Translations under genes and position numbers: made by a program
Assembly (NCBI GenBank): GCA_017744415.1
Contig: JAGIBJ010000095.1
Span: forward strand, 1 to 64,000
Origin: Solirubrobacteraceae bacterium
Lineage (GTDB): Bacteria > Actinomycetota > Thermoleophilia > Solirubrobacterales > Solirubrobacteraceae
DNA length: 64,000 bases
Direction of reading: 5' to 3'
The notes under the pieces: model-generated
What the model saw: the letters and a program-made list of their open reading frames with translations, nothing else
Database searches by the model: none
What the model was told of the DNA's origin: nothing
Shown here: positions 1-64,000 of the stretch, piece after piece
How the letters are laid out: the number at the start of each line of letters is the position of its first letter
How positions within the stretch are numbered: the first letter of the stretch is position 1

Positions 1-389
1 GAGACAGCCTCGATGGCGTCCAGCTCCGAACAGACGCCGCTGGCCACCGCCGCCAACTGCTCGGCCGCGAAGCCGGGGTTGAGCCCCGCGCCCATCAGGG
101 TCGCGCCGCCCTTCTTGCAGGCCGCCTCCAGCGCCGCCGCGCGTTCGTCGCTCCACGAGGCGGGGTCGCTGTAGCCGTTGATGCTGATGACGTTCTTGCC
201 GCTGGCCAGCAGGGCCAGGATCTCGGCGTCGTGCGAGCCGTAGGGCGGGGCCAGGCGCGCGGCGTGGATCACCACGTCGGCGTCCAGGGCCAGGATTGCG
301 TCGAGATCGCGGGTGGCCAGCACGCCGGTCGGCGCGCGCCGGGCGATGTCGCCCCGCCGCCCAACCCCTTTGACCCCTTGAACCACCAT
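1..389 (-). pseudogene. 5'-truncated diaminopentanoate-dehydrogenase / dihydrodipicolinate-reductase-like fragment (runs off window)
   Basis: The minus-strand reading frame from ATG 389 to the window edge encodes a protein that contains LATRDLDAILALDADVVIHA and a later GAGLNPGFAAEQL stretch. These match the middle of 2,4-diaminopentanoate dehydrogenase/DapB-like oxidoreductases, where a GxNPGF motif follows the Rossmann part. The expected N-terminal GxGxxG nucleotide-binding segment (about 50 residues) is missing: the frame starts just before the region normally following it, in sequence of no recognisable family. The fragment favours CTG and GCC codons, whereas genes to the right use CTC and GCG more. 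It may be a pseudogene remnant, a transferred piece, or the edge of an assembly join. The C-terminus lies outside the window, so the state of the whole gene cannot be judged. Confidence 0.5.
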
Positions 390-406
390 CGAGTCAGGAG
401 CACCCG

Positions 407-559
407 ATGAACACCACCCTCACCACCATCGCCGCAGCCACCGCGGCCGCACCCGTCGCCAAGCTCAGCGCGGATCGCATCGACGAGCGGCTCCAGCGCC
501 GCCGCGACGCGCGCGTCGCCGCGGCGGCCCAGGCGGGCTGGCTCGCCGCGCTGCGCTAG
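407..559 (+). CDS. small alanine/arginine-rich protein, 50 aa
   Basis: A 50-residue ORF starts at ATG 407 with an AGGAG ribosome-binding site eight bases upstream. It begins MNTTLTTIAAATAAAP and continues into a basic helix (residues about 22-38, RIDERLQRRRDARVAAAA) ending in AGWLAALR. There is no signal-peptide charge pattern; the C-terminal half looks amphipathic. A strong hairpin (685-719) lies downstream, consistent with a short transcription unit that converges with the decarboxylase gene. I do not recognise the family. It starts 18 bp from the truncated minus-strand fragment, so the two would be divergent. A chance ORF cannot be excluded, but the good SD and compact termination favour a real gene. 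Confidence 0.45.
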   Translation: MNTTLTTIAAATAAAPVAKLSADRIDERLQRRRDARVAAAAQAGWLAALR

Positions 560-684
560 GCGTCGACCCGATCTTGCGCGAGTCGTCTGGGAGGGCGACA
601 CGCGCGCGGGGCGGGTTGGACTGCGCCCCACGGGACCCGCCACCTGGGCGGGCCCCACCACCTCTCGCGGGACACCAAGGAGAC

Positions 685-719
685 GAACTCCGCCGCGCCC
701 CCAGCGCGCGGCGGAGTTC
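685..719. terminator. strong hairpin between convergent genes
   Basis: Perfect 14-bp arms (GAACTCCGCCGCGC at 685-698 and its complement at 706-719) enclose a 7-nt loop and are followed on the plus strand by CGTCGTTTC. It lies between the plus-strand small ORF and the minus-strand decarboxylase and could terminate from both sides. It has no long U-tract. Confidence 0.55.
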
Positions 720-745
720 CGTCGTTTCAACCATCGCACCGGCAA

Positions 746-916
746 AGCTCCAACATCCCCCAGCCCACACGGCCGAGGCATGTTGGAGCCTCCAACACCG
801 CCGCGCAAAGCTCCAACATCCCCCAGCCCCCACGGCCGAGGCATGTTGGAGCTTCCAACACCGCCGCGCAAAGCTCCAACATCCCCCAGCCCTCAGAGCC
901 GAGGCATGGTGGAGCT
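746..916. repeat. family A palindromic repeat, three tandem copies, 63-bp period
   Basis: Three copies begin at 746, 809 and 872, exactly 63 bp apart. Each is an inverted repeat with left arm AGCTCCAACAT and right arm ATGTTGGAGCT around a GC-rich loop of about 23 nt; the third copy has one mismatch (ATGGTGGAGCT). The array ends nine bases before the stop codon of the minus-strand decarboxylase. The same family occurs at 11009-11055 and 32414-32523. Both strands form the same hairpin. Confidence 0.9.
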
Positions 917-924
917 TCGGCGCG

Positions 925-2415
925 TCAGCGGACGACGGTGATGGTGCCGAGGGTCGGGTCGTGGGCGCCATGGAGGCGGGCGCCGGCCTCGAGAAGCGCG
1001 CGGAAGTGTTCGACGACGGCGGGCGTGATGCGCTCGCCGGGCAGCAGCGCGGGGATGCCGGGCGGGTAGCCGGCGATCGACTCGGCCGAGATGCGGCCGA
1101 CCGCGTCGGCGAGCGGGATCGCTTCGGCCTCGCCGAGGAAGGCGTCGCGCGGCGGGATGACGGTCTCGCTCTGCGGGGCGATGAGCGGCTCGACGATCCG
1201 GGGCACGTCGTCCTCGTCGATCTGCGCCTTCCCGGCCTCCACCTCCTCGACAATCCGGGCCGCCGTGCGCTCCATCGCGAGGCCCACCATCGCGAGGTCG
1301 TCGGGGCGCTCGGCCGGGCCGAGCACGAGCAGGACGGCGGTGTCGGTGGCGAGCTCCGGGTGCACGTCGTGCCAGGCACCGAGCGCCTGCCCGATCGCGT
1401 AGCCCGTGGATCCCGTCCCGCGCACGTCGATCACGACCTTCAGCGGATCGACGTCGTGCACGCCGGGCGAACCCTTGAGCGTCGGCCCGACCACCTCGAG
1501 TCCGGGGCTGCGATCGATCCGCCCGAGCAGCTCGACGAGGCCGCGAAGCGTGCGGTCGAGGAGCGGCTCGCCGTGCACCGCGAGCTGGCGGCGGGCGCCA
1601 TCGAGCGAAGCGAGCAACAGCGAGTTCGGCGAGGTGGAACGCACCAGCCGGATCGCGCGATCAACGGCGGCGATGTCGATGCGCGTGTCGAGCCCGGCGT
1701 GCAGGATCGCCGACTGCGTGAGGGAGCCGGCCATCTTGTGGGTGCTCGTGAGCACGGCGTCGGCGCCCTGGCGCAACGCCGACTCGGGCACGTCCGGGTG
1801 GAAGCCGAAGTGCGGCCCCCACGACTGGTCGACGACGAGCGCGCAACCGTGGCGATGGGCTACCTCCGCGAGCGCGGGGATGTCGGCCGACACCCCGAAG
1901 TAGGTGGGCGACACGACGAACACGGCGCTCGCCTCAGGCGTCTGCGAGAGGGTGTCGTCGAGCGTGGCGGGCTCGACGGTGTGGGCGATGCCGATCGCGT
2001 CGTCGTAAGCCGGGGCGACGAACTGCGGCCGGCCACCGCTGAGCACGAGCCCGTCGACCACCGACGCGTGCGAGTTGCGCTGCACGACCACCGTGCGGCC
2101 GGGCGGCGCGAGCGCGAGGGCCAGCGCGTGGTTGCCCTGCGTGGCGCCGTTGGTGAGGAACCACGAGCGGGAGGCGCCGTAGGCCTCGGCGGCGAGCTGC
2201 TCGGCGCGGAGCTGCGGGGCGATGTCGACGCCGAGGTCGACGCCGTAGATGCCCTGGGGCACGTCCATGAGCAGCGCCCGCTCGCCGATTGCCGCGCGCA
2301 GGCCCGGGTCGGCGCCCGGCCCGCCCTTGTGACCCGGCACGTGCATCCGCCCCGAGCCGCGCGACCCGTAGGCCGCGATCGCATCCAAGTACGGCGCTGA
2401 CGACTGCGGATCCAT
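925..2415 (-). CDS. Orn/Lys/Arg decarboxylase, PLP fold type I (group III type)
   Basis: This 496-residue protein belongs to the ornithine/lysine/arginine decarboxylase family that makes putrescine, cadaverine or agmatine. It has the HVPGHKGG substrate/PLP loop (residues 25-32), the TNGATQGNHA segment (88-97) and the Schiff-base lysine in STHKMAGSLTQ (Lys227). The usual DEAHG around the cofactor aspartate is DQSWG here (Asp196), a substitution worth noting. Length fits the compact Bacillus-type enzymes rather than the 700-residue proteobacterial ones. Start: ATG 2415 lies seven nt after a TACGGT -10 hexamer, so the message is probably leaderless. It converges with the small ORF at 407 across the family A array. 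Which amino acid it uses cannot be read from the sequence. Confidence 0.85.
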   Translation of the reverse strand: MDPQSSAPYLDAIAAYGSRGSGRMHVPGHKGGPGADPGLRAAIGERALLMDVPQGIYGVDLGVDIAPQLRAEQLAAEAYGASRSWFLTNGATQGNHALALALAPPGRTVVVQRNSHASVVDGLVLSGGRPQFVAPAYDDAIGIAHTVEPATLDDTLSQTPEASAVFVVSPTYFGVSADIPALAEVAHRHGCALVVDQSWGPHFGFHPDVPESALRQGADAVLTSTHKMAGSLTQSAILHAGLDTRIDIAAVDRAIRLVRSTSPNSLLLASLDGARRQLAVHGEPLLDRTLRGLVELLGRIDRSPGLEVVGPTLKGSPGVHDVDPLKVVIDVRGTGSTGYAIGQALGAWHDVHPELATDTAVLLVLGPAERPDDLAMVGLAMERTAARIVEEVEAGKAQIDEDDVPRIVEPLIAPQSETVIPPRDAFLGEAEAIPLADAVGRISAESIAGYPPGIPALLPGERITPAVVEHFRALLEAGARLHGAHDPTLGTITVVR

Positions 2416-2422
2416 CCGAACG

Positions 2423-2428
2423 ACCGTA
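2423..2428 (-). promoter_or_regulatory. -10 hexamer TACGGT, leaderless start of decarboxylase
   Basis: TACGGT ends seven nt before ATG 2415. TCGACC, 17 bp upstream of it, could serve as -35. Confidence 0.5.
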
Positions 2429-2551
2429 GTGGCTCGCCCAGCGCCGGTCGACGACCTAAGCGTCGAAGTTGGTCAGCGGTCAGCGACGGACACCCCGCAC
2501 CGACGCCAAGACCCCCGAGACTCAGCCGGCCTCAGTCGGCCTCAGTCGGCC

Positions 2552-3232
2552 TCAGTCGGCCGAGGGTCGCATGCCCAATGCCAAGCCCGCGCCGGCGAGG
2601 GCGACGGTGAGTTGCTCGCTGGCCTGGGCGGGGGTGAAGCCGGGGTCGCCGTCGGTGAAGCGATAGGCGATCTCGCCGACGGCGGTGATGGCGGCGGCGA
2701 CGGCGGCTTCGAGCACGTGCGGGGGTGGCGGGTCGCCGGCGAGGTAGTGGTGGAGGTCGTCGGTGACGATGGCGACGAATCGGCCGAGACCCTCGCGGCG
2801 GGCGCGCTCGATCTCGGGGGCGCGGCCGAGCGCCTCGACGTAGATCAGGCGGCCGTTGCGCGGCTCGCGGACGATCGATTGGAAGAACGCGTCGAGGCCG
2901 ACGCGCAGGCGGGGCAGGAGCTCGGCGGGAGCATCGGCCATGGCGCCGCGGATGTCGGCGACCACCTCGTCGGTGGCGGCCAGATAGACATCGCAGAGCA
3001 GCGCCTCGCGGCTCCCGCAAGCGTCGTAGAAGCTCCGCTCACTGCACTTGGCGGCACGGCAGAGATCGCGCACGCCGGTCTTGGAGAAGCCCTGGTCGGC
3101 GAAGAGTTCGCGCCCGACCCGGAGCAACTCGTCGCGTCGGCGTTGTGTGCGCTCCGACGCGCTCAGTCCGCCGTACACCCGATTCCCCTGCGACGGTCCG
3201 CTACGCGGAGTTTCGCGCTCCGTGGCATCCAT
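2552..3232 (-). CDS. TetR-family transcriptional regulator
   Basis: The N-terminal helix-turn-helix (about residues 25-70: ERTQRRRDELLRVGRELFAD then VRDLCRAAKCSERSFYDAC) is of TetR type, with an all-helical ligand domain behind it. I place the start at ATG 3232 (MDATERE), giving 226 residues; an upstream in-frame ATG at 3283 would overlap the operator. The gene is divergent from the sterol-desaturase-like gene, and two CAAC-N4-GTTG palindromes lie between them, so it probably represses that gene and itself. The ligand is unknown; a lipid or sterol is a guess from the neighbour. Confidence 0.85.
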   Translation of the reverse strand: MDATERETPRSGPSQGNRVYGGLSASERTQRRRDELLRVGRELFADQGFSKTGVRDLCRAAKCSERSFYDACGSREALLCDVYLAATDEVVADIRGAMADAPAELLPRLRVGLDAFFQSIVREPRNGRLIYVEALGRAPEIERARREGLGRFVAIVTDDLHHYLAGDPPPPHVLEAAVAAAITAVGEIAYRFTDGDPGFTPAQASEQLTVALAGAGLALGMRPSAD

Positions 3233-3265
3233 CACCGACAGCTTGAAGCAACCGATCGCTTCTGA

Positions 3266-3292
3266 CAACTTGCGTTGTGGCAACGGCCGTTG
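3266..3292. promoter_or_regulatory. candidate TetR operator, two CAAC-N4-GTTG palindromes
   Basis: CAACTTGCGTTG (3266-3277) and CAACGGCCGTTG (3281-3292, a perfect 12-bp palindrome) are 15 bp apart in the divergent region between the TetR gene and the hydroxylase gene. The arrangement fits a pair of TetR dimers on nearly the same DNA face. Confidence 0.6.
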
Positions 3293-3394
3293 TTAAATGG
3301 TCGGGTGCGCGGTTCGCCCGCAGCGGATTTCCCCCTTTCCGCCGCCGGACCCCATCCGCGCGCCCGACCAACCCGCACCACGAGGTCGTTCGCC

Positions 3395-4321
3395 ATGGTG
3401 GATCTGCTCGTCGCCGCAATTCCAGCGTTCATCCTGCTCATGGCCGTCGAGGCCCTGAGTTACAAGCACATGGCCGAGGACGCGCGCGAGGCCTCGGGCG
3501 ACAAGGGCTACGAGGCGCGTGATACCCGCACGAGCATCTCGATGGGCCTCGGCTACCTGGCGATCTCGGGCGGCTGGAACATCGTTGCGCTGGTCGCGTT
3601 CGCGGCGATCTACTCGGTGAGCCCGCTGCGGATCGACATGGGCAGCCCGTGGAGCTGGCTGCTGCTCCTCGTCCTCTTCGACCTCCTCTTCTACTGGGAC
3701 CACCGCGTGCATCACCGCGTACGTGCCGGCTGGGCGAGCCACGTGGTGCACCACAGCAGCGAGCACTTCAATCTCTCGACCGCGGTGCGTCAGCCGTGGA
3801 CACCGTTCAGTTCCACCGTCTTCTTCGCGCCGTTGCCGCTGCTCGGCTTCCCGCCGGCGGCCGTCGCGACGATCAGCGCGATCGACCTGCTCTACCAGTT
3901 CTGGATCCACACCGAGCGCGTCGATCGCCTGCCGCGCCCGATCGAGTTCGTGATGAACACGCCGTCCCACCACCGCGTGCACCACGGCAGCGATCAGGAC
4001 TACCTCGACCGCAACTACGGCGGGGTGTTCATCATCTTCGACCGCATGTTCGGCACGTTCACGCCGGAGGGCGCCCGCCCCACCTACGGCCTGACCACCA
4101 ACATCAACACCTTCAACCCGCTGCGCGTGGCGTTCCACGAGTGGCAGGCGATCGGCCGTGACGTGCGCCGCGCCCGCACGTGGCGCGAGCGCGCGGGCTA
4201 CACCTTCGGGCCGCCAGGGTGGGTGCCGAACGGGGAGGCGGCACCCACCCCAGTGGCGGCCGAACCGCCAGCGGGCGACCCAACGAGCCCTCCGCTCGCC
4301 ACCGACCGCCCCGCGGCCTAG
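3395..4321 (+). CDS. sterol desaturase / fatty acid hydroxylase family membrane protein
   Basis: This 308-residue integral membrane protein has the histidine clusters of the fatty acid hydroxylase superfamily: WDHRVHH, then HVVHHSSEHFN, then HHRVHHG followed by NYGGVFIIFDRMFGT. These ligate a di-iron centre that hydroxylates or desaturates an alkyl chain or sterol. Hydrophobic segments lie near residues 3-20, 50-75 and 85-105. The start at ATG 3395 is preceded by GAGG at a suitable distance; the longer frame from 3275 would include the operator. Homologues act on sterols, carotenoids or fatty acids, so the substrate is open. The divergent TetR gene is its likely regulator. Confidence 0.85.
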   Translation: MVDLLVAAIPAFILLMAVEALSYKHMAEDAREASGDKGYEARDTRTSISMGLGYLAISGGWNIVALVAFAAIYSVSPLRIDMGSPWSWLLLLVLFDLLFYWDHRVHHRVRAGWASHVVHHSSEHFNLSTAVRQPWTPFSSTVFFAPLPLLGFPPAAVATISAIDLLYQFWIHTERVDRLPRPIEFVMNTPSHHRVHHGSDQDYLDRNYGGVFIIFDRMFGTFTPEGARPTYGLTTNINTFNPLRVAFHEWQAIGRDVRRARTWRERAGYTFGPPGWVPNGEAAPTPVAAEPPAGDPTSPPLATDRPAA

Positions 4322-4416
4322 CCGCGCCAGTACTCGCCCGATCGCGGGCGGCGGCTTGAGGTCTCGGTGCCACTCGGCGCACGCGGGGCGCGGCGCCGAG
4401 GTCTCGAGCCGCGGTG

Positions 4417-4869
4417 TCAGCCGAAGAAGCGGACGATCGTGGCGGCGACGCAGGCCGGCTTCGGCGCGCCGTCGATCTCGATCGTGCAGGTGACGGTGGC
4501 CTGGCCGCCGCCCGGCACCTCGTCGTAGGAGGTGAGCTCGGCGGTGGCGCGCACCTTGGAGCCGACGGGCACGGGGCTCGGGAAGCGGACCTTGTCGAGG
4601 CCGTAGTTGAGCGCGCCGGCGAGGCCCTTCACCTCGTAGATGCCCCACGTGAGCATCGGGAGCAGCGAGAGGGTGAGGTAGCCGTGGGCGATGGTGGTGC
4701 CGAACGGGCCGGCGGCGGCCTTCTCGGAATCGACGTGGATCCACTGGTGGTCGCCGGTGGCCTCGGCGAACTGGTCGATGCGGGCCTGGTCGATCGTCAC
4801 CCAGTCGCTGGTGCCGAGCACCTCGCCCACTGCGGCCTGGAGCTCACCGAGGTTCTCGAACGTACGCAT
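4417..4869 (-). CDS. htdZ: (R)-3-hydroxyacyl-thioester dehydratase, MaoC-like, HtdZ/Rv0130 type
   Basis: This 150-residue hot-dog protein is close to mycobacterial Rv0130 (HtdZ) along its whole length, including the opening MRTF, the FAEATGDHQWIHVD core and the closing KPACVA segment. The catalytic pair is Asp40 and His45. It dehydrates (R)-3-hydroxyacyl thioesters (or hydrates enoyl ones). The start ATG 4869 has GGAGG nine nt upstream; the ATG nine bases before it directly abuts the SD and is unlikely. It is divergent from the MarR-exporter pair. In this neighbourhood it may serve lipid metabolism linked to the PKS operon, which is inference only. Confidence 0.9.
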   Translation of the reverse strand: MRTFENLGELQAAVGEVLGTSDWVTIDQARIDQFAEATGDHQWIHVDSEKAAAGPFGTTIAHGYLTLSLLPMLTWGIYEVKGLAGALNYGLDKVRFPSPVPVGSKVRATAELTSYDEVPGGGQATVTCTIEIDGAPKPACVAATIVRFFG

Positions 4870-4951
4870 GGCGCGCATCCTCCCACGCCGCCGACCAGGA
4901 ACCGCGCGGGCCACCGCCGCCAGCGAGCAGCCGAGCGCCCGCGCGCCCGAA

Positions 4952-4982
4952 TTGGACAGTGTCGTCCATTTCGTCCTAGTGT
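4952..4982 (+). promoter_or_regulatory. candidate promoter/operator of marR-MFS pair
   Basis: TTGGAC (4952-4957) and TAGTGT (4977-4982) could be -35 and -10 with a 19-bp spacer. Overlapping them is the inverted repeat TGGAC-N6-GTCCA (4953-4968), a candidate MarR site. The same gap serves the divergent htdZ gene. Confidence 0.4.
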
Positions 4983-5012
4983 CGTAGTTGCTTGCAGAAG
5001 GCAATGACTCTC

Positions 5013-5501
5013 ATGACTCGACCCGAACTCGCACCGACCTCCGCCGCCGACGCGCTCGTCCGCCAGCTCTACGGTCTCTCGGCACTGCGCCGCGAGCTCG
5101 GCAGGGCGGCGACCCGCGAGATCGCGAGCCACGGCTTCACCGCCCTGGCCGCCGTGCGCCGGCTCGAGCCGTGCCGCGTGAGCGACATCGCGCAGGAGCT
5201 GCACGTCGATCTCTCGGTCGCGAGCCGCCAGATCACGGCACTCGTCGATGCGGGCCACGTGGAGCGGCGCGAGGATCCTGAGGACCGTCGCGCGCACCTG
5301 GTGTCGCTCACGGATGCCGGCTTCGCCGTGCTGCTCGGTGCCCACGAGCGGATGGTCGAGCAACTGCAGCACGCCGTCGCCGACTGGAGCGACGACGAGA
5401 TCCACACGCTTGCCAGCGGCATCGAGCGCCTCGTCGGCCAGTTCGACGAGCAGCGCCGCGCCGCCGCCGTGCCCACCACCGATCTGGAGGAGCCCGCATG
5501 A
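5013..5501 (+). CDS. MarR-family regulator
   Basis: The winged-helix domain is clear: ATREIASHGFTALAAVRRL, then the recognition part VSDIAQELHVDLSVASRQITALVDAGHVER and the wing EDPEDRRAHLVSLT. It is 162 residues long from ATG 5013, chosen because the upstream AGAAGG (4996-5001) is 11 nt away; ATG 5004 and TTG 4992 are alternatives. Its stop overlaps the exporter start (ATGA), so the two genes form an operon, the usual layout for a MarR repressor released by a substrate of the pump it controls. Confidence 0.85.
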   Translation: MTRPELAPTSAADALVRQLYGLSALRRELGRAATREIASHGFTALAAVRRLEPCRVSDIAQELHVDLSVASRQITALVDAGHVERREDPEDRRAHLVSLTDAGFAVLLGAHERMVEQLQHAVADWSDDEIHTLASGIERLVGQFDEQRRAAAVPTTDLEEPA

Positions 5502-7066
5502 GCACCCTCTCCACCCACGCGCCCGCCGAGGGCGACATGACCCACCGCCAGATCCTCGAAGCGATGAGCGGGCTGCTGCTCGGCATGTTCGTCGCGATCC
5601 TCTCGAGCACCGTCGTCAGCACCTCGCTGCCGACGATCGTCGCCGACCTCGGTGGCAGCCAGAGCGCCTACACCTGGGTGGTCACCTCCACCCTCCTCGC
5701 GCTGACGGTCTCGACTCCGATCTGGGGCAAGCTCGCCGACCTCTACCCGCGCAAGACCCTCGTACAGACCGGCCTCACGATCTACACGCTCGGTTCGATC
5801 TTCGCCGGTCTCTCGCAGTCGACGGGCGAGCTGATCTTCTTCCGCACGATCCAGGGCCTCGGCGTCGGTGGACTCACCGCGCTCGTGCAGGTGATCCTCG
5901 CCGACCTCGTCTCGCCCCGCCAGCGCGGCCGTTACGCCGGCTACCTCGGCGCGGTGTTCGGCGTCGGCACGGTCGCGGGCCCGCTGATCGGCGGCGTGAT
6001 GACCGATGCGTTCGGCTGGCGCTCCTGCTTCTACGTCGGCGTGCCGTTCGCGGTCGCGGCGCTGATCACCCTGCAGCGCACGCTTCACCTCCCCGCGCGC
6101 CCGAAGCGCAGGGTGCGCCTCGATCTCGGGGGCGCCGTGCTGATCGGCGCATCCGTGAGCTCGCTGCTGATCTGGGTGAGCCTTGCGGGCCACCAGTTCG
6201 ACTGGGTGAGCTGGCAGACGGCCCTGCTCGTGCCCGGCGGCCTGATCATCGCCGCGCTCGCGATCGTCGTCGAGCGCCGAGTGCCGGAGCCGCTGATCCC
6301 GCTGCGGCTCTTCGAGCAGCGGACGGTGGTGCTGGCGGTGCTCGCGAGCGTCGCGGTCGGTATCGCGATGTTCGGGACGACCGTCTTCCTCAGCCAGTAC
6401 CTGCAGCTGGCCCGCGGCAAGACGCCGACCGAATCCGGCCTGCTCTCGATCCCGATGGTGATCGGCCTCTTCGGCGCCTCGACGATCATCGGCCGCCGGA
6501 TCTCGGACACCGGCCGCTACAAGAACTGGATGGTGCTCGGCGGCGTGCTGCTCACCGGCGGGCTCGGCCTGATGGGCACGCTCGACGAGACCACGAGCCT
6601 GTACGAGCTCGCCGTGTTCATGTTCCTCATTGGCGCGGGCCTCGGCATGCTCATGCAGAACCTGGTGCTCGTCGTCCAGAACGCGATCCCGCTGCACGAC
6701 ATGGGCGCCGGCTCCTCGCTGATCGCCTTCTTCCGCAGCCTCGGCGGTGCCACCGGTGTGGCGGTGCTCGGCGCCGTGCTCGCCGAACGCGCGACCACGA
6801 CGATCAAGGAGGGCCTCGCCGCGAGCGGTGCGCCCGCCTCATCGCTCGCCGGCCTCGAGGGCGGCAAGGTGCCGAACCTCCACGAGCTGCCCGCCTCCGC
6901 GGCACGCGTGATCGAGCACGCCTACGGTGTGGGCGTCGGCGAGATCTTCCTCGTGGCTGCACCGATCGCACTGATCGCGCTGATCTCGGTGGTCCTCATG
7001 CGCGAGGAGCGGCTCGGCGAGCGATCTGGGATCCAGCGGGCGACCGAGGAAGGCGCGCAGGCCTGA
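5498..7066 (+). CDS. MFS drug exporter, DHA2 (14-TM) family
   Basis: This 522-residue protein shows DHA2 hallmarks: the first helix with VVSTSLPTIVADLGG, motif A-like GKLADLYPRKTLV, and motif C GVGTVAGPLIGG. Length and hydrophobic pattern fit 14 transmembrane helices. Such proteins expel hydrophobic cations, antibiotics or lipids using the proton gradient. It is translationally coupled to the MarR gene. It converges with the MBL gene at 7121 across the hairpin at 7076-7111. The substrate is unknown. Confidence 0.9.
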   Translation: MSTLSTHAPAEGDMTHRQILEAMSGLLLGMFVAILSSTVVSTSLPTIVADLGGSQSAYTWVVTSTLLALTVSTPIWGKLADLYPRKTLVQTGLTIYTLGSIFAGLSQSTGELIFFRTIQGLGVGGLTALVQVILADLVSPRQRGRYAGYLGAVFGVGTVAGPLIGGVMTDAFGWRSCFYVGVPFAVAALITLQRTLHLPARPKRRVRLDLGGAVLIGASVSSLLIWVSLAGHQFDWVSWQTALLVPGGLIIAALAIVVERRVPEPLIPLRLFEQRTVVLAVLASVAVGIAMFGTTVFLSQYLQLARGKTPTESGLLSIPMVIGLFGASTIIGRRISDTGRYKNWMVLGGVLLTGGLGLMGTLDETTSLYELAVFMFLIGAGLGMLMQNLVLVVQNAIPLHDMGAGSSLIAFFRSLGGATGVAVLGAVLAERATTTIKEGLAASGAPASSLAGLEGGKVPNLHELPASAARVIEHAYGVGVGEIFLVAAPIALIALISVVLMREERLGERSGIQRATEEGAQA

Positions 7067-7075
7067 CGAGACTGC

Positions 7076-7111
7076 GGGCACCCGTCGCGACTGGCAGGCC
7101 GGCGGGTGCCC
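7076..7111. terminator. bidirectional hairpin between exporter and MBL gene
   Basis: Arms GGGCACCCG (7076-7084) and CGGGTGCCC (7103-7111) form a 9-bp perfect stem with an 18-nt loop, placed between two convergent stop codons. Confidence 0.5.
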
Positions 7112-7120
7112 CGCGGAGGT

Positions 7121-8179
7121 TCAGGCGGGCGGGCCGAACGACGTGGTCGCGAGGCCCTCGTTGCGCAGCGCCTCCGCCACTCCGGCCGTCGCCGCCATCA
7201 CGCGGGCGCGGTCGACGAGCGAGTGGATCGGGCTGCGGCCCTGCGCCTCACGCTCCATGGCGGTGAGGCTGATGACGAGCCGCTCCGGCGACCACCAGCT
7301 GCCCCACGGGAGCGCCTCGTGCTCGGTGTCGAGGATTGCTTGGAGCGCCGTCTCGGCCGGCGAGAGCTTCGCGTTGCGGCCGTCGGCACCGATGCCGATC
7401 GCCCACTCCCAGTAGTCGCGCAGCAGGCCGAGCTCGCCGGGCCCGGCAATGGGACCGTGACCCGGGACGACGGTCTTGGGTTCGAGCGCGCGCAACTCGT
7501 CGAGGGCTGCGATCCAGCCGCGGACTGGTCCGATCCACATCACGGGCGCGACGCCAACGAAGAGCAGGTCGCCGGCGAACACCACCTGCTCGGCCGGCAG
7601 GTGGACGTAGGTGTCGCCGGGCGAGTGCGCCGAGCCGACATCCACGAGCCGCACCGCGCGCCCACCAACTTCGAGCTCGAGCACGCCGTCGAACGTGCGA
7701 GTCGGGCCGGTACGCCGCACCTCGCCGTAGGCCCACGGCGCGGTCATGCGGGTCATGTAGCGCGCGAACCGCCCGAGCTCGCGCGCGCGGCCGGCGGGAC
7801 CCGGAAGCGGCGGGATGGGCGCCTTCGACACGGCGGCGAGCAGCCTGGCCGAGCGGGCGAAGCCGCCGGGATCCTCGGAGTGCAAGTGGTCGGCAGTGGC
7901 GGTCGACGCGATGATTTCGTCGGCGCCGACGGCTCGGTTGCCCCAGACGTGGTCGCCGTCGCCGTGCGTGAGGACGAGCCTCGTGATGCGTTCGCCAATG
8001 GGGACCGGGGCGATGGCGAGCATGTCGCGCGTGCGGCGCTCGTCCCACTGCGTGTCGACCAGCAGCGCCTCTCCACCGCCGGTGATGAGCCCCGCGTTCG
8101 ACCAGCCCCAGTCGCCGATAGGGTGGATCCACGCGTGCAGGCCCTCGCCTACCGCCTGCCACTGATGCGTCGCCGCCAT
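7121..8179 (-). CDS. metallo-beta-lactamase-fold hydrolase
   Basis: This 352-residue MBL protein has THGDGDHVWGN in place of the usual HxHxDH (first His replaced by Gly-flanked THG; DGDH keeps Asp and His), the later metal ligands in VDVGSAHSPGDTYVH and VFAGDLLF, and VVPGHG near the end. It resembles the quinoprotein-relay and cyclase-like MBL hydrolases, so the exact substrate is open. The start ATG 8179 follows a TACCGT hexamer by seven nt. The C-terminal 90 residues are an all-helical extension beyond the MBL fold. It converges with the exporter and is divergent from the flippase-like gene. Confidence 0.8.
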   Translation of the reverse strand: MAATHQWQAVGEGLHAWIHPIGDWGWSNAGLITGGGEALLVDTQWDERRTRDMLAIAPVPIGERITRLVLTHGDGDHVWGNRAVGADEIIASTATADHLHSEDPGGFARSARLLAAVSKAPIPPLPGPAGRARELGRFARYMTRMTAPWAYGEVRRTGPTRTFDGVLELEVGGRAVRLVDVGSAHSPGDTYVHLPAEQVVFAGDLLFVGVAPVMWIGPVRGWIAALDELRALEPKTVVPGHGPIAGPGELGLLRDYWEWAIGIGADGRNAKLSPAETALQAILDTEHEALPWGSWWSPERLVISLTAMEREAQGRSPIHSLVDRARVMAATAGVAEALRNEGLATTSFGPPA

Positions 8180-8186
8180 GGCGGCG

Positions 8187-8192
8187 ACGGTA
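8187..8192 (-). promoter_or_regulatory. -10 hexamer TACCGT, leaderless start of MBL gene
   Basis: TACCGT ends seven nt before ATG 8179. Confidence 0.5.
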
Positions 8193-8270
8193 CCAACCGT
8201 GCCCCCCGATCCCACGCCACACGCGCGCGATGCACCGTCGCCGGACGACCCTTCTAACGTGGAGCGCGAC

Positions 8271-9407
8271 GTGGCGGACCACGATGACACGACGTTCGCC
8301 GCCGATTTCGACCCGGGGGCGGTGAAGCGCAGCGCCCTCCGCGTGCTGGCCCTGATCGGGATCCTCGCCCTGGTCGCGCTGCTCACACCTGGGCTCGGCG
8401 AGCTCCGCGAACGCCTCGGTGATGCCGACGTCGGCTGGCTCGTGCTCGCCGTCGTCCTCGAGGGCCTCTCCGGCCTCTCGTACGTGCTGATGCTCAAGCC
8501 GATCTTCCTGCGCGGGCGCTCCTGGTGGGATGCCCAGCGCCTCGGCTGGAGCGAGCTGGCGATGGGCTCGATCATGCCCAGCAGCGGCGTGGCCGGACTC
8601 GCGCTCGGCGCCTGGGTGCTGGGTCGGGCGGGCATGGAGCCGCGAATCATCGCCCGACGCTCGGTGGCGTTCTACATCATCAAGGGCTCCGCGAACTTCG
8701 TGGCGGTGGCGGTGATCGGCCTCCTGATGTACCTCGGGGTCGGGCCCGAGGTGTCGCCGTGGCTCACGCTGTTCCCCGCAGTCCTCGCGGTGCTCCTCAT
8801 CGGGGTCGTCGCATTCATCCCGCGGCTCGGGCCAGGCGGCCACATCCCCGAGGACGCCGGGCGCGTGCGGCGCACGGTGATGGTGTCGCGCAAGACGCTG
8901 GTGCACGCCGTCCGCGAGGCGGGGACGCTGCTCCGCGGCGGGCACCCGGCGGTGTACGTCGGCGCGCTGGGCTATTGGTTCTTCGACAACGCCGTGATCT
9001 GGGCGACGTTCAAGGCCTTCGGCGAAGACCCGGCCATCACCGTCGTCCTCATGGGCTACCTCCTCGGCCAGCTCGGCGGCCTCATCCCGGTGCCGGGCGG
9101 GATCGGCGGCGTCGATGGCGGCCTCGTCGGCGCGTTCGTGATCTACGGCGAACCGGCCGGCGCGTCGTTCATCGCCGTGCTCGCGTACCGCGTGATCCTC
9201 TTCTGGCTCCCGCTGCTCATCGGCGCAATCGCCTTCCTCCAGATCCAGCGCCGCATGAAGGACATCGAGCGCCTGCGTCCGCTGGCCACCGATCACGGCG
9301 AGGGGCTCGAGAGCGGCGCACCGGCCGAAGCGCATCTGCCGCTCGATGCTGAGCCGCCGGGCGAGCCGCGCGAGCCGCGCACCGGCGAGCGGCCCGGCCC
9401 CAGCTGA
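8271..9407 (+). CDS. lysylphosphatidylglycerol synthase TM-region / UPF0104 family flippase-like membrane protein
   Basis: A polytopic protein of 378 residues with about eight hydrophobic helices. It carries the family features GSIMPSSGVAGLALGAWVLGR and GQLGGLIPVPGGIGGVDGGLVGAF, the latter being the conserved PxPGGxG...E/D loop of the MprF-N/AglD-like group that moves or modifies lipid-linked molecules. I choose GTG 8271 because GGAG lies six nt upstream; the longer frame from ATG 8178 would overlap the start codon of the divergent MBL gene. The C-terminal 40 residues are hydrophilic and Pro/Glu-rich. Confidence 0.8.
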   Translation: MADHDDTTFAADFDPGAVKRSALRVLALIGILALVALLTPGLGELRERLGDADVGWLVLAVVLEGLSGLSYVLMLKPIFLRGRSWWDAQRLGWSELAMGSIMPSSGVAGLALGAWVLGRAGMEPRIIARRSVAFYIIKGSANFVAVAVIGLLMYLGVGPEVSPWLTLFPAVLAVLLIGVVAFIPRLGPGGHIPEDAGRVRRTVMVSRKTLVHAVREAGTLLRGGHPAVYVGALGYWFFDNAVIWATFKAFGEDPAITVVLMGYLLGQLGGLIPVPGGIGGVDGGLVGAFVIYGEPAGASFIAVLAYRVILFWLPLLIGAIAFLQIQRRMKDIERLRPLATDHGEGLESGAPAEAHLPLDAEPPGEPREPRTGERPGPS

Positions 9408-9531
9408 CGGCCACCCGTCGACGTCGCAGCTCTTGGATCACCTACTGGCAACGCACCAGCGGGCACCGGGGGAACGGCTATCCGTGCCGCGGTCTGCTGG
9501 CGCGTTGCCGCCGTACGTCTCAGAGTTGGCC

Positions 9532-9561
9532 TTGACGGGGAAAGCTAATGACATTAGCTTT
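9532..9561 (+). promoter_or_regulatory. promoter plus 21-bp TetR operator
   Basis: A perfect palindrome (AAAGCTAATG, central A, CATTAGCTTT) spans 9541-9561. It overlaps a promoter with -35 TTGACG (9532-9537), 17-bp spacer and -10 TAGCTT (9555-9560). The -10 ends seven nt before ATG 9568, so the mRNA is leaderless. The TetR gene at the end of the same operon is the obvious binding protein. The AT-rich site stands out in this GC-rich window. Confidence 0.85.
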
Positions 9562-9567
9562 TTGCCT

Positions 9568-10284
9568 ATGAGCACTCGCATTAGCTCCCACGCCACGCAT
9601 GTCGGCCAGTTCGGCAGCCTGATCAACGCCTACCTCGTCGAGGAGGACGACGGCCTCACGCTCATCGATGCCCTGCAGGGCGACCAGAGCAAGAAGATCC
9701 TCGAGGCGGCCGCGAAGCTGGGCCAGCCGGTCAAGCGGATCCTGCTCACCCACGCGCACCCCGATCACGTCGGCGCCGTGGACGCGCTGGTGGCGCAGCT
9801 CGGCGAGAGCGTGGAGTTGATCGTCGGGTCGCGGGAGGCCCGGGCGATGAACGAGGGCATCAAGCTCGAGGCCGGCGAGCCCACGAACGGCAACCTCGGC
9901 AAGCAGCGCGCCGACTCGATCAGGGCGGCCAAGCCGACCCGTCTCATCGAGGACGGGGCCCGCATCGGCTCACTCAAGGCGGTGTGGTCACCCGGGCACA
10001 GTCTCGGCCACCTCGCCTACCTCGACGAGCGGGACGGCACGCTCTACTGCGGCGACGTGTACTCGACCATCGGCGGAGTCGCCACCACGGCCGGGCCGTT
10101 CTGGCGCTTCCCGCTGCCCGGCGCCGTCACGTGGCACCGCCCGACCGTCCTCAACTCCGCCCGCACGCTCGCCGCCCTGAGCCCGAAGCGTCTCTGCCCG
10201 GGCCACGGGAAGACGGTCGAGGATCCGACCAACGCGATGCGCGCCGCGATCGCACGCCGCAGCGAGGTCGACCGCGCGGCATGA
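9568..10284 (+). CDS. metallo-beta-lactamase-fold hydrolase, TetR-controlled
   Basis: A 238-residue MBL protein with a complete HAHPDHVGA metal motif, the GHSLGHLAY histidine, the Asp in LYCGDVYS and CPGHGKTV near the C-terminus. It is of glyoxalase II/lactonase type. The start ATG 9568 lies directly behind the palindromic operator, without an SD. Its stop overlaps the start of the TetR gene (ATGA), so the pair is an operon; autoregulation by the operator would induce the hydrolase when the TetR ligand, perhaps its substrate, is present. Confidence 0.85.
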   Translation: MSTRISSHATHVGQFGSLINAYLVEEDDGLTLIDALQGDQSKKILEAAAKLGQPVKRILLTHAHPDHVGAVDALVAQLGESVELIVGSREARAMNEGIKLEAGEPTNGNLGKQRADSIRAAKPTRLIEDGARIGSLKAVWSPGHSLGHLAYLDERDGTLYCGDVYSTIGGVATTAGPFWRFPLPGAVTWHRPTVLNSARTLAALSPKRLCPGHGKTVEDPTNAMRAAIARRSEVDRAA

Positions 10285-10856
10285 AGCGCGCGCGTCTCAA
10301 CCCCGAGCAGGTGGTGCAGGCCGCCTGCGACATGGCCGATGCCGAAGGGCTTGAGGCGACGACCCTCTCGGCCTTGGCGCGGGCCCTCGGGATCCAGCCG
10401 CCGTCGCTCTACCGCCACATCGACAGCTACGGCGCACTGATCGCCGCCATCGCCGCGCGCGGCCTCGAGGATCTCCGCGAGCGCCTCTCGTCCGCCGCCG
10501 CAGGGCGCTCCGGCCCGACCGCCGTGCACGCCGTCGCCGACGCCTACCGCGCCTACGCGCACGAGCATCCGGGCCGCTATGCCGCCACGACCGCTTTCGG
10601 CACGATCCGCGGCCACGACGCGTACGGCACCGCCGGCCAGGCGATCCTCGACGTGCTCTCGGCCACCCTGCGCGAATGGGACCTCGACGACCCCGCCCGC
10701 ATCGATGCGATCCGCGGGCTGCGCGCCGCGCTGCACGGCTTCGTGTCGCTCGAGCGCAGCCACGGTTTCGCAATGGACCAGTCGGTCGACGGCTCCTTCA
10801 CCGCCCTCGTCAACGCGCTGATCGCCGGCCTCGACGCGGGCGGCGGCCCCGCGTGA
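10281..10856 (+). CDS. TetR-family regulator with WHG-type C-terminal domain
   Basis: This 191-residue regulator has the TetR HTH at residues about 5-50 (VVQAACDMADAEGLEATTL, then LARALGIQPPSLYRHI) and a C-terminal half with GLRAALHGFVSLE, typical of the WHG/TetR_C_33 group. It is the second gene of the operon starting at 9568 and probably binds the palindrome at 9541-9561. A repeat-rich stretch follows. Confidence 0.85.
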   Translation: MKRARLNPEQVVQAACDMADAEGLEATTLSALARALGIQPPSLYRHIDSYGALIAAIAARGLEDLRERLSSAAAGRSGPTAVHAVADAYRAYAHEHPGRYAATTAFGTIRGHDAYGTAGQAILDVLSATLREWDLDDPARIDAIRGLRAALHGFVSLERSHGFAMDQSVDGSFTALVNALIAGLDAGGGPA

Positions 10857-10868
10857 ACGTCAAACCGG

Positions 10869-10954
10869 GGTGACCCGTTCGAACTCCAAACAGCGGTCAA
10901 CGTCAAGGCCGCGGCGAACGTCATTCTCAGGTGACCCGCTCGACCCCAAAAAAA
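10869..10954 (+). repeat. imperfect direct repeat after the TetR gene
   Basis: GTGACCCGTTCGAACTCCAAA and GTGACCCGCTCGACCCCAAA occur about 62 bp apart, and AACGTCA appears three times in the same stretch. The rest of 10857-11008 shows no ORF I can support. Confidence 0.4.
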
Positions 10955-11008
10955 TGACGCTCAGGGCGCGGCGCGCCCGAGCGAGTCTTCCCTCGCGTGC
11001 GCCCGCCG

Positions 11009-11055
11009 AAGCTCCAACATCCCGGGGCTCTCAGCGCGTGGGGATGTTGGAGCTT
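11009..11055. repeat. family A palindromic repeat, single copy, inverse orientation
   Basis: Perfect 15-bp arms AAGCTCCAACATCCC (11009-11023) and its complement (11041-11055). Read on the minus strand its loop contains CTGAGAGCC, like the copies at 32414-32523, so it is an inverted copy of the same family. It lies between the convergent TetR and cupin genes. Confidence 0.85.
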
Positions 11056-11100
11056 CCGCGCCTTGTACGTGCCAGCGGGTACACAAACCGCGCCAAAACC

Positions 11101-11151
11101 GGATACCCCGACGCCTGGCACCCTCACGGGGTGCCAGGCGTCGGGGTATCC
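11101..11151. repeat. family B long hairpin, 23-bp perfect arms
   Basis: Arms at 11101-11123 and 11129-11151 are exactly complementary with a 5-nt loop (core CCGACGCCTGGCACCC). The preceding GGGTACACAAACCGCGCCAA is shared, with one rearranged stretch, with the copy at 17466-17512. Located between convergent genes. Confidence 0.85.
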
Positions 11152-11247
11152 CAGCCCGACCCGTTTCCGGGATACCGGCGCCACGCCGGCGCCGACGTCG
11201 AGCGTCGATCCCCGGTCGCACGCACGCCCACTGAGCGACGCTCGGCG

Positions 11248-11643
11248 TTAGGCGGCGCGATATTCGGCGTCGGTCACGGGGCGCAGCCAGGCGACCGTCT
11301 CGCCGGCGGCGTCGGCCTGTTGGGCGGCGAGGTGAGTCATGAAGGTGCCCGGGGCCGCACCGTGCCAGTGGCTGACGCCCGGCTCGAACCAGACGCTCTC
11401 GCCGGCAGCGACGGCGCGCACGAGCTCGCCCTCGCGCTGAACGAGCGCGGTGCCCTCGGTCACGTGGATCACCTGCTCGACGGGGTGGGTGTGCCACCAG
11501 GAGCGCGCGCCCGGCGCGAAGTGCACGCTGAGCATCCGCAGGCTGAACGGCTCGGGAGCAACGATGAGCTCCTCGTACCAGACGTCACCGGTGAACCAGT
11601 CCTGCGGAGCGTGGTTGCTCTGCGGCGTGCGCGCAATCAGCAT
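11248..11643 (-). CDS. cupin, GtHNL-type (R)-hydroxynitrile-lyase-like
   Basis: A 131-residue single cupin with DWFTGDVWYEE near the start, metal ligands in WWHTHPVEQVIHVTEG and the second motif ESVWFEPGVSHWHGAAPGTFMTH. This layout is that of the manganese cupin hydroxynitrile lyases such as GtHNL from Granulicella and related small cupins often seen near carboxymuconolactone decarboxylases. Lyase activity is not proven; many relatives have unknown substrates. ATG 11643 follows a TATCGT hexamer by six nt. It is divergent from the MerR-aldo/keto reductase pair. Confidence 0.8.
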   Translation of the reverse strand: MLIARTPQSNHAPQDWFTGDVWYEELIVAPEPFSLRMLSVHFAPGARSWWHTHPVEQVIHVTEGTALVQREGELVRAVAAGESVWFEPGVSHWHGAAPGTFMTHLAAQQADAAGETVAWLRPVTDAEYRAA

Positions 11644-11649
11644 GCTGCG

Positions 11650-11655
11650 ACGATA
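11650..11655 (-). promoter_or_regulatory. -10 hexamer TATCGT of cupin gene
   Basis: TATCGT ends six nt before ATG 11643, a leaderless layout. Confidence 0.45.
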
Positions 11656-11705
11656 CCCACCGCCCAGAACGCGACCTCTCCCTACCGGCACCACGCCCCG
11701 GCGAT

Positions 11706-11736
11706 TTGACTTTGAGCGCGCTCAAAGTCCTAGGCT
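11706..11736 (+). promoter_or_regulatory. MerR-type promoter with 22-bp palindrome
   Basis: -35 TTGACT (11706-11711) and -10 TAGGCT (11731-11736) are separated by 19 bp, the long spacer typical of MerR-activated promoters. The perfect palindrome GACTTTGAGCG/CGCTCAAAGTC (11708-11729) fills the spacer. The -10 ends seven nt before ATG 11744, so the transcript is leaderless. Confidence 0.9.
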
Positions 11737-11743
11737 CAGTTCC

Positions 11744-12132
11744 ATGAGCACGGTCACCACCGACGAGGGCACCGGCCTGAGCATCTCCGCCGCCGCGGAG
11801 GCACTCGGCGTCACGGCCCACACGCTGCGGTACTACGAGCGGGCGGGGCTGATGCTCACGCCCGTCGACCGCGCGCATTCCAGCCACCGCCGCTACCGCG
11901 AGGCGGATCTGCGCTGGGTGACGCTCCTGACGAAGCTGCGCGCCACCGGCATGCCGATCCGCGACATCCGCGCCTACGCCGAGCTCGTGCGCTTCGGCGA
12001 GGGCAATGAGGCCGGCCGGCTCGCCCTGCTCGAGGCCCACCGCGAGGCGGTGCTGACCCAACTGGCCGAGGTACGCCGCAGCCTCGAAGCCATCGACACG
12101 AAGATCGCGGTCTACCGGGAGAAGACGCACGC

Positions 12133-12136
<4 letters not shown>
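11744..12136 (+). CDS. MerR-family regulator
   Basis: A 130-residue regulator with the MerR HTH ([23 protein letters not shown], residues about 13-35), the [11 protein letters not shown] wing and a C-terminal dimerisation coil. It lacks the cysteine cluster of metal sensors, so it probably senses an organic ligand or redox signal like the aldo/keto-reductase-linked MerR proteins. It drives, and overlaps by ATGA, the aldo/keto reductase gene. Its own promoter carries the 22-bp palindrome. Confidence 0.9.
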
Positions 12137-13125
<989 letters not shown>

Positions 13126-13157
13126 TTGGCCGACCGAGCTGCGGACGGCGTCGTCGC

Positions 13158-14126
13158 CTAGATCGCGACGGCGCTGCGCAGCCCATCGGCGAGCGAGCGC
13201 GGGTGGTAGTCGAGTGCGTCCCGCGCCTTGCCGGGCTGCGCCCAGTAGGTGACGCCGTCGGAGGCATCGACGAGTTCGCGGAGGTTGGGCGGCATGCCGG
13301 CCAGCGGCCCGATCAGGCGGCCGACCGGGGCGAGTGCCCGCAGCAGACCTGAAGGCACGCTGAGGCGCGGCGGCTGCTTGCCGCCGAGCGCGGCGGCCTT
13401 GGCGACGACGTCCTTGACGCGCACGTGGTCGTCGGAGGAGAGGATGTAGCTCTCGCCGACGGCGCCGCGGTCCATCGCGAGGATCACGCCGGCGGCGACA
13501 TCGTCGACGTGCACCAGCGTGATGCCGAGATCACCGAACGGCAGCGCGGGCAGGGTGCCGGCGGCGGCCCGCCGGAACATGTCGCCGATCTCGCTGTGGT
13601 CGTTCGGCCCGTAGACGGCGCTCGGTTGCACGGTCACGATCGGCGCGCCCTCGGCCACGTAGGCCTGGGCGATGCGGTGCGCGACCACCTTCGATTCCTC
13701 GTAGACCGAGCCGAACGGTGCCGTGGCCAGCGGGGCAGACTCGTCGACGATCACGCCCGCGGTATCGCCGAACACCCCGACGGTCGAGATGTAGACGATG
13801 CGCGGCACGTGGGCGGCGAGGAGCGCCTCGAGCGCCGACTCGGTGCCGTCGATATTGGTGCGGCGCAGCTGCACCGCCTCAGACGCGGGCACCCCGACCT
13901 TGTAGATCGCGGCGCCGTGGATCGCGGCGTCGGCGCCGGCCGCGGCGCTCTCGATCACCTCGCGGCTCGAGAGATCGCCGCGCACGAGCTCGACGCCGAT
14001 GTCGGCGAGCGGCTTCGCCCGCGCGGGATCGCGGACGAGCGCCGTGACCTCATGCCCGGCGTCGCGCAACTGGCGAGCGACGGCACCGCCGATGAATCCT
14101 GTGCCGCCCGTGAGGAAGACGCGCAT
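13158..14126 (-). CDS. NAD(P)-dependent epimerase/reductase, extended SDR
   Basis: A 322-residue extended short-chain dehydrogenase with FLTGGTGFIGG at the N-terminus, STVGVFGD as the Ser region and the catalytic Tyr142-xxx-Lys146 (VYEESK). It is close in style to dihydroflavonol-4-reductase/3-beta-hydroxysteroid dehydrogenase-like proteins. ATG 14126 lies seven nt after TAAGAT. It converges with the aldo/keto reductase and lies downstream of the enoyl-reductase-like gene on the same strand, with its own promoter. It is a conceivable keto-reducing partner for the PKS locus, but nothing in the sequence proves this. Confidence 0.85.
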   Translation of the reverse strand: MRVFLTGGTGFIGGAVARQLRDAGHEVTALVRDPARAKPLADIGVELVRGDLSSREVIESAAAGADAAIHGAAIYKVGVPASEAVQLRRTNIDGTESALEALLAAHVPRIVYISTVGVFGDTAGVIVDESAPLATAPFGSVYEESKVVAHRIAQAYVAEGAPIVTVQPSAVYGPNDHSEIGDMFRRAAAGTLPALPFGDLGITLVHVDDVAAGVILAMDRGAVGESYILSSDDHVRVKDVVAKAAALGGKQPPRLSVPSGLLRALAPVGRLIGPLAGMPPNLRELVDASDGVTYWAQPGKARDALDYHPRSLADGLRSAVAI

Positions 14127-14133
14127 GAGCGCG

Positions 14134-14139
14134 ATCTTA
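14134..14139 (-). promoter_or_regulatory. -10 hexamer TAAGAT of SDR gene
   Basis: TAAGAT ends seven nt before ATG 14126. Confidence 0.5.
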
Positions 14140-14177
14140 GAACGTCGCCCGCGCGTAGGCGGCCGCCGAAATCGCGC

Positions 14178-15392
<1,215 letters not shown>

Positions 15393-15398
15393 GGGACC

Positions 15399-15404
15399 AC
15401 ACTA
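15399..15404 (-). promoter_or_regulatory. -10 hexamer TAGTGT of enoyl-reductase-like gene
   Basis: TAGTGT ends six nt before ATG 15392. Confidence 0.45.
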
Positions 15405-15520
15405 CCCCCGCGAAACGGCCATGGGGCGACGGAGGTGCCAGACTCGCCGCGTCCGCGTCGCGTGCACCCGGTCACGCACCGCCACTCCGTCAGCTTCGTT
15501 GGCGGTAGGTCGAATTACCC

Positions 15521-15590
15521 GCCGAGCAGGAGAAAGCTACGGGGGCGTAGCATTTTGAGCGACGCTCCAAACAATCACCTGCTCCTGCGC
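15521..15590. promoter_or_regulatory. AT-richer divergent control region with inverted repeats
   Basis: It contains GCTACG-GGGG-CGTAGC, the near-palindrome TTTTGAGCGACGCTCCAAA (about 15551-15570) and an outer GCAGGAG/CTCCTGC pair. The TTGAG/CTCAA half-sites resemble the MerR palindrome at 11708. A likely binding site for the TetR gene that follows. Confidence 0.4.
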
Positions 15591-15630
15591 CAAATCAGAG
15601 GGCCGTTCCGTGGAGTAGGGTTCGCCGCCT

Positions 15631-16335
15631 ATGGAGCCGTCCCCGAGCACCGGTCGCAAGCCTGACGGCCGGCGCGCCCGCACCTCGCGAGCGATCCTCG
15701 ATGCCGCCGCCACCCTCTTCTTCGAGCAGGGGCTCCAGCGCACCACGATCGACGACATCGCCGAAGCTGCGGGGGTGTCCGTCGGCTCCGTCTACGTGCA
15801 TTTCGGCAGCAAGGAGGGGCTCTACCTCGCGCTCGTCGAGCACGCCGTCGCGCTCTCCGAGGAATACACCGCCAAGGCTCCGGACGATCCCTCGCCGCTA
15901 CGTCGCGTGCTCAATCTGGGCGCGGCCTACGTCGAGTTCGCGCTGAGCGAGCCGATCGCGTTCCGCATCGGTTCCATGCAGATGTTCGACCCCGCCGTCT
16001 CCGACGATCTCGGCCCGATCGCCGAGCGCATCGCGGAGCGCATCCGGGGCACGATCGGCCGCCTGCGTGCGGATCTGGTCGAGGCGATGGACAAGGGCGA
16101 GATCCTCCGCACGGATCCCGACATGGCCATGACGTTCCTCTGGGGCTCTTGGAGCGGGGTGCTCGCCCTCACCGTCCGGGAGGGCTCCCTGCACGTCAAC
16201 GCCGACTGGGTGCGCGCGACGCTCCAGGCCGGCGCGATGGTGCTTGAGCGGGGCCTCAGCGTCGATCCGCCGCCGTTCCAGCTGCCCGAGCGCCCCGAGG
16301 GCAAGCCGCCGGTCGGCGGCCCGAGCGACGGCTGA
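15631..16335 (+). CDS. TetR-family regulator
   Basis: A 234-residue regulator with a textbook TetR HTH (ILDAAATLFFEQGLQRTTIDD, then AGVSVGSVYVHFGSKEGLY). The C-terminal part includes FRIGSMQMFDP and LWGSWSGVLAL, as in regulators of fatty acid and efflux genes. It is divergent from the enoyl-reductase-like gene and lies just before the phosphopantetheinyl transferase on the same strand, so it may control either. A TAGGGT hexamer lies nine nt before the ATG. Confidence 0.85.
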   Translation: MEPSPSTGRKPDGRRARTSRAILDAAATLFFEQGLQRTTIDDIAEAAGVSVGSVYVHFGSKEGLYLALVEHAVALSEEYTAKAPDDPSPLRRVLNLGAAYVEFALSEPIAFRIGSMQMFDPAVSDDLGPIAERIAERIRGTIGRLRADLVEAMDKGEILRTDPDMAMTFLWGSWSGVLALTVREGSLHVNADWVRATLQAGAMVLERGLSVDPPPFQLPERPEGKPPVGGPSDG

Positions 16336-16419
16336 CGGCCGCGCGCGTCACAGCGGTCGTCCCCGCCGCCATCCGTTCCCGCGGGCCGCAGTCAACGTCC
16401 ACTGCTACCGGGTTACGGT

Positions 16420-17205
16420 GTGAAGGTGCACCCGAGCGCCGATCCGATCCCTTCGCGTCTCGCGGTTCCGGGCCCCGGTGAGCTCGAGGTCTGGTGGACG
16501 CCGATCGACCTCGGCGAGGAGGTCCTCTCGCGCGCGGCGACTGCGCTCGACCCGATCTCCCTCGCGAAGGCCGAGCGGATGCGCCGCGACGCCGACCGGC
16601 GCCGCTCCCTGCTCGCCCACGCGCTGCTGCGCCAGCTGCTCTCAGCCGTCACCGGTACGCCACCGGCCGAGCTCGTCCTCGAGCGCCGCTGCGCGGGCTG
16701 CGGCGCTACCGATCACGGCCGCCCTTACCTCTCCGGCGGCCCGTCGTTCGGCATCTCGCACGGGGGCGACGTCGCCGCGGTGGTGCTCGGCGCGCCGGAT
16801 GCGTCGGTGGCGGTGGACGTCGAGGCCGTGCAGCTCCCGGAGCGCTGGGACGCCGTCCGCAGACACGCCTTCTCCGCCGACGAGTGGGATGCCACCGCCC
16901 ACGACCCCGGCGCCGGCCGCACGCAGCTCTGGGCCCGCAAGGAGGCGGTGGTGAAGGCCACCGGCCACGGCCTCTCCATCGAGCTCACCCGCATCGCCTT
17001 CGCCCATGCCGCATGGGCCACTTCCACCGAGCACGAGCCGGTCGACCATGGCCCCCTCGTCGTCGACATCGCCCCCGGCGAGCCGGCCGCTCCCGCCGGC
17101 CCCTGGGCGGCCGCCGACCTCGACCTCGCCGACGACCACCGCGCCGCCGTCGCCTGGCACGGCGAGCCGGTCGCGACGATCACCACGCACCTCGCCGCGC
17201 TCTAG
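16420..17205 (+). CDS. 4'-phosphopantetheinyl transferase, Sfp/PptT type
   Basis: This 261-residue protein moves the phosphopantetheine arm from coenzyme A to a carrier-protein serine. It has the family motifs FGISHGGDVAAVVL, the magnesium-binding VAVDVEAV (in place of the more usual GVDxE) and WARKEAVVKATGHGL, matching (W/F)xxKEAxxK. Start is GTG 16420. The sequence around residues 88-95 is Cys-rich (RRCAGCGATDHGRPYL), the conserved substrate-side loop. It is the expected activator for both carrier domains of the PKS encoded 4 kb downstream. Confidence 0.9.
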   Translation: MKVHPSADPIPSRLAVPGPGELEVWWTPIDLGEEVLSRAATALDPISLAKAERMRRDADRRRSLLAHALLRQLLSAVTGTPPAELVLERRCAGCGATDHGRPYLSGGPSFGISHGGDVAAVVLGAPDASVAVDVEAVQLPERWDAVRRHAFSADEWDATAHDPGAGRTQLWARKEAVVKATGHGLSIELTRIAFAHAAWATSTEHEPVDHGPLVVDIAPGEPAAPAGPWAAADLDLADDHRAAVAWHGEPVATITTHLAAL

Positions 17206-17235
17206 CCCGCGGCCTGGCGGCCGGTCGGGCCGGCG

Positions 17236-17329
17236 CCACGGCTGGTGATCGCAAGCGGTCTCGGTGGCCGCCCGGGTTGGTGCCACGGCTGGTGATCGCA
17301 AGCGGTCTCGGTGGCCGCCCGGGTTGGTG
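17236..17329 (+). repeat. two exact 47-bp tandem copies
   Basis: Units at 17236-17282 and 17283-17329 are identical, with a degenerate third half-copy on the 5' side. No ORF uses them. They lie between convergent genes. Confidence 0.85.
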
Positions 17330-17465
17330 CCGCGGCTCGAGCGGGCGCGGGAGTTGGAGCTGGTGGTCGTTCTGCGGCGAGGGCGGAGGCCGGCCCGAGC
17401 TGGTTGGCGAGGTGTGCCTGAGGCGGCCTCACGGGCAGCGGGTACACCAAACGCGCCAACGCCCC

Positions 17466-17512
17466 ATCACCCGACGCCTGGCACCCCGTGAGGGGGCCAG
17501 GCGTCGGGTGAT
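17466..17512. repeat. family B long hairpin, 17-bp perfect arms
   Basis: Arms ATCACCCGACGCCTGGC (17466-17482) and its complement (17496-17512) extend inward as CCCC/GGGG with one bulge. The flank GGGTACACCAAACGCGCCAA matches that of the copy at 11101. Between the convergent PPTase and MFS genes. Confidence 0.85.
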
Positions 17513-17813
17513 CCCAACCCGCACCGCGATCTGTCGAAACATGCCCGGCGCAGGGGCGGACTTCTTTCCACAGAACGCCCGACAGCACCGACGAAACCCT
17601 CCCGATCCCGCTACGACCACGCCAACGCCAACGACGCCAGCACCGAGCACACCCCCAAAGTCGACACCACCGACCCGAGACAGCAGCGCTCAGTCCGGAC
17701 ACCGACACAGGCCGCTCACCACACCCAAACCAGCCATCCAGCGCTTCCTGACCTCGTCGAAATCGCGCCGAAAGGCGCCCAACCGGCAGCCGAAGCGCCG
17801 AGCGCCGAAGGCT
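17513..17813. other. non-coding C-rich stretch
   Basis: I see no supportable gene here. The plus strand is rich in CCGA and ACCA runs without codon structure, and it ends at the MFS terminator hairpin. Confidence 0.5.
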
Positions 17814-17830
17814 CCCGCGGCTACCGCGGG
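17814..17830 (-). terminator. hairpin over the MFS stop codon
   Basis: CCCGCGG and CCGCGGG form a 7-bp stem whose 3-nt loop is the stop codon of the exporter gene. Confidence 0.4.
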
Positions 17831-19440
17831 CGGGAGTGCTCGCCGTGCGAATGCTCGCCGTGCACGGCGGCCTCCGCCTCAGCGATGGCGACGGCGAAGT
17901 CGCCGGGGGTCGTGGCCTCGACCAGCTCGTCGACCTCGTCCACCTCACGGCCCTCGGCCGCGGCAGCAGCCTCCTCGGCCGCCTTCGCCGCAGCGAGCTC
18001 GTGGGCTTCGGCGCGGGTCGGGAGCGTGAACCAGGCGATCAGGGCGCCGATCGCGATGACCGCCGTCGCCGCCCACAGGGCGAGGTGGAAGCCGGCCATG
18101 AATGCCGCATCGGCCGACGCGCCGGTGTCGAGGGCGTCCGCGCGGCGCACCACGAGGACGGCACCGATGCCAACGATGCCGACGATGCCGGAGATCTCAC
18201 GCGCAGTGCTCACCACGGCGGCGCCAGCCCCCGCGTGGGTGGTGGGGATGACCTCCATCACGGCTGACGTCATCGGCGTCGTGAGGCCGGAGCCGAGACC
18301 CACGAGGACGAGGCCGACCAGGAAGCGCCACAGCGGATCGTCGGGCTGGACGAGCGTGCCGTTCCACATGCCGATCGCGATCAGGACCATGCCGATGCCG
18401 ACCGTGTGGTTGACGCCCAGGTGCGTCGCGAGCTTCGCACCGACGGGCACCATCACGGCGATCGAGACGGCCAGCGGGACGTACATCAGGCCGGCTTCGA
18501 GCGGATCGAGGCCCACCTGGTCCTGCAGGAACAGCGACGTGAAGAAGAGGATGCCGTTGATCCCGAGGCCCCAGAGGATCTGCGTCACCGTGCCGCCGCT
18601 GAAGATGCGGTTGCGGAAGAGGACGAGATCGACGAGTGGGTACTCGGTCCGTCGCTCGGTCCAGAGGAACGCGGCGCCGAACACGATGCCCGTCACGAGC
18701 GAGATCAACCCGAAGGCCGAGAGGAAGCCGTAGTCCTGGCCGTGCACGAGGTAGAAGGTGATCGCCATCATCGACACCGACGCCGTCAGCAAGCCCGGGA
18801 CGTCGAGCTGCTTGATCAGCTCCGGGCGGTCCGGGAGCTTGAAGCGCTGCTGCGGCACCGTGCGCCGCGCCAGCACGATGCACAGCAGGCAGATCGGCAG
18901 GTTGATGAAGAAGACGAAGCCCCAGTGGGCGACGCTCACGATCGCGCCGCCGACGATCGGGCCGAGCGCGATCGCGCTCGCGATGCACGCCGTCCAGATG
19001 CCCACGCCCAGATGGCGGTCCTCGCCCTCGAGGTCGGTGCCGATGATCGCAAGCGTTGACGGCAGCACGAGCGCGCCGCCGAGGCCCTGGATCGCGCGGA
19101 TCGCGATCAGCAGCTCACCCGTCGGTGCCAGGCCGGCCGCCAGCGACGTGACCAGGAAGATCACGAGGCCGGCCACCAGGGCCCGGCGCCGCCCGAAGAG
19201 ATCGGTGAGCCGGCCGCCGGCGATCAGCAGGGCGGAGAACGCGAGGATGTAGCTGGTCCCGACCCACTGGAGGCCGGTGAGGCTCATGTCGAGATCCGTC
19301 TTGATCGCCGAGAGGGCGATGTTGAGGATCGTGTTGTCGAGGCCGACGACGAACGCCGACAGGCCGATGGTGCACAGGAGCACCCAGCGCCGCTCGTCGC
19401 GGCGCGGCTCCGCAGAGGCGGATGCGAACGCTGCGGTCAC
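17821..19440 (-). CDS. MFS exporter, DHA2 family, last gene of PKS operon
   Basis: A 539-residue 14-TM transporter: DNTILNIALSAIKTDL in helix 1, GGRLTDLFGRRRALV as motif A and IALGPIVGGAI as motif C. It has a long cytoplasmic tail of about 70 residues, Ala/Glu-rich and ending in a histidine-rich HGEHSHGEHS segment that could bind metal. The start is GTG 19440 with GGAAGG ten nt upstream. Only 31 bp separate it from accD, so it is probably the fourth gene of the FAAL-PKS-AccD operon and may export the lipid product or protect against it. Confidence 0.85.
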   Translation of the reverse strand: MTAAFASASAEPRRDERRWVLLCTIGLSAFVVGLDNTILNIALSAIKTDLDMSLTGLQWVGTSYILAFSALLIAGGRLTDLFGRRRALVAGLVIFLVTSLAAGLAPTGELLIAIRAIQGLGGALVLPSTLAIIGTDLEGEDRHLGVGIWTACIASAIALGPIVGGAIVSVAHWGFVFFINLPICLLCIVLARRTVPQQRFKLPDRPELIKQLDVPGLLTASVSMMAITFYLVHGQDYGFLSAFGLISLVTGIVFGAAFLWTERRTEYPLVDLVLFRNRIFSGGTVTQILWGLGINGILFFTSLFLQDQVGLDPLEAGLMYVPLAVSIAVMVPVGAKLATHLGVNHTVGIGMVLIAIGMWNGTLVQPDDPLWRFLVGLVLVGLGSGLTTPMTSAVMEVIPTTHAGAGAAVVSTAREISGIVGIVGIGAVLVVRRADALDTGASADAAFMAGFHLALWAATAVIAIGALIAWFTLPTRAEAHELAAAKAAEEAAAAAEGREVDEVDELVEATTPGDFAVAIAEAEAAVHGEHSHGEHSRPR

Positions 19441-19471
19441 CCGGCAGCGCCTTCCGGTCGATGGCGGAGGA

Positions 19472-21049
19472 TCACAACGGGATGTTCCCGTGCGCCCGCA
19501 GCGGCGCGTCCTTGCGGCGACCGTCCATCAGGCGCAGGCCGCGCGCGATCTCGCGGCGCGTCTCGTGCGGGGCGATCACCCGGTCGACCCAGCCGTGCTC
19601 GGCGGCCGGATACGGGGTGAGGTGCTCGGCCTTGTACTCCTCGATGAGGCGGTCGTACTCGGCCTTCACGTCACCACCCTCCTGGATGATCTTCATCAGC
19701 TGCTGGCCGTGGAGGATCTTCACGGCCGCTGGCGCGCCCATCACGGCGATCTCGCCCTGCGGCCAAGCGAGGTTGACGTCGTTGTCGCCCTGCTTGCAGC
19801 CCATGGTGGCGAACGCGCCGCCGTAGGCCTTGCGCAGGTAGACGGTCACCGTCGGGACCTTCGCCTCGATGTAGGCGTAGAAGAGCTTGGCGCCGCGGCG
19901 GATCACGCCGCCGCGCTCCTGCTCGAGGCCGGGCATGTAGCCCGGCACGTCGGCGAACGTGACGATCGGGACGTTGTACGCGTCGCAGGTGCGCAGGAAC
20001 CGCGCGGCCTTCTCGGTCGAGTCGTACGTCATCACGCCGGCGTTGTGGCTCGGCTGGTTCGCGATGATGCCGACCGACCGGCCGTCGATCCGCGCGAAGC
20101 CGATCACGATGGTCTTGGCCCAACGCTCGTGGAGCTGGAAGAAGGAGTCCTCGTCGACGACGCGCTCGATCACCTCGACGACGTCGTACGCCTTGTTGGC
20201 CTCGGTCGGGACGATCTGATCGAGCTCGAGCGCACGGTCATCGATCTCGTCGATGTACGGATCGGGCGCGTGCCGCGGAGGCTCGTCGACGTTGTTGAGC
20301 GGCAGGTAGGAGAACAGTTCGCGCACCGCGGCGAGGGCTGACGCGTCGTCCTCCTCGACGAGGTGGCAGTTGCCGACCTCAGCGTTCACGGAAGCGCCAC
20401 CGAGCTCCTCCATGGTGGTCGCCTGGCCGGTGACCTCCTGAACGACCTCGGGGCCCGTGACGAACATGTGCGAGGTGCCGTTCACCATGAAGGTGAAGTC
20501 GGTGAGTGCCGGCGAATACACGGCACCACCCGCGCAGGTGCCCATGATCACCGAGATCTGCGGCACCACGCCGGAGAGGTTGACGTTGAGCACGCCGACC
20601 TTCGCGTAGTTGGAGAGAGCGAGGATGCCTTCCTGAATGCGCGCGCCGCCGGAGTCGGCGAGGCCGATGATCGGGCAGCCGGTCTTGGCGGCCAGCTCCA
20701 TGATCGCGACCATCTTCTGCGCGTACACCTCGCCGACGGAGCCGCCGAAGACGGTGTAGTCCTGCGAGAACACGCACACGGGGCGGCCTTCGATCGTGCC
20801 GCGGCCCGTGATCACGCCGTCGCCGAATGGGCGACGCTCGTTCGGATCATCGGTGCGGGCGATGGCACGGCGCAGCTGGCCGACCTCCATGAAGCTGCCC
20901 TCGTCGAGGAGCAGCTCCACGCGCTCGCGCGCGGTCATCTTGCCGCGCGCGTGCTGCTTGGCGATCGAGCGCTCCGACCCCGGGCGCAGCGACTGCTCAC
21001 GGCGATCGCGGAGATCCGCGATCGCGTCCGACATGCTCAGGTAGCTCAT
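19472..21049 (-). CDS. accD: acyl-CoA carboxylase beta subunit (carboxyltransferase)
   Basis: A 525-residue AccD/PccB-type carboxyltransferase. It has both crotonase-like halves with GLADSGGARIQEGI, GTCAGGAVYSPAL (oxyanion loop), the second-half FADVPGYMPGLEQE and KAYGGAFATMG. It transfers carboxyl from biotin to an acyl-CoA. Start overlaps the PKS stop (ATGA). Its position matches accD4 next to pks13 in Corynebacteriales, where AccD4 with AccA3 makes the long-chain carboxyacyl extender. The biotin-carrying alpha subunit is not in this window. Confidence 0.92.
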   Translation of the reverse strand: MSYLSMSDAIADLRDRREQSLRPGSERSIAKQHARGKMTARERVELLLDEGSFMEVGQLRRAIARTDDPNERRPFGDGVITGRGTIEGRPVCVFSQDYTVFGGSVGEVYAQKMVAIMELAAKTGCPIIGLADSGGARIQEGILALSNYAKVGVLNVNLSGVVPQISVIMGTCAGGAVYSPALTDFTFMVNGTSHMFVTGPEVVQEVTGQATTMEELGGASVNAEVGNCHLVEEDDASALAAVRELFSYLPLNNVDEPPRHAPDPYIDEIDDRALELDQIVPTEANKAYDVVEVIERVVDEDSFFQLHERWAKTIVIGFARIDGRSVGIIANQPSHNAGVMTYDSTEKAARFLRTCDAYNVPIVTFADVPGYMPGLEQERGGVIRRGAKLFYAYIEAKVPTVTVYLRKAYGGAFATMGCKQGDNDVNLAWPQGEIAVMGAPAAVKILHGQQLMKIIQEGGDVKAEYDRLIEEYKAEHLTPYPAAEHGWVDRVIAPHETRREIARGLRLMDGRRKDAPLRAHGNIPL

Positions 21050-24000
21050 GCGCTGTCTCCGGAAGCGGCGACGGGGCGGCCGGCGCCGAGTGCCCCGCGC
21101 ATGTGCTCGGCCATGGTGGCCACGCCGGGGTGATCGATGACGGTGATGTGCGTGCCCTGCACGTGCACGATCTCGAGATCGGTCGTGAACTGGTCCCAGC
21201 CCAGCGCCTCCTCGTCACGCGCGTAGCGGGGATCGAGGGTGGTGGTGAGGCCGCGGTCGGTCGCGCGGTAGAGCACGATCTTGCCGTCGTACGGCTCGGG
21301 CACGTAACGCTCGGCGATGCGCGAGTCGATGTAGCTCGTCCGCTGATGCTCGATGACGCCGGCGCCCATCTGGATGCCCGAGTCCTTGAGGAGGCCGAGC
21401 ATGAGGTTCACCTGCTCATCCTCGTCGAGCTCCACGAGCGCATCGACGTCGATGTCGATCGGCACGCCGTAGGTCTCGCTCATGTACTCGAACCAACGCT
21501 CGAAGCGGTCGCGCAGGAGCTCGCGCTCGGTGACGCCCGGGGTCGACTTCGGGATGGTCGTGTCGATCATCGCGACGAAGTCGATCTCCTCGCCCTGGCC
21601 CTTCAGCTGCTGCGCGACCTCGTAAGCCAGGCAGCCTCCGAGGCTCCAGCCGCCGAGGCGGTAGGGGCCATGCGGGGCGATGTCGCGGAGCATCGCGATG
21701 TAGTGCGACGCCTTCTCCTCGAGGGTGCGCACGCCCTCCAGGCGCTCGAAGCCGTAGACGGGCTGGTGCTCGTCGAGCAGCTCGACCAGGTTGGCGTAGA
21801 CGCTCGTCGGACCACCGGCCGGGTGGAACAGGAAGAGCGGCGCGCGGCCGGCCTCGCCCTGACGCAGGACGCGCACCGGGTTGCCGCCGTTGCCCTCGAC
21901 GAGCTCACGGAGCACGTCGGCCTGGTCCTCGATGCTGCGCTTGGCGAACACGTCGGCGGTCTCGAGATCGGGCCCGAGGCGCTCGCGCATCTTCTCCACG
22001 ACGGCATCCGCCTGCTCGGGCGTACCGCCGAGCTCGTCGAACACGGCCGTGGCGCTCAGCGGGCGCTGATCGAGCACGTCCTCCCAGATCGCGGCGATGA
22101 AACGCTCGGTGGGGTCGCGCGGCTCGATGTAGCGCTCGGAGCGCGGGATCAGGCTCACGCGGCGCGGCGCGGCCTCACCCAGACCGAGCTCCTGCGCGAT
22201 CGCATCCTCCATGTCGGAGAGGCTGCCACCGGCGAGGAGGATCTTCGGCTGGATCTCGATGCCGAGGTCGGCCTCCACGGCCGACTTCGCGCGGGTCGCC
22301 ATGAGCGAATCCAGGCCGATCTCGGTGAGCGGCGCGTCGAGGTCGAGATCCTCCGGCGCGTGGCTCATCACCGCGGCAATGCGCTCGAGCAGGCGGGTAC
22401 CGAGGAGCTGACGCGCGGCGGCCGGATCCGTCGCGGCGAGCGACATGATCAGGTCGCGACCGACGCCGACGCCCTGGTCGACCTGGTCGTCGGCGACTGC
22501 GAGGGCCTCCTCGGGGAGGTCGTCCTTCGTGATCTGCCGCAGCTCGATGCCGTCGGCGGAGATCAGCAACTCGCCGTCGTCGCTGAGCAGGCGCACCGTG
22601 CCGATACCGACGCCGCGTTCGGTGTCGATCTCGATGCGGGCGAGCACCTGGCCGCCGCGCTGCGGATCACCCTGGATCGCCATGCGCTCGACGCGCCCGG
22701 CCATGAATGCGGCATCCGCAGCGTCGACGCCGAGGCGGCTGCCGGAGATCGCGAGCGCCTGGAAGCAGGCGTCGATCAGAGCGGGGTGGACGCGGTAGTG
22801 CTGATCGCGGAGCGCGGCGAGCGGGAGCGACACGCGGGCGCTGGCCCAGCCGTCCTCGTGAAGCTGCGCATCCGTGATGCCCGCGAACGCCGGCCCGTGG
22901 TCGAGACCGGCCGCGCGGAACAGCTCGTAGAGGTCGACCGGATTGGCGGTCTCGCTCGGAGTGGGCGACTCGACGCCGTCCGAGCCGTCGCCGGAGACGG
23001 TGCCTTTGGCGCGCAGCACCATCGGCGCCGACGCATCCGCGCCCGCGGTGTAGACCGCGAACTCGGCGACGCCGTCGGTCACCGTCACGGACGTGGTGAT
23101 CTCGGTGTGCTCGCCGAGCGCGAGGATCTCCCCGAGCTCGAGGTTCGTGAGCGTGGTCGCGTTGTCGAGACCACCGAGTGCGACGGCGGCGGCGGAGGCG
23201 GCGAGCTCGGCGTAGGCCGAGGCCGGGAGCACCGGCACGCCGTGCATCGTGTGGTCACGCATCCACGGCAGGTTCGCCATGCCGACGTCGGCCTTCCACA
23301 CGTGGCGGTTGCCCTCGGGCAGCGCAATGTGCTGGCCGAGCAGCGGGTGGCCGCCGGTGGCCTGGGCGTGCATGTGGCTGCCCTCGAGCCAGAAGCGGCG
23401 GTGCTGCCAGAACGGCAGCGGCACGCGACGGGCCGACGGCACGATCTGATCGAGCGTGTCGCTCACGTGCCAGGCGTGCAGCGCCGCGAGCGAGGTCGCG
23501 AGGCTCACGCCGTCGTCACCGTCGCGGCGCAGCGTCGGCAGCACGAGACGACGTTCGACGCCGGCGGCCTTGAGGGTCTGGCGCGTCGTGATCTCGGCCA
23601 CCGGGTGCGGCGAGACCTCGAGGAAGGTGGTGAAGCCGTCCTCGGCGGCGGCACCGATCGCCTGCATGAAGCGGACGCTGTGGCGCACGTTGCGCTGCCA
23701 GTAGTCGATGTCGAACGAGGGCGCCTCACGCGGGTCCTCGTTGGCCGTCGAGTAGTACGGCACGGTCGGCTCCAGCGGCGTGATACCGGCGAGCTTCTCG
23801 GCGAACTCGTCGAGGATGATGTCGACCTGCGGCGAGTGCGCGGCGCCGCCGACGGGCAGCACCCAGGCGCCGCGGCCCATCTCCTTGAAGTGTTCCGCCG
23901 CTGCGTTCAGCGGCTCCTTGGGGCCGGAGATCGTGATGGCCTTCGGCGAGCCGTAGACCGCGATCACCACGCCGGGGAACTGGTCGGCGACCGCCTCGAA

Positions 24001-26370
24001 CTCCTGCGGCGCGGCCTGGAGCACCGCCATGCCGCCCGTGGCCTTCTTGTTCTCGATCTCCATGAGGACGGAGCGCAGGGAGATGAGCTTCACGCCGTCG
24101 GCCGGGCTCAGCGCGCCGGCGACGACGGCCGCGGCCACCTCGCCCATCGAGTGGCCCATGATCGCGCCGGGCTCGATGCCCTTGGAGCGCCACGTCGCCG
24201 CGAGGGCGACGTGCATGCCGTAGAGCAGGATCTGGCTCTTGGTCGAATCGCGGTAGTCCTGATCGACCTCGATGGCCTCGCGCAGGCTCCAGCCGACCTC
24301 GGCCTGGAACATCGGCTCGAGCTCGTCGATCGCCTGCGCGAACGCGGGCTCCTCGACCAGCAGGCGCCGGCCCATGCCGTTCCACGCCGAGCCGTAGCCG
24401 GAGAAGATCCACACGATGCCCTTGTCGCCGCGGGGCTTGCCCATGGCGGCGTCGGGGGCGACCACGTTCGGGGCGTCGAGGCCCTCGGCGAGCGCGCGCA
24501 GGCCGATCAGCAGGCCGTCGCGGCCACGCGCGGTGACCGAGCCACGCACGCGACCCGGCACGCGGGTGCGGGCGAGCGAGTGGGCCACGTCGCGCAGCGC
24601 CGACTCGCGACCCGCGCCCTCCTCGAGCCACGGCACGAGCGCCGCAGCCGCCGCGCGCACGCGCGACTCGCCGCTGCCCGAGAACGTGAGGGTGGTGACG
24701 TCGTCGTCCTCGCCGGGCAGGGCGCCGCCGTTGCGGCGGTTGCGATCGGTCGACTCCTCGAGCACGACGTGCGCGTTGGTGCCGCCGAAACCGAAGGCCG
24801 AGACGCCGGCGCGAGCGACGCCGCTGTAGCGCGGCCACTCGGTGGGCTCAGTGACGACCGAGAGGTGATTCTCGTCGAACTTGATGTGCGGGTTGGGCTC
24901 GCTGAAGTTGAGGCTCGGCGGGATCTGCCCGTGGTAGAGCGAGAGCACCGTCTTCATCACGCCGACGATGCCGGCGGCGGCCTCGAGGTGGCCGAAATTG
25001 GTCTTCGCGGAACCGATCAGCAGGGGCTTGTCGCCGGGGCGGTCGTCACCACCGAGCACGGCACCCAGGGCACCGGCCTCGATCGGATCGCCGAGCAGCG
25101 TGCCGGTGCCGTGCGCCTCGACGTAGTCGACCGAGTGCGGGTCGATGCCGACGCGCTCGTAGGCGGTCTGGAGCACGGCCTCCTGGGCGGCCGGATTCGG
25201 GGCGGTGATGCCGTTCGAGCGGCCGTCCTGGTTGACGGCCGAGCCGCGCATGACGGCCAGCACGTGGTTGCCGTCGCGGCGGGCGTCGGCGAGGCGCTTG
25301 AGGATCACGACGCCGCAGCCCTCAGCGCGCACCATGCCGTCGGCATCGGCCGAGAAGGCCTTGATGCGGCCGTTCTTCGCCATGGCGCCGGCCTGGTCGA
25401 ACGTGTAGGTGATCGCGGGAGCGAGCGCGAGGTTGACGCCGCCGACGATGGCGGTGTCCGACTCGCCGACCGCGATCGAATGCGCAGCCTGGTGCAGGGC
25501 GACGAGGCCCGACGAGCAGGCCGTGTCGACGGTCATGCTCGGGCCGCGGAGATCGAGCAGGTACGAGAGCCGGTTCGAGGCGATCGCGAACGCCGCGCCG
25601 GTGGCGACGTAGGCGTCGACGCGCTCGAGCTGCGCTGCCGTGAGGTGGCTGTACTCGTTGGCGCTCATGCCGACGTAGACGCCAGTGGCCGAACCGCGCA
25701 GAGAGCCAGGCTGGATGCCGGCGTCCTCGATGGCCTCCCAGGCGACCTCGAGCAACATGCGCTGCTGCGGGTCCATGAGCTCGGCCTCGCGCGGGGCGAT
25801 GCCGAAGAACTCGGCATCGAACCCGGAGACGTCGTCGAGGTAGCCGCCCCAGCGGTTGAGGTTCTGCACCACGGCAGCGGCGGCACCGGTGCGCGGGGTG
25901 AACGGGCCCCAGCGGTCTTCAGGCACCTCGCGGATGCCGTCCTGACCGTTGATGAGGAACTCCCAGAGTTCGCGCGACCCGCTCACGCCACCGGGCAGGC
26001 GGCAGGAGAGGCCGACGATCGCGATCGCGTCGTCGCCGGCATCGAGCGCCTGGGCGTCCGGCACGTCGGCGCCGAGGTCGACCTTCACGCCGCCGACGGG
26101 CTTGTGGGCGTCGGGCAGCTCGCCGTAGACGAGCTTGTGCGCGATCAAGTTGATCGTCGGGGTCTCGAAGACCATCACCGGATCGAGGTCGCGGTCGAGG
26201 TGATCCTCGAGCTCGCCGACCAGGCCGACGCCGTCACGGGACGAGATGCCGAGCTCGGTCAGCGGGCGATCGGGATCGACCTCCTCGGGCTCCACCTCGA
26301 GGAGGTCGGCGACGGCCGCCGTGAGCCACTCGACGAGCGCGGCCTTCTCAGCCTCACGCGAATCACTCAT
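21046..26370 (-). CDS. Pks13-like type I polyketide synthase with extra dehydratase: ACP-KS-AT-DH-ACP-(carrier-like)-TE
   Basis: This 1774-residue synthase starts at ATG 26370, overlapping the AMP-ligase stop. Domains in order: N-terminal ACP (about 10-85; LGISSRDGVG with Ser44, the SSRD form seen in Pks13); KS (about 114-540; Cys285 in TACSS, His420 in EAHGTG, His461 in KTNFGH); AT (about 650-940; Ser741 in GHSMGE; GAAH at 842-845 instead of HAFH/YASH); DH (about 1007-1285; His1040-xxx-Gly-xxxx-Pro1049 and Asp1200-xxx-Gln1204, both intact); ACP (about 1305-1398; Ser1355 in GLDSL); a carrier-like segment (about 1418-1490) lacking serine; TE (about 1508-1765; Ser1576 in GWSLGG, His1741). There is no KR or ER. 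By analogy with Pks13 it would join a FAAL-loaded acyl chain to a carboxyacyl extender and release it through the TE. Pks13 itself lacks the DH. Confidence 0.9.
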   Translation of the reverse strand: MSDSREAEKAALVEWLTAAVADLLEVEPEEVDPDRPLTELGISSRDGVGLVGELEDHLDRDLDPVMVFETPTINLIAHKLVYGELPDAHKPVGGVKVDLGADVPDAQALDAGDDAIAIVGLSCRLPGGVSGSRELWEFLINGQDGIREVPEDRWGPFTPRTGAAAAVVQNLNRWGGYLDDVSGFDAEFFGIAPREAELMDPQQRMLLEVAWEAIEDAGIQPGSLRGSATGVYVGMSANEYSHLTAAQLERVDAYVATGAAFAIASNRLSYLLDLRGPSMTVDTACSSGLVALHQAAHSIAVGESDTAIVGGVNLALAPAITYTFDQAGAMAKNGRIKAFSADADGMVRAEGCGVVILKRLADARRDGNHVLAVMRGSAVNQDGRSNGITAPNPAAQEAVLQTAYERVGIDPHSVDYVEAHGTGTLLGDPIEAGALGAVLGGDDRPGDKPLLIGSAKTNFGHLEAAAGIVGVMKTVLSLYHGQIPPSLNFSEPNPHIKFDENHLSVVTEPTEWPRYSGVARAGVSAFGFGGTNAHVVLEESTDRNRRNGGALPGEDDDVTTLTFSGSGESRVRAAAAALVPWLEEGAGRESALRDVAHSLARTRVPGRVRGSVTARGRDGLLIGLRALAEGLDAPNVVAPDAAMGKPRGDKGIVWIFSGYGSAWNGMGRRLLVEEPAFAQAIDELEPMFQAEVGWSLREAIEVDQDYRDSTKSQILLYGMHVALAATWRSKGIEPGAIMGHSMGEVAAAVVAGALSPADGVKLISLRSVLMEIENKKATGGMAVLQAAPQEFEAVADQFPGVVIAVYGSPKAITISGPKEPLNAAAEHFKEMGRGAWVLPVGGAAHSPQVDIILDEFAEKLAGITPLEPTVPYYSTANEDPREAPSFDIDYWQRNVRHSVRFMQAIGAAAEDGFTTFLEVSPHPVAEITTRQTLKAAGVERRLVLPTLRRDGDDGVSLATSLAALHAWHVSDTLDQIVPSARRVPLPFWQHRRFWLEGSHMHAQATGGHPLLGQHIALPEGNRHVWKADVGMANLPWMRDHTMHGVPVLPASAYAELAASAAAVALGGLDNATTLTNLELGEILALGEHTEITTSVTVTDGVAEFAVYTAGADASAPMVLRAKGTVSGDGSDGVESPTPSETANPVDLYELFRAAGLDHGPAFAGITDAQLHEDGWASARVSLPLAALRDQHYRVHPALIDACFQALAISGSRLGVDAADAAFMAGRVERMAIQGDPQRGGQVLARIEIDTERGVGIGTVRLLSDDGELLISADGIELRQITKDDLPEEALAVADDQVDQGVGVGRDLIMSLAATDPAAARQLLGTRLLERIAAVMSHAPEDLDLDAPLTEIGLDSLMATRAKSAVEADLGIEIQPKILLAGGSLSDMEDAIAQELGLGEAAPRRVSLIPRSERYIEPRDPTERFIAAIWEDVLDQRPLSATAVFDELGGTPEQADAVVEKMRERLGPDLETADVFAKRSIEDQADVLRELVEGNGGNPVRVLRQGEAGRAPLFLFHPAGGPTSVYANLVELLDEHQPVYGFERLEGVRTLEEKASHYIAMLRDIAPHGPYRLGGWSLGGCLAYEVAQQLKGQGEEIDFVAMIDTTIPKSTPGVTERELLRDRFERWFEYMSETYGVPIDIDVDALVELDEDEQVNLMLGLLKDSGIQMGAGVIEHQRTSYIDSRIAERYVPEPYDGKIVLYRATDRGLTTTLDPRYARDEEALGWDQFTTDLEIVHVQGTHITVIDHPGVATMAEHMRGALGAGRPVAASGDSA

Positions 26371-28178
26371 GCGGACTCCTCTTCGGACGACGGAACGGTC
26401 TGCAGGGTGCCCTCGAGGTAGGAGGCACGAGTGGCTTTGCGGGCGATCTTGCCGCTGGACGTGCGGGAGATCGTGTCGGGCTCGACGAGCACGAAGTCGT
26501 AGAGCGCGACGGAGTGCTCGAGCGAGACGGCCTCGCGCGCGGCGGCGGCGATCTCGGAGAGCTGGCTTCCGACGTGCTCGGCGGCGCGGTATTTCTCGGC
26601 GACGACGACCATCGCCTCGCCGGCATCGGTCGGCACGGAGAACGCGGCCAGGCGGCGCTGGGCGATCGCGTCGTGCGCCTGCTCGACGGAGTACTCGATG
26701 TCGTGCGGGTAGATGTTGCGCCCGTCGACGATGATCAGGTCCTTGATCCTGCCCGTCACGAAGAGGTAGCCGTCGATCACGACGCCGAGGTCTTCCGTGC
26801 GCAGCCATCCCTCGGTGGGGAGGTCGCCGGCGTTCTCGAGCACGGCACCGAAGAGCGCCTGCGTCTCGGCGGTCTTCTCCCAGTAGCCCTGGCCGATGTT
26901 GTCGCCATTGGCCCAGATCTCGCCGATGCTGCCCTCGGGGAGGCGCTCGCGGGTGTCGGGGTCGACGATCGCCACGAACTGCTGTGCGGGTTTGCCGGAG
27001 CTCACGAGCGGGACGGCGCGGCCGCCCTCGGGGACGTCGCGGTCGGCGATGCCCTGCTGGAGCTTGGCGGCGTCGACGTCGATGATCGTCGGCTCCTCGC
27101 CGGGCGGGGTGACGGAGACGAGCACCGTGGCCTCCGCCAGGCCGTAGGTGGGGCGGAGCGACTTGCGCTGCACGCCGACCGGGCCGAAGGCCGCCTCGAA
27201 CGCGTCGAGGGTCGACGGGAGGATGGGCTCCGCACCATTGGCCCACGAGACCACCCCTGAGAGGTCGAGCTCGGCACGGTCGTCCGGCTTCACGCGCTTG
27301 ACGGCGTAGTCGTACGCGAAGTTCGGAGCCGCCGTGATCACCTCGGGGCGGCCGGATGCGGCCTGCAGCCAGCGCAGCGGCTTGAGGATGAACGCGACCG
27401 GGTCGATCAGTACGGAGTGCGCGCCGCCGACGACGGGGCCAGCCGCGCCGAGCAGGAGCCCCATGTCGTGGAAGAGCGGCAGCCAGCTCACGCAGGTGGG
27501 CTCCGGCGGGTTGAGCGCGTGGCCGTTGATGAGCTGCCACACGTTCACCATCAGGTTGCGGTGGGTGAGCACCACTCCGGCCGGTAGGCGGGTCGAGCCC
27601 GACGTGTACTGCAGGTAGGCGACATCGTCGAGGCTGATGTCGGGGAACGTGTAACGGTCGGCGAGCTCGTCCTCGTTGGAGAGCTCGTCGACGACGATGA
27701 TCTGCGTGTCGGCCGGGCCGCCGTGCGCAGCGCAGAACTCGCGGACGAGGTCAGCCTTCGCGGCGGTGGTGAGGACGGCCGTCGGCTTGCAGTCGGCGAT
27801 CACGGCCTGGAGGCGGTCGCCGTGGCCCGGGAGATCGGGCGCGTAGAGCGGGACATTGATCGCGTGTGAGCGGAGCGCGCCGGCGAAGGCGGTGACGTAG
27901 TCGACGCTCTGCGGAGCGAGGAGCGCGACGCGGTCACCTGGCTGGGTGAGTTCGGCGATGCGCGCCGCGATCGCGCGCGTGCGGGTGTCGAGTTCGGCGT
28001 AGTTGATCGTGTACTCGACGCCCTTGCGGCTCTCGAAGTAGTCGATGAACGTGACGGCCGTCTTCTGAGGCTGGACGGCGGTCCAGTGCTCGATGTAGTC
28101 GCCGGTGAAGGCGTCGAGGGAGCCGATTTCAAGGGCTCCCGATGGCAAGCGGGTGGGGCGGGAGTGGGTGGCGCTCAT
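26367..28178 (-). CDS. fatty acyl-AMP ligase (FAAL), FadD32-like
   Basis: A 603-residue adenylate-forming enzyme from ATG 28178. It has the P-loop LQYTSGSTRLPAGVVLTH (residues 189-206; the T/L-P-A-G form of FadD32 rather than PKG), SWLPLFHDMGLLLG, YGLAEATV, and TGRIKDLIIVDGRNIYPHDIE, with the C-terminal lysine in TSSGKIARKATR. FAALs form acyl-AMP and hand the chain to a carrier domain, here presumably Ser44 of the PKS encoded directly after it with a 4-bp overlap. The upstream 93 in-frame residues are not coding-like. A promoter sits at 28362-28389, leaving a leader of roughly 175 nt without an obvious SD. Confidence 0.92.
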   Translation of the reverse strand: MSATHSRPTRLPSGALEIGSLDAFTGDYIEHWTAVQPQKTAVTFIDYFESRKGVEYTINYAELDTRTRAIAARIAELTQPGDRVALLAPQSVDYVTAFAGALRSHAINVPLYAPDLPGHGDRLQAVIADCKPTAVLTTAAKADLVREFCAAHGGPADTQIIVVDELSNEDELADRYTFPDISLDDVAYLQYTSGSTRLPAGVVLTHRNLMVNVWQLINGHALNPPEPTCVSWLPLFHDMGLLLGAAGPVVGGAHSVLIDPVAFILKPLRWLQAASGRPEVITAAPNFAYDYAVKRVKPDDRAELDLSGVVSWANGAEPILPSTLDAFEAAFGPVGVQRKSLRPTYGLAEATVLVSVTPPGEEPTIIDVDAAKLQQGIADRDVPEGGRAVPLVSSGKPAQQFVAIVDPDTRERLPEGSIGEIWANGDNIGQGYWEKTAETQALFGAVLENAGDLPTEGWLRTEDLGVVIDGYLFVTGRIKDLIIVDGRNIYPHDIEYSVEQAHDAIAQRRLAAFSVPTDAGEAMVVVAEKYRAAEHVGSQLSEIAAAAREAVSLEHSVALYDFVLVEPDTISRTSSGKIARKATRASYLEGTLQTVPSSEEESA

Positions 28179-28361
28179 GCGAAGTTCCGGGTGCAGTGGA
28201 GAACGGGGGCGACGCGTCGCCGGAGCGAGTGAGGGGCGGTAGGGGTCAGGTCGCGGCGTGCAGACCGCGGCTGGTGCGAACCGCGCACACTGGCTCCTTG
28301 TCGGGGGGATTGGATCGAAGGCGCGTCGTGGAACACGACTCCGAGATATGGGACACACAAG

Positions 28362-28389
28362 ATCATACGAGGTACTAGGGGGAAGGCAA
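28362..28389 (-). promoter_or_regulatory. promoter of FAAL-PKS-AccD-MFS operon
   Basis: On the minus strand TTGCCT (28389-28384), a 16-bp spacer and TATGAT (28367-28362) form the best sigma-70-type promoter in the gap. It would give a 5' leader of about 175 nt. Confidence 0.6.
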
Positions 28390-28823
28390 GGGCCCCCGAA
28401 CGCCGCTCGGGGCTGCTCAGCGACTCTTCGATGCTGCCCTGGTACCGCGTGGGACACGTTGGAAATCAGGGCTTTCCGACTCGCTGTGTGATCGCGCGCT
28501 CAGAACGCGCCGGAAAATGGGGGTTCCAATGCGCACCACCCGGGCCCCTCCGGGCCGGGGACACGCTTGGAGGGACGCTCGCCAGCACACTGACCCCGTC
28601 GGCGGGCATCTTGAGTGAGGCTCAACACGGGACGGCCGATCGCGGGCGTAACGGCTGCCGGCAGCGCTCGACGGCTGGCGCTCTCGGACTCCATCGCCGC
28701 AACTGACCTGGGCGGAACTGAGACGGAAGTCCTGGTGGACCCCCGTTCCAGCACGAACGCGCCCCGCTGGTGTCTGGACGGTGGGCCCTGCCCTCTGAAC
28801 CAGGCGGGACCGCGAAGTCGGCG
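28390..28823. other. non-coding gap upstream of the PKS operon
   Basis: No supportable gene. It holds a hairpin at 28539-28560 (CCCGGGCCC against GGGCCGGGG, one mismatch), a likely terminator for the exported-protein gene, and the inverted repeat TTGAG-N5-CTCAA (28611-28625), similar to the half-sites at 11708 and 15551 and a candidate regulator site. Confidence 0.45.
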
Positions 28824-29981
28824 CTAGGCGCTCGGAACGCCGAACATCGCAAACGTCCACACGGCGTGGTCGGCGCTGGAGGCCGGGGCGCCCGCATCGA
28901 TCAGGCCGTTGCTGGTGATCAGGCCCGCTTGAACGGTGGCCTTGCGGACGGCGAGGGCGCACGCCTGACCGCGGAGGCCGGGGCCGGCGACGGTTGAGGT
29001 GGTGCGGCAGTCACCACGCGCCGTGACCTTGATCGTCTTGCCGGCGGCCTTGAGCTCGGCCAGGCCGAACGCGCGGTAGCTGCCGTTGGCGTTCTGGCGG
29101 ACGTAACAGACGGTGAGCTTGCCCACGGCCGGGCCGACGGCATCCGGCACCTTGCCGGAAGTGGCGTCGGGCTGTGCGACCGCGAGGTTGGCGGTCCGCA
29201 CGGCGATCGCGGGGCCGGCGAGGCCGGTGACGGTGCAGTCGAACGACGACGGGCTGACCGACTTCTCGTCACGCGCGCGCATCGAGTAGAAGTCGAGACC
29301 GGGCGTGTCGGGCTTGATCGTCGGCGGCACCGTGCCACCGCCGCCACCGGTGTTGGCGACGTCGCCGACCACCTGTGCCGTCCACACCGAACCGGTCGGC
29401 GCGTTCTCCGAGCGGTCGAGGATGTTGACGAGCGAGTTGCTCGTGATCAGGCCGCCGAGGACGTTCTTGGCCGGGATCGGCTTCACACCCAGCGCGCAGT
29501 TGAGGATCAGCGGGCTGCCGTTGACGGCCACCGGCTGGAGGCCGCACGGGCCCGTCGCCTCGACCAGGCCCGGGCCCGGCAGGGAGCTGTAGGCGTACGC
29601 GTCGACCTCTTCGGTGCTGAGCTTCGGCACCGCGCAGATGAAGCCGGGGCCGAGCAGGTTGGCGGTCTGGTCGACGAGGCGACCGCTGCCGGGGTCGGCG
29701 TTGAACGCGAAGAGGAGCGCGTTGAGGCGCGTGACCGTGGTGAGGGCGCGCGCGCCGAAGTAGTTGTTGCAGCGCGTGTTCTGCTCGTTCGTCGCGGCTG
29801 CGCCCGTGTCGCGCGTGCGGAACGTGTAGTAGCTCACCTTCTCCTTCGGCGTGGCTGCCGCGGCCGTGCCGGTGAGGTTCCCGGTGGCAGCGGCCATGCT
29901 CAGCGCGAGGCAGCCGACGAACAGGTGAAGGACGAAGAGGGCACCGCGGTGGCGGAGCCCGATGACGAGAGACTGGGACAC
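28824..29981 (-). CDS. exported protein with two related modules, unknown function
   Basis: A 385-residue protein starting at GTG 29981, with GGAGG five nt upstream. The N-terminus has a signal peptide (LRHRGALFVLHLFVGCLALS, cleavage near Ala40). The mature part consists of two modules (about 45-225 and 245-385) that share the run (Y/F)Y(T/S)xRxRD at their start and GLITSN(S/G)L near their end, joined by a GGGGG linker. Each has several cysteines, suggesting disulfides outside the cell. I recognise no family. It lies upstream of the FAAL gene on the same strand, separated by its own terminator-like hairpin, so shared function is uncertain. Confidence 0.75.
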   Translation of the reverse strand: MSQSLVIGLRHRGALFVLHLFVGCLALSMAAATGNLTGTAAAATPKEKVSYYTFRTRDTGAAATNEQNTRCNNYFGARALTTVTRLNALLFAFNADPGSGRLVDQTANLLGPGFICAVPKLSTEEVDAYAYSSLPGPGLVEATGPCGLQPVAVNGSPLILNCALGVKPIPAKNVLGGLITSNSLVNILDRSENAPTGSVWTAQVVGDVANTGGGGGTVPPTIKPDTPGLDFYSMRARDEKSVSPSSFDCTVTGLAGPAIAVRTANLAVAQPDATSGKVPDAVGPAVGKLTVCYVRQNANGSYRAFGLAELKAAGKTIKVTARGDCRTTSTVAGPGLRGQACALAVRKATVQAGLITSNGLIDAGAPASSADHAVWTFAMFGVPSA

Positions 29982-30059
29982 GAGGCCTCCGGTCGGGCTG
30001 GGACGGACCACCGGTGTGACGGCGGTCCATGCATCGTAGAGGGCGAAGGCGTTCCCCTC

Positions 30060-30065
30060 TACCCT
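30060..30065 (+). promoter_or_regulatory. -10 hexamer TACCCT of carboxylesterase gene
   Basis: TACCCT ends seven nt before GTG 30073. Confidence 0.45.
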
Positions 30066-30072
30066 GCGTAGC

Positions 30073-31605
30073 GTGACCGCGCGATCCGTCCCAGACCCCC
30101 GAGTTTCCGGGGGTTTCTCCGTGGACAGCGCGCCGGTGCTGGAGATCTCGTCCGGTTTCATACGCGGCATCCGGCGCCCGGAGACGGGCTCGCTGCGCTT
30201 CTCGGGCATCCCGTACGCCGCCCCGCCCGTGGGCGCCCTGCGGTTCGCGGCACCCACGCCGGCCGAGCCCTGGACGGGTGTGCGCGACGCCACCGAGATC
30301 GGGTTCGCGGCACCGCAGTACCCCGGCCGCATCCCGAAGCGGCTCGCGGCGGTGGTCGCGGCGCGGCGCTCGCGCAGCGAGGACTGCCTCACCCTCAACG
30401 TCGACACGCCCGCACTCGACGGGCCGCCGCGACCGGTGGTCGTCTGGATCCACGGCGGCGGCTTCACCACGGGCACCTCCGGCCTCTATGACGGCTCGCG
30501 CCTGGCGACTGATGGCGACGTGGTGGTCGTGTCGGTGAACTACCGCGTCGGCGGGCTCGGATTCGTCGATTTCGGTTCCGCCCTCGGCGGCGACCCGCGC
30601 ATCGCGAGCAACCTCGGCCTGCGCGACCAGATCGCGGCACTGGAGTGGGTGCGCGACAACGTCGCGGCCTTCGGCGGCGACCCGGAGCGCGTGACGATCG
30701 CGGGTCACTCGGCCGGGGCCGGGTGCGTCGCGGCGCTGCTCACGAGCCCGGCGGCACGCGGGCTCTTCCACGGCGCGATCGCGCAGAGCGGCGCGCTCAC
30801 CCTCACCACGGACGCCGAGGACGCCGAGCGTGCGGCCCACGAGGTGCTGGGCCGCCTCGACCTGAGCCGTGACCGCGCCGACGAGCTTTGGCGGCTGCCC
30901 GCGAGCGCAATCGTGCGCGCGACCCAGGAGGCGCAGGACGCACGCACGGGCAGCCTCGTCACGCGGCCCTGGTGGGACGGCGACGTGCTGCCCGCGTCGC
31001 TCGCCGCCGGCTACGACGCGGTGGCGCCGGTGCCGCTGATGATCGGCTGGACCCACGACGAGCACCGCACCTTCACCCGCCTGAAGATCGCGATCATCCC
31101 GATGACCCGCGCCGCGCTCGACCTCGCGATCACCGAGGCCCTCGGCCCGGCCGATGCCGCCGCGCTGCTCGCCGCCTACCCCGACGATCCCGCGGGTCTC
31201 AACGCGCTCGGCACCGACCTCGTCTTCGGGATGCCGTCGCAGCACCTCGCCGAGCGCCAGGCGCCGCGCGCCCCGACGTTCGCGTACCGCCTCGATCTGC
31301 AGGCCGGGCGGTTCGGGCTCGGTGCCTACCACGGGGTCGATCTGCTCCTGCAGTTTCCGCAGACGCCGCGGGCGGAGTGGATCGCGGCGGGCCGTCCGGG
31401 TGCCGATCGGCTGGCGCTCGCGGAGCGGTTCCGAGCGGCGTGGCTCGGCTTCGTGCGCGGCGCCTCGCCGGGCGACGACTGGCCTGCCTACGACCCCGCC
31501 GGCGCACGCAGCGTGCGGATCTTCGATCGTGCGGATCGCATCGTCGACGACCTGGAGGGCGAGCGGCGGCGCGTCTGGGCCGGCCGAGACATCCGCATCC
31601 GCTGA
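30073..31605 (+). CDS. carboxylesterase, type B
   Basis: A 510-residue alpha/beta-hydrolase of the carboxylesterase B family (p-nitrobenzyl esterase-like). Visible are SEDCLTLNV, the oxyanion loop VVWIHGGGFTTG, the nucleophile elbow IAGHSAGAGCV (usually GESAG; His replaces Glu here), and the catalytic His in GAYHGVDL. GTG 30073 lies seven nt after TACCCT; there is no SD, so it is probably leaderless. No signal peptide is evident, so the enzyme is cytoplasmic. Substrate unknown. Confidence 0.88.
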   Translation: MTARSVPDPRVSGGFSVDSAPVLEISSGFIRGIRRPETGSLRFSGIPYAAPPVGALRFAAPTPAEPWTGVRDATEIGFAAPQYPGRIPKRLAAVVAARRSRSEDCLTLNVDTPALDGPPRPVVVWIHGGGFTTGTSGLYDGSRLATDGDVVVVSVNYRVGGLGFVDFGSALGGDPRIASNLGLRDQIAALEWVRDNVAAFGGDPERVTIAGHSAGAGCVAALLTSPAARGLFHGAIAQSGALTLTTDAEDAERAAHEVLGRLDLSRDRADELWRLPASAIVRATQEAQDARTGSLVTRPWWDGDVLPASLAAGYDAVAPVPLMIGWTHDEHRTFTRLKIAIIPMTRAALDLAITEALGPADAAALLAAYPDDPAGLNALGTDLVFGMPSQHLAERQAPRAPTFAYRLDLQAGRFGLGAYHGVDLLLQFPQTPRAEWIAAGRPGADRLALAERFRAAWLGFVRGASPGDDWPAYDPAGARSVRIFDRADRIVDDLEGERRRVWAGRDIRIR

Positions 31606-31701
31606 CTCACCAGGCGGGCGCGCGGACGGGACGGGGGTCGCCCACGACCGCGACCGGGCCGTCCGCTGGCGCGGCCCGACCCGCCGAGCCATGCTCTGGG
31701 C

Positions 31702-32385
31702 ATGGGCGAGATCGCTGAGGAGCTGGTGCCAGGCCTCTGGTACTGGACTACCCGCCACCCCGAGTGGCACCCCGGCGAGTTCGGCGCGGAGGTGGGGGCG
31801 TACGCGGTGGCCGACGGCGACGACCTCATCCTCGTCGACCCGCTCCTACCGCACGACGCCGCCGAGGCCGATGCGCTTCTCACCAGGCTCGACGCGCTCG
31901 CCGACGGCCGGCAGGTGACCGTGGCGATCACGATCGGCTACCACGTGCGCAGCAGTGAGGCGCTCGCCACGCGGTACCGGCACGCAGAGATCCGGGGCCC
32001 GAAGCAGTGCGCGTCGCGGCTGGAGGATCCCTCGCGCCTCACGGTGCCCGTGCTCGGCGAAGCCGGCCCGGCCGGGATCTCCGTGCTCCACGTCGGCAAG
32101 CCGCGCCGAGCCGAGCTGCCGCTCTGGCTACCGTCGCACCGCGCGATCGTGTTCGGCGACGCGCTCGTCACCGCCGCGCCGGGCGAGCTGCGGATGTGGG
32201 CGCACGACCCGGTCGACGCGAAGGTCGAGGCCTTCTATCGCGACCAGTTCGCTCCCACGCTCGCGCCGCTCGTCGCCCTCGGCGCCGAGCACGTGCTCAC
32301 CACCCACGGCCCGCCGATCATCGGCAACGGCACCGCGGCGCTCAAGTCCTGCGCGGCCGCCGCGCCGTGGTACCACCGCGGTTGA
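31702..32385 (+). CDS. metallo-beta-lactamase-fold protein lacking the HxHxDH motif
   Basis: A 227-residue protein that follows the MBL fold (LILVDPLLPH strand, then a long helix, later AIVFGDALV and VLTTHGPPIIGNG). Where active members have HxHxDH it reads TIGYHVRSSEAL, keeping a single histidine. It therefore cannot bind two metals in the usual way and may be an inactive or re-purposed member. It lies 96 bp after the carboxylesterase gene and converges with the amidase gene over the family A repeats. Confidence 0.75.
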   Translation: MGEIAEELVPGLWYWTTRHPEWHPGEFGAEVGAYAVADGDDLILVDPLLPHDAAEADALLTRLDALADGRQVTVAITIGYHVRSSEALATRYRHAEIRGPKQCASRLEDPSRLTVPVLGEAGPAGISVLHVGKPRRAELPLWLPSHRAIVFGDALVTAAPGELRMWAHDPVDAKVEAFYRDQFAPTLAPLVALGAEHVLTTHGPPIIGNGTAALKSCAAAAPWYHRG

Positions 32386-32413
32386 GCGCGGTCCAGCCGA
32401 CGCCCGGCATCGA

Positions 32414-32523
32414 AAGCTCCAACATCCCCCAGCCCTGAGAGCCCAGGAATGTTGGAGCTTGCCCCAGCGACGCTCAAAGCTCCAACATCCCCCAGCTCTG
32501 AGAGCCCGGGGATGTTGGAGCTT
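32414..32523. repeat. family A palindromic repeat, two tandem copies, 63-bp period
   Basis: Copies begin at 32414 and 32477. Arms are AAGCTCCAACAT (12 bp, first copy) and 16 bp in the second; both loops contain CTGAGAGCCC. They end five bases before the amidase stop codon, between convergent genes. Confidence 0.9.
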
Positions 32524-32527
32524 CGGC

Positions 32528-34012
32528 TCAGGCGGCGCCCACCCAGCCTGCGGGGCGGCGACCGGCCCAGGGCATGGTCTGCTCGAGGAAGGCTGCGAGT
32601 TCGAGCAGCGGGCGCTCGTCGGCAGCCATGAACTGCACGCCGATCGGGCTACCGTCTGGGGCCTCGCCGAGCGGCAGCGAGATCGCGGCCCAGCCGGTGA
32701 CGTTGGCAAGGCTCGTCCAGCCCGTGGTCGCGAACTCGACATCGAAGAACGCCCGGGTCGAACCGCGCGGCTGGTCAAGCAGCGCGTAGGGCGGCGCGGT
32801 GGTGACGAGCGTGGGCACGAGCAGCACGTCGGCATCCTGCATCTCGGCGACGAAGCGGCGCGTCTGGGCATGGATCGCGGTGATCGCGTCGGCGTAGGCC
32901 TCACCGCTGACGGCCAGGCCCTCGCGCACCATCACCCAGCTGCTTGCCTCGAGTTCCTCCTCGAGCGGTGGGCGGCCGAGCACCTCGGTCGCGAGCCGCA
33001 GAAGGCCGACGTTCGACACTTGGTGGAGCACCGTGATCGCGTTGGCCACCGCGTCGGCGTCGATCGTCGGGCCGCCCTCGACGAGCGTGTGGCCTGCCGA
33101 GGCCAGCGTCGCGGCGACCGCGTCGACGGCGCCGGCGACCGCGGGACCCGTCGGCAGCCCACCAGGGAACGGCGACGCCGCCGACACTCGGATCGTGAGC
33201 GGCGCAGACGCTGCACCCTCACTCACGGCCTGCACGGCGCCGAGGAACGAATCGCCCGGAGCGGGCGCCGAGTACGGATCACCGGGATCGGCCGCAGCGA
33301 CGACATCGAGCAGGCCGGCACAGTCGCGGACGGTGCGGGTGAGCACGTGCTCGTTCACCAGTCCCTCGAGGATGTGGCCGGCGCCGGGCGCGAAGCTCGT
33401 GCGCCCGCGGCGCGGCTTGAGGCCGACGAGCCCGCAGCACGACGCCGGCACGCGGATCGAGCCCGTGCCGTCACCGCCGCTGGCCGCGGGGACGATGCCG
33501 GCTGCGACCGCCGCCGCCGATCCGCCGCTCGATCCGCCCGGCGTGATCGACGCGCCCCACGGATTCGCGGTCGGCCCGAAGAGCGACGGCTCGGTCGTGC
33601 AGTGGTTGCCCCACTCGGGCGTGTTGGTCTTGCCGAACGGCACCAGCCCCGCCGCGAGCCAGCGCTCCACGATCCACGCGCTCTCCGTCGCGACGTAGCC
33701 GGCGAGCGCCCGCGAGCCCATCCGCTCGGGCGCACCGGCGAGCGAGGCACCGAGATCCTTCAGCAGGAACGGCACCCCGGCGAACGGGCCGAGCTCGCCA
33801 CGCCGGGCCGCGCCGGTGGTGTCGAGCTCGGCGGCCTGGGTACGGGCGCGGCCGCTGAGGTCGGTGATGATCGCGTTGAGCCCGCGGCCGGCTTCCGCGC
33901 GTAGGAGCGCCGCCTCGAGCAGCTCGCTTGCCGTCGCGTCTCCGCGAGCGACGAGCGCGCCCTGCGCGAGGGCATCCAGCTCGGCGAGTTCAAAGGCCGC
34001 TTTCGAGTCCAT
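32528..34012 (-). CDS. amidase signature family hydrolase
   Basis: A 494-residue amidase. The Ser-cisSer-Lys triad is readable as Lys85 (PFLLKDLG), Ser161 (TPGGSSGGSAA) and Ser185 (DGTGSIRVPA, where most members have DTGGSIR). It hydrolyses amides such as indole acetamide, nylon oligomers or aryl amides; the substrate cannot be told. The start ATG 34012 is just inside the divergent gap shared with the cyclopropane synthase gene. Family A repeats follow its stop. Confidence 0.88.
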   Translation of the reverse strand: MDSKAAFELAELDALAQGALVARGDATASELLEAALLRAEAGRGLNAIITDLSGRARTQAAELDTTGAARRGELGPFAGVPFLLKDLGASLAGAPERMGSRALAGYVATESAWIVERWLAAGLVPFGKTNTPEWGNHCTTEPSLFGPTANPWGASITPGGSSGGSAAAVAAGIVPAASGGDGTGSIRVPASCCGLVGLKPRRGRTSFAPGAGHILEGLVNEHVLTRTVRDCAGLLDVVAAADPGDPYSAPAPGDSFLGAVQAVSEGAASAPLTIRVSAASPFPGGLPTGPAVAGAVDAVAATLASAGHTLVEGGPTIDADAVANAITVLHQVSNVGLLRLATEVLGRPPLEEELEASSWVMVREGLAVSGEAYADAITAIHAQTRRFVAEMQDADVLLVPTLVTTAPPYALLDQPRGSTRAFFDVEFATTGWTSLANVTGWAAISLPLGEAPDGSPIGVQFMAADERPLLELAAFLEQTMPWAGRRPAGWVGAA

Positions 34013-34104
34013 TGAGCGGCTAGCTTGGCGGCGCCACGCAGAGGGCACAACCACCTCGATGAGTGCGCTCGCACACACAGCGCTCCGGATCGGCGATTCC
34101 GCCA

Positions 34105-34110
34105 TAGCTT
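34105..34110 (+). promoter_or_regulatory. -10 hexamer TAGCTT of cyclopropane synthase gene
   Basis: TAGCTT ends seven nt before ATG 34118, the same hexamer and spacing as at 9555. Confidence 0.5.
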
Positions 34111-34117
34111 GACCACC

Positions 34118-35383
34118 ATGTCCGCCGCGATCCTCGCCCGCCCGTCTGCGCTCCGCGAGCAGCTCGCCGTCGCCCTCCCCCACCGGCCGTTCTCGATCGC
34201 GTTCTGGGACGGCACCGAGCTGCCGTCGACCACCGGTGGTGGCCCCACCATCACCGCCCGCTCTCCGCGGGCCGTCGCCTACCTGCTCTCCGCACCGGGC
34301 GAGCTCGGGCTCGGCCGCGCCTACGTGGCCGGCGAGCTGGAGGTCGACGATCTGGACGCGCTCACGGGCCTCATCAACACCTGGGATGCCCCGAGCCTCG
34401 ATCGTCCGGCGCAGGTGAAGCTCGCGTTCGCCGCCGTGCGCGCCGCCGGGCTCCAGGTTCCGCCGCAGCCGCCGGCCGCCGAGATCCGCCAACAGGGCCG
34501 CCTCCACAACCTCGGCCGGGCGCAGCGCTCGATCGAGCACCACTACGACGTGAGCAACGACTTCTACGAGCAGCTGCTCGACGAGTCGATGACCTACTCC
34601 TGCGCCTACTACAAGAGCGCCGACGAGACGCTCGAGCAGGCTCAGTGGAACAAGCGCGAGATGATCTGCCAGAAGCTCGGGCTGAAGCCCGGCCAGCGCG
34701 TCCTCGACGTCGGCTGCGGCTGGGGCGCGTTCGTCGTGCACGCGGCCAAGGAGCACGGCGTGCACGCGGTCGGCATCACGCTCTCCCCCGAGCAGGCACG
34801 CGGTGCGCGAGAGCGGGCCGAGCGCGAGGGTGTCGCCGACCAGGTGGAGATCCGCGTGATGGACTACCGCGAGCTGAGCGACGAGCCGTACGACGCCATC
34901 GCCTCCATCGGCATGGTCGAGCATGTCGGCGAGGCGAAGATCGAGCTCTACGCCCGTCAGCTCTACGCCATGCTGAAGCCCGGCGGCCGGCTGCTCAACC
35001 ACGGCATTGCCCGCCGCCGCCACCCGGGCCCGGTACCCGGCCCGTTCTCCGAGCGCTACGTGTTCCCGGATGCGGTGCCGCTGCACCTCTCCGTCGTCAC
35101 CCACGCCCTGGAAGCGACCGACTTCTCAGTGCTCCACGTGGAGGGCTTCCCCGAGCAATACGTGCGCACGCTCACCGCGTGGATCGAGAACCTCGACGCC
35201 GACCTCGACAACGCGATCCGCATCGCGGGCGAGGAGCGCGTGCGCGTGTGGCGCCTCTACCTCCGCGCCGCCCGCAACGGCTTCACCAGCGGCTTCGCGT
35301 CGCTCTTCCAGGTGCTGGCCGAGAAGCCGCTCGGCGACCACGCCTACGCCGATCCCGAGGTGTGGCGCCCGCGGATCCCGTAG
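34118..35383 (+). CDS. cfa: cyclopropane-fatty-acyl-phospholipid synthase
   Basis: A 421-residue SAM-dependent enzyme. The N-terminal 130 residues are the non-catalytic lipid-binding domain of full-length Cfa proteins; the catalytic part begins at IEHHYDVSNDFYEQLLDESMTYS and has the SAM loop RVLDVGCGWGAF and MVEHVGEAKIELY. It adds a methylene across double bonds of membrane phospholipid chains. Length distinguishes it from the 290-residue mycolic acid cyclopropane synthases, although the catalytic domains are related. Its start is probably leaderless. A short hairpin terminates it against the convergent JmjC-like gene. Confidence 0.92.
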   Translation: MSAAILARPSALREQLAVALPHRPFSIAFWDGTELPSTTGGGPTITARSPRAVAYLLSAPGELGLGRAYVAGELEVDDLDALTGLINTWDAPSLDRPAQVKLAFAAVRAAGLQVPPQPPAAEIRQQGRLHNLGRAQRSIEHHYDVSNDFYEQLLDESMTYSCAYYKSADETLEQAQWNKREMICQKLGLKPGQRVLDVGCGWGAFVVHAAKEHGVHAVGITLSPEQARGARERAEREGVADQVEIRVMDYRELSDEPYDAIASIGMVEHVGEAKIELYARQLYAMLKPGGRLLNHGIARRRHPGPVPGPFSERYVFPDAVPLHLSVVTHALEATDFSVLHVEGFPEQYVRTLTAWIENLDADLDNAIRIAGEERVRVWRLYLRAARNGFTSGFASLFQVLAEKPLGDHAYADPEVWRPRIP

Positions 35384-35389
35384 GTCCGA

Positions 35390-35416
35390 GCCCGGCGGGG
35401 CGCCGGCCTGCCGGGC
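35390..35416. terminator. hairpin between convergent cfa and JmjC-like genes
   Basis: GCCCGGC (35390-35396) and GCCGGGC (35410-35416) form a 7-bp stem in the 36-bp gap between stop codons. Confidence 0.45.
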
Positions 35417-35419
35417 CGG

Positions 35420-36502
35420 TTACAGCTCGCCGTAGCTGTCGTAGAACTCGTGGAACTCGTTGTCCCACGGGAAGCGCATCATCGTCAGCGTGATCGAGAT
35501 GTCGAGACCGCGGACGGCGTGCCACCAGCCCGATGGGATGAAGAGCATCTGGCCTGGGCCGAGCTCGACGTCGACGATGGTGACATCGCGCATCGCCGGG
35601 AACGCGTCGTAGTCGATGTCGAAGCTGTCGACCTGCGAGTAGCGGTGGACGTGGTTGTACATATGGGCCGACTCGTGGGGCGCGATCAGCTGGATGTACT
35701 TGCGACCGCGCACCTGCGCCATGAGGTTGTTGGTGAGGTCGTGGTGCAGCGGCGTGACGATGCCCTTCGGGCCGTACCAGAGGAACGTGCGCGCGGGATC
35801 GGGCTGGAGGAACGGGGCGTACGCCACGTCGTCGAGGAGCGGCAGCAGCGGCTGAAGGTTCTTCGCGCCGTTGTTGGCGATCATGTACCAGTCCTGGCTC
35901 TCGCCGGCGGTCTCGACGATGTCGATGAACTCGCCGAACGGGAGCGACTTGGCGAGGTTCGCGTCGCTCAGCGTCGCGGCATCGCCGCCGGCGTTGCCGC
36001 GTGACTGCGCCTCGACGATCGCGTCACCGCAGACGCTCTTGAGGTAGTCGGGGGACTGCCAGCGCTCGAGGGCCGGCCAGCTCTCCATCGCACCTTCGAT
36101 CACGCAGGCGCGGTTGCGCGAGTAGAAGTCCTCGAGGAACTCCTCGGCCGACGGGTTGGTGACGCGCGGGAGTTCGCCGTGGTGGCTGCTGAGCCGGGCG
36201 GCGCGACGCTGCACCTCGAGCCACCACGCGTACTTCTTCGCGCGGGCGCTGCTGCCGGGCGCGGCGGCGTTGCTGGCGAGCTTGGCGGCGCTGGCGGCTG
36301 CCGCGGCCTCGGCGGCGACGCGGGCCCCCTGGAGGTAGGGGTGATCGGCAGCGGAGGCGATCGCCTGCTCGGCGCTCGAGCGGTCGACGCCGCTCGCTTC
36401 CATGGTGCCGGCGATGTCGTACGGCGACACGCCGCGCAGGAGGTTCTCGGCGATCCAGGCATGCCACTGCGCGGCCTGATCACGCTGCTCGATCGTCGTC
36501 AT
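35420..36502 (-). CDS. JmjC/cupin-8-like Fe(II)/2-oxoglutarate oxygenase
   Basis: A 360-residue protein whose C-terminal part is a JmjC-like cupin: the HxD ligands are His253 and Asp255 in PLHHDLTN and the distal His328 is in FIPSGWWHAV; Lys268 or Lys246 may bind 2-oxoglutarate. The first 110 residues form helices with an Ala-rich stretch (60-85). It resembles FIH-type protein hydroxylases and peptide-modifying cupin-like enzymes. I use ATG 36502; GTG 36511, four nt after GGAAG, is an alternative. The target is unknown; a peptide or protein substrate is likely from the family. Confidence 0.8.
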   Translation of the reverse strand: MTTIEQRDQAAQWHAWIAENLLRGVSPYDIAGTMEASGVDRSSAEQAIASAADHPYLQGARVAAEAAAAASAAKLASNAAAPGSSARAKKYAWWLEVQRRAARLSSHHGELPRVTNPSAEEFLEDFYSRNRACVIEGAMESWPALERWQSPDYLKSVCGDAIVEAQSRGNAGGDAATLSDANLAKSLPFGEFIDIVETAGESQDWYMIANNGAKNLQPLLPLLDDVAYAPFLQPDPARTFLWYGPKGIVTPLHHDLTNNLMAQVRGRKYIQLIAPHESAHMYNHVHRYSQVDSFDIDYDAFPAMRDVTIVDVELGPGQMLFIPSGWWHAVRGLDISITLTMMRFPWDNEFHEFYDSYGEL

Positions 36503-36676
36503 CGCGTTCACCAAACTTCCGGGGACAGGCGCGCAACGCGCCGGAGCGCGAGCCTACGCTTCAGCCGCGAGGCCGGCAACGGGGAAATCCCCACGGTCGC
36601 CGCCACGCCAATCGCAACGGCGAAGCGGATCCAGGGGGAGATCCACTCCGCCGCTGCCGTCGCGACGACAGGAGCG

Positions 36677-37330
36677 CTAGACGAACGCGGCGAGCCGCGA
36701 CCGCACGAAGCCCTGGGCGGCGCGGGCGTGGTCGGCGTCGATCTGGTGCGCGGCGCCCGTCTCGACGTAGTCGAACGGCAGGCCGGCGGCGTCGAGCAGT
36801 GCGGTGGCGCGGTGGGCGAAGTCGACGCCGATGATCGGATCGGCCGTGCCGTGGGTCACCAGCACGGGGAGTTCGGGGCGCGAGGCGAGCTCGGGTTCCC
36901 AGCCCTCAACGGTGGGAATGAACCCTGAGTGGGCGATGATGCCTGCCGGCACGGGGCGGTTGCCCGCAAGACCGAGCGAGTAGCTCATCACGGCACCCAT
37001 CGAGAAGCCGCCGAGGATGGTGCGCTCAGGGCCGATGCCGGTGCGCTCCCAGAGCTCGTCGTGGAACGCGGCCAGCGCATCGAACGCGGCATGGAACGTC
37101 TGCGGATCGGGGTAGCCGACGCGCGGCACGACGTACCAGTGCGCGCCGGGGAACCCGGGAATCGTGAGCGGGCCGCGCGGTGTGACGACGTGCAGGCGGC
37201 GCTCGGGGTCGTAGACGTCGGCGAGCCCGAGCAGATCGTGCTCGTCGGAGCCGCGGCCATGGTGGAGGACCAGGAGGCCCTCGCCGGCGCCCTCAGCCGG
37301 GAGGCGCTCCTGGAACGCGAGCGACGTCAT
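36677..37330 (-). CDS. mhqD: phospholipase/carboxylesterase, MhqD-like
   Basis: A 217-residue alpha/beta-hydrolase: LLVLHHGRGSDEHDLL at the start, nucleophile elbow LGGFSMGAVMS, acid in THGTADPIIG and histidine in GAAHQID. It matches the MhqD/YodD esterases. Its start overlaps the stop of the dioxygenase gene by 4 bp, so the two are co-translated. In Bacillus, MhqD and MhqO are induced together by quinones and catechols through MhqR, and the same trio is present here. Confidence 0.85.
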   Translation of the reverse strand: MTSLAFQERLPAEGAGEGLLVLHHGRGSDEHDLLGLADVYDPERRLHVVTPRGPLTIPGFPGAHWYVVPRVGYPDPQTFHAAFDALAAFHDELWERTGIGPERTILGGFSMGAVMSYSLGLAGNRPVPAGIIAHSGFIPTVEGWEPELASRPELPVLVTHGTADPIIGVDFAHRATALLDAAGLPFDYVETGAAHQIDADHARAAQGFVRSRLAAFV

Positions 37331-38283
37331 GCCTGCGCCTCCGCCTGATCGGCGGCGCTCACGCGCGGATTGTCGAGCTTCGTGAGGAACTGCTCGAGCT
37401 GCGGACGCAGGTGCTCGTGCTGCTTCGGCAGGCGGAGCTGCTCACCGAGGTGCGCCGCATCCTCGTCGACGGCAAAGCCAGGCGACGTGGTGGCGATCTC
37501 GAACAGGATCCCCTGAGGCTGGCGGAAGTAGATCGCGTTGAAGTAGTCGCGGTCGATCACCGGCGTCACGTGCATCCCGGCCTTGCCGACGCGCTCCTGC
37601 CATTTCACGTGGTCGTCGTCGCGCGAGTGCCAGGCGATGTGGTGGACGGTGCCGGCGCCCTGGAGTGCGCGGTGCCGCGGGACGTCGTAGCCCCAGTGGA
37701 AGTGCCGCTCGTCGCCGCGGAGGATGTAGTCGATCTCGCCGACGTGCGCGTCGCCGACCTCCTCGAACCCGAGCACCTCGGTGAGGAGCTGGCGATCGGC
37801 GTGCTTGCCGCGGCCGAGGTAGGCGCGGGCACCCTCGACGCCCAAGATCGCGTGCTCGGCGGGCACCTCGGGGTGCTCGGCGCGCAGCGGCGGGTTGCCG
37901 TCGTCGGCGACGACGAGCTCGAGGCCGAGGCCGTCGTAGTCCTCGAACTTCAGCGAGCGCTCGCCGCGCCAGGCCTCGTAGCCGTGAGCCTCGAGGCGCT
38001 CGGCCCAGAAGTCGAGCGCCGCCTCGCTGCTCACCCCGAGCTGGATGGTGTGGATCATGCCGGCGCCGGCGCGGCCCTTCGGCGCACCCGCGAACTCGAA
38101 CCACGTGAGGATCGAGCCGGGCGAGCCCTGCTCGTCGCCGAAGTAGAGGTGGTAGGCCTCCGGGGCGTCGAAGTTGACGGTCTTCTTCACCATGCGCAGG
38201 CCGAGCACGCCGGCGTAGAACGCGACGTTCGCCTGAGCGTCGCCGGTGATCATCGTGATGTGGTGCATGCCCTCGAGCTTCAT
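37327..38283 (-). CDS. mhqO: ring-cleaving dioxygenase, MhqO-like (VOC family)
   Basis: A 318-residue two-domain glyoxalase/VOC protein. Metal ligands are expected at His8 (GMHHITMITGD), the TVHHIAWHSRDDDH segment and the Glu in GILFEIATTSPG. It resembles PcpA/LinE-type hydroquinone dioxygenases and MhqO. SD GGGAGG lies five nt before ATG 38283. Its promoter (-35 TTGCGC, -10 TATAGT) is overlapped by two MarR-type palindromes. It cleaves hydroquinone or catechol rings, removing thiol-reactive quinones. Confidence 0.88.
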   Translation of the reverse strand: MKLEGMHHITMITGDAQANVAFYAGVLGLRMVKKTVNFDAPEAYHLYFGDEQGSPGSILTWFEFAGAPKGRAGAGMIHTIQLGVSSEAALDFWAERLEAHGYEAWRGERSLKFEDYDGLGLELVVADDGNPPLRAEHPEVPAEHAILGVEGARAYLGRGKHADRQLLTEVLGFEEVGDAHVGEIDYILRGDERHFHWGYDVPRHRALQGAGTVHHIAWHSRDDDHVKWQERVGKAGMHVTPVIDRDYFNAIYFRQPQGILFEIATTSPGFAVDEDAAHLGEQLRLPKQHEHLRPQLEQFLTKLDNPRVSAADQAEAQA

Positions 38284-38308
38284 GGCCCCTCCCGGGCGAC
38301 GAGTGAAG

Positions 38309-38354
38309 TAGTTGCGTCGTCAACTATAGCGCCATGTAGTTGCGCGCGCAACTA
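38309..38354. promoter_or_regulatory. mhq promoter with two TAGTTG-N6-CAACTA operators
   Basis: Two 18-bp palindromes, TAGTTGCGTCGTCAACTA (38309-38326) and TAGTTGCGCGCGCAACTA (38337-38354), lie 28 bp apart. The minus-strand promoter uses TTGCGC (38351-38346), a 17-bp spacer and TATAGT (38328-38323), so one operator covers the -35 and the other the -10. The divergent MarR is the likely repressor. Confidence 0.88.
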
Positions 38355-38423
38355 GATGGCCTGGTGTCCCTTGACGGAGTCAGGATCGGTGAATCGACCT
38401 CCGACCACTCCCGCGGTCGCCGG

Positions 38424-38429
38424 TAGGGT
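38424..38429 (+). promoter_or_regulatory. -10 hexamer TAGGGT of marR gene
   Basis: TAGGGT ends eight nt before ATG 38438. Confidence 0.45.
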
Positions 38430-38437
38430 CGGTGCGG

Positions 38438-38902
38438 ATGGCCCGCCCCGACCAGCCTGCCGACGACGGCCCGCTCGATCCAACCGAACTGGCGGCCTGG
38501 CGCGGGATGCTCCGCGTGCATGCGCGCGTCACCGCCATCCTCGACGCCCAGATGCGCGAGGCCCACGGCCTCACCGTGAGCCAATACGAGGTGCTCCTCT
38601 TCTTGGGCGACGCACCGGACGGGCAGATGCGCATGGCCGACCTCGCCTCGCGCGCGCTCCTCACTCGCAGCGGCATGACGCGCCTCGTCGACCGGCTCGT
38701 CGAGCTCCGTTACGTGGAGCGCGCCGCCGCCGAGGGCGATGGCCGCGGCGCCTTCGCCTGCCTCACGCCTGCCGGCGCCGACGCCCTCCGGGTCGCCCAG
38801 CGCACCCACCGGCGCGGGATTCGCGAGGAGTTCCTGCGCAAGCTGCCGCAGAGCGAGCAGCTCGCGCTCGGCAATGCGTGGGAGCACGTGCTGCGGGACT
38901 GA
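38438..38902 (+). CDS. MarR-family regulator, probable MhqR-type repressor of the mhq genes
   Basis: A 154-residue winged-helix protein: LTVSQYEVLLFLGDAPDGQMRMADLA, recognition helix LTRSGMTRLVDRLVELRYVER and a GDGRGAFACLT wing. It is divergent from mhqO with the twin palindromes between, close to the mhqO side. Its only cysteine sits in the wing (AFACLT). A quinone-sensing role fits the neighbours but is inferred. Confidence 0.85.
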   Translation: MARPDQPADDGPLDPTELAAWRGMLRVHARVTAILDAQMREAHGLTVSQYEVLLFLGDAPDGQMRMADLASRALLTRSGMTRLVDRLVELRYVERAAAEGDGRGAFACLTPAGADALRVAQRTHRRGIREEFLRKLPQSEQLALGNAWEHVLRD

Positions 38903-38967
38903 GCGGCCGCGCCCCGGAGCGGGTCGGCCTGCCTGCGGCGAGGCGTGCCCATGCGGCGCGTGGCGCC

Positions 38968-40005
38968 TCAGCGGATCGCCGTTGCGGCGCGCGGCGGGAT
39001 CGCCAGCGCGTGCACGACGCCGGCGGCGGCGAGTGCGCCGGAGGCGATCGCGTTGACGACCGAGGGGTTCGCCGTGGCGCAGTCGCCGGCGGCCGAGACG
39101 CCCGGCACGTTGGTAGCACCCATCGGTGAGACGGCGAGGGCCTGACCAGCCCATTGGCCGGTGGCCTGGCGCTCGACGCCGAGGTCGTCGGCGATGGTGC
39201 CCCGCTGCGCGAACGTGACGGGGACGAGCAGGCCAGTGCAGGCGCGCGCGTCGCCGTCCTCGAAGCGAAGACGAGCGAGCGAGCGGCCTTCGCCCTCGGC
39301 CGCGACGACCGGACGGTCTTCGATCGCCACGCCCGCCTCCGCGAGTCGGGCGCGGTCCTCCGTACTGAGACCGCGAGCGGCGGGCTCGCCAATGCCGCCG
39401 CCCGTGAAGAGCGTCACGTCGTCGCTCCAGGCGGTGAGCATCAGCGCGCGGTCGGCGCCCACCGGGCCGGGGTCGAGCACGCCGAGCGCCTCGCCGCGGT
39501 GTTCCCAGCCGTGGCAGAACGGGCAGTGGAACACGGAGGCGCCGAACCGCTCCGCAAGCCCAGGCACTGCGGGCGGCTGGTAGTCGGCGCCCATGGCGAG
39601 GACCAGGCGAGTCGCGACCTCGGTCGTCACCCCGTCACCGCCACCGCCACCTCCGACTCCGACTGCGTCGCCATCCGCGACCTGGCTCGGAGCTCCCGGC
39701 CCGCCCACCTCGGCGAGGTCGACCTCGAAGCCGCCGTCACCCCCGAGCGCGCGCACGGCGACAGCGGCGAGATCGCGCACCTCGACCGACGAGTACGCCG
39801 CGAGCTCCTCTCGACCGCGGCCGTAGAGCTCGGGTGCGGGCCGCTGGTCGTAGCCGAGCAGCCCGCCGATGTGGTCGGCGGCGAGGTTGCTCTGGCCACC
39901 CACGTCGAGCAGGAGCGTGCGGCGGCGGGCGCGACCGAGCACCAGCGCAGCACTGAGGCCGGCGGCCCCGCCGCCGATGACGATGCAGTCCCAGGGAGTG
40001 TCCAT
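38968..40005 (-). CDS. thioredoxin-reductase-like FAD disulfide oxidoreductase
   Basis: A 345-residue flavoprotein with the FAD loop IVIGGGAAGLSAALVLGRA (residues 9-27), the redox pair Cys161-Pro-Phe-Cys164 and the C-terminal FAD motif GVSAAGDCAT. The second Rossmann motif is weak (LDPGPVGADRALML), and residues about 112-126 hold an unusual glycine run inserted in the FAD domain. Such proteins include single-domain TrxR relatives that reduce mycothiol- or bacilliredoxin-type disulfides. Start ATG 40005 has GAAGG seven nt upstream. It is divergent from the XRE-cupin regulator. Confidence 0.82.
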   Translation of the reverse strand: MDTPWDCIVIGGGAAGLSAALVLGRARRRTLLLDVGGQSNLAADHIGGLLGYDQRPAPELYGRGREELAAYSSVEVRDLAAVAVRALGGDGGFEVDLAEVGGPGAPSQVADGDAVGVGGGGGGDGVTTEVATRLVLAMGADYQPPAVPGLAERFGASVFHCPFCHGWEHRGEALGVLDPGPVGADRALMLTAWSDDVTLFTGGGIGEPAARGLSTEDRARLAEAGVAIEDRPVVAAEGEGRSLARLRFEDGDARACTGLLVPVTFAQRGTIADDLGVERQATGQWAGQALAVSPMGATNVPGVSAAGDCATANPSVVNAIASGALAAAGVVHALAIPPRAATAIR

Positions 40006-40103
40006 GCCTCGACCTTCAACGGCCTCCGTCGAAATGGCAAGTGGATTTGCTGTTCCGGCAACTCGGCGGGCACACGCTCGCTCGTCGCGCCACACTGAGA
40101 CCG
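40006..40103. promoter_or_regulatory. divergent gap with TTGC/GCAA inverted repeats
   Basis: GCAA-N6-TTGC (40037-40050) overlaps TTGC-N7-GCAA (40047-40061), a candidate site for the XRE-cupin protein. The remainder shows nothing clear. Confidence 0.35.
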
Positions 40104-40772
40104 ATGCGCCCCCGCACGGTGAACCCCCAACACGACGCCAAGCTCGACCGCGCAACAACGCTCACCGTCGACGCCCTCGAAGACGCCGCCACCTCGACTG
40201 CCGACCAGTCCGCAGCCCTGCAGACCACCGTGCGCCAGCGCCTCCGCGCGCTGCGCACCGAGCGCGGCCTCACGCTGCAGCAGGTCGCCGAACGCGCGAG
40301 CCTCGACGTCTCCACGCTCAGCCGGCTCGAGTCCGGCAAGCGCCGCCTCGCGCTCGACCACCTCCCACCGCTCGCCGCCGCACTCGGCACCACCACCGAC
40401 GAGCTCCTCGGCCCACAGCCGCGCCGCGACCCGCGCGTGCGCTCGCTCCCCCGCACCGCCGACGGCCTCACGATGTGGCCGCTCACGCACCGCGAGTCGG
40501 CGAGCCCGCTGCGCGCCTACAAGGTGCTGGTGCACCCTGATCGCAACGCGCCGCCGGAGCCGCCGCTGCCGGTGCACGAGGGCCAGGACTGGGTGTACGT
40601 GCTCAGCGGACGCCTGCGGCTCCTGCTCGACGACCGCGAGTTCATCGTCGAGCCGGGCGAGGCGGCCGAGTTCACCACCTGGACCCCGCACTGGTTCGGC
40701 GCGATCGACGGCCCCGTCGAGATGCTCCTCATCGTCGGCGCGCACGGCGAGCGCATCCACCTGCACGAGTAG
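40104..40772 (+). CDS. XRE-family regulator with C-terminal cupin sensor
   Basis: A 222-residue fusion: an N-terminal 40-residue tail, a Cro/XRE HTH (LRALRTERGLTLQQVAERASLDVSTLSRLESGKRR, about 50-85) and a C-terminal cupin (VHEGQDWVYVLSGRLRLLLDDREFIVEPGEAAEF). These proteins often sense a small metabolite and repress the neighbour. It is divergent from the disulfide-reductase gene and precedes an uncharacterised gene by 12 bp. Confidence 0.88.
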   Translation: MRPRTVNPQHDAKLDRATTLTVDALEDAATSTADQSAALQTTVRQRLRALRTERGLTLQQVAERASLDVSTLSRLESGKRRLALDHLPPLAAALGTTTDELLGPQPRRDPRVRSLPRTADGLTMWPLTHRESASPLRAYKVLVHPDRNAPPEPPLPVHEGQDWVYVLSGRLRLLLDDREFIVEPGEAAEFTTWTPHWFGAIDGPVEMLLIVGAHGERIHLHE

Positions 40773-40784
40773 CCTTCCGGAGCA

Positions 40785-41411
40785 ATGGCAGACGAGGACG
40801 CACCGCTCCACGGCCCCGAGCGGGATCTCATGCGGCTCGCGGCGCGGGATGCGCCCGACGAGTTCCTCATGGCGCTTCAGGCCATGGCCAAGCAGCGCCT
40901 GCACGAGCAGGTCGGCCTGCTGGTGAACGGCATGATCGTGATCGGCGAGCTCGGCGATCCCGAGGTGCTCGCGTCGCTGCTCCAGGTGCGACGAGGCGCC
41001 CAGATCGAGCGTGCCGAGCGCCCCGACGGCCTCACGGATGCCGAGTGGGACGAGCTCGCGCAGGACTGGATCTCCGAGCCGGTGCGGATGGTCGAGGACT
41101 TCCAGGCCCGCGAGGCGGCGCTCGACGAGGCGCTCGAGCCCTACCTCTCGGGCGACGACAGCCCGCCCCGCTCGCGCGAGATTCCCGGTGAGATGGAGCG
41201 CCAGCTCGAGGGGTTCCGCACGTCGTCGCACATCACGCTCACCAACGCGACGATCACCGCGGCCGGCGTGAACGCGACGACGTCGGTGCCCGTCATGCGG
41301 ATCGCGATCCGGCAGGTCGCAGGCTGGTGGCTCGCGCCGCTCAACGAGGACGGCACCACGTCGATCAGCCTCTGGGGCGGCGAGCCCCGCATCTTCGGCG
41401 ACGCCGACTAG
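40785..41411 (+). CDS. uncharacterised protein with faint GvpU-like pattern
   Basis: A 208-residue acidic cytosolic protein. ATG 40785 has GGAG four nt upstream and lies 12 bp after the XRE-cupin stop, so the two are probably cotranscribed. The HEQVGLLVNGMIVIGELGDPE segment followed later by HITLTNATITAAG and IRQVAGWWLAPL recalls the small GvpU/gas-vesicle accessory fold, where a beta strand pair precedes a fixed HLxNA segment. No other gas vesicle gene is present, so the likeness is only suggestive. The middle (about 80-145) is rich in Asp, Glu and Arg and probably helical. Confidence 0.6.
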   Translation: MADEDAPLHGPERDLMRLAARDAPDEFLMALQAMAKQRLHEQVGLLVNGMIVIGELGDPEVLASLLQVRRGAQIERAERPDGLTDAEWDELAQDWISEPVRMVEDFQAREAALDEALEPYLSGDDSPPRSREIPGEMERQLEGFRTSSHITLTNATITAAGVNATTSVPVMRIAIRQVAGWWLAPLNEDGTTSISLWGGEPRIFGDAD

Positions 41412-41520
41412 CTCTGCGCCACGCGGCCGATGCGGCAATGCCTCGGGCCGCGCTCCGAGACGACTCGGACACCGGTCGAGGCGACGGCGGCCCGTCCCCC
41501 GAACTGCCGACAGTCGAAGC

Positions 41521-41856
41521 ATGGTCGGCGGCTTCACCTGGTGGCTCGTCGCCCTGCTGCCGGTGCTGCTCGTACTGCTGTGGTGGCGACAGGTCGCGCT
41601 CTCGGTGGTCTTGATCTGCGGCGTCTACGGCGCCGCACAGCATGGCCTCGTCGAGATCCAGGCGCCCGGGATGCCAGCCACGGTGCAGCAAGGGATCGCC
41701 GAGCGGCAGGCCGCGGCCCGCGAGCGCACGCGGCGCTACGCGTGCGAGCGGCGCGCCGTCGCCGCGCTGAGTCGGGATGACGGCAAGGCGCTCGCCCGGG
41801 TGCACCGCGAGTGCGGCGACGTGTTCACGGGCGACCCGGTAGCCGACCCGGAGTAG
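41521..41856 (+). CDS. small membrane protein, unknown
   Basis: A 111-residue protein with two adjacent hydrophobic segments (residues about 5-21 and 25-40) and a cytoplasmic tail containing two cysteines (RRYACERR and RECGDV) and many Arg and Ala residues. It converges with the HAD gene. I do not recognise the family. The hydrophobic start with WWLV and WWRQ boundaries and the coding style make it plausible. Confidence 0.5.
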   Translation: MVGGFTWWLVALLPVLLVLLWWRQVALSVVLICGVYGAAQHGLVEIQAPGMPATVQQGIAERQAAARERTRRYACERRAVAALSRDDGKALARVHRECGDVFTGDPVADPE

Positions 41857-41881
41857 CGCAGGCCCACGCGACCCCGCAGCG

Positions 41882-42562
41882 CTACCGTGCCAGCACCTGG
41901 CCGATGGCCGCGGGCAGGTCGGCGGCGCCGACGACGAGCGCCGAAGCCCCGGCCCCGGCGAGCTCGGCCTCATCGCCGATGCCCCACAGCACCCCGATGC
42001 ACGGAAGGCCGTTCGCGTGGGCACCGCGCACATCGAACGCACGGTCGCCGATCATCACCGCCGGGCCGCTCGGCCCGCCGACTTGGAGGGCGCGGGCGAT
42101 CGTCTCGGCCTTGTGCTCGGTGCGCCGGTCGAGGCCCGGCCCCTCGACATGCGCGAACCACGGCAGCAGGGCATGCCCCTCGAGCAGACGTAGCGCGAAG
42201 GCACGCGGCTTGGAGGTGGCGACGACGAGCCGGTGGCGTGCGGAGAGCGCTGCGAGCACCTCGGGAATGCCGGCGAAGGGCCGGCTGAGCGGCACCATGT
42301 CGTCGGCGTAACGCTCGCGGTAGGCGGCGATGCATGCCTCCACGAGCGGGTCGGCCACCTCCACGCCGGCAAGCTCCGCGAACGCTTCGGCGAGCGGTGG
42401 GCCGACGAACCGTTCGAGCTCCGTGAGGTCGCGTCCGGCCTGCCCGGTGGCGAGGAGCGCGTGGTTGATGCAGGTGGTGATCGCCGCGCGCGAGTCGACG
42501 AGCACGCCGTCGAGATCGAAGATCACGAGCCCGGCTGGGCCCGCTGCCTCGGCGGGAGCCAT
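41882..42562 (-). CDS. HAD-superfamily phosphatase, phosphoglycolate-phosphatase-like
   Basis: A 226-residue HAD hydrolase. Motif I is VIFDLDGVLVDS, motif II VVATSKP, the lysine lies in EHKAETI and motif III is VMIGDRAFDVRGA. The helical cap (about residues 28-95) is of the Gph/PpaX type. It starts at the base next to the cupin stop codon, so the two are probably one operon. Substrate is open: phosphoglycolate or pyrophosphate are common in this group. Confidence 0.85.
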   Translation of the reverse strand: MAPAEAAGPAGLVIFDLDGVLVDSRAAITTCINHALLATGQAGRDLTELERFVGPPLAEAFAELAGVEVADPLVEACIAAYRERYADDMVPLSRPFAGIPEVLAALSARHRLVVATSKPRAFALRLLEGHALLPWFAHVEGPGLDRRTEHKAETIARALQVGGPSGPAVMIGDRAFDVRGAHANGLPCIGVLWGIGDEAELAGAGASALVVGAADLPAAIGQVLAR

Positions 42563-42934
42563 CTAGCTGCGCGGCTCCGTGATGACGGTGTCCTCGTGGC
42601 GGTAGGCCGGCGCGCAGCAGCAGAGCAGCACGAGGTCGACGCCCTGGTCGGCCCAGAGCTTGTGCTCCACGCCGGGCGGGATCACGACCGTGTCGCCGGC
42701 GCGCACCACGCCCTCGTCGTCGCCGAGCCGCATTCGCCCCGCGCCCGAGATGAAGTGGTAGATCTCCTCGGACTCGTGGTGGTAGTGGGCGTCGGTCGAC
42801 ATGTCGGCTGGCACGGTCGCCTCGGCCAGCGACTGGTTGTGGCTCGGCAGCGACACGCGCCCGGCGACTTCCTTGATGGAGGAGCCGTCCTTCGTGATGA
42901 ACGGTTCGGCCTGGTCGAGACGCCCGATCTGCAT
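42563..42934 (-). CDS. small cupin-2 protein
   Basis: A 123-residue single-domain cupin: DAHYHHESEEIYHFISGAGRM is the first motif and VIPPGVEHKLW the second. Near the end it has three consecutive cysteines (VLLCCCAP), unusual for the family and perhaps a second metal site. ATG 42934 follows TACCGT by seven nt. It precedes the HAD phosphatase without a gap. Related proteins bind sugars or isomerise keto acids; function here unknown. Confidence 0.8.
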   Translation of the reverse strand: MQIGRLDQAEPFITKDGSSIKEVAGRVSLPSHNQSLAEATVPADMSTDAHYHHESEEIYHFISGAGRMRLGDDEGVVRAGDTVVIPPGVEHKLWADQGVDLVLLCCCAPAYRHEDTVITEPRS

Positions 42935-42941
42935 GCGGGCC

Positions 42942-42947
42942 ACGGTA
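42942..42947 (-). promoter_or_regulatory. -10 hexamer TACCGT of cupin-HAD pair
   Basis: TACCGT ends seven nt before ATG 42934, the same hexamer and spacing as at 8187. Confidence 0.5.
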
Positions 42948-43066
42948 GCCGGGCGGGCCCGGCGAGGCGATGGTTGTCCCCCGGCCAAGGCGATCTTCGG
43001 CGTCGATCGCCGTGCGCGGCCTAGGCTCGCGGCCAACCACCCGCGATCCCACCCGAGGTCCACCCG

Positions 43067-43894
43067 ATGACGTCTCCCACCGCCGCCGCCAATGAGCCGC
43101 CGGACACGATCGTCTTCATCCACGGTCTGTGGATGACACCCCTCTCCTGGGGGCAGTGGCAGGAGTGGTTCGCGGCCAAGGGCTGGAACGTGATCGCGCC
43201 CGCGTGGCCTGGCTTCGACCGGCCCGTCGCGGAGCTGAACGCCGACCACTCGGTGATCAAGGACGTCACCGCGGGCCAGATCCTCGACCACTACGAGGCG
43301 ATCATCCGCGGCCTCGACAAGCCGCCGGTGATCATCGGCCACTCCTTCGGCGGGGCGTTCACGCAGGTGCTGATCTCGCGGGGCCTCGGTGCGGCGGGCG
43401 TGCCGATCCACTCGGCGCCCGTGCGCGGCATCCGCGACCTCCCGCTCGCCACGCTGAAGTCGTCGTTCCCGGTGCTCGGCAACCCGCTCAACGTGCGCAA
43501 GGCCGTGCCGCTCAACGAGTCGCAGTTCAAGTACGCGTTCGGCAACACGCTCAGCGACGCCGACAGCAAGGCCGCCTGGGAGCAGTTCGCGGTGCCGGCC
43601 GCCTCGAAGGTGCTCTTCCAGGGGGCGATCGCCAACGCGTACCCGGGCACGCCGTTCAAGGTGGACTGGAAGAGCGAGGAGCGCGCACCGCTCTTCCTCC
43701 TCGGCGGCGGCCAGGACCACGTGGTGCCGGGCAAGGTGAGTCAGCACAACGCAAGCAAGTACTCGGGCGCCCGCGTCGACTTCAAGCTCTACGAGGAGCG
43801 CTCGCACTTCACGGTCGGCGAGCCCGGCTGGGAGGCCGTGATCGACGACGTCTCGAGCTGGATCGGCGACGTGGTCGGCGGCCCCGGCAGGTGA
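43067..43894 (+). CDS. alpha/beta hydrolase
   Basis: A 275-residue alpha/beta-hydrolase: IVFIHGLWMTPLSWGQW, nucleophile elbow IIGHSFGGAFTQ, acid in LLGGGQDHVVP and histidine in ERSHFTVGEPGW. This is the non-heme chloroperoxidase/esterase-like group often annotated as lysophospholipase. A TAGGCT hexamer lies 39 nt upstream, so this message has a short leader, unlike many neighbours. Confidence 0.85.
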   Translation: MTSPTAAANEPPDTIVFIHGLWMTPLSWGQWQEWFAAKGWNVIAPAWPGFDRPVAELNADHSVIKDVTAGQILDHYEAIIRGLDKPPVIIGHSFGGAFTQVLISRGLGAAGVPIHSAPVRGIRDLPLATLKSSFPVLGNPLNVRKAVPLNESQFKYAFGNTLSDADSKAAWEQFAVPAASKVLFQGAIANAYPGTPFKVDWKSEERAPLFLLGGGQDHVVPGKVSQHNASKYSGARVDFKLYEERSHFTVGEPGWEAVIDDVSSWIGDVVGGPGR

Positions 43895-43903
43895 GCTGAG
43901 GTC

Positions 43904-43909
43904 TACCCT
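43904..43909 (+). promoter_or_regulatory. -10 hexamer TACCCT of spermidine-synthase-like gene
   Basis: TACCCT ends six nt before GTG 43916. Confidence 0.45.
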
Positions 43910-43915
43910 GCGGCG

Positions 43916-44728
43916 GTGGCGAAGAAGCGCAACTCCCGCCGGGCGTTCGGCGGCTCGTCGACGGGCGAGCAGGTGCGCGTCGAGAGCAGCATGGGCACGC
44001 TCGAGATCGTCCCCGACCGTGGGCGCGAGAGCGGCCGGCTCCTGCTGATCGACGGCCTCTCGCACGGCTACGTGGATCTCGCCGATCCGGAGCATCTCGA
44101 GCTCGACTACGTCGCCCGGATCGGCGCGGCGCTCGAGGTGCTGGTGCCGCGTGGTGAGCCGGCGCGGGTGCTGCACCTCGGAGGCGGGGCGTTCAGCCTG
44201 CCGCGGTTCCTCGCGAGCACGCGCCCGCACGTCGAGCAGGTGGTCATCGAGAAATCGAGCGCGATCGTGCGGCTGGCCGAGCGGCATCTGCGCCTGCGGC
44301 GCGCCGACCGGCTGACGGTGCTCACGGGCGACGCGGCCGTCGTCACCGCGAAGCTCGATGATCACGCGTTCGACCTCGTGCTCGGCGATGCGTTCGAGGG
44401 TGTCGCGACGCCCGCAGGACTTGCGAGCGAGGCGTTCGCCGGCGAAGTGCGCCGGTTGCTGGCTCCCGGAGGCCGCTACCTCATGAACGTGGTCGACGCC
44501 CCGCCGTGGCCGCACGCCGCCGAGCAGGCCTCGATTCTCGGCGAGCGGTTTGCCGACCTGCTTGCGTTCGGTGGCCGGGAGGTGGTGCGGGGCAAGCATG
44601 CGGGCAACGTCCTGCTGCTCGCGAGCGATGCCCCGCTCCCGCGCGAACCGCTCGCGCGGCGGCTGGCCGGCGGGGCCTACCCAGCCGAGCTCGTCCCTGG
44701 CGAACGCATGGCCGGCTGGGGCCGCTGA
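43916..44728 (+). CDS. spermidine-synthase-like methyltransferase-fold protein
   Basis: A 270-residue protein with the spermidine synthase fold: SHGYVDLADPEHLELDYVARI, then RVLHLGGGAFSLPRFLA (nucleotide loop; usually GGG(D/E)G), VVIEKSSAIVRLAERHL and the DLVLGDAFEG segment in place of the catalytic DxxD. Such actinobacterial proteins are often called fused or orphan SpeE homologues and may bind other nucleosides. A role in making polyamines from the decarboxylase product at 925 is possible but remote. GTG 43916 is probably leaderless. Confidence 0.8.
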   Translation: MAKKRNSRRAFGGSSTGEQVRVESSMGTLEIVPDRGRESGRLLLIDGLSHGYVDLADPEHLELDYVARIGAALEVLVPRGEPARVLHLGGGAFSLPRFLASTRPHVEQVVIEKSSAIVRLAERHLRLRRADRLTVLTGDAAVVTAKLDDHAFDLVLGDAFEGVATPAGLASEAFAGEVRRLLAPGGRYLMNVVDAPPWPHAAEQASILGERFADLLAFGGREVVRGKHAGNVLLLASDAPLPREPLARRLAGGAYPAELVPGERMAGWGR

Positions 44729-44761
44729 GCGGGCCTGCGGGCGAGTAGCGTCCACGGAGAC

Positions 44762-45682
44762 GTGGCGGAGTGGCCTGAGCTGGAGCCGGAGCTGCGGGCG
44801 CGGCTCGCCCTGGATCCCGACGGATTCGAGGCGATGATCGATGCGTTCCTCGACACCGTGCCGTCGCTCCCCGCCGATGCGGAGTGGGTCGACCGCGCGC
44901 TCGGCTATCCGTGGGAGCGACCCGACGGGTCGTACGTGCTCGACGCCGATCGCGTCGTGCCGCTCGGCGAGGCTGCGCAGCCGGGCCGCTCGGCCGTCGG
45001 CGAGGTTGCCAGCCGCGCGCACGAGCTGGCCGACGGACCGGCCGAGGTGGTGGGCGCGCTGCGCATGGCGCCGCGCCAGCCGCTGCTGGCGGTCGGCTCC
45101 AACGGAGCGCCGAGCACGCTCGTCCGCAAGTTCGCCGGGCTCACGGGCAACGACGCGCGCATCCTGGTCGAAACGGGCTGGGTCGCCGACCTCGACATCG
45201 GTGCCGTCGCCAGCCCCACCGTCTACGGGTCCTTCCCCGCGACGCCGATCGAGAGCCCCGGCACGCGCGTGCGTGCGGCGCTGCTGTGGCCGACCCCGGC
45301 GCAGCTCGCCGCACTCACGTGGAGCGAGCTGAGTTACTGGGTCGGGCGGCTCGACGGCCACCCGTTCACCCCCGGCGACGGCACGCCGCCCGTCGGGGTC
45401 TACCTGATCTACGTGAACCGCTGGGGCGCGCTGCGGCTCGGTGACGAGCGGCTCGCACTCGCGGCGTTCGAGGCTCGTGCACGGTCCGCCCGGCCGGTCA
45501 CCCAGCGTGAACTCCTCGACGAGACAGCGCCGCTCTGGCTCGGCACGGGCGCCACCGGCGACGATCTCCTCGCGCGCCTCGCCACCGACCACGCCACCAC
45601 CCGCCGCGCCCTCGCCCCGCTGCTTCGCCCGCTCGCCGAGCCCTTCAGCCCGCCCGGCTGGACCCCGCTGCCGGCGCGCTGA
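44762..45682 (+). CDS. uncharacterised protein with gamma-glutamylcyclotransferase-like core
   Basis: A 306-residue protein. The stretch PLLAVGSNGAPSTLVRKFAG around residue 105 recalls the YGSNL substrate loop of gamma-glutamylcyclotransferase-like proteins, followed by ASPTVYGSFPATPIESPGTRV. The N-terminal 100 residues and the C-terminal 120 are not familiar. GGAG lies close before GTG 44762. It stands between the SpeE-like and S4 genes on the same strand. The enzymatic role is unproven. Confidence 0.6.
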   Translation: MAEWPELEPELRARLALDPDGFEAMIDAFLDTVPSLPADAEWVDRALGYPWERPDGSYVLDADRVVPLGEAAQPGRSAVGEVASRAHELADGPAEVVGALRMAPRQPLLAVGSNGAPSTLVRKFAGLTGNDARILVETGWVADLDIGAVASPTVYGSFPATPIESPGTRVRAALLWPTPAQLAALTWSELSYWVGRLDGHPFTPGDGTPPVGVYLIYVNRWGALRLGDERLALAAFEARARSARPVTQRELLDETAPLWLGTGATGDDLLARLATDHATTRRALAPLLRPLAEPFSPPGWTPLPAR

Positions 45683-45695
45683 GCCAGGCGCCCGC

Positions 45696-45701
45696 TAGCG
45701 T
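45696..45701 (+). promoter_or_regulatory. -10 hexamer TAGCGT of S4 gene
   Basis: TAGCGT ends eight nt before ATG 45710. Confidence 0.4.
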
Positions 45702-45709
45702 GGCGGGCG

Positions 45710-45928
45710 ATGATCGACGAGGTCCCGATTCGCGGCGAGATGATCCGCCTCGGCCAGCTGCTGAAGCTCTCCGGGCTGGCAGAGGATGGCGCGCATGCGA
45801 AGGAGATCCTCGCGAGCGCGCAGATCCGCGTGAACGGCGAGCCGGAGAACCGCCGCGGACGCCAGCTCGTCCCCGGGGACCGCGTGCACATCGGCGGCCA
45901 GACGCTGGTCGTGACTACCGAGGGTTAG
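45710..45928 (+). CDS. S4-domain RNA-binding protein, YbcJ-like
   Basis: A 72-residue stand-alone S4 domain: IRLGQLLKLSGLAEDGAHAKEI, then RVNGEPENRRGRQLVPGDRV, matching the YbcJ/RlbA family throughout. These proteins bind structured RNA, probably rRNA. The start ATG 45710 lies eight nt after TAGCGT. Confidence 0.88.
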   Translation: MIDEVPIRGEMIRLGQLLKLSGLAEDGAHAKEILASAQIRVNGEPENRRGRQLVPGDRVHIGGQTLVVTTEG

Positions 45929-46012
45929 CGGCGGCGCGCGAGGGGTGATCGTGTGGAACACGGCCCGACGGCCTCCCCAAGGACTGACGCGGGATAGTGC
46001 CAACGCGCCAGA

Positions 46013-46097
46013 CCCGAACGTTGTTCGGGCCTGCCGCCCGATTCCCATAGGGGCGCGGCGAACGGGCGTCCGGCGACGCTTGACGGTGCCCGTTCGC
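46013..46097. other. two hairpins in the gap before the acyl-CoA dehydrogenase
   Basis: CCCGAAC-GTT-GTTCGGG (46013-46029) and a second pair of perfect 10-bp arms, GCGAACGGGC (46058-46067) and GCCCGTTCGC (46088-46097), lie between the S4 and AidB-like genes. They may be a terminator followed by a control site; the shared CGAAC cores suggest operator half-sites. Confidence 0.45.
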
Positions 46098-46150
46098 GCC
46101 GGGAGGGTTTGTTCGGATCGGGCGCGCCGCGCCCCCGTCCCGCGCTTCGC

Positions 46151-47812
46151 ATGGCTTCGACTGACACGACCACCAGCATCGATCCTCGGCTCACCGAACT
46201 GCCGCGCCTGGCACTCAACCAGGCACCGCCGCTGATCCCGGCCAACTTCGCCGAGCTCGACCTCCCGTTGCGCGAGGCGCTCGAGCGCGAAGGCGCCGCC
46301 TGGGCCATGGACGACCTGCTCGCACTCGGCGCCACCGCCGGCTCCGTGGAGGCGGCGGAGCACGCATGGCGCGCCGAGCACCACGAGCCGATCCTGCGCA
46401 CCCACGACCGCTACGGCCGCCGCATCGACGAGGTGCAGCTCGATCCGTCCTGGCACTGGCTGCTGGACGGCGGCATCAGCAACGGGCTGGCCGCCTCCCC
46501 GTGGCGGGACCCCGGCCCCGGCGCGCACGTGGCTCGTGCCGCGAAGTTCATGACCTGGGGCCAGGCGAACGCGGGCGTGATGTGTCCCATCTCGATGACC
46601 TACGCGGCCGTGCCCGCGCTGCGCGACGGCGCCCCCGACCTCGCCGCCACGTGGGAGCCGCGCCTCACGAGCCTCGACCCCGCAGAGAGCGCGGTCGCCG
46701 GCATGGCGATGACTGAGCGCCAAGGCGGCAGCGACGTGCGAGCCAACCGCACGCGGGCTGTCGACCACGGCGGCGGCGAGTACGAGCTGTGGGGCCACAA
46801 GTGGTTCTGCAGCTACCCGCCGTGCGACATCTTTCTCGTCCTCGCGCAGACCACGGACGACCCCGGCGCTCCGAGCTGCTTCCTCGTCGAGCGCGGCCCG
46901 GGCATGGAGTTCCAGCGCCTCAAGGACAAGCTCGGCACCCGCTCGCTCGCGAGCAGCGAGGTCGAGTTCCGCGGGATCCGCGCGCGGCTCATCGGCGAAG
47001 AGGGCCGGGGCGTGCCCGCGATCGTGCGGATGGTGAACCACACCCGTCTGGACTGCACCCTCGGTGCCGCCTCCACGATGCGCCGTGGCACCCTCGAGGC
47101 GATCCACCACGCAACGCATCGCGAGGCGTTCGGCGGCCGGCTCGTCGACCTGCCGGCGATGCGTAACGTGCTCGCCGATCTCGCGCTCGAGTCCGAGGCC
47201 GCGACGGCCACCGCGTTGCGCTTGGCTCGCACGTACGACGACGACACGCCCGTGCTGCGCCGCATCGCGACCGCGATCGAGAAGTACTGGATCAGCAAGC
47301 GCGCCGCCGCCCACGCCGCCGAGGCGCTCGAGTGCCTCGGCGGCAACGGCTACGTCGAGGAATCCGGCATGCCGCTGCTCTACCGCGACGCGCCGCTCAA
47401 CGGCATCTGGGAGGGCTCGGGCAACGTCGCCGCGCTCGACGTGCTCCGCGCGATCACCAAGGAGACGCACGCGCTGCCGGCGTTCCTCGCCGAGTGCGAG
47501 CTCGCCCGCGGCGCCGACCGCCGCTTCGATGCCCACCTCGACGCCACGGTCGCTCGCGCCGCCGGCTTGCTCACCGGGAACGGCGACGGCGACGCTGCCG
47601 CCGCGATCTTCGCCGCGCAGTTCGGGGCCCGGCGGCTCGTCGAGGATCTCGCCGTCGCGTTCCAGGGGTCGCTGCTCGTGCGACACGCACCGCCGGCCGT
47701 TGCCGACGCCTTCTGCGCGGGCCGTCTCGATGCCGACCGCGGGCGCGTCTACGGCACGCTGCCGACGGGCGTCGACACCGCCGCGCTCATCGGGCGCGCG
47801 CTCGGCGGCTGA
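46151..47812 (+). CDS. aidB: acyl-CoA dehydrogenase family protein, AidB-like
   Basis: A 553-residue flavoprotein very similar in layout to E. coli AidB: the N-terminal ALNQAPPLIPANF, AMTERQGGSDVRANRTRA, KWFCSYPPCDIFLVLAQT, TRSLASSEVEFRG and the C-terminal LNGIWEGSGNVAALDVLRA. AidB is an alkylation-response protein that binds FAD and DNA. The carboxylate base of true dehydrogenases sits in ALNGIWEGSGN (Glu). Start ATG 46151. The upstream gap has two hairpins that may control it. Confidence 0.9.
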   Translation: MASTDTTTSIDPRLTELPRLALNQAPPLIPANFAELDLPLREALEREGAAWAMDDLLALGATAGSVEAAEHAWRAEHHEPILRTHDRYGRRIDEVQLDPSWHWLLDGGISNGLAASPWRDPGPGAHVARAAKFMTWGQANAGVMCPISMTYAAVPALRDGAPDLAATWEPRLTSLDPAESAVAGMAMTERQGGSDVRANRTRAVDHGGGEYELWGHKWFCSYPPCDIFLVLAQTTDDPGAPSCFLVERGPGMEFQRLKDKLGTRSLASSEVEFRGIRARLIGEEGRGVPAIVRMVNHTRLDCTLGAASTMRRGTLEAIHHATHREAFGGRLVDLPAMRNVLADLALESEAATATALRLARTYDDDTPVLRRIATAIEKYWISKRAAAHAAEALECLGGNGYVEESGMPLLYRDAPLNGIWEGSGNVAALDVLRAITKETHALPAFLAECELARGADRRFDAHLDATVARAAGLLTGNGDGDAAAAIFAAQFGARRLVEDLAVAFQGSLLVRHAPPAVADAFCAGRLDADRGRVYGTLPTGVDTAALIGRALGG

Positions 47813-47852
47813 GCACAGACGCTTCCGGCAGCCGCAGTAGCGTGATCGGGAG

Positions 47853-48716
47853 ATGCCCCCAGGCTCCCCCGATCCAGCGCCCGCCGCGGGCGAGGTGCCC
47901 GTGCGGCCCGCCGCGACCCTGATGCCGGTGCGCGACGGCGAGCGCGGCCTCGAGGTGTGCCTGCTGCGACGCAACCCGAACTCGACGTGGGTGGCTGGGC
48001 TCGCGCTGTTCGCCGGCGGCGGCGTCGACGCGCGCGACGAGGATCCGGCGCTCACGGAGCGCTGCGTGCTTCCGGCGGGCGGCGCGCCGGCGGGCGGACT
48101 CGCGCCGTGGATCGCGGCGCTCCGCGAGACCTACGAGGAGATCGGCTTCCTCCTCGCCACCGATCCCGCTGGCAGCTGGGCCCACCAGGATGCCGCGCGG
48201 CACGCACGGCTCGCCGCCCAGCGCACCGCGATCGACGCGGGCACGGTCACGTTCGCGGCGGTGCTCGCGCGCGAGGAGCTGCAGCTGAGGATCGACCTGA
48301 TGCGATTCGTCGCCCATTGGGTCACGCCGCCCGGCCAGGCGCGCCGGTACGACACGCGCTTCTACCTCGCGCCCGCTCCGCCCGACTCGCCCGCCGACCC
48401 CGACGGCATCGAGATCGTCGGCGCCGGCTGGATCCGGCCGACGCTCGCGATCGCCCAGCAGGAGGCGGGTGAGCTGCCGATGCTCCCGCCCACGCTCGGC
48501 GCGCTGCACTGGCTCGCGGCCTACGCGACGGTGAGCGAGGCCATCGCGGCGGCTGACGCGCTCGGCGAGATTCCCCGCTACGCGCCCGGCTCGATCGGCG
48601 ACGCCGCCGTGCACGCGGCCGAGATCGCCGACGATCCCGCCGCCATCGCCAGCGACCCGGGCCACCAAGCGGCCGGCCCCGACGCGCCGGCCGATGCCGA
48701 TCCGGCGACGCCATGA
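47853..48716 (+). CDS. NUDIX hydrolase, NUDT19-like
   Basis: A 287-residue NUDIX protein whose Nudix box is interrupted by a long insertion: GGGVDARDED, about 30 residues, then ALRETYEEIGFLLA. This split box is typical of the NUDT19/RP2p group that cleaves coenzyme A and acyl-CoA. SD GGGAG lies before ATG 47853. The C-terminal 50 residues are Ala/Asp-rich and probably disordered. It overlaps the MBL gene by 4 bp, the usual pairing of NUDT19- and LACTB2-like genes. Confidence 0.88.
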   Translation: MPPGSPDPAPAAGEVPVRPAATLMPVRDGERGLEVCLLRRNPNSTWVAGLALFAGGGVDARDEDPALTERCVLPAGGAPAGGLAPWIAALRETYEEIGFLLATDPAGSWAHQDAARHARLAAQRTAIDAGTVTFAAVLAREELQLRIDLMRFVAHWVTPPGQARRYDTRFYLAPAPPDSPADPDGIEIVGAGWIRPTLAIAQQEAGELPMLPPTLGALHWLAAYATVSEAIAAADALGEIPRYAPGSIGDAAVHAAEIADDPAAIASDPGHQAAGPDAPADADPATP

Positions 48717-49585
48717 TCGACGTCGAGCTCGACGTCGCCAGCGCCGGCCGGGTCGACACGCTCTCACCGACGGTGCGCCGCATCCTCGCGCCGAACCCGA
48801 GCCTCATGACCGGCCGGGGCACGAACACCTACCTCGTCGGTGCCGACGACGGCGACTTCGCCGTGATCGATCCGGGCCCCGACGACGCCACCCACCTCGA
48901 TGCCATCGCGAAGGCCGGCAATGGCCGCATCCGCTGGATCGTCGTCACCCACACACACCCCGACCACTCGCCGGGCGTGCCCGGCCTCGTCGCCCGCACC
49001 GGAGCACGGGTGCTGGCCTACGAGGCGCGCGACGGCCTCGAGATCGACGAGCGCCTCGCCGACGGAGACACCGTGCCCGCGACCGACGCACCGCTCACCG
49101 TGCTCCACACGCCCGGGCACGCGAGCAACCACCTCTGCCTGCTCCTCGACGACCCGGCCTCGGGCAAGCGCATCCTCTTCACCGGCGACCACGTGATGCA
49201 CGGCAGCACCGTCGTGATCTTCCCGCCGGACGGCGACGTGCGCGCCTACCTGCAGCAGCTCGAACGGGTGCGAGCCCTCGCGCCCACGCAGCTCGCGCCG
49301 GCCCACGGCCAGCTCTTCGAGGATCCCGCCTCCGCGATCGCGGAGATCATCGAGCACCGGCTCGCACGCGAGGCCAAGATCGCGGAAGCGCTCGCCGCCG
49401 CCGGCCGACCCGTCACCGTCGACGAGCTCCTCGGCGCCGTCTACGACGACATCGAGCCGCGGCGGCTGCCGATCGCGCGCGGCAGTCTCTGGGCACACCT
49501 TCGCAAGCTCGTCAACGACGGCCGCGCCACCACCGACGGCTACGACGACCTCGAAGGCGGACGCTGGGAGTTCACGCCACTCTAG
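48713..49585 (+). CDS. MBL-fold protein, LACTB2-like
   Basis: A 290-residue metallo-beta-lactamase-fold protein: GRGTNTYLVG, metal motif THTHPDHSPG, TPGHASNHLCLLLDD, FTGDHVMHG and APAHGQLFEDP, then a C-terminal winged-helix of about 80 residues (HRLAREAKIAEALAAAG). It is the LACTB2-type group, whose human member is an endoribonuclease, while bacterial ones are often annotated as hydrolases. It is co-translated with the NUDIX gene. Confidence 0.88.
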   Translation: MIDVELDVASAGRVDTLSPTVRRILAPNPSLMTGRGTNTYLVGADDGDFAVIDPGPDDATHLDAIAKAGNGRIRWIVVTHTHPDHSPGVPGLVARTGARVLAYEARDGLEIDERLADGDTVPATDAPLTVLHTPGHASNHLCLLLDDPASGKRILFTGDHVMHGSTVVIFPPDGDVRAYLQQLERVRALAPTQLAPAHGQLFEDPASAIAEIIEHRLAREAKIAEALAAAGRPVTVDELLGAVYDDIEPRRLPIARGSLWAHLRKLVNDGRATTDGYDDLEGGRWEFTPL

Positions 49586-49618
49586 AGCGAACGATGCATC
49601 GCCCCGCGCGGGCCCGGC

Positions 49619-50635
49619 TCACGCCGGGGCGGCAGCGCCCTTCAGATCGGCGACCGACGCCACGAGCTCCAGCGAGCGCAGCCGGCCGGCGAGCGAGTCG
49701 GCTTGGTGCACGGTGATCAGCTCGTCGGCCGCCACGAGCTCCGCGAACTCCGAGAGGTAGGCGCCGACGGCATCGGGCTTGCCGGTCGCGGTGTACTGCA
49801 TCATCGCTTCCACCTGGGCGCCGCTCGGCGAGGCGATCACGGCCTCGATCTCGTCCGGCGTGAGCGGGCGCCCAGGGCCACCGCCGAAGAGCACGCGGGC
49901 GAGCATCCTGCGGCGGGCCTGGAACTGGCGCTCGGCCTCCTCGTCGGTGTCGGCCGCAAGCACGTTGACCGCGGCGATGAAGTGCGGGGCCGCGAGTTGC
50001 TCAGACGGCTTGAACTCCTCGCGGTAGATCCGCGCGGCATCGAGCAGTGCACCGGGCGAGAAGTGCGAAGCGAACGCGTAGGGCAGGCCCAGCGCGGCCG
50101 CCAGCTTCGCCCCGAACAGTGACGAGCCGAGCATGTAGAGCGGCACGTCGATCCCGAAGCCGGGCTGCGCGTTGACGCCCTCCACGCGGGTCTCGCCGCG
50201 CAGGTAGCCCTGCAGCTCGAGCACGTCCTGCGGGAAGGTCTCGGCGGCCTCGTGCGTGCGGCGCAGCGCCCAGAGGGTACGGCCGTCGGTCCCGGGGGCA
50301 CGGCCGAGCCCGAGATCGATGCGGCCGGGGTGCAGGGCGCCCAGCGTGCCGAACTGTTCGGCGATCACGAGCGGCGCGTGGTTGGGCAGCATCACGCCGC
50401 CGGAGCCGAGGCGGATCGTCTGGGTGTGCGCGGCGACGTGGGCGATCAGCACCGCCGGCGCGGACGACGCGATCGAGCGCATGTTGTGGTGCTCGGCGTA
50501 CCACACGCGCGAATAGCCGAGTTCCTCAGCCTTGCGGGCGAAAGTGACCGTCTCGGCGAGCGCCTCGCCGACCGGCTGTCCGTCGCCGACGGAGGCGAGG
50601 TCGAGGAGCGAGAGAGGGACGGTCACGGCGGGCAC
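49619..50635 (-). CDS. luciferase-like (LLM-class) flavin-dependent oxidoreductase
   Basis: A 338-residue TIM-barrel flavin oxidoreductase: [75 protein letters not shown] and [17 protein letters not shown]. This is the MsnO8/YhbW group. Start is uncertain: GTG 50635 lies seven nt after TATCGT, and GTG 50626 lies ten nt after GGAGG. FMN or F420 use cannot be decided. It converges with the NUDIX-MBL pair. Confidence 0.85.
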
Positions 50636-50642
50636 ACCTCCG

Positions 50643-50648
50643 ACGATA
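50643..50648 (-). promoter_or_regulatory. -10 hexamer TATCGT of luciferase-like gene
   Basis: TATCGT ends seven nt before GTG 50635. Confidence 0.4.
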
Positions 50649-50675
50649 GGAGGCTGCCCGCCGCGTCCCCGCGGC

Positions 50676-51104
50676 TTACGACTCGAGCTTGGTCTCGAGG
50701 GTGATCTCGCCAACGCCGGCGAGCGCGCGGCTGATGATGCAGCCCTCCTTCGCGGCGGCCGTCACCTCGTCCCACTTGGCCTGATCGAGGCCCGGCACGA
50801 CGCCGACGGTGGAGAGCGCGATCGTGGTGATGGTGGGTGCGCCGTCGACGAACCGCACGGTGACGGTGGCGTCGGTCTTGATCGACTCGGGCGTGAAGCC
50901 GGCCTGGTACAGCTCGTTGTTGACCTGCATCGCGAAGCACGATGCGTGTGCGGCGCCGATCAGCTGCTCAGGGTTCGCGCCCGGGCCGTCCTCGAACCGC
51001 GACTTGAACGAGAACTCGCCGCTCAGCGAGTCGCCTGCGGTGAAGGTCCCGCTGCCGGTCTTGAGGTCGCCCCCCGTCCACTCTGCTTGGGCCTTGGCTG
51101 GCAT
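50676..51104 (-). CDS. osmC: OsmC-family peroxiredoxin
   Basis: A 142-residue organic-hydroperoxide-reducing protein close to E. coli Osm[34 protein letters not shown] (first catalytic Cys) and [12 protein letters not shown] (second Cys). AAGGA precedes ATG 51104 at normal distance. It reduces organic peroxides using thiols. It shares the neighbourhood with other stress genes (AidB, mhq) but seems singly transcribed. Confidence 0.92.
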
Positions 51105-51255
51105 CGCTGCGTCCTTTTGTCGGAGGTGTCCGGGCGCATCGTCGCCCGAGTCGTTGCGAAGGCGCAATGGCACCCCGCGCTCACGAGCCTACGATGCTCG
51201 CCCGTGCACCGATGAACAGGTGGGAACGCGCTCGGTCGGCACGCTCACTCGACCC

Positions 51256-52776
51256 TTACCCACCGACGCCGACTTCGGCGGTGCGAGCCAGGAGGTCGTG
51301 AACGACCTCCTCGTCGAGGTGGCGCACCCGGGCGCCGCGCCGGCTCGAGAGCCGCACGCCGAAGGTCGCGAGCGAGGCGCGGCGCTGGAGCGGATTGGTG
51401 ACGGCGTCGGCGAACTGGAGGCGGTGCTCGCTCGCCAGGAGCGTGCGTCGGGCGAACGTGCGCCATCGCAGGGTGAGAATGCCGTCGGCCCGGTGCCAGC
51501 CCGCGGCGCGCGCCGCGGCGAGCCCGAGCACCACGGCGAGGCTGAGCGGGAGGATCGCGAGCAGTTTGGCGGCGCCGATCGGCGCCAGCAGGAGCGCGAT
51601 CGCCGGCACAGCGGCGGTGAGCAAAGGTGCGGTGAGGTAGCGGCGGCGCGCGCGGGCAGGCACCGGCTCGAGCGGGGCATCCGGCCAGGCGTAGCCGGGG
51701 ACGATCTGCGGGAGCACCCAGGGGAGATCGGCGGTGCGCACGAGCGGCACGAGCATCCGCGACACCTCGGCCTGCCCCGCGTAGCCGGCCACCTCGGCCT
51801 CCACCGACGCGAATCCCAGCAGCTGCCGTAGCGGCGACTCGATCACCCGCACGCCGTGGACGCGATCCAGCGGCACCGTGCCGACCCGCTCGGTGAGGAT
51901 GCCGCGGCGGATCCGGAGGCGGTCGTCGTCACGGGTGATGGTGAAGCCGCCGTAGAGCAGGGCCGTGCCGACGACGGAGATCACGGTCGCCACGACGACG
52001 AAGAGGATCGCGAGCACGACGACTGCAGACGCACTGAGCTGCGTCGCACGGTCGGCGAGCGCCTCGGTGGTGTCGCGCGAGAGCGCGTCCTGGGCGATGC
52101 CGCCGGCGCCGGCGAGCGCCGCACCCACCACCGCGATCGATGGCGAGGTGAGTGCGGTGATGACGATCTGCCGCGGCGTGAGGCGAAACACGACGGGCGC
52201 ATCGTCGGCGAGCGCACCCGGCGCCCGGAAGGTCGGCTTGCCGCCAACCGCCTCGCCGGCCGGCACCGCCGCGGCTACACCGGCCGCGGATCCAGCGGGC
52301 GGTCCGGCGGAGCCGGCGCGGTGACCGAGCTCGTGACGCAGCCGCTCGGCCTCGGCGAACGTGACCGCCCGGAGCTCGAGCTCAGCCTTGCCGCTGCCGC
52401 CCGCGGTCTGTACCTGCACCGCCACGACGCCGAAGATCCGCTGCAGAATGCCGCGGCTCGTGTCGAGCGCGGAGATGCGGCTCGCCGGCACCACCTGCTC
52501 CCTCTTCGCGACGATCCCGGTGCGCAGGTGGAGCGAGCGGTCGCGCACGACGTAGGTGGTGGAGCGCCAGTAGAGGTAGGCGAACACCGCGCAGCCGAGG
52601 AGCACCACGGCGGCGATCGCGAGCCCCACGACCAGGCCTGCGCTGGCGAGCACCGCGATCAGGCCGAACACCGCGCCGCGTGCCGCGCGCACCGCCTCGA
52701 TGAGCACCGCGCCGGGGTGGAGGTGCCGCGGCTCTCCGGCGGGCTCGCGGCCGGCTAGCACCTCGTCAGAGGTCAT
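51256..52776 (-). CDS. ydbT: bacterial PH-domain membrane protein, YdbT-like
   Basis: A 506-residue protein with three bPH_2 domains, each after a hydrophobic pair: STTYVVRDRSLHLRTGIVAKREQVVPASRISAL, a middle one with RLRIRRGILTERVGTVPLDRVHGVRVIESPL, and a weaker third near HRADGILTLRWR. The residues 150-215 between the first two are Ala/Gly-rich. In Bacillus, YdbS and YdbT protect against certain bacteriocins. It overlaps the smaller ydbS-like gene by 11 bp and so forms an operon with it. Confidence 0.85.
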   Translation of the reverse strand: MTSDEVLAGREPAGEPRHLHPGAVLIEAVRAARGAVFGLIAVLASAGLVVGLAIAAVVLLGCAVFAYLYWRSTTYVVRDRSLHLRTGIVAKREQVVPASRISALDTSRGILQRIFGVVAVQVQTAGGSGKAELELRAVTFAEAERLRHELGHRAGSAGPPAGSAAGVAAAVPAGEAVGGKPTFRAPGALADDAPVVFRLTPRQIVITALTSPSIAVVGAALAGAGGIAQDALSRDTTEALADRATQLSASAVVVLAILFVVVATVISVVGTALLYGGFTITRDDDRLRIRRGILTERVGTVPLDRVHGVRVIESPLRQLLGFASVEAEVAGYAGQAEVSRMLVPLVRTADLPWVLPQIVPGYAWPDAPLEPVPARARRRYLTAPLLTAAVPAIALLLAPIGAAKLLAILPLSLAVVLGLAAARAAGWHRADGILTLRWRTFARRTLLASEHRLQFADAVTNPLQRRASLATFGVRLSSRRGARVRHLDEEVVHDLLARTAEVGVGG

Positions 52777-53251
52777 CGGCGATGCGAGCCAGATCGGCGA
52801 TCTGCTGGCGGATCCGGTCGGCCTCGTCGGCATCGAGCGCGGGGATCTTCACGGAGCCGGCCGCGGTGTGGATCTCGAGCTCGGCGAGGCGGAAGGAGCT
52901 GGAGACCGGCCCGCGCTGCACCTCGACGTGCTGCACGCGGGTCATCGGGATGACCGTGCGGGTGACGAAGATCCAGCCGTGCTGGAGATCGATCTGGTCC
53001 TCACCGATCGCGTACCACCAGATCCTGCGACGGCCTGGCTGCACGACGGCGATGTCGATGATCGCCGCGAGCAGCGGCACCACGATGAGCGCGACGGCGG
53101 CGATCCCCGGGATGCCGTCGCCCGCGGCGACCGCCCCGATCACGGCGGCGATCACGATCGGCGTCCACACGATGAGCGCGTTCGTCCGCCAGTAGCGCAC
53201 CACGCGTTCCGGGAGCTGGATGCGCTCCGCGTCGCCGGGGAGGCCCGTCAT
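52766..53251 (-). CDS. ydbS: bacterial PH-domain membrane protein, YdbS-like
   Basis: A 161-residue partner of YdbT: two hydrophobic helices (about 25-45 and 50-75), then a bPH_2 domain with YAIGEDQIDLQHGWIFVTRTVIPMTRVQHVEVQRGPV. The start ATG 53251 lies seven nt after TAGATT, without an SD. It is the first gene of the pair. Confidence 0.88.
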   Translation of the reverse strand: MTGLPGDAERIQLPERVVRYWRTNALIVWTPIVIAAVIGAVAAGDGIPGIAAVALIVVPLLAAIIDIAVVQPGRRRIWWYAIGEDQIDLQHGWIFVTRTVIPMTRVQHVEVQRGPVSSSFRLAELEIHTAAGSVKIPALDADEADRIRQQIADLARIADDL

Positions 53252-53258
53252 GCCAGCG

Positions 53259-53264
53259 AATCTA
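53259..53264 (-). promoter_or_regulatory. -10 hexamer TAGATT of ydbS-ydbT
   Basis: TAGATT ends seven nt before ATG 53251. Confidence 0.5.
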
Positions 53265-53308
53265 TTCGAGCGAGCGGGGCCGGCGGTGGTCACCAGCCCG
53301 GGTGCGCG

Positions 53309-53707
53309 CTAGTCGGTCTGGCGGCCGAGGATCGAGACGAAGCGGGTCAGACGTCCGCGCTCCTCCTCGGTGAGCGGCGCTGCGGTGTCGACGAGCAGCG
53401 TCATCGGGCCGCGGTCGTGCGCCCACTTGCGCGCCGACTCGGTGAACTCCGGCGCCACCCAGATCAGTGGCAGCGAGGCGGCGTGCTCACGCACCGTCGC
53501 TTCCTGAGCCTCCGCCGACGCCTCGCGCCGCATCACGGCAACGGTGAGCGCACCCAGCTGGTGGGCGGCGGAATTGATGGCATCGGTGCCGCCGTCGTCG
53601 ATCAGCAGCGTGACCTCGCCGTCGGTGAGCATGTCCGTCGCCCAGCCCTCAGGGGCATCGTCGAGCGCGGACGGCTGGCAGACCAGGCGGAAGATCGGGG
53701 TGCTCAC
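53309..53707 (-). CDS. uncharacterised cytosolic protein, 132 aa
   Basis: From GTG 53707 the protein runs VSTPIFRLVCQPSALDDAPEG with alternating strands and helices (VTLLIDDGG, ALTVAVMRR, LPLIWVAPEF, PMTLLVDTAAPL). It has no signal or membrane helix and no motif I recognise. TACGGT lies six nt before the start. It stands head to head with the lipase gene across a family C repeat. Confidence 0.6.
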   Translation of the reverse strand: MSTPIFRLVCQPSALDDAPEGWATDMLTDGEVTLLIDDGGTDAINSAAHQLGALTVAVMRREASAEAQEATVREHAASLPLIWVAPEFTESARKWAHDRGPMTLLVDTAAPLTEEERGRLTRFVSILGRQTD

Positions 53708-53713
53708 GCGCAC

Positions 53714-53719
53714 ACCGTA
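53714..53719 (-). promoter_or_regulatory. -10 hexamer TACGGT of the 53309 gene
   Basis: TACGGT ends six nt before GTG 53707. Confidence 0.4.
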
Positions 53720-53743
53720 CCGACCGTGCACCCGTCACACTGG

Positions 53744-53804
53744 TAGATGAGTGATTTCACGGCCCTGCACTGCGTCTGCACGCCGCCATGGAATCAATCA
53801 TCTA
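53744..53804. repeat. family C palindromic element, short form (61 bp)
   Basis: Outer arms TAGATGAGTGATT (53744) and AATCAATCATCTA (ending 53804) pair almost perfectly. The left 40 nt match the copy at 55752 at 34 positions, and the right end also matches. It lies in the divergent gap before the lipase gene, ending eight bases before its ATG. Confidence 0.75.
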
Positions 53805-53811
53805 GCGGCCC

Positions 53812-55104
53812 ATGCGACCCAGTGATCTCGAAGCGATCGCCGAATTGCTCGGCGAAGCGGCGGATGCCACCGGCGGCATCGCCCAGGACACCCACGAGGC
53901 GATCGCCGATCGCGCGTTCGGTGCGACGGGCTCGCTCGGGCGGCCGGCGCGCCTGATCCACGATGGCATCAGCCGGGCCGTCTACGCGGGCGTGCGCACG
54001 GGTCTGCGCACCGGCGCACGGCAGGCCGGACGGGTCGTCGCGCGGAGCCTGCCCGAGGATGCGCCCGCGCTCGGCGCGGGCTCGGCCGGCGAGGCGATCG
54101 CCCTCGGCGCGATCCAGGGATTCGCCGGCGACCTCCTCGACGAGCGCGAAAGTCCGCTGGCGACCACGCTCGGCCTGCGCCTCGATGGGCGCCCGATCCT
54201 CCCAGACCCGCCTTCGCTGGTGGCCGCCTACCCCGGCGCGACCGATCGTCTCGTGGTCTTCCTCCACGGCCTCTGCGAGACCGAGTACGCGTGGAACGGC
54301 CTGCCGCGGATCACCGATCGCGGGCAGCGGCGCCTCGAGCTGCGCACCACGGGCCGCCGCCCGGCACGCTTCCCCGACGGCCTCGCGACCGACCTCGAGA
54401 TGACCCCGCTGATGGTGCGGTTCAACTCCGGGCGCCACATCTCCGACAACGCCCGGGATCTCGTTGCGCTGCTCTCCGCGGCCGTCGAGGCGTGGCCGGT
54501 GCCGGTGCGCGAGATCACCCTCATCGGGCATTCCATGGGCGGACTGATTGCCCGGTCGGCCGCCTGGCAGGGACGCGGAGAGCCGTGGGCCGCGCTCGTG
54601 CGGCACGTCGTCTGCCTCGGCACGCCCCATCACGGCGCCGACCTCGAGCAGGGCGTGCACCTCCTCGACTGGGCGCTCGGCCAGACCCGCGAGACCCGCG
54701 CCTTCTCGAAGGCGCTGCGCCTCCGCAGCGCCGGGATCAAAGACCTCCGCTTCGGCTCGGCCGCCGAGGAGGACTGGCACGGCCAGGATCCCGACGAGCT
54801 CATGCGCCGCCGCGCCGCCGAGGTGCCGTTCCTGCCGCACGCCGACTACTGCTGGATCAGCGCGTCGCTCACGAGCGGCCACGTCGGCCGCCTGCTCGGC
54901 GACCTTCTCGTGCGAGAGCCGAGCGCGTCAGGTGCCGGCCGAGGCCGGCACCTCCCGTTCGAGCTCGAAAACGGCAGGAGCTTTCACGGGTTGACGCACT
55001 TCGATCTGCTCGACCACCCGGCGGTCTACGAGCAGCTGGTGGCCTGGCTGAGCAGGCCGGCCCGCCTGACAGCGTCGCCGGAGACGTCGACGCAGGCGCA
55101 CTAG
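53812..55104 (+). CDS. lipase-like alpha/beta hydrolase (PGAP1/LCAT style)
   Basis: A 430-residue protein. Residues 1-130 are helical with Gly/Ala-rich segments (RTGLRTGARQAGRVVARSL). Then comes the hydrolase core: RLVVFLHGLCETEYAWNG, nucleophile elbow LIGHSMGGLIARSA, VCLGTPHHGADLEQGVH and a late HFDLLDHPAVYEQ that holds the catalytic His. The GTPHxG segment is typical of triacylglycerol-lipase and PGAP1-like enzymes. The start ATG 53812 has no SD; the family C repeat lies directly upstream. No signal peptide is seen. Confidence 0.82.
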   Translation: MRPSDLEAIAELLGEAADATGGIAQDTHEAIADRAFGATGSLGRPARLIHDGISRAVYAGVRTGLRTGARQAGRVVARSLPEDAPALGAGSAGEAIALGAIQGFAGDLLDERESPLATTLGLRLDGRPILPDPPSLVAAYPGATDRLVVFLHGLCETEYAWNGLPRITDRGQRRLELRTTGRRPARFPDGLATDLEMTPLMVRFNSGRHISDNARDLVALLSAAVEAWPVPVREITLIGHSMGGLIARSAAWQGRGEPWAALVRHVVCLGTPHHGADLEQGVHLLDWALGQTRETRAFSKALRLRSAGIKDLRFGSAAEEDWHGQDPDELMRRRAAEVPFLPHADYCWISASLTSGHVGRLLGDLLVREPSASGAGRGRHLPFELENGRSFHGLTHFDLLDHPAVYEQLVAWLSRPARLTASPETSTQAH

Positions 55105-55122
55105 GCGGGTTGCAGCACCCGC
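55105..55122 (+). terminator. short hairpin after lipase gene
   Basis: GCGGGT (55105-55110) and ACCCGC (55117-55122) pair around a 6-nt loop directly behind the stop codon. Confidence 0.4.
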
Positions 55123-55199
55123 CCAGACCTGGCACCCGCGGCGATCGCCGCCGCGAGCGAGGTTCGATCGGCGCGCCGGGCGCGCCGCAACTCGGTTCG

Positions 55200-55328
55200 T
55201 TACCGCTGCGTCGCCGGCGTCGCGGGGCCGAGGCCGACCGCGCTGAGGACGAGCACCACACCGATGATCGGGGCCGTCGGCAGGAGGCGGGCGGTCGCGA
55301 TCAGACGCTCGGAGCGGGACAGAAGCAT
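55200..55328 (-). CDS. small single-pass membrane or secreted peptide, 42 aa
   Basis: A 42-residue ORF from ATG 55328, with AAGGA seven nt upstream. It has a basic N-terminus (MLLSRSERLIATARLL) and one hydrophobic stretch (PTAPIIGVVLVLSAVGLG), ending in TPATQR. It looks like a small membrane protein of inside-basic topology. It lies alone in a gap of nearly 1 kb and converges with the lipase gene. No family recognised. Confidence 0.5.
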   Translation of the reverse strand: MLLSRSERLIATARLLPTAPIIGVVLVLSAVGLGPATPATQR

Positions 55329-55616
55329 GTGGGTTCCTTGCGGAGGGTGGGACAGAGACCGGGGGAACTCCGGTTCCCGGGCGGTCGGCCGGTGGGCACC
55401 AGAACTTGAGTTTCGGCGGACGGATGCCCGACCCTTTCGCCGCACCGGGCGCTCCGCCCCTCGATGCGTCCCCCACGCGACCGTTCGGCCCGGGCCGATC
55501 GGATGAACGGCGGTATGCGAGCGGCCTGACTGCAACAGATTTGCTGCACTGGTCCATCCAATCCGTCGATACAAGGAGGGCAAGGCTCCATCAGCCCGAA
55601 ACCCCTCCTGAGCACC

Positions 55617-55754
55617 ATGTTCGCTGCACCTCGACTCATCAACGCGCTCCCCGAGAACGCTGCGGTGCACGTGCGCGTCGGTCTGTACCGCGGCCCGCTG
55701 GGCGTGCGTGTCCTGGCCCCGCGCATCGTGATCGACAACCGCACGAGCCGATAG
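55617..55754 (+). CDS. possible small protein, 45 aa
   Basis: ATG 55617 opens a 45-residue frame, MFAAPRLINALPENAAVHVR and on to a TAG that is also the first three bases of the family C element. The third codon positions become GC-rich in its second half, but no SD or -10 is convincing. It may be an unassigned small gene or chance. Confidence 0.25.
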   Translation: MFAAPRLINALPENAAVHVRVGLYRGPLGVRVLAPRIVIDNRTSR

Positions 55755-55919
55755 CTGAGTGATCCCACAGCCCCGTACTGCGTCTGCACGCACCGCGCGG
55801 CGATCTGGATCACCCGGCGATCGACCCTGGGCGGCCGCCCTATGGTCGATCACCAGGCGATCCAGCTCATCCACGCGGCACGCACATCCACAGCACGCCG
55901 CCGCGGGATCAATCAGCTA
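55752..55919. repeat. family C palindromic element, long form (168 bp)
   Basis: Outer arms TAGCTGAGTGATCCC and GGGATCAATCAGCTA (ending 55919) pair with one mismatch. Relative to the copy at 53744 both arms change together (A to C on the left, T to G on the right), keeping the pair. Inside is an additional stem of about 22 bp with three mismatches (CTGGATCACCCGGCGATC against GATCACCAGGCGATCCAG) around GGGCGGCCGCCC. The rest of 55330-56067 shows no further gene. Confidence 0.8.
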
Positions 55920-56067
55920 GCCGCCGGTCGCAGCGGCCTGCTCCGCGCCGCAAGGCGCGTTGCACCGCGCGCGCCTGAGTGCCCCGAACGCGCCACGGTG
56001 CGTCGACACCCTGTTTGAGCGTCCAGAACGGTCAAGTCAGCTGGTGCAACCTGCCGACAGTCCGAGC

Positions 56068-57363
56068 ATGGGGGTTTCGCAGCCCGACCGCTCCGGGTCG
56101 CGCCGCAGGTGCGACCGCACGCGCGCAGGCGCGGCACGCTTCGTGCTGCTCGCCGCGGCGAGTTTCGCCGTGGCCGCTCCTGCCACCGCCACGGCGGCGA
56201 CGACGGCCGAGGCGACCGCCGCCGCCACCACCGTGAGCCAAGGCGCGACGGTGCCGTCCGGCTGGACCGGCTCCACGGGCACGTGCACCACCGGCACCGA
56301 GTCGCAGGCGTCGCTCGACGCGACGCTCCAGGCCGTCAACGCCTTCCGCTCCGTCGCCGGCCTCGCGCCGGTGTCGTTCGATCCCACGCTCAGTCAGCAG
56401 GCGCTCAGCGCCGCGCTGATGATGAAGGCCGCCAACAATCTCAGCCACGACCCCGACCCTTCCTGGGCGTGCTATTCCCCCGAGGGCGACGACGCCGCCG
56501 GCCGCAGCAACCTTGCGCTCGGTTCGTCGGGCGCCGCGGCCATCCGCCTGTACGTCGCCGACGAGGGCATCGCCGGACTCGGCCACCGCCGGTGGGTGCT
56601 CGATCCGTCGGCGACGGTGTTCGGGAGCGGATCGACGGGCACGTCCAACGCGCTCATGGTGATCGGCGGCGCCTCGCAGTTCGTGGCGTCGGGCGCCCAG
56701 GTGGCATGGCCGCCGCCCGGGGCGATCGCCGCATCCTGGGTGCCGACGACGTGGTCGGTGAGCGTCGGCGGCACGGGCGACGCCGTGAACCTCGCCGCGC
56801 CGCAGGTCACGATGACTCTCGACGGCGCGCCTGTCGCCGTCACGCAGATCTCCGACATCGGCACCGGCTACGGCACGGGCCGCGGCCTGAGCTGGGTGCC
56901 GACCCTCGACCGCACCGCGCTACGTTCCGGCTACCACGAGCTCGGCGTCTCGGTGAGCGGCTTCACGGTCAACGGCGTCGCCGAGCCCGTGGCCTTCACC
57001 ACGACGGTCGGCACCGCGCCGGCCCCGACGCCGACGCCTTCGCCGACGACCGCCACGTCGTCCGCGGCAACGACGACGGTAAGCACCCTCCCGCGCCTGC
57101 GCCCGAGGATCAGCCGCGGCCGCGGCAAGCTGAAGCCCGGGATGCACGTGACCGCGAGCTTTGCGCAGGGCACCGGCCGGATCGTCACCAAGGTGCAGTG
57201 GCTGCGCAGCGGCAAGGTGATCAAGCGTGCGAACTCGGTGCGTCTGAAGGTGACCGCCAGCGACCGCGGCCGCACGCTGCGCGTGAAGGTGTGGAGCCAG
57301 GCGAAGACCGGCGGCTCGCAGCTCGTCGAGCAGTCAGCAGCCCTCAAAGTCCCCCGCAAGTAG
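56068..57363 (+). CDS. exported CAP/SCP-domain protein
   Basis: A 431-residue secreted protein from ATG 56068. The N-terminus has an arginine-rich lead (SGSRRRCDRTRAG) and hydrophobic core ARFVLLAAASFAVAAPATA, cleaved near Ala45. A CAP domain (about 80-230) shows LQAVNAFRSVAGLAPV, NNLSHDPDPSWACYSPEG, SNLALG and GIAGLGHRRWVLDPS, with the histidines of the CAP cavity. Then come an Ig-like part, a Pro/Thr linker (about 330-350) and a C-terminal domain with GRTLRVKVWSQ. The role is extracellular; CAP proteins bind lipids or act on cell walls. Confidence 0.85.
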   Translation: MGVSQPDRSGSRRRCDRTRAGAARFVLLAAASFAVAAPATATAATTAEATAAATTVSQGATVPSGWTGSTGTCTTGTESQASLDATLQAVNAFRSVAGLAPVSFDPTLSQQALSAALMMKAANNLSHDPDPSWACYSPEGDDAAGRSNLALGSSGAAAIRLYVADEGIAGLGHRRWVLDPSATVFGSGSTGTSNALMVIGGASQFVASGAQVAWPPPGAIAASWVPTTWSVSVGGTGDAVNLAAPQVTMTLDGAPVAVTQISDIGTGYGTGRGLSWVPTLDRTALRSGYHELGVSVSGFTVNGVAEPVAFTTTVGTAPAPTPTPSPTTATSSAATTTVSTLPRLRPRISRGRGKLKPGMHVTASFAQGTGRIVTKVQWLRSGKVIKRANSVRLKVTASDRGRTLRVKVWSQAKTGGSQLVEQSAALKVPRK

Positions 57364-57459
57364 CCGGAATCGGGCGGTAGGGCGCGCCGCATTCCAGCGG
57401 CATCCATCACCTGTCCCTTGATGCTTGCCACGGGCCCGTGCGGGCGCGAGGCTGGCGCC

Positions 57460-58899
57460 ATGGCCGCCCGATTCTCCCCCGGCGGCGCACTTCGGCTGGG
57501 CACTGCCCTCCCGCTCCTGCTTGCCGCGAGCGCGTGCGTCACCGCCACCCCAGCCAGCGCTGCCCAGAGCGTCGCCTACCTCGATGGCAAGGAGGTGTGG
57601 GTCGCGAACCTCGACGGCTCCTCGAAGACGCGCCTGAGCACCGGACAGGGTGACTGGACCGCCGTCGCCCAGAACGACAACGGCTGGATCGTCGGCGTGC
57701 AGCTGGAGGCGGGGAAGATCGCGCAGCTCTCGCGCTTCACGGTGTGGAATCCGCAGGGCCAGATCGTCAACCAAGGCCCGCTCACGAGCAAGAACGCCGG
57801 CGCGAGCGCGGCCTATCCGCTCGGCCTCAACATCACGGCGAGCGGTGGCACGCTCGTCTACGGCTACTCCGAGTACACGTACGGCTACCCGGTCGGGACG
57901 CTCGTCAAGGGCTTCTTCGTCCTCCCTTCGTCAACGAAGACCGTCACCCCGCCGCTCTCCGTCGGCAGCGCCCAGTACTTGACGCTCGGCCCGAACGACC
58001 GGGTGGTCGGATCGACGAGCGAGACGTCGATCGGCATCCAGGGCGCGGGCGGCCTCGGCGTCACGGCCTTCCAGCCGTCGCAGTTCTTCAGCGCGCCGTT
58101 CGAGATCTGGGGCGTCGACACGTCGGGCGACGGCACCGTGGTCGCGACGAGCCTCTACGACAACTCAGCCGGCAGCGGCACCGCGGGCCCCAAGCACGTG
58201 CACTTCACGAAGTGGGTGGACTTCGGCGGCACGGTCATCCTCGACGACTGCTTCCTCGATCAGGCCGGTACGGCGCGCGACACCCACGGCACAGTGTCGA
58301 CCGACGGCACCCGCGTTGCCTGGGAGGGCCTCGGCGGCGTGAAGGTCGCTGGCGCGCCGTCGTTCACGAGCGCGGGCCCGCCGACCTGCAACCTCTCGAG
58401 CCCGCCGGTGACGATCTCGGCCACGGGCACCTACCCGTCACTCGGCGGCTTCGATCTGAACGCGTACGTCGCAGCCAACGCCCCCGCAGCCGGTGGCGGT
58501 GGCGCTGCGGGCGGCGGAACGGGCGGCACCGGGGCGCCGGCCGGTGGCGGCACCGGGTCTCCCGCCACCCCGGCGCTCACCGCGACGCTCAAGAGCGCCC
58601 CGAAGCTCTCGACGCTCACCTCGAAGACGACGGTCGTGAGCGTGAAGCTCACGGCGAGCGCGACCGGTGAGGCGAAGGTGGAGCTGAAGATCCCGCCGAA
58701 GAACCTCGGCCTGAAAGGCAGGAACCCGATCACGCTCGCCGCCGGCAAGGCCAAGGTGACGGCCGGGCAGCAGAAGACGGTCAAGCTCAAGCCAACCTCT
58801 CGCGCGAGGACTCTCCGCAAGAAGCTCAAGGGCAAGAAGGCGACGCTGCGCGTGAAGATCGGCGCGCTCACCTCGGAGTCGACGATCAAGCTCGGCTGA
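57460..58899 (+). CDS. exported beta-propeller-like protein with Gly-rich linker
   Basis: A 479-residue secreted protein (start ATG 57460; 57418/57421 possible). The signal peptide is ARFSPGGALRLGTALPLLLA followed by CVTATPASA. The mature part (about 35-340) begins VAYLDGKEVWVANLDGSSKTRLS, a TolB/WD40-like blade repeat, and goes on with strand-rich sequence. A Gly/Ala-rich linker (about 345-370) leads to a basic Ig-like domain with many Lys, LRKKLKGKKATLRVKI, like that in the neighbouring CAP protein. Cell-envelope attachment through this basic domain is plausible. Function unknown. A strong hairpin ends the transcript. Confidence 0.75.
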   Translation: MAARFSPGGALRLGTALPLLLAASACVTATPASAAQSVAYLDGKEVWVANLDGSSKTRLSTGQGDWTAVAQNDNGWIVGVQLEAGKIAQLSRFTVWNPQGQIVNQGPLTSKNAGASAAYPLGLNITASGGTLVYGYSEYTYGYPVGTLVKGFFVLPSSTKTVTPPLSVGSAQYLTLGPNDRVVGSTSETSIGIQGAGGLGVTAFQPSQFFSAPFEIWGVDTSGDGTVVATSLYDNSAGSGTAGPKHVHFTKWVDFGGTVILDDCFLDQAGTARDTHGTVSTDGTRVAWEGLGGVKVAGAPSFTSAGPPTCNLSSPPVTISATGTYPSLGGFDLNAYVAANAPAAGGGGAAGGGTGGTGAPAGGGTGSPATPALTATLKSAPKLSTLTSKTTVVSVKLTASATGEAKVELKIPPKNLGLKGRNPITLAAGKAKVTAGQQKTVKLKPTSRARTLRKKLKGKKATLRVKIGALTSESTIKLG

Positions 58900-58914
58900 C
58901 CGGCCGAACTGGGC

Positions 58915-58941
58915 GCTCGCGCCGCCGCTGGCGGCGCGAGC
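58915..58941 (+). terminator. 11-bp GC stem after the exported protein gene
   Basis: GCTCGCGCCGC (58915-58925) and its exact complement (58931-58941) flank a 5-nt loop, 16 bases after the stop codon. No U-run follows, as usual in GC-rich genomes. Confidence 0.6.
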
Positions 58942-58951
58942 ATGCGCGGTG

Positions 58952-59428
58952 ATGAGCCGCCGTGACCTGATCGTGATGACCGACGACGAGCTCGCGGGCT
59001 TCCTCGACGAGGTGCGCGTGGTCACGTGCGCGAGCATCGGTCCGGAGGGCCGGCCGCACCTCATGCCGCTCTGGTTCGTGCGCGATGGCCTCGACGTGCT
59101 CTGCTGGACCTTTGCGAAGAGTCAGAAGGCGAAGAACCTCGAGCGCGATCCCCGGGCCACGCTCTCGCTCGAGCTCGGCGACACCTACGACCAGCTTCGC
59201 GGCGCGATGTTCGAGACCGATGTCGAACTCATCCACGAGACTCCGGCGGTCGCCGAGATCGGGCTCGCCATCACCTCGCGCTACGCCCTGGGCGGTGCCC
59301 CGATCGCCGACGCCCCGCCCGAACTGCGCCAGATGATCGAAGGCCAAGCAACCAAACGGGTCGCCATGCGCTTCCGGGCCACGCGGACGGTCACCTGGGA
59401 CCACCGCAAGCTCGGCGGCACGTACTGA
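58952..59428 (+). CDS. PPOX-class / F420-type split-barrel flavoprotein
   Basis: A 158-residue split-barrel protein: LIVMTDDELAGFLDEVRVVTCASIGPEGRPHLMPLWFV, KSQKAKNLERDPRATLSLE and the closing TWDHRKLGGTY. This end is typical of actinobacterial TIGR03618-like F420-dependent oxidoreductases. It may reduce or bind F420-linked substrates. ATG 58952 directly follows GTG 58949, and either may be used. It overlaps no other gene and lies right after the terminator. Confidence 0.85.
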   Translation: MSRRDLIVMTDDELAGFLDEVRVVTCASIGPEGRPHLMPLWFVRDGLDVLCWTFAKSQKAKNLERDPRATLSLELGDTYDQLRGAMFETDVELIHETPAVAEIGLAITSRYALGGAPIADAPPELRQMIEGQATKRVAMRFRATRTVTWDHRKLGGTY

Positions 59429-59507
59429 TCGAGGCCGGTCAGGTGACCGCAAGATCATCCACGCGGATAACACCGGCGTCCGCGCCGAGGGTGAGAATCG
59501 GCCTCGC

Positions 59508-60911
59508 GTGTACGACTTGGAGTTGTTGGTCATCGGCTCGGGGCCCGGCGGGCAGCGCGCGGCGATCCAGGCCGCGAAGCTGGGCAAGCGGGTGGCCGTG
59601 GTGGAGCGGCGCGAGCGAGTCGGTGGCGTGTCGATCCACACCGGCACGGTGCCGAGCAAGACGCTGCGGCAGGCGATCCTCGAAGACCTCGCGAACCGCG
59701 GCACCGACATCCCGGATCCGCTCAACCCCGAGCGTCACCAGATCGCCGCCGCGCAATTCCTGAAAGACCGCACCGCACGGGTGATCGCCGACGAGACGGC
59801 GCTCGTGCGCGACCAGTTCCGCCGCAACGGCGTGGGGCTGCTGATGGGCGACGCGAGCTTCATCGACGCGCACACGGTGCGCGTCGTCGACCGCCTCGCG
59901 GAGACCTCCGAGAGCACGATCACCGCCGAGCACATCGTCATCGCCGTCGGCACCACGCCGGCGCGGCCCGACGGCGTCGACTTCGACGAGCGGCGCGTGA
60001 TCGACTCCGACGGCATCCTGCGCCTCGAAGATCCCGTGCCACCGACCATGACCGTCGTCGGCGGCGGGGTGATCGGCATCGAGTACACGTCGATGTTCGC
60101 CGCGATGGGCACGCGCGTGACGCTCGTCGACGCCCGCGACGGGATGCTCCCGTTCGTCGACCGTGAGATCGCGGTCGCGCTGCGCTACTTGCTGCGCAAG
60201 CGCAACGTCACCTTCCAGTTCGGCGAGGAGGTGGTGCGCGTGGAGCGCAACGGCGACCGCGTGAACACCCACCTCAAGAGCGGCAAGCAGGTGGCCTCGC
60301 ACACGCTGCTCTACGCCACCGGCCGCCAAGGCGCGACCGACCAGCTCGGGCTCGAGGCCGCAGGGCTCAGCGCCGACAAGCGCGGCCGCATCGACGTCGA
60401 CGATCGCTTCCGCACCGCCGTGCCGCACATCTACGCGGTGGGCGACGTGTCGGGCCCGCCGGGGCTCGCCGCCACGAGCATGGAGCAGGGGCGGATCGCC
60501 GCCCTCACGGCCTTCGGCGAGCCCGTGAACACCCTCGCCGAGCTCGTGCCCGTCGGCATCTACGCGATCCCCGAGATCTCGTACGTCGGCCGCACCGAGG
60601 AGGAGCTCACGCAAGACGCGGTGCCGTACGTGGTGGGCGTCGCGTGGTACCGCGAGCTCGCAAAGGCGATGATCATGAACGAGCAGGACGGCCTGCTGAA
60701 GATCCTCGTCTCGCCCGAGGACGGCTCGCTGCTCGGCGTGCACGTGATCGGGCAGCAGGCGACGGACCTCGTCCACATCGGCCAGGCGCTGATGGGCCGC
60801 CCCGGAGCGCTCGACTTCCTCGTCTCGGCCGTCTTCAACTACCCGACGCTCGCCGAGGCCTACAAGACCGCCGGCCTCGACGCCCAGAACCGGATGCGTT
60901 ACCTGCTCTAA
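59508..60911 (+). CDS. sthA: soluble pyridine nucleotide transhydrogenase-like flavoprotein lacking redox cysteines
   Basis: A 467-residue two-dinucleotide-binding-domain flavoprotein of SthA type: FAD loop LVIGSGPGGQRAAIQAAKLG, NAD loop TVVGGGVIGIEYTSMFAAMG, YAVGDVSGPPGLA and the dimer part NYPTLAEAYKTAGLDA. Where dihydrolipoamide dehydrogenases have CxxxxC, it reads GGVSIHTGTVPSKT: Ser42 and Thr47. E. coli SthA keeps the first cysteine. So it has no redox disulfide and would act by direct hydride transfer between NADPH and NAD. Start GTG 59508. Confidence 0.88.
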   Translation: MYDLELLVIGSGPGGQRAAIQAAKLGKRVAVVERRERVGGVSIHTGTVPSKTLRQAILEDLANRGTDIPDPLNPERHQIAAAQFLKDRTARVIADETALVRDQFRRNGVGLLMGDASFIDAHTVRVVDRLAETSESTITAEHIVIAVGTTPARPDGVDFDERRVIDSDGILRLEDPVPPTMTVVGGGVIGIEYTSMFAAMGTRVTLVDARDGMLPFVDREIAVALRYLLRKRNVTFQFGEEVVRVERNGDRVNTHLKSGKQVASHTLLYATGRQGATDQLGLEAAGLSADKRGRIDVDDRFRTAVPHIYAVGDVSGPPGLAATSMEQGRIAALTAFGEPVNTLAELVPVGIYAIPEISYVGRTEEELTQDAVPYVVGVAWYRELAKAMIMNEQDGLLKILVSPEDGSLLGVHVIGQQATDLVHIGQALMGRPGALDFLVSAVFNYPTLAEAYKTAGLDAQNRMRYLL

Positions 60912-60918
60912 GGGTGCG

Positions 60919-60924
60919 TAACGT
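60919..60924 (+). promoter_or_regulatory. -10 hexamer TAACGT of the small CxxC gene
   Basis: TAACGT ends seven nt before ATG 60932, eight bases after the sthA stop codon. Confidence 0.5.
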
Positions 60925-60931
60925 GGCTGGC

Positions 60932-61180
60932 ATGCCGCGTCGTCATCCTCCCCGCGATCGCACCGGGCCCGCGCCTCGCGACTGGGAGCGAGACGACGCG
61001 CGCGACGCTGAATACGAGGCGCGCCAGCGGGCGAACTGCGCGGCGAAGGCGCGCTACGGCAGCCAGGCCGAGGCCCGCGCCCACGCGCTGATGCACGCCG
61101 GAGCCGGAAGCCCGTCCGCCAAGCGCACCTCGACCTACCGCTGCGACATCTGCGACGGCTGGCACTTCACCCGCGGCTGA
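60932..61180 (+). CDS. small zinc-ribbon-like protein, 82 aa
   Basis: An 82-residue basic protein. The N-terminal half is charged (RDWERDDARDAEYEARQ) and the end is STYRCDICDGWHFTRG, a CxxC-x-x-x-H arrangement that with Cys35 could hold a metal. This C(x)2CxxWH ending is common in small actinobacterial proteins and phage-like zinc proteins. It lies 21 bp after sthA but has its own -10, so it may be leaderless. Function unknown. Confidence 0.65.
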   Translation: MPRRHPPRDRTGPAPRDWERDDARDAEYEARQRANCAAKARYGSQAEARAHALMHAGAGSPSAKRTSTYRCDICDGWHFTRG

Positions 61181-61253
61181 TCGGGCGCGCCGGCGTGGGC
61201 GATCCCCAGGGGTTTCACAGGCTCCTATTACCTGCGGGGCCGATGCTGAACCC

Positions 61254-61880
61254 ATGAACACACCCTCCAAGCGGACCATCGCCGTCGCCTCGGCGGCCCT
61301 GCTCACGTTCGCGGGCGGCACCTACGCCGTCGCCGGCGGGAGCGCCCCCACCGCGATCACCAGCTCCGTCACCGACAAGCTCGGCGACGCCATCACGGCC
61401 AAGTACCCCGGCAGCACCATCGTCGGCATCCACAGCGAACCCGGAGCCAGCGGCTTCCGAGTCGAGGTGCGCAAGGCCGACGGCACGGAGGTGCACGTGA
61501 GCGTCGACGAGAGCTACAAGGTGACCGGCGAGCTCAAGGGGCGCGAAGGTCGCGTCGGCCCCGGAATGCGCGGCGGCATGGGCATGGGCGGCATGCACGG
61601 CCGCCACGGCGGCCCGGGCGGTCGGTTCGATACGGCCGCGCTCGCCAAGACGCTCGGCGTGAGCGAGGACAAGCTCACCGCCGCGCTCGAGAAGGTGCGC
61701 GACGACCTGAGGCCGACGACCCGGCCGACCATGCCCCCGACGAAGGCCGATCGTTCCGATCGCCGCGACGCGCTCGCGGAGGCCTTGGCCAAGGAACTCG
61801 GCCTCGACGCCAGCAAGGTCAAGAGCGCCCTCGAGGCCCAGCGCCCGAACCGCGACGCGGCACCCGGCACCACGCCGTAG
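61254..61880 (+). CDS. secreted PepSY-like protein with Met/His/Gly-rich segment
   Basis: A 208-residue exported protein: signal peptide KRTIAVASAALLTFAGGTYAVA, then a PepSY-like fold (AITAKYPGSTIVGIHSEPG, VEVRKADGTEVHVSVDESY), then a run rich in Gly, Met and His (about 100-122; GGMGMGGMHGRHGG) that could bind copper or another metal, and two related helical repeats (LAKTLGVSEDKLTAALEKV and LAKELGLDASKVKSALEAQ). The repeats resemble those of other secreted actinobacterial proteins. Metal storage or sensing outside the cell is an inference. Confidence 0.75.
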   Translation: MNTPSKRTIAVASAALLTFAGGTYAVAGGSAPTAITSSVTDKLGDAITAKYPGSTIVGIHSEPGASGFRVEVRKADGTEVHVSVDESYKVTGELKGREGRVGPGMRGGMGMGGMHGRHGGPGGRFDTAALAKTLGVSEDKLTAALEKVRDDLRPTTRPTMPPTKADRSDRRDALAEALAKELGLDASKVKSALEAQRPNRDAAPGTTP

Positions 61881-61916
61881 CCGCCGCGTCCCGCACGGCG
61901 CCTGGCCTGAGCAGCA

Positions 61917-62795
61917 TCAGGCCGGGCGCCAGAGTGCGTCGTCCCCCAGCGGGATGCGGCGCGCCTCGCCCGAGGCGGTGAGCGCAAGGAGCTCGTCCTC
62001 GGCGCTGAGCCGGTCGACCTCGTCGAGCCCGCTCGTCATCACCTGCGCCAACTCTTGGGTCGTCACGCCCTCCGGGAACTCCGCAAGCACCTCGGCCGCC
62101 GAGCCCGCCGCCGCGCGACGCTCCAGTGAGCGGTCGAGGTTCGCGATGCAGGTGTCGTAGGCGATGAGCGACTGAAAGCCACCGGCCTCGAGACCGCGGC
62201 CATCCGGCGTCTCGAACAGCACGCTCGGCGCGGTATAGCGCTCGGCGCCGTCGGTGTTCGCGCTCTTGCCCTGGAACGCCGTCGCGCCGCCCGCGGCCGA
62301 ACGCGTGAGCGCGCGATCCGCCTGGTAGGCCTCCTCGACGGCCGGATCCTCGAGGGCCGCGAGCACTGCCGGCACGTCCAGCCCCTCGACGAGCGCGAGC
62401 GACTCGGCGATCGCGTGGTCCTCGTCCATGACGCGCGGCGTGGTGAACCAGCCGAACTGCAGGGCCCGCAGGGCGGCCCACTCGTGCTTCGGCGCCTGCT
62501 GCCGGACGGCGACGACCGTCCGGCAAGCCCGGCCCGTCCCCACGATCCGCGCGCGCGGAGCCAGCGCGAACGGCATCCCGTAGCGCCGGCGGAACGTGCG
62601 GTAGCCCTGCACCGAGCGCACGGGCGTGTAGCCGGCGTTCACGTAGCGCTCGGGCGACTCGGCCAATCCGATCATCACGATGCGCCAGTCCAGTTGGCTG
62701 CCGTACCGCCACTTCAGCGTGACGAGATCCGGATTGGCGGAGTAGCCCCACGGGCAGCCGGGGTCGGTGTACAGCGTCGTGGAGAGCGGCGGCAT
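61917..62795 (-). CDS. DsbA-like protein with single-cysteine CPWG site
   Basis: A 292-residue thioredoxin-fold protein of the DsbA/FrnE group: LYTDPGCPWGYSANPDLVTLKW at the start, RRRYGMPFALAPRA, and the QSLIAYDTCIANLD part. The usual CPWC is CPWG, leaving a single cysteine, so it cannot form the normal disulfide and may act through glutathione- or mycothiol-like adducts, as isomerases do, or not as a redox enzyme. There is no signal peptide. ATG 62795 follows TAGCGT by seven nt. Confidence 0.82.
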   Translation of the reverse strand: MPPLSTTLYTDPGCPWGYSANPDLVTLKWRYGSQLDWRIVMIGLAESPERYVNAGYTPVRSVQGYRTFRRRYGMPFALAPRARIVGTGRACRTVVAVRQQAPKHEWAALRALQFGWFTTPRVMDEDHAIAESLALVEGLDVPAVLAALEDPAVEEAYQADRALTRSAAGGATAFQGKSANTDGAERYTAPSVLFETPDGRGLEAGGFQSLIAYDTCIANLDRSLERRAAAGSAAEVLAEFPEGVTTQELAQVMTSGLDEVDRLSAEDELLALTASGEARRIPLGDDALWRPA

Positions 62796-62802
62796 GACGA
62801 CG

Positions 62803-62808
62803 ACGCTA
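62803..62808 (-). promoter_or_regulatory. -10 hexamer TAGCGT of DsbA-like gene
   Basis: TAGCGT ends seven nt before ATG 62795. Confidence 0.5.
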
Positions 62809-62995
62809 GCGACCCCCGAGTTCGCGCTTACTAAGCGGTGATCAAGGACCTCGCGGGTGGCCTTGCCAAGGCCCATAGCGCTGTATACCGTGGCGCATGC
62901 AACGCAGGGGTACTCCGCTTCCACCCCTCCCGGCGGCCAGTCTTTCCACCCCAAGACTGTCAACCTGGGCGAAGGCAGGACCGGTCGGCGATCCT

Positions 62996-63001
62996 TAGGC
63001 T
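62996..63001 (+). promoter_or_regulatory. -10 hexamer TAGGCT of lectin-like gene
   Basis: TAGGCT ends eight nt before GTG 63010. Upstream in the same gap are two small hairpins: GGCCTT/AAGGCC, and CAGTCTT/AAGACTG at about 62939-62960. Confidence 0.45.
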
Positions 63002-63009
63002 GGATCGCC

Positions 63010-64000
63010 GTGACCGCGCTTGACCACCCCGCGCCGGATCCCACCCGCATCCCGAGTCCAGCCATGCGCCCCACCCTCCGCATCCTGCCCGCGCTGATCC
63101 TGCTCATCGCCTGGATCGCTGCGGCCCCGGCGTTCGCGTCGAGCCCTGTCGTGGTCGTGGTCGATCCAGGTTCGGCCGCCGTGGACACCTCGGTCGAGCT
63201 CGGCGCCGGGCAACAGGCCACGATCACGGCCGACGGCTCCGTGAGCTGCCAGAGCGAAGGCAGCAGTTGGCCGTGCCCTGGCGGGCCGAACGGCTCGCCG
63301 CGCGCCTGCGAGGACTACTCCGGTCTCGACTGCCTTGCCCCCAAGCTGCCGGCGTGGTCGCTCATCGGCAAGGTCGGATCGGCCGGCAAGTGGCAGGAGA
63401 TCGGTGAAGGACCGAGCACCCTCGCAGGGCCGGGGCGGATCTATCTCGCCTACAACGACGACCAGTTCGACAACTGGGGCGAGTTCACGGCGATCATCGA
63501 CGTGCAGGAGATCGGTCCGAGCGCGATCACGAGCATCACGGGCACGCCGACCAGCTTGGCTCCGGGAGCCGCGACGATCCCGGTGCAGTCGCTCCCCGAA
63601 CGGGACCCGCTCGGCGACAACACCGACGCGCTCGCGCAGGCGCCGCTCCGCAGCTCGCCCCTGCGGTCGTCTCCCCTCCGGAGCTCGCCCCTGCGCTCCT
63701 CCCCCCTCCGGAGCTCGCCCCTGCGCTCCTCCCCGCTGCGCAGCTCGACCCTCGGCAAGCTCAGCCTCGCCGAACTCCCGCTCCGATCTTCGTCGTGGGA
63801 GCAACTGCTCGCGGGCACCTCGCTCGACGTCCCACCGGCGTCGCTCACGCTCGATCAGGTGCTGCGCCTCGATCCGTTGCCGCCCGGCCTTGCGGCGCTC
63901 ACCCTGGCCGACCTTGATCTCGCGAACACGCCGCTGCGCAGCTCCAGCCTCACCGAGCTGCTGCTCGCCGGCGTCACGCTCGACAAGCTCGCCCCGCCGG
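63010..64000 (+). CDS. secreted PA-IL (LecA)-like lectin domain protein with PLRSS pentapeptide repeats (partial)
   Basis: The gene starts at GTG 63010 (or ATG 63064) and runs off the window. A signal peptide (LRILPALILLIAWIAAAPAF) leads to a beta-sandwich domain (about 45-180 from GTG) with ELGAGQQATITADGSVSC, a Cys-rich loop, WSLIGKVGSAGKW and RIYLAYNDDQFDNWGEF, the last matching the calcium/sugar loop of PA-IL (LIYND...G). After a linker come seven consecutive PLRSS units (63643-63747), then leucine-periodic sequence with more PLRSS elements. The 5-residue period with central Leu fits a pentapeptide-repeat beta-helix. It may be a large surface or adhesion protein. Confidence 0.75.
   Translation, partial: MTALDHPAPDPTRIPSPAMRPTLRILPALILLIAWIAAAPAFASSPVVVVVDPGSAAVDTSVELGAGQQATITADGSVSCQSEGSSWPCPGGPNGSPRACEDYSGLDCLAPKLPAWSLIGKVGSAGKWQEIGEGPSTLAGPGRIYLAYNDDQFDNWGEFTAIIDVQEIGPSAITSITGTPTSLAPGAATIPVQSLPERDPLGDNTDALAQAPLRSSPLRSSPLRSSPLRSSPLRSSPLRSSPLRSSTLGKLSLAELPLRSSSWEQLLAGTSLDVPPASLTLDQVLRLDPLPPGLAALTLADLDLANTPLRSSSLTELLLAGVTLDKLAPP

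What the first reader, a model, noticed from the sequence alone, without database searches (positions are those of the whole stretch)
19472..28178. FAAL-Pks13-like PKS-AccD operon with the gene order of the mycolic-acid condensation locus, but with an added dehydratase
Seen: three genes overlapping by ATGA in the order AMP ligase, PKS, AccD, followed 31 bp later by an exporter. The PKS has the Pks13-type N-terminal carrier (LGISSRD), KS, AT, C-terminal carrier and TE, plus a DH with intact HxxxGxxxxP and DxxxQ motifs. Known: fadD32-pks13-accD4 condenses two fatty acids into mycolic-type beta-keto acids in Corynebacteriales; Pks13 has no DH. Inference: a related machine makes an alpha-branched, possibly dehydrated or reduced long-chain acid here. 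If the host lies outside Corynebacteriales this would be an undescribed branch of the pathway.
Basis: partly seen in the sequence, partly recalled or inferred. Interest (0 to 1): 0.85.

Follow-up and report, generated by a model that had tools for sequence, protein, structure and literature searches.

The report
Mycolic-acid-type condensing locus outside mycobacteria
A soil bacterium unrelated to mycobacteria carries a close cousin of the enzyme that makes mycolic acids, with the same partner genes in the same order; it still has a full-length dehydratase domain, which in the mycobacterial enzyme survives only as a dead fragment.

Summary
An acyl-AMP ligase, a PKS and an acyl-CoA carboxylase beta subunit overlap by ATGA, with an MFS exporter 31 bp downstream. 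The host genus is Patulibacter-like Solirubrobacteraceae, outside Mycobacteriales, and three sister MAGs carry the locus. The PKS reads ACP1-KS-AT-DH-ACP2-ACP3(no serine)-TE. That is Pks13's layout, including its dead ACP3, with a full DH where Pks13 has a dead half-dehydratase (DH*, published 2024). KS, AT and joint KS-AT trees put it with a Solirubrobacteraceae sister genus as the sister group of Pks13 (98/91). It shares Pks13's AT motif GA[AGS]H. It fails the Pks13 and FadD32 family cut-offs, and its FAAL and AccD are not shown to be FadD32 or AccD4 orthologues. Its sister genus and another actinomycete carry the same PKS with DH plus KR. In this KR-less genus the DH evolves over three times as fast as KS (under 2 in KR-bearing groups) and its motif is damaged in two of four genomes. 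I read it as a Pks13-like Claisen condensing machine releasing an alpha-branched beta-keto acid, its DH decaying after KR loss, rather than a maker of dehydrated product. Related loci elsewhere carry a secreted mycolyltransferase-like enzyme. No product is known.

The parts
26367..28178 (-). FAAL (fatty acyl-AMP ligase), 603 aa
   Evidence: AMP-binding; best NCBIfam model FadD32 572 bits (cut-off 975, not met), next FAAL model 567; best PDB hits are FadD32 structures
21046..26370 (-). PKS, 1774 aa: ACP1-KS-AT-DH-ACP2-dead ACP3-TE
   Evidence: Pfam; best NCBIfam model Pks13, 1430 bits (cut-off 2100, not met); best PDB hits Pks13
26137..26331 (-). ACP1 (residues 14-78), LGISSRD
   Evidence: Pfam PP-binding; motif
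24748..26031 (-). KS (residues 114-541)
   Evidence: Pfam; tree
23467..24414 (-). AT (residues 653-968), GHSMGE and carboxylate-binding Arg
   Evidence: Pfam; motif and tree
23836..23847 (-). AT specificity motif GAAH (residues 842-845)
   Evidence: Gly at position 1 shared with all 11 Pks13, absent from Mas, Pps and modular ATs
22516..23349 (-). DH (residues 1008-1285), full double-hotdog length
   Evidence: PF21089 1-102/103 and PF14765 10-164/166; accelerated evolution
23224..23253 (-). DH motif HTMHGVPVLP
22759..22773 (-). DH motif DACFQ
22189..22404 (-). ACP2 (residues 1323-1394), IGLDSLMA
   Evidence: Pfam; alignment
21901..22131 (-). degenerate carrier ACP3 (residues 1414-1490), LGGTPE with no Ser
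   Evidence: aligns with the Pks13 region that PMC9900942 calls ACP3
21121..21840 (-). Thioesterase (residues 1511-1750), GWSLGG
   Evidence: Pfam; about 37-45% identical to Pks13 TE
19472..21049 (-). AccD-type acyl-CoA carboxylase beta subunit, 525 aa
   Evidence: PF01039 551 bits; one of only two such genes found in this assembly
17821..19440 (-). MFS exporter (DHA2-like), 539 aa
   Evidence: Pfam/NCBIfam; next to the locus in G001, G002 and genus g11
16420..17205 (+). 4'-phosphopantetheinyl transferase, 261 aa, probable activator of the carriers
   Evidence: Pfam; also beside the locus in G001 and genus g11

Best explanation
A Pks13-like single-round condensing machine. Inferred steps: FAAL adenylates a long-chain fatty acid and loads it on ACP1, and the KS takes it. 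AccD, with an alpha subunit encoded elsewhere, makes an alpha-carboxyacyl-CoA. The AT, whose Gly-type motif leaves room for a large alpha substituent, loads that on ACP2. The KS performs a decarboxylative Claisen condensation and the TE releases an alpha-branched beta-keto acid, or its ester. The DH is a relic of a KR-DH-bearing ancestor, kept for structure or slowly decaying, on the same route that left Pks13 with DH*. The MFS exports the product. Shown: gene order, domain order, dead ACP3, absence of KR, KS-AT kinship with Pks13, relaxed DH evolution. Inferred: substrates, product, export.
For: KS-AT tree: window genus plus sister genus g11 are sister to Pks13 (98/91), nested with f79 (99/97) and f27/Nonomuraea (95/95), apart from Mas, Pps and modular PKSs; KS alone and AT alone agree. 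GA[AGS]H occurs in the window genus, g11, f27, one f79 copy and all 11 Pks13, in no Mas, Pps or modular AT. The dead ACP3 is shared with Pks13 (PMC9900942). The DH sits where Pks13 has DH* (PMC11649247); profile match of the DH N-half to the Pks13 linker, E 6e-5, probability 64. KR present in g11 and f79, absent in all four window-genus members. DH/KS distance ratio 3.1-3.7 in the KR-less genus, 0.8-2.0 over 45 pairs from three KR-bearing groups; dN agrees. Motif broken in G003 (P to S) and G001 (G to R).
Against: The catalytic His and DxxxQ survive in all four DHs despite 45-58% identity elsewhere, so some activity may remain. The Pks13 and FadD32 models' cut-offs are not met. FAAL and AccD are not sister to FadD32 and AccD4 in the trees. 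DH*-to-DH sequence homology is weak; hmmsearch is not significant. No chemistry exists; a relative in the order, Conexibacter woesei, is reported without mycolic acids (PMC3035278), though it is not shown to carry this locus.
Confidence: 0.58

Rival explanations
1. The DH is active. A ketoreductase acting in trans reduces the beta-keto intermediate on ACP2, the DH dehydrates it, and the released acid is alpha-branched and alpha,beta-unsaturated, or saturated if a trans enoyl reductase follows.
For: Window DH motifs intact, and His plus Asp retained in four of four. An extended SDR (13158-14126) and a saccharopine-dehydrogenase-like protein (14178-15392) lie about 2-5 kb beyond the exporter, and the block is syntenic in G001. 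By family knowledge, mycobacterial trans enoyl reductases belong to PF03435.
Against: The PF03435 gene is widespread in relatives that lack the PKS. DH evolution is accelerated and the motif damaged in two of four genomes. No classical KR lies in the operon.
Confidence: 0.22
2. An ordinary FAAL-PKS that extends a fatty acid by one malonyl or methylmalonyl unit supplied by AccD, making a secreted lipid unrelated to mycolate chemistry.
For: The window AccD scores best against propionyl-CoA carboxylase beta subunits and is not in the AccD4 clade. FAAL does not group specifically with FadD32.
Against: The AT lacks the YASH and HAFH motifs and has the Pks13-type GA[AGS]H. KS and AT are both sister to Pks13 and separate from Mas and Pps. 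An AccD-AccD4 clade is not rejected (AU p 0.36).
Confidence: 0.15
3. A true mycolate system with a mycolyl envelope in the host.
For: Mycolyltransferase-like secreted proteins adjoin the PKS in g11, f27, f79 and Nonomuraea; unlinked PS1-like esterases occur in the window genus.
Against: No EmbA/B/C-type arabinosyltransferase in eight non-mycobacterial carriers and relatives tested, against three in a Pks13-bearing control. No mycolyltransferase at the window locus. Mycolic acids reported absent in Conexibacter woesei (PMC3035278).
Confidence: 0.05

Closest known systems
Pks13 with FadD32 and AccD4 (Mycobacteriales mycolic acid condensation locus)
   Same: Gene order FAAL-PKS-AccD; ACP1-KS-AT-(DH)-ACP2-dead ACP3-TE; KS-AT sister clade; GA[AGS]H AT motif; no KR in the protein
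   Different: Full-length DH instead of the half DH*; about 55% KS, 36% AT and 42% TE identity; family cut-offs not met; FAAL and AccD on other branches; MFS rather than MmpL3; no mycolyltransferase adjacent; no EmbC-type enzymes in the host
FAAL-PKS-esterase loci of genus g11, f79 and f27 found here (e.g. L087, L078, L080)
   Same: Same KS-AT clade, FAAL neighbour, TE, AT motif
   Different: g11 and f79 keep KR with DH; f27 has neither and is ACP-KS-AT-ACP-TE; they carry a secreted mycolyltransferase-like protein beside the PKS
Mas and Pps polyketide synthases
   Same: Lipid PKSs with related KS, AT and DH domains
   Different: Separate supported clade; VASH/VAPH-type AT motifs; KR present; the ORFs read here show no Pks13-type dead ACP3 and TE

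Membership tests
Pks13 equivalog (NF040607) | Score over the curated cut-off of 2100 bits | tested here: not met
   1430.5 bits; true Pks13 in Mycobacteriales 2583-2836
Pks13 equivalog (NF040607) | KS-AT inside the Pks13 clade | tested here: not met
   Sister to the Pks13 clade (98/91), not inside it
Pks13 equivalog (NF040607) | ACP1-KS-AT-ACP2-dead ACP3-TE order without KR | tested here: met
   PMC9900942
Pks13 equivalog (NF040607) | AT accepts long-chain carboxyacyl-CoA | not testable with these tools
   Only the motif GAAH is consistent
FadD32 (NF038339) | Score over cut-off 975 and clustering with FadD32 | tested here: not met
   572 bits; FadD32 is a separate 100/100 clade
AccD4 | Clusters with AccD4 | tested here: inconclusive
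   Separate branch, but one clade with AccD4 not rejected, AU p 0.36
Mycolic acid biosynthesis | Host in Mycobacteriales | tested here: not met
   Relatives named Patulibacter sp. and Solirubrobacteraceae
Mycolic acid biosynthesis | Arabinogalactan arabinosyltransferases (PF04602) | tested here: not met
   None in G000-G003, G033, G013, G687, G681; three in the mycobacterial control
Mycolic acid biosynthesis | Product is an alpha-alkyl beta-hydroxy acid | not testable with these tools
   No chemistry available
Active PKS dehydratase | HxxxGxxxxP and DxxxQ, with a KR to make its substrate | tested here: inconclusive
   Motifs intact in the window, but no KR in cis and damaged motif in G001 and G003

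The most novel reading that the evidence does not exclude
Mycolate-type Claisen condensation loci (FAAL, Pks13-like PKS, AccD and a secreted mycolyltransferase-like enzyme) form an unrecognised class scattered across Actinomycetota, without arabinogalactan. The window genus shows the intermediate stage (KR lost, full DH decaying) that explains how Pks13 got its dead DH*, and mycolate-type lipids are made outside Mycobacteriales.
Probability: 0.4. Interest if true: 0.9.

Novelty: new variant of a known kind. Interest (0 to 1): 0.74.

Why it matters
Mycolic acids are treated as a hallmark of Mycobacteriales, and Pks13 is a leading tuberculosis drug target with unexplained relic domains (DH* and ACP3). 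A sister group outside the order, with KR-DH-bearing and KR-less members, makes the origin of Pks13 and its dead domains testable. It also predicts new alpha-branched lipids in bacteria not examined for them.

Tried and rejected
Trans enoyl-reductase partnership of 14178-15392: weakened because the gene is common in relatives without the PKS. Absence of FabF in the assembly: put down to incompleteness, since G001 and G002 have FabF-like genes. Direct HMM detection of DH in Pks13: not significant, and only a modest profile-profile match. The genome-contig scan returned only genus members and one distant ligase. Plasmid searches gave no closer homologue. Papers on Pks13-like loci outside Mycobacteriales: none found in the held library. 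No structure prediction was run, because a fold would not tell an active from an inactive DH.

Full report
What is there. Three minus-strand genes overlap by ATGA: FAAL (28178-26367), PKS (26370-21046) and AccD (21049-19472). An MFS exporter starts 31 bp later (19440-17821), and a phosphopantetheinyl transferase lies beyond it on the other strand (16420-17205). Two things were missed. There is no KR: only about 20-40 residues separate the DH from ACP2. And a third carrier domain lies before the TE with its serine lost (LGGTPE).

Host. The window is therefore in a Patulibacter-like genus of Solirubrobacteraceae. All three other genus members tested carry the PKS at 66-70% identity, with FAAL upstream and AccD downstream; the MFS follows in the two whose contigs reach that far. 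In a sample of 349 genomes of the class only five passed E 1e-220, so the locus is uncommon.

Kinship of the PKS. NCBIfam's Pks13 model is the best match but its cut-off is not met (1430 of 2100 bits). Trees of KS alone, AT alone and KS-AT together agree: the window genus and sister genus g11 form the sister group of the Pks13 clade (98/91 in the joint tree), next to f79 (99/97) and f27/Nonomuraea (95/95), apart from Mas-like, Pps-like and modular PKSs. The labels Mas and Pps are mine, from architecture. The AT motif is GAAH, GAGH or GASH in the window genus, GAGH in g11, f27 and one f79 copy, and GASH or GAGH in all 11 Pks13; other ATs read VASH, VAPH, LASH, YASH, HAFH and the like. By general AT knowledge, a small first residue suits a larger extender; that is inference.

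Pks13's odd domains. PMC9900942 reports an ACP3 in Pks13 that lacks the DSL motif; the window's serine-less carrier aligns with that stretch, starting at the shared PRDxxER motif. PMC11649247 reports a pseudo-dehydratase DH* in Mt-Pks13, the N-terminal half of a DH without catalytic residues. The window DH lies at the same position, and a profile comparison of its N-half with the Pks13 linker gives E 6e-5, probability 64, 31% identity over 91 columns, while plain HMM searches are not significant. So 'Pks13 has no DH' needs correcting, and the window PKS matches Pks13 domain for domain with a complete DH in place of DH*.

Is the DH working? Genus g11 and f79 PKSs have DH and KR. In the KR-less window genus DH dN is 0.36-0.52 against 0.10-0.18 for KS and 0.10-0.19 for TE; in g11 it is 0.08-0.12, below the AT. 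The DH/KS distance ratio is 3.1-3.7 here and 0.8-2.0 in 45 pairs from three KR-bearing groups. HxxxGxxxxP is broken in G003 (P to S) and G001 (G to R), but the His and the DxxxQ motif remain in all four. The simplest reading is KR loss followed by relaxed constraint on the DH, in parallel with what must have happened in the Pks13 line. Retention of the catalytic pair keeps the rival alive.

Partners. FAAL is a FAAL by best models and structures, but FadD32 forms its own clade and the window FAAL groups with g11. AccD sits on its own branch; a clade with AccD4 is not rejected. The assembly has only one other such carboxylase gene passing E 1e-60.

Related loci. In g11, f79, f27 and Nonomuraea gerenzanensis the PKS adjoins a PF00756 protein, with a signal-like N-terminus in those inspected. 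The g11 and f27 copies match C. glutamicum PS1 best (1e-46 and 1e-33) and also Cmt1 and Ag85. The f27 locus reads AccD-FAAL-PKS-esterase, then a PucR-type regulator and a cutinase; by my knowledge a cutinase-family gene (Rv3802c) and Ag85 genes also flank the mycobacterial locus. The window locus has no such esterase adjacent; unlinked, weaker PS1-like esterases occur in the genus. None of the eight non-mycobacterial carriers and relatives tested has EmbC-type arabinosyltransferases, so a classical mycolyl-arabinogalactan envelope is not indicated.

Verdict. A new variant: a sister-group relative of Pks13 outside Mycobacteriales that most likely performs the same condensation. Product, substrates and export remain inference.

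Noticed in passing
L080:6148-16423, L081:4669-16571, L082:4242-16441: A large-genome actinomycete genus (f27/g79) has AccD-FAAL-PKS (ACP-KS-AT-ACP-TE, no DH or KR)-mycolyltransferase-like esterase, then a PucR-type regulator and a cutinase (regulator and cutinase checked by Pfam in L080 only): nearly the mycobacterial core set.
   Followed up: partly
L087:536-16500; also L026/L027, L028/L029: Genus g11 loci carry two different FAALs, a PKS with DH and KR and an MFS exporter; L087 and L028 also show a secreted mycolyltransferase-like protein next to the PKS.
   Followed up: partly
window 28824-30476 (-): Protein with a signal-peptide-like stretch and no Pfam family, just upstream of the FAAL; conserved there in G002 and G003 (45-48% identity).
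   Followed up: no
window 34025-35383 (+): Cyclopropane-synthase-family (CMAS) gene, 78% identical and syntenic upstream of the FAAL in G003.
   Followed up: no
window 12133-15392: AKR, extended SDR and saccharopine-dehydrogenase-like genes, syntenic in G001 (L097); possible trans reductases, though the last is common in relatives without the PKS.
   Followed up: partly
L137:10617-17433: Nonomuraea gerenzanensis has a mycolyltransferase-like gene divergent from a related PKS (KR, TE) without FAAL or AccD adjacent.
   Followed up: partly
G000 whole genome: The PKS KS is the only full ketoacyl-synthase hit in this assembly; sister MAGs have FabF-like genes, so this is probably assembly incompleteness.
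   Followed up: yes
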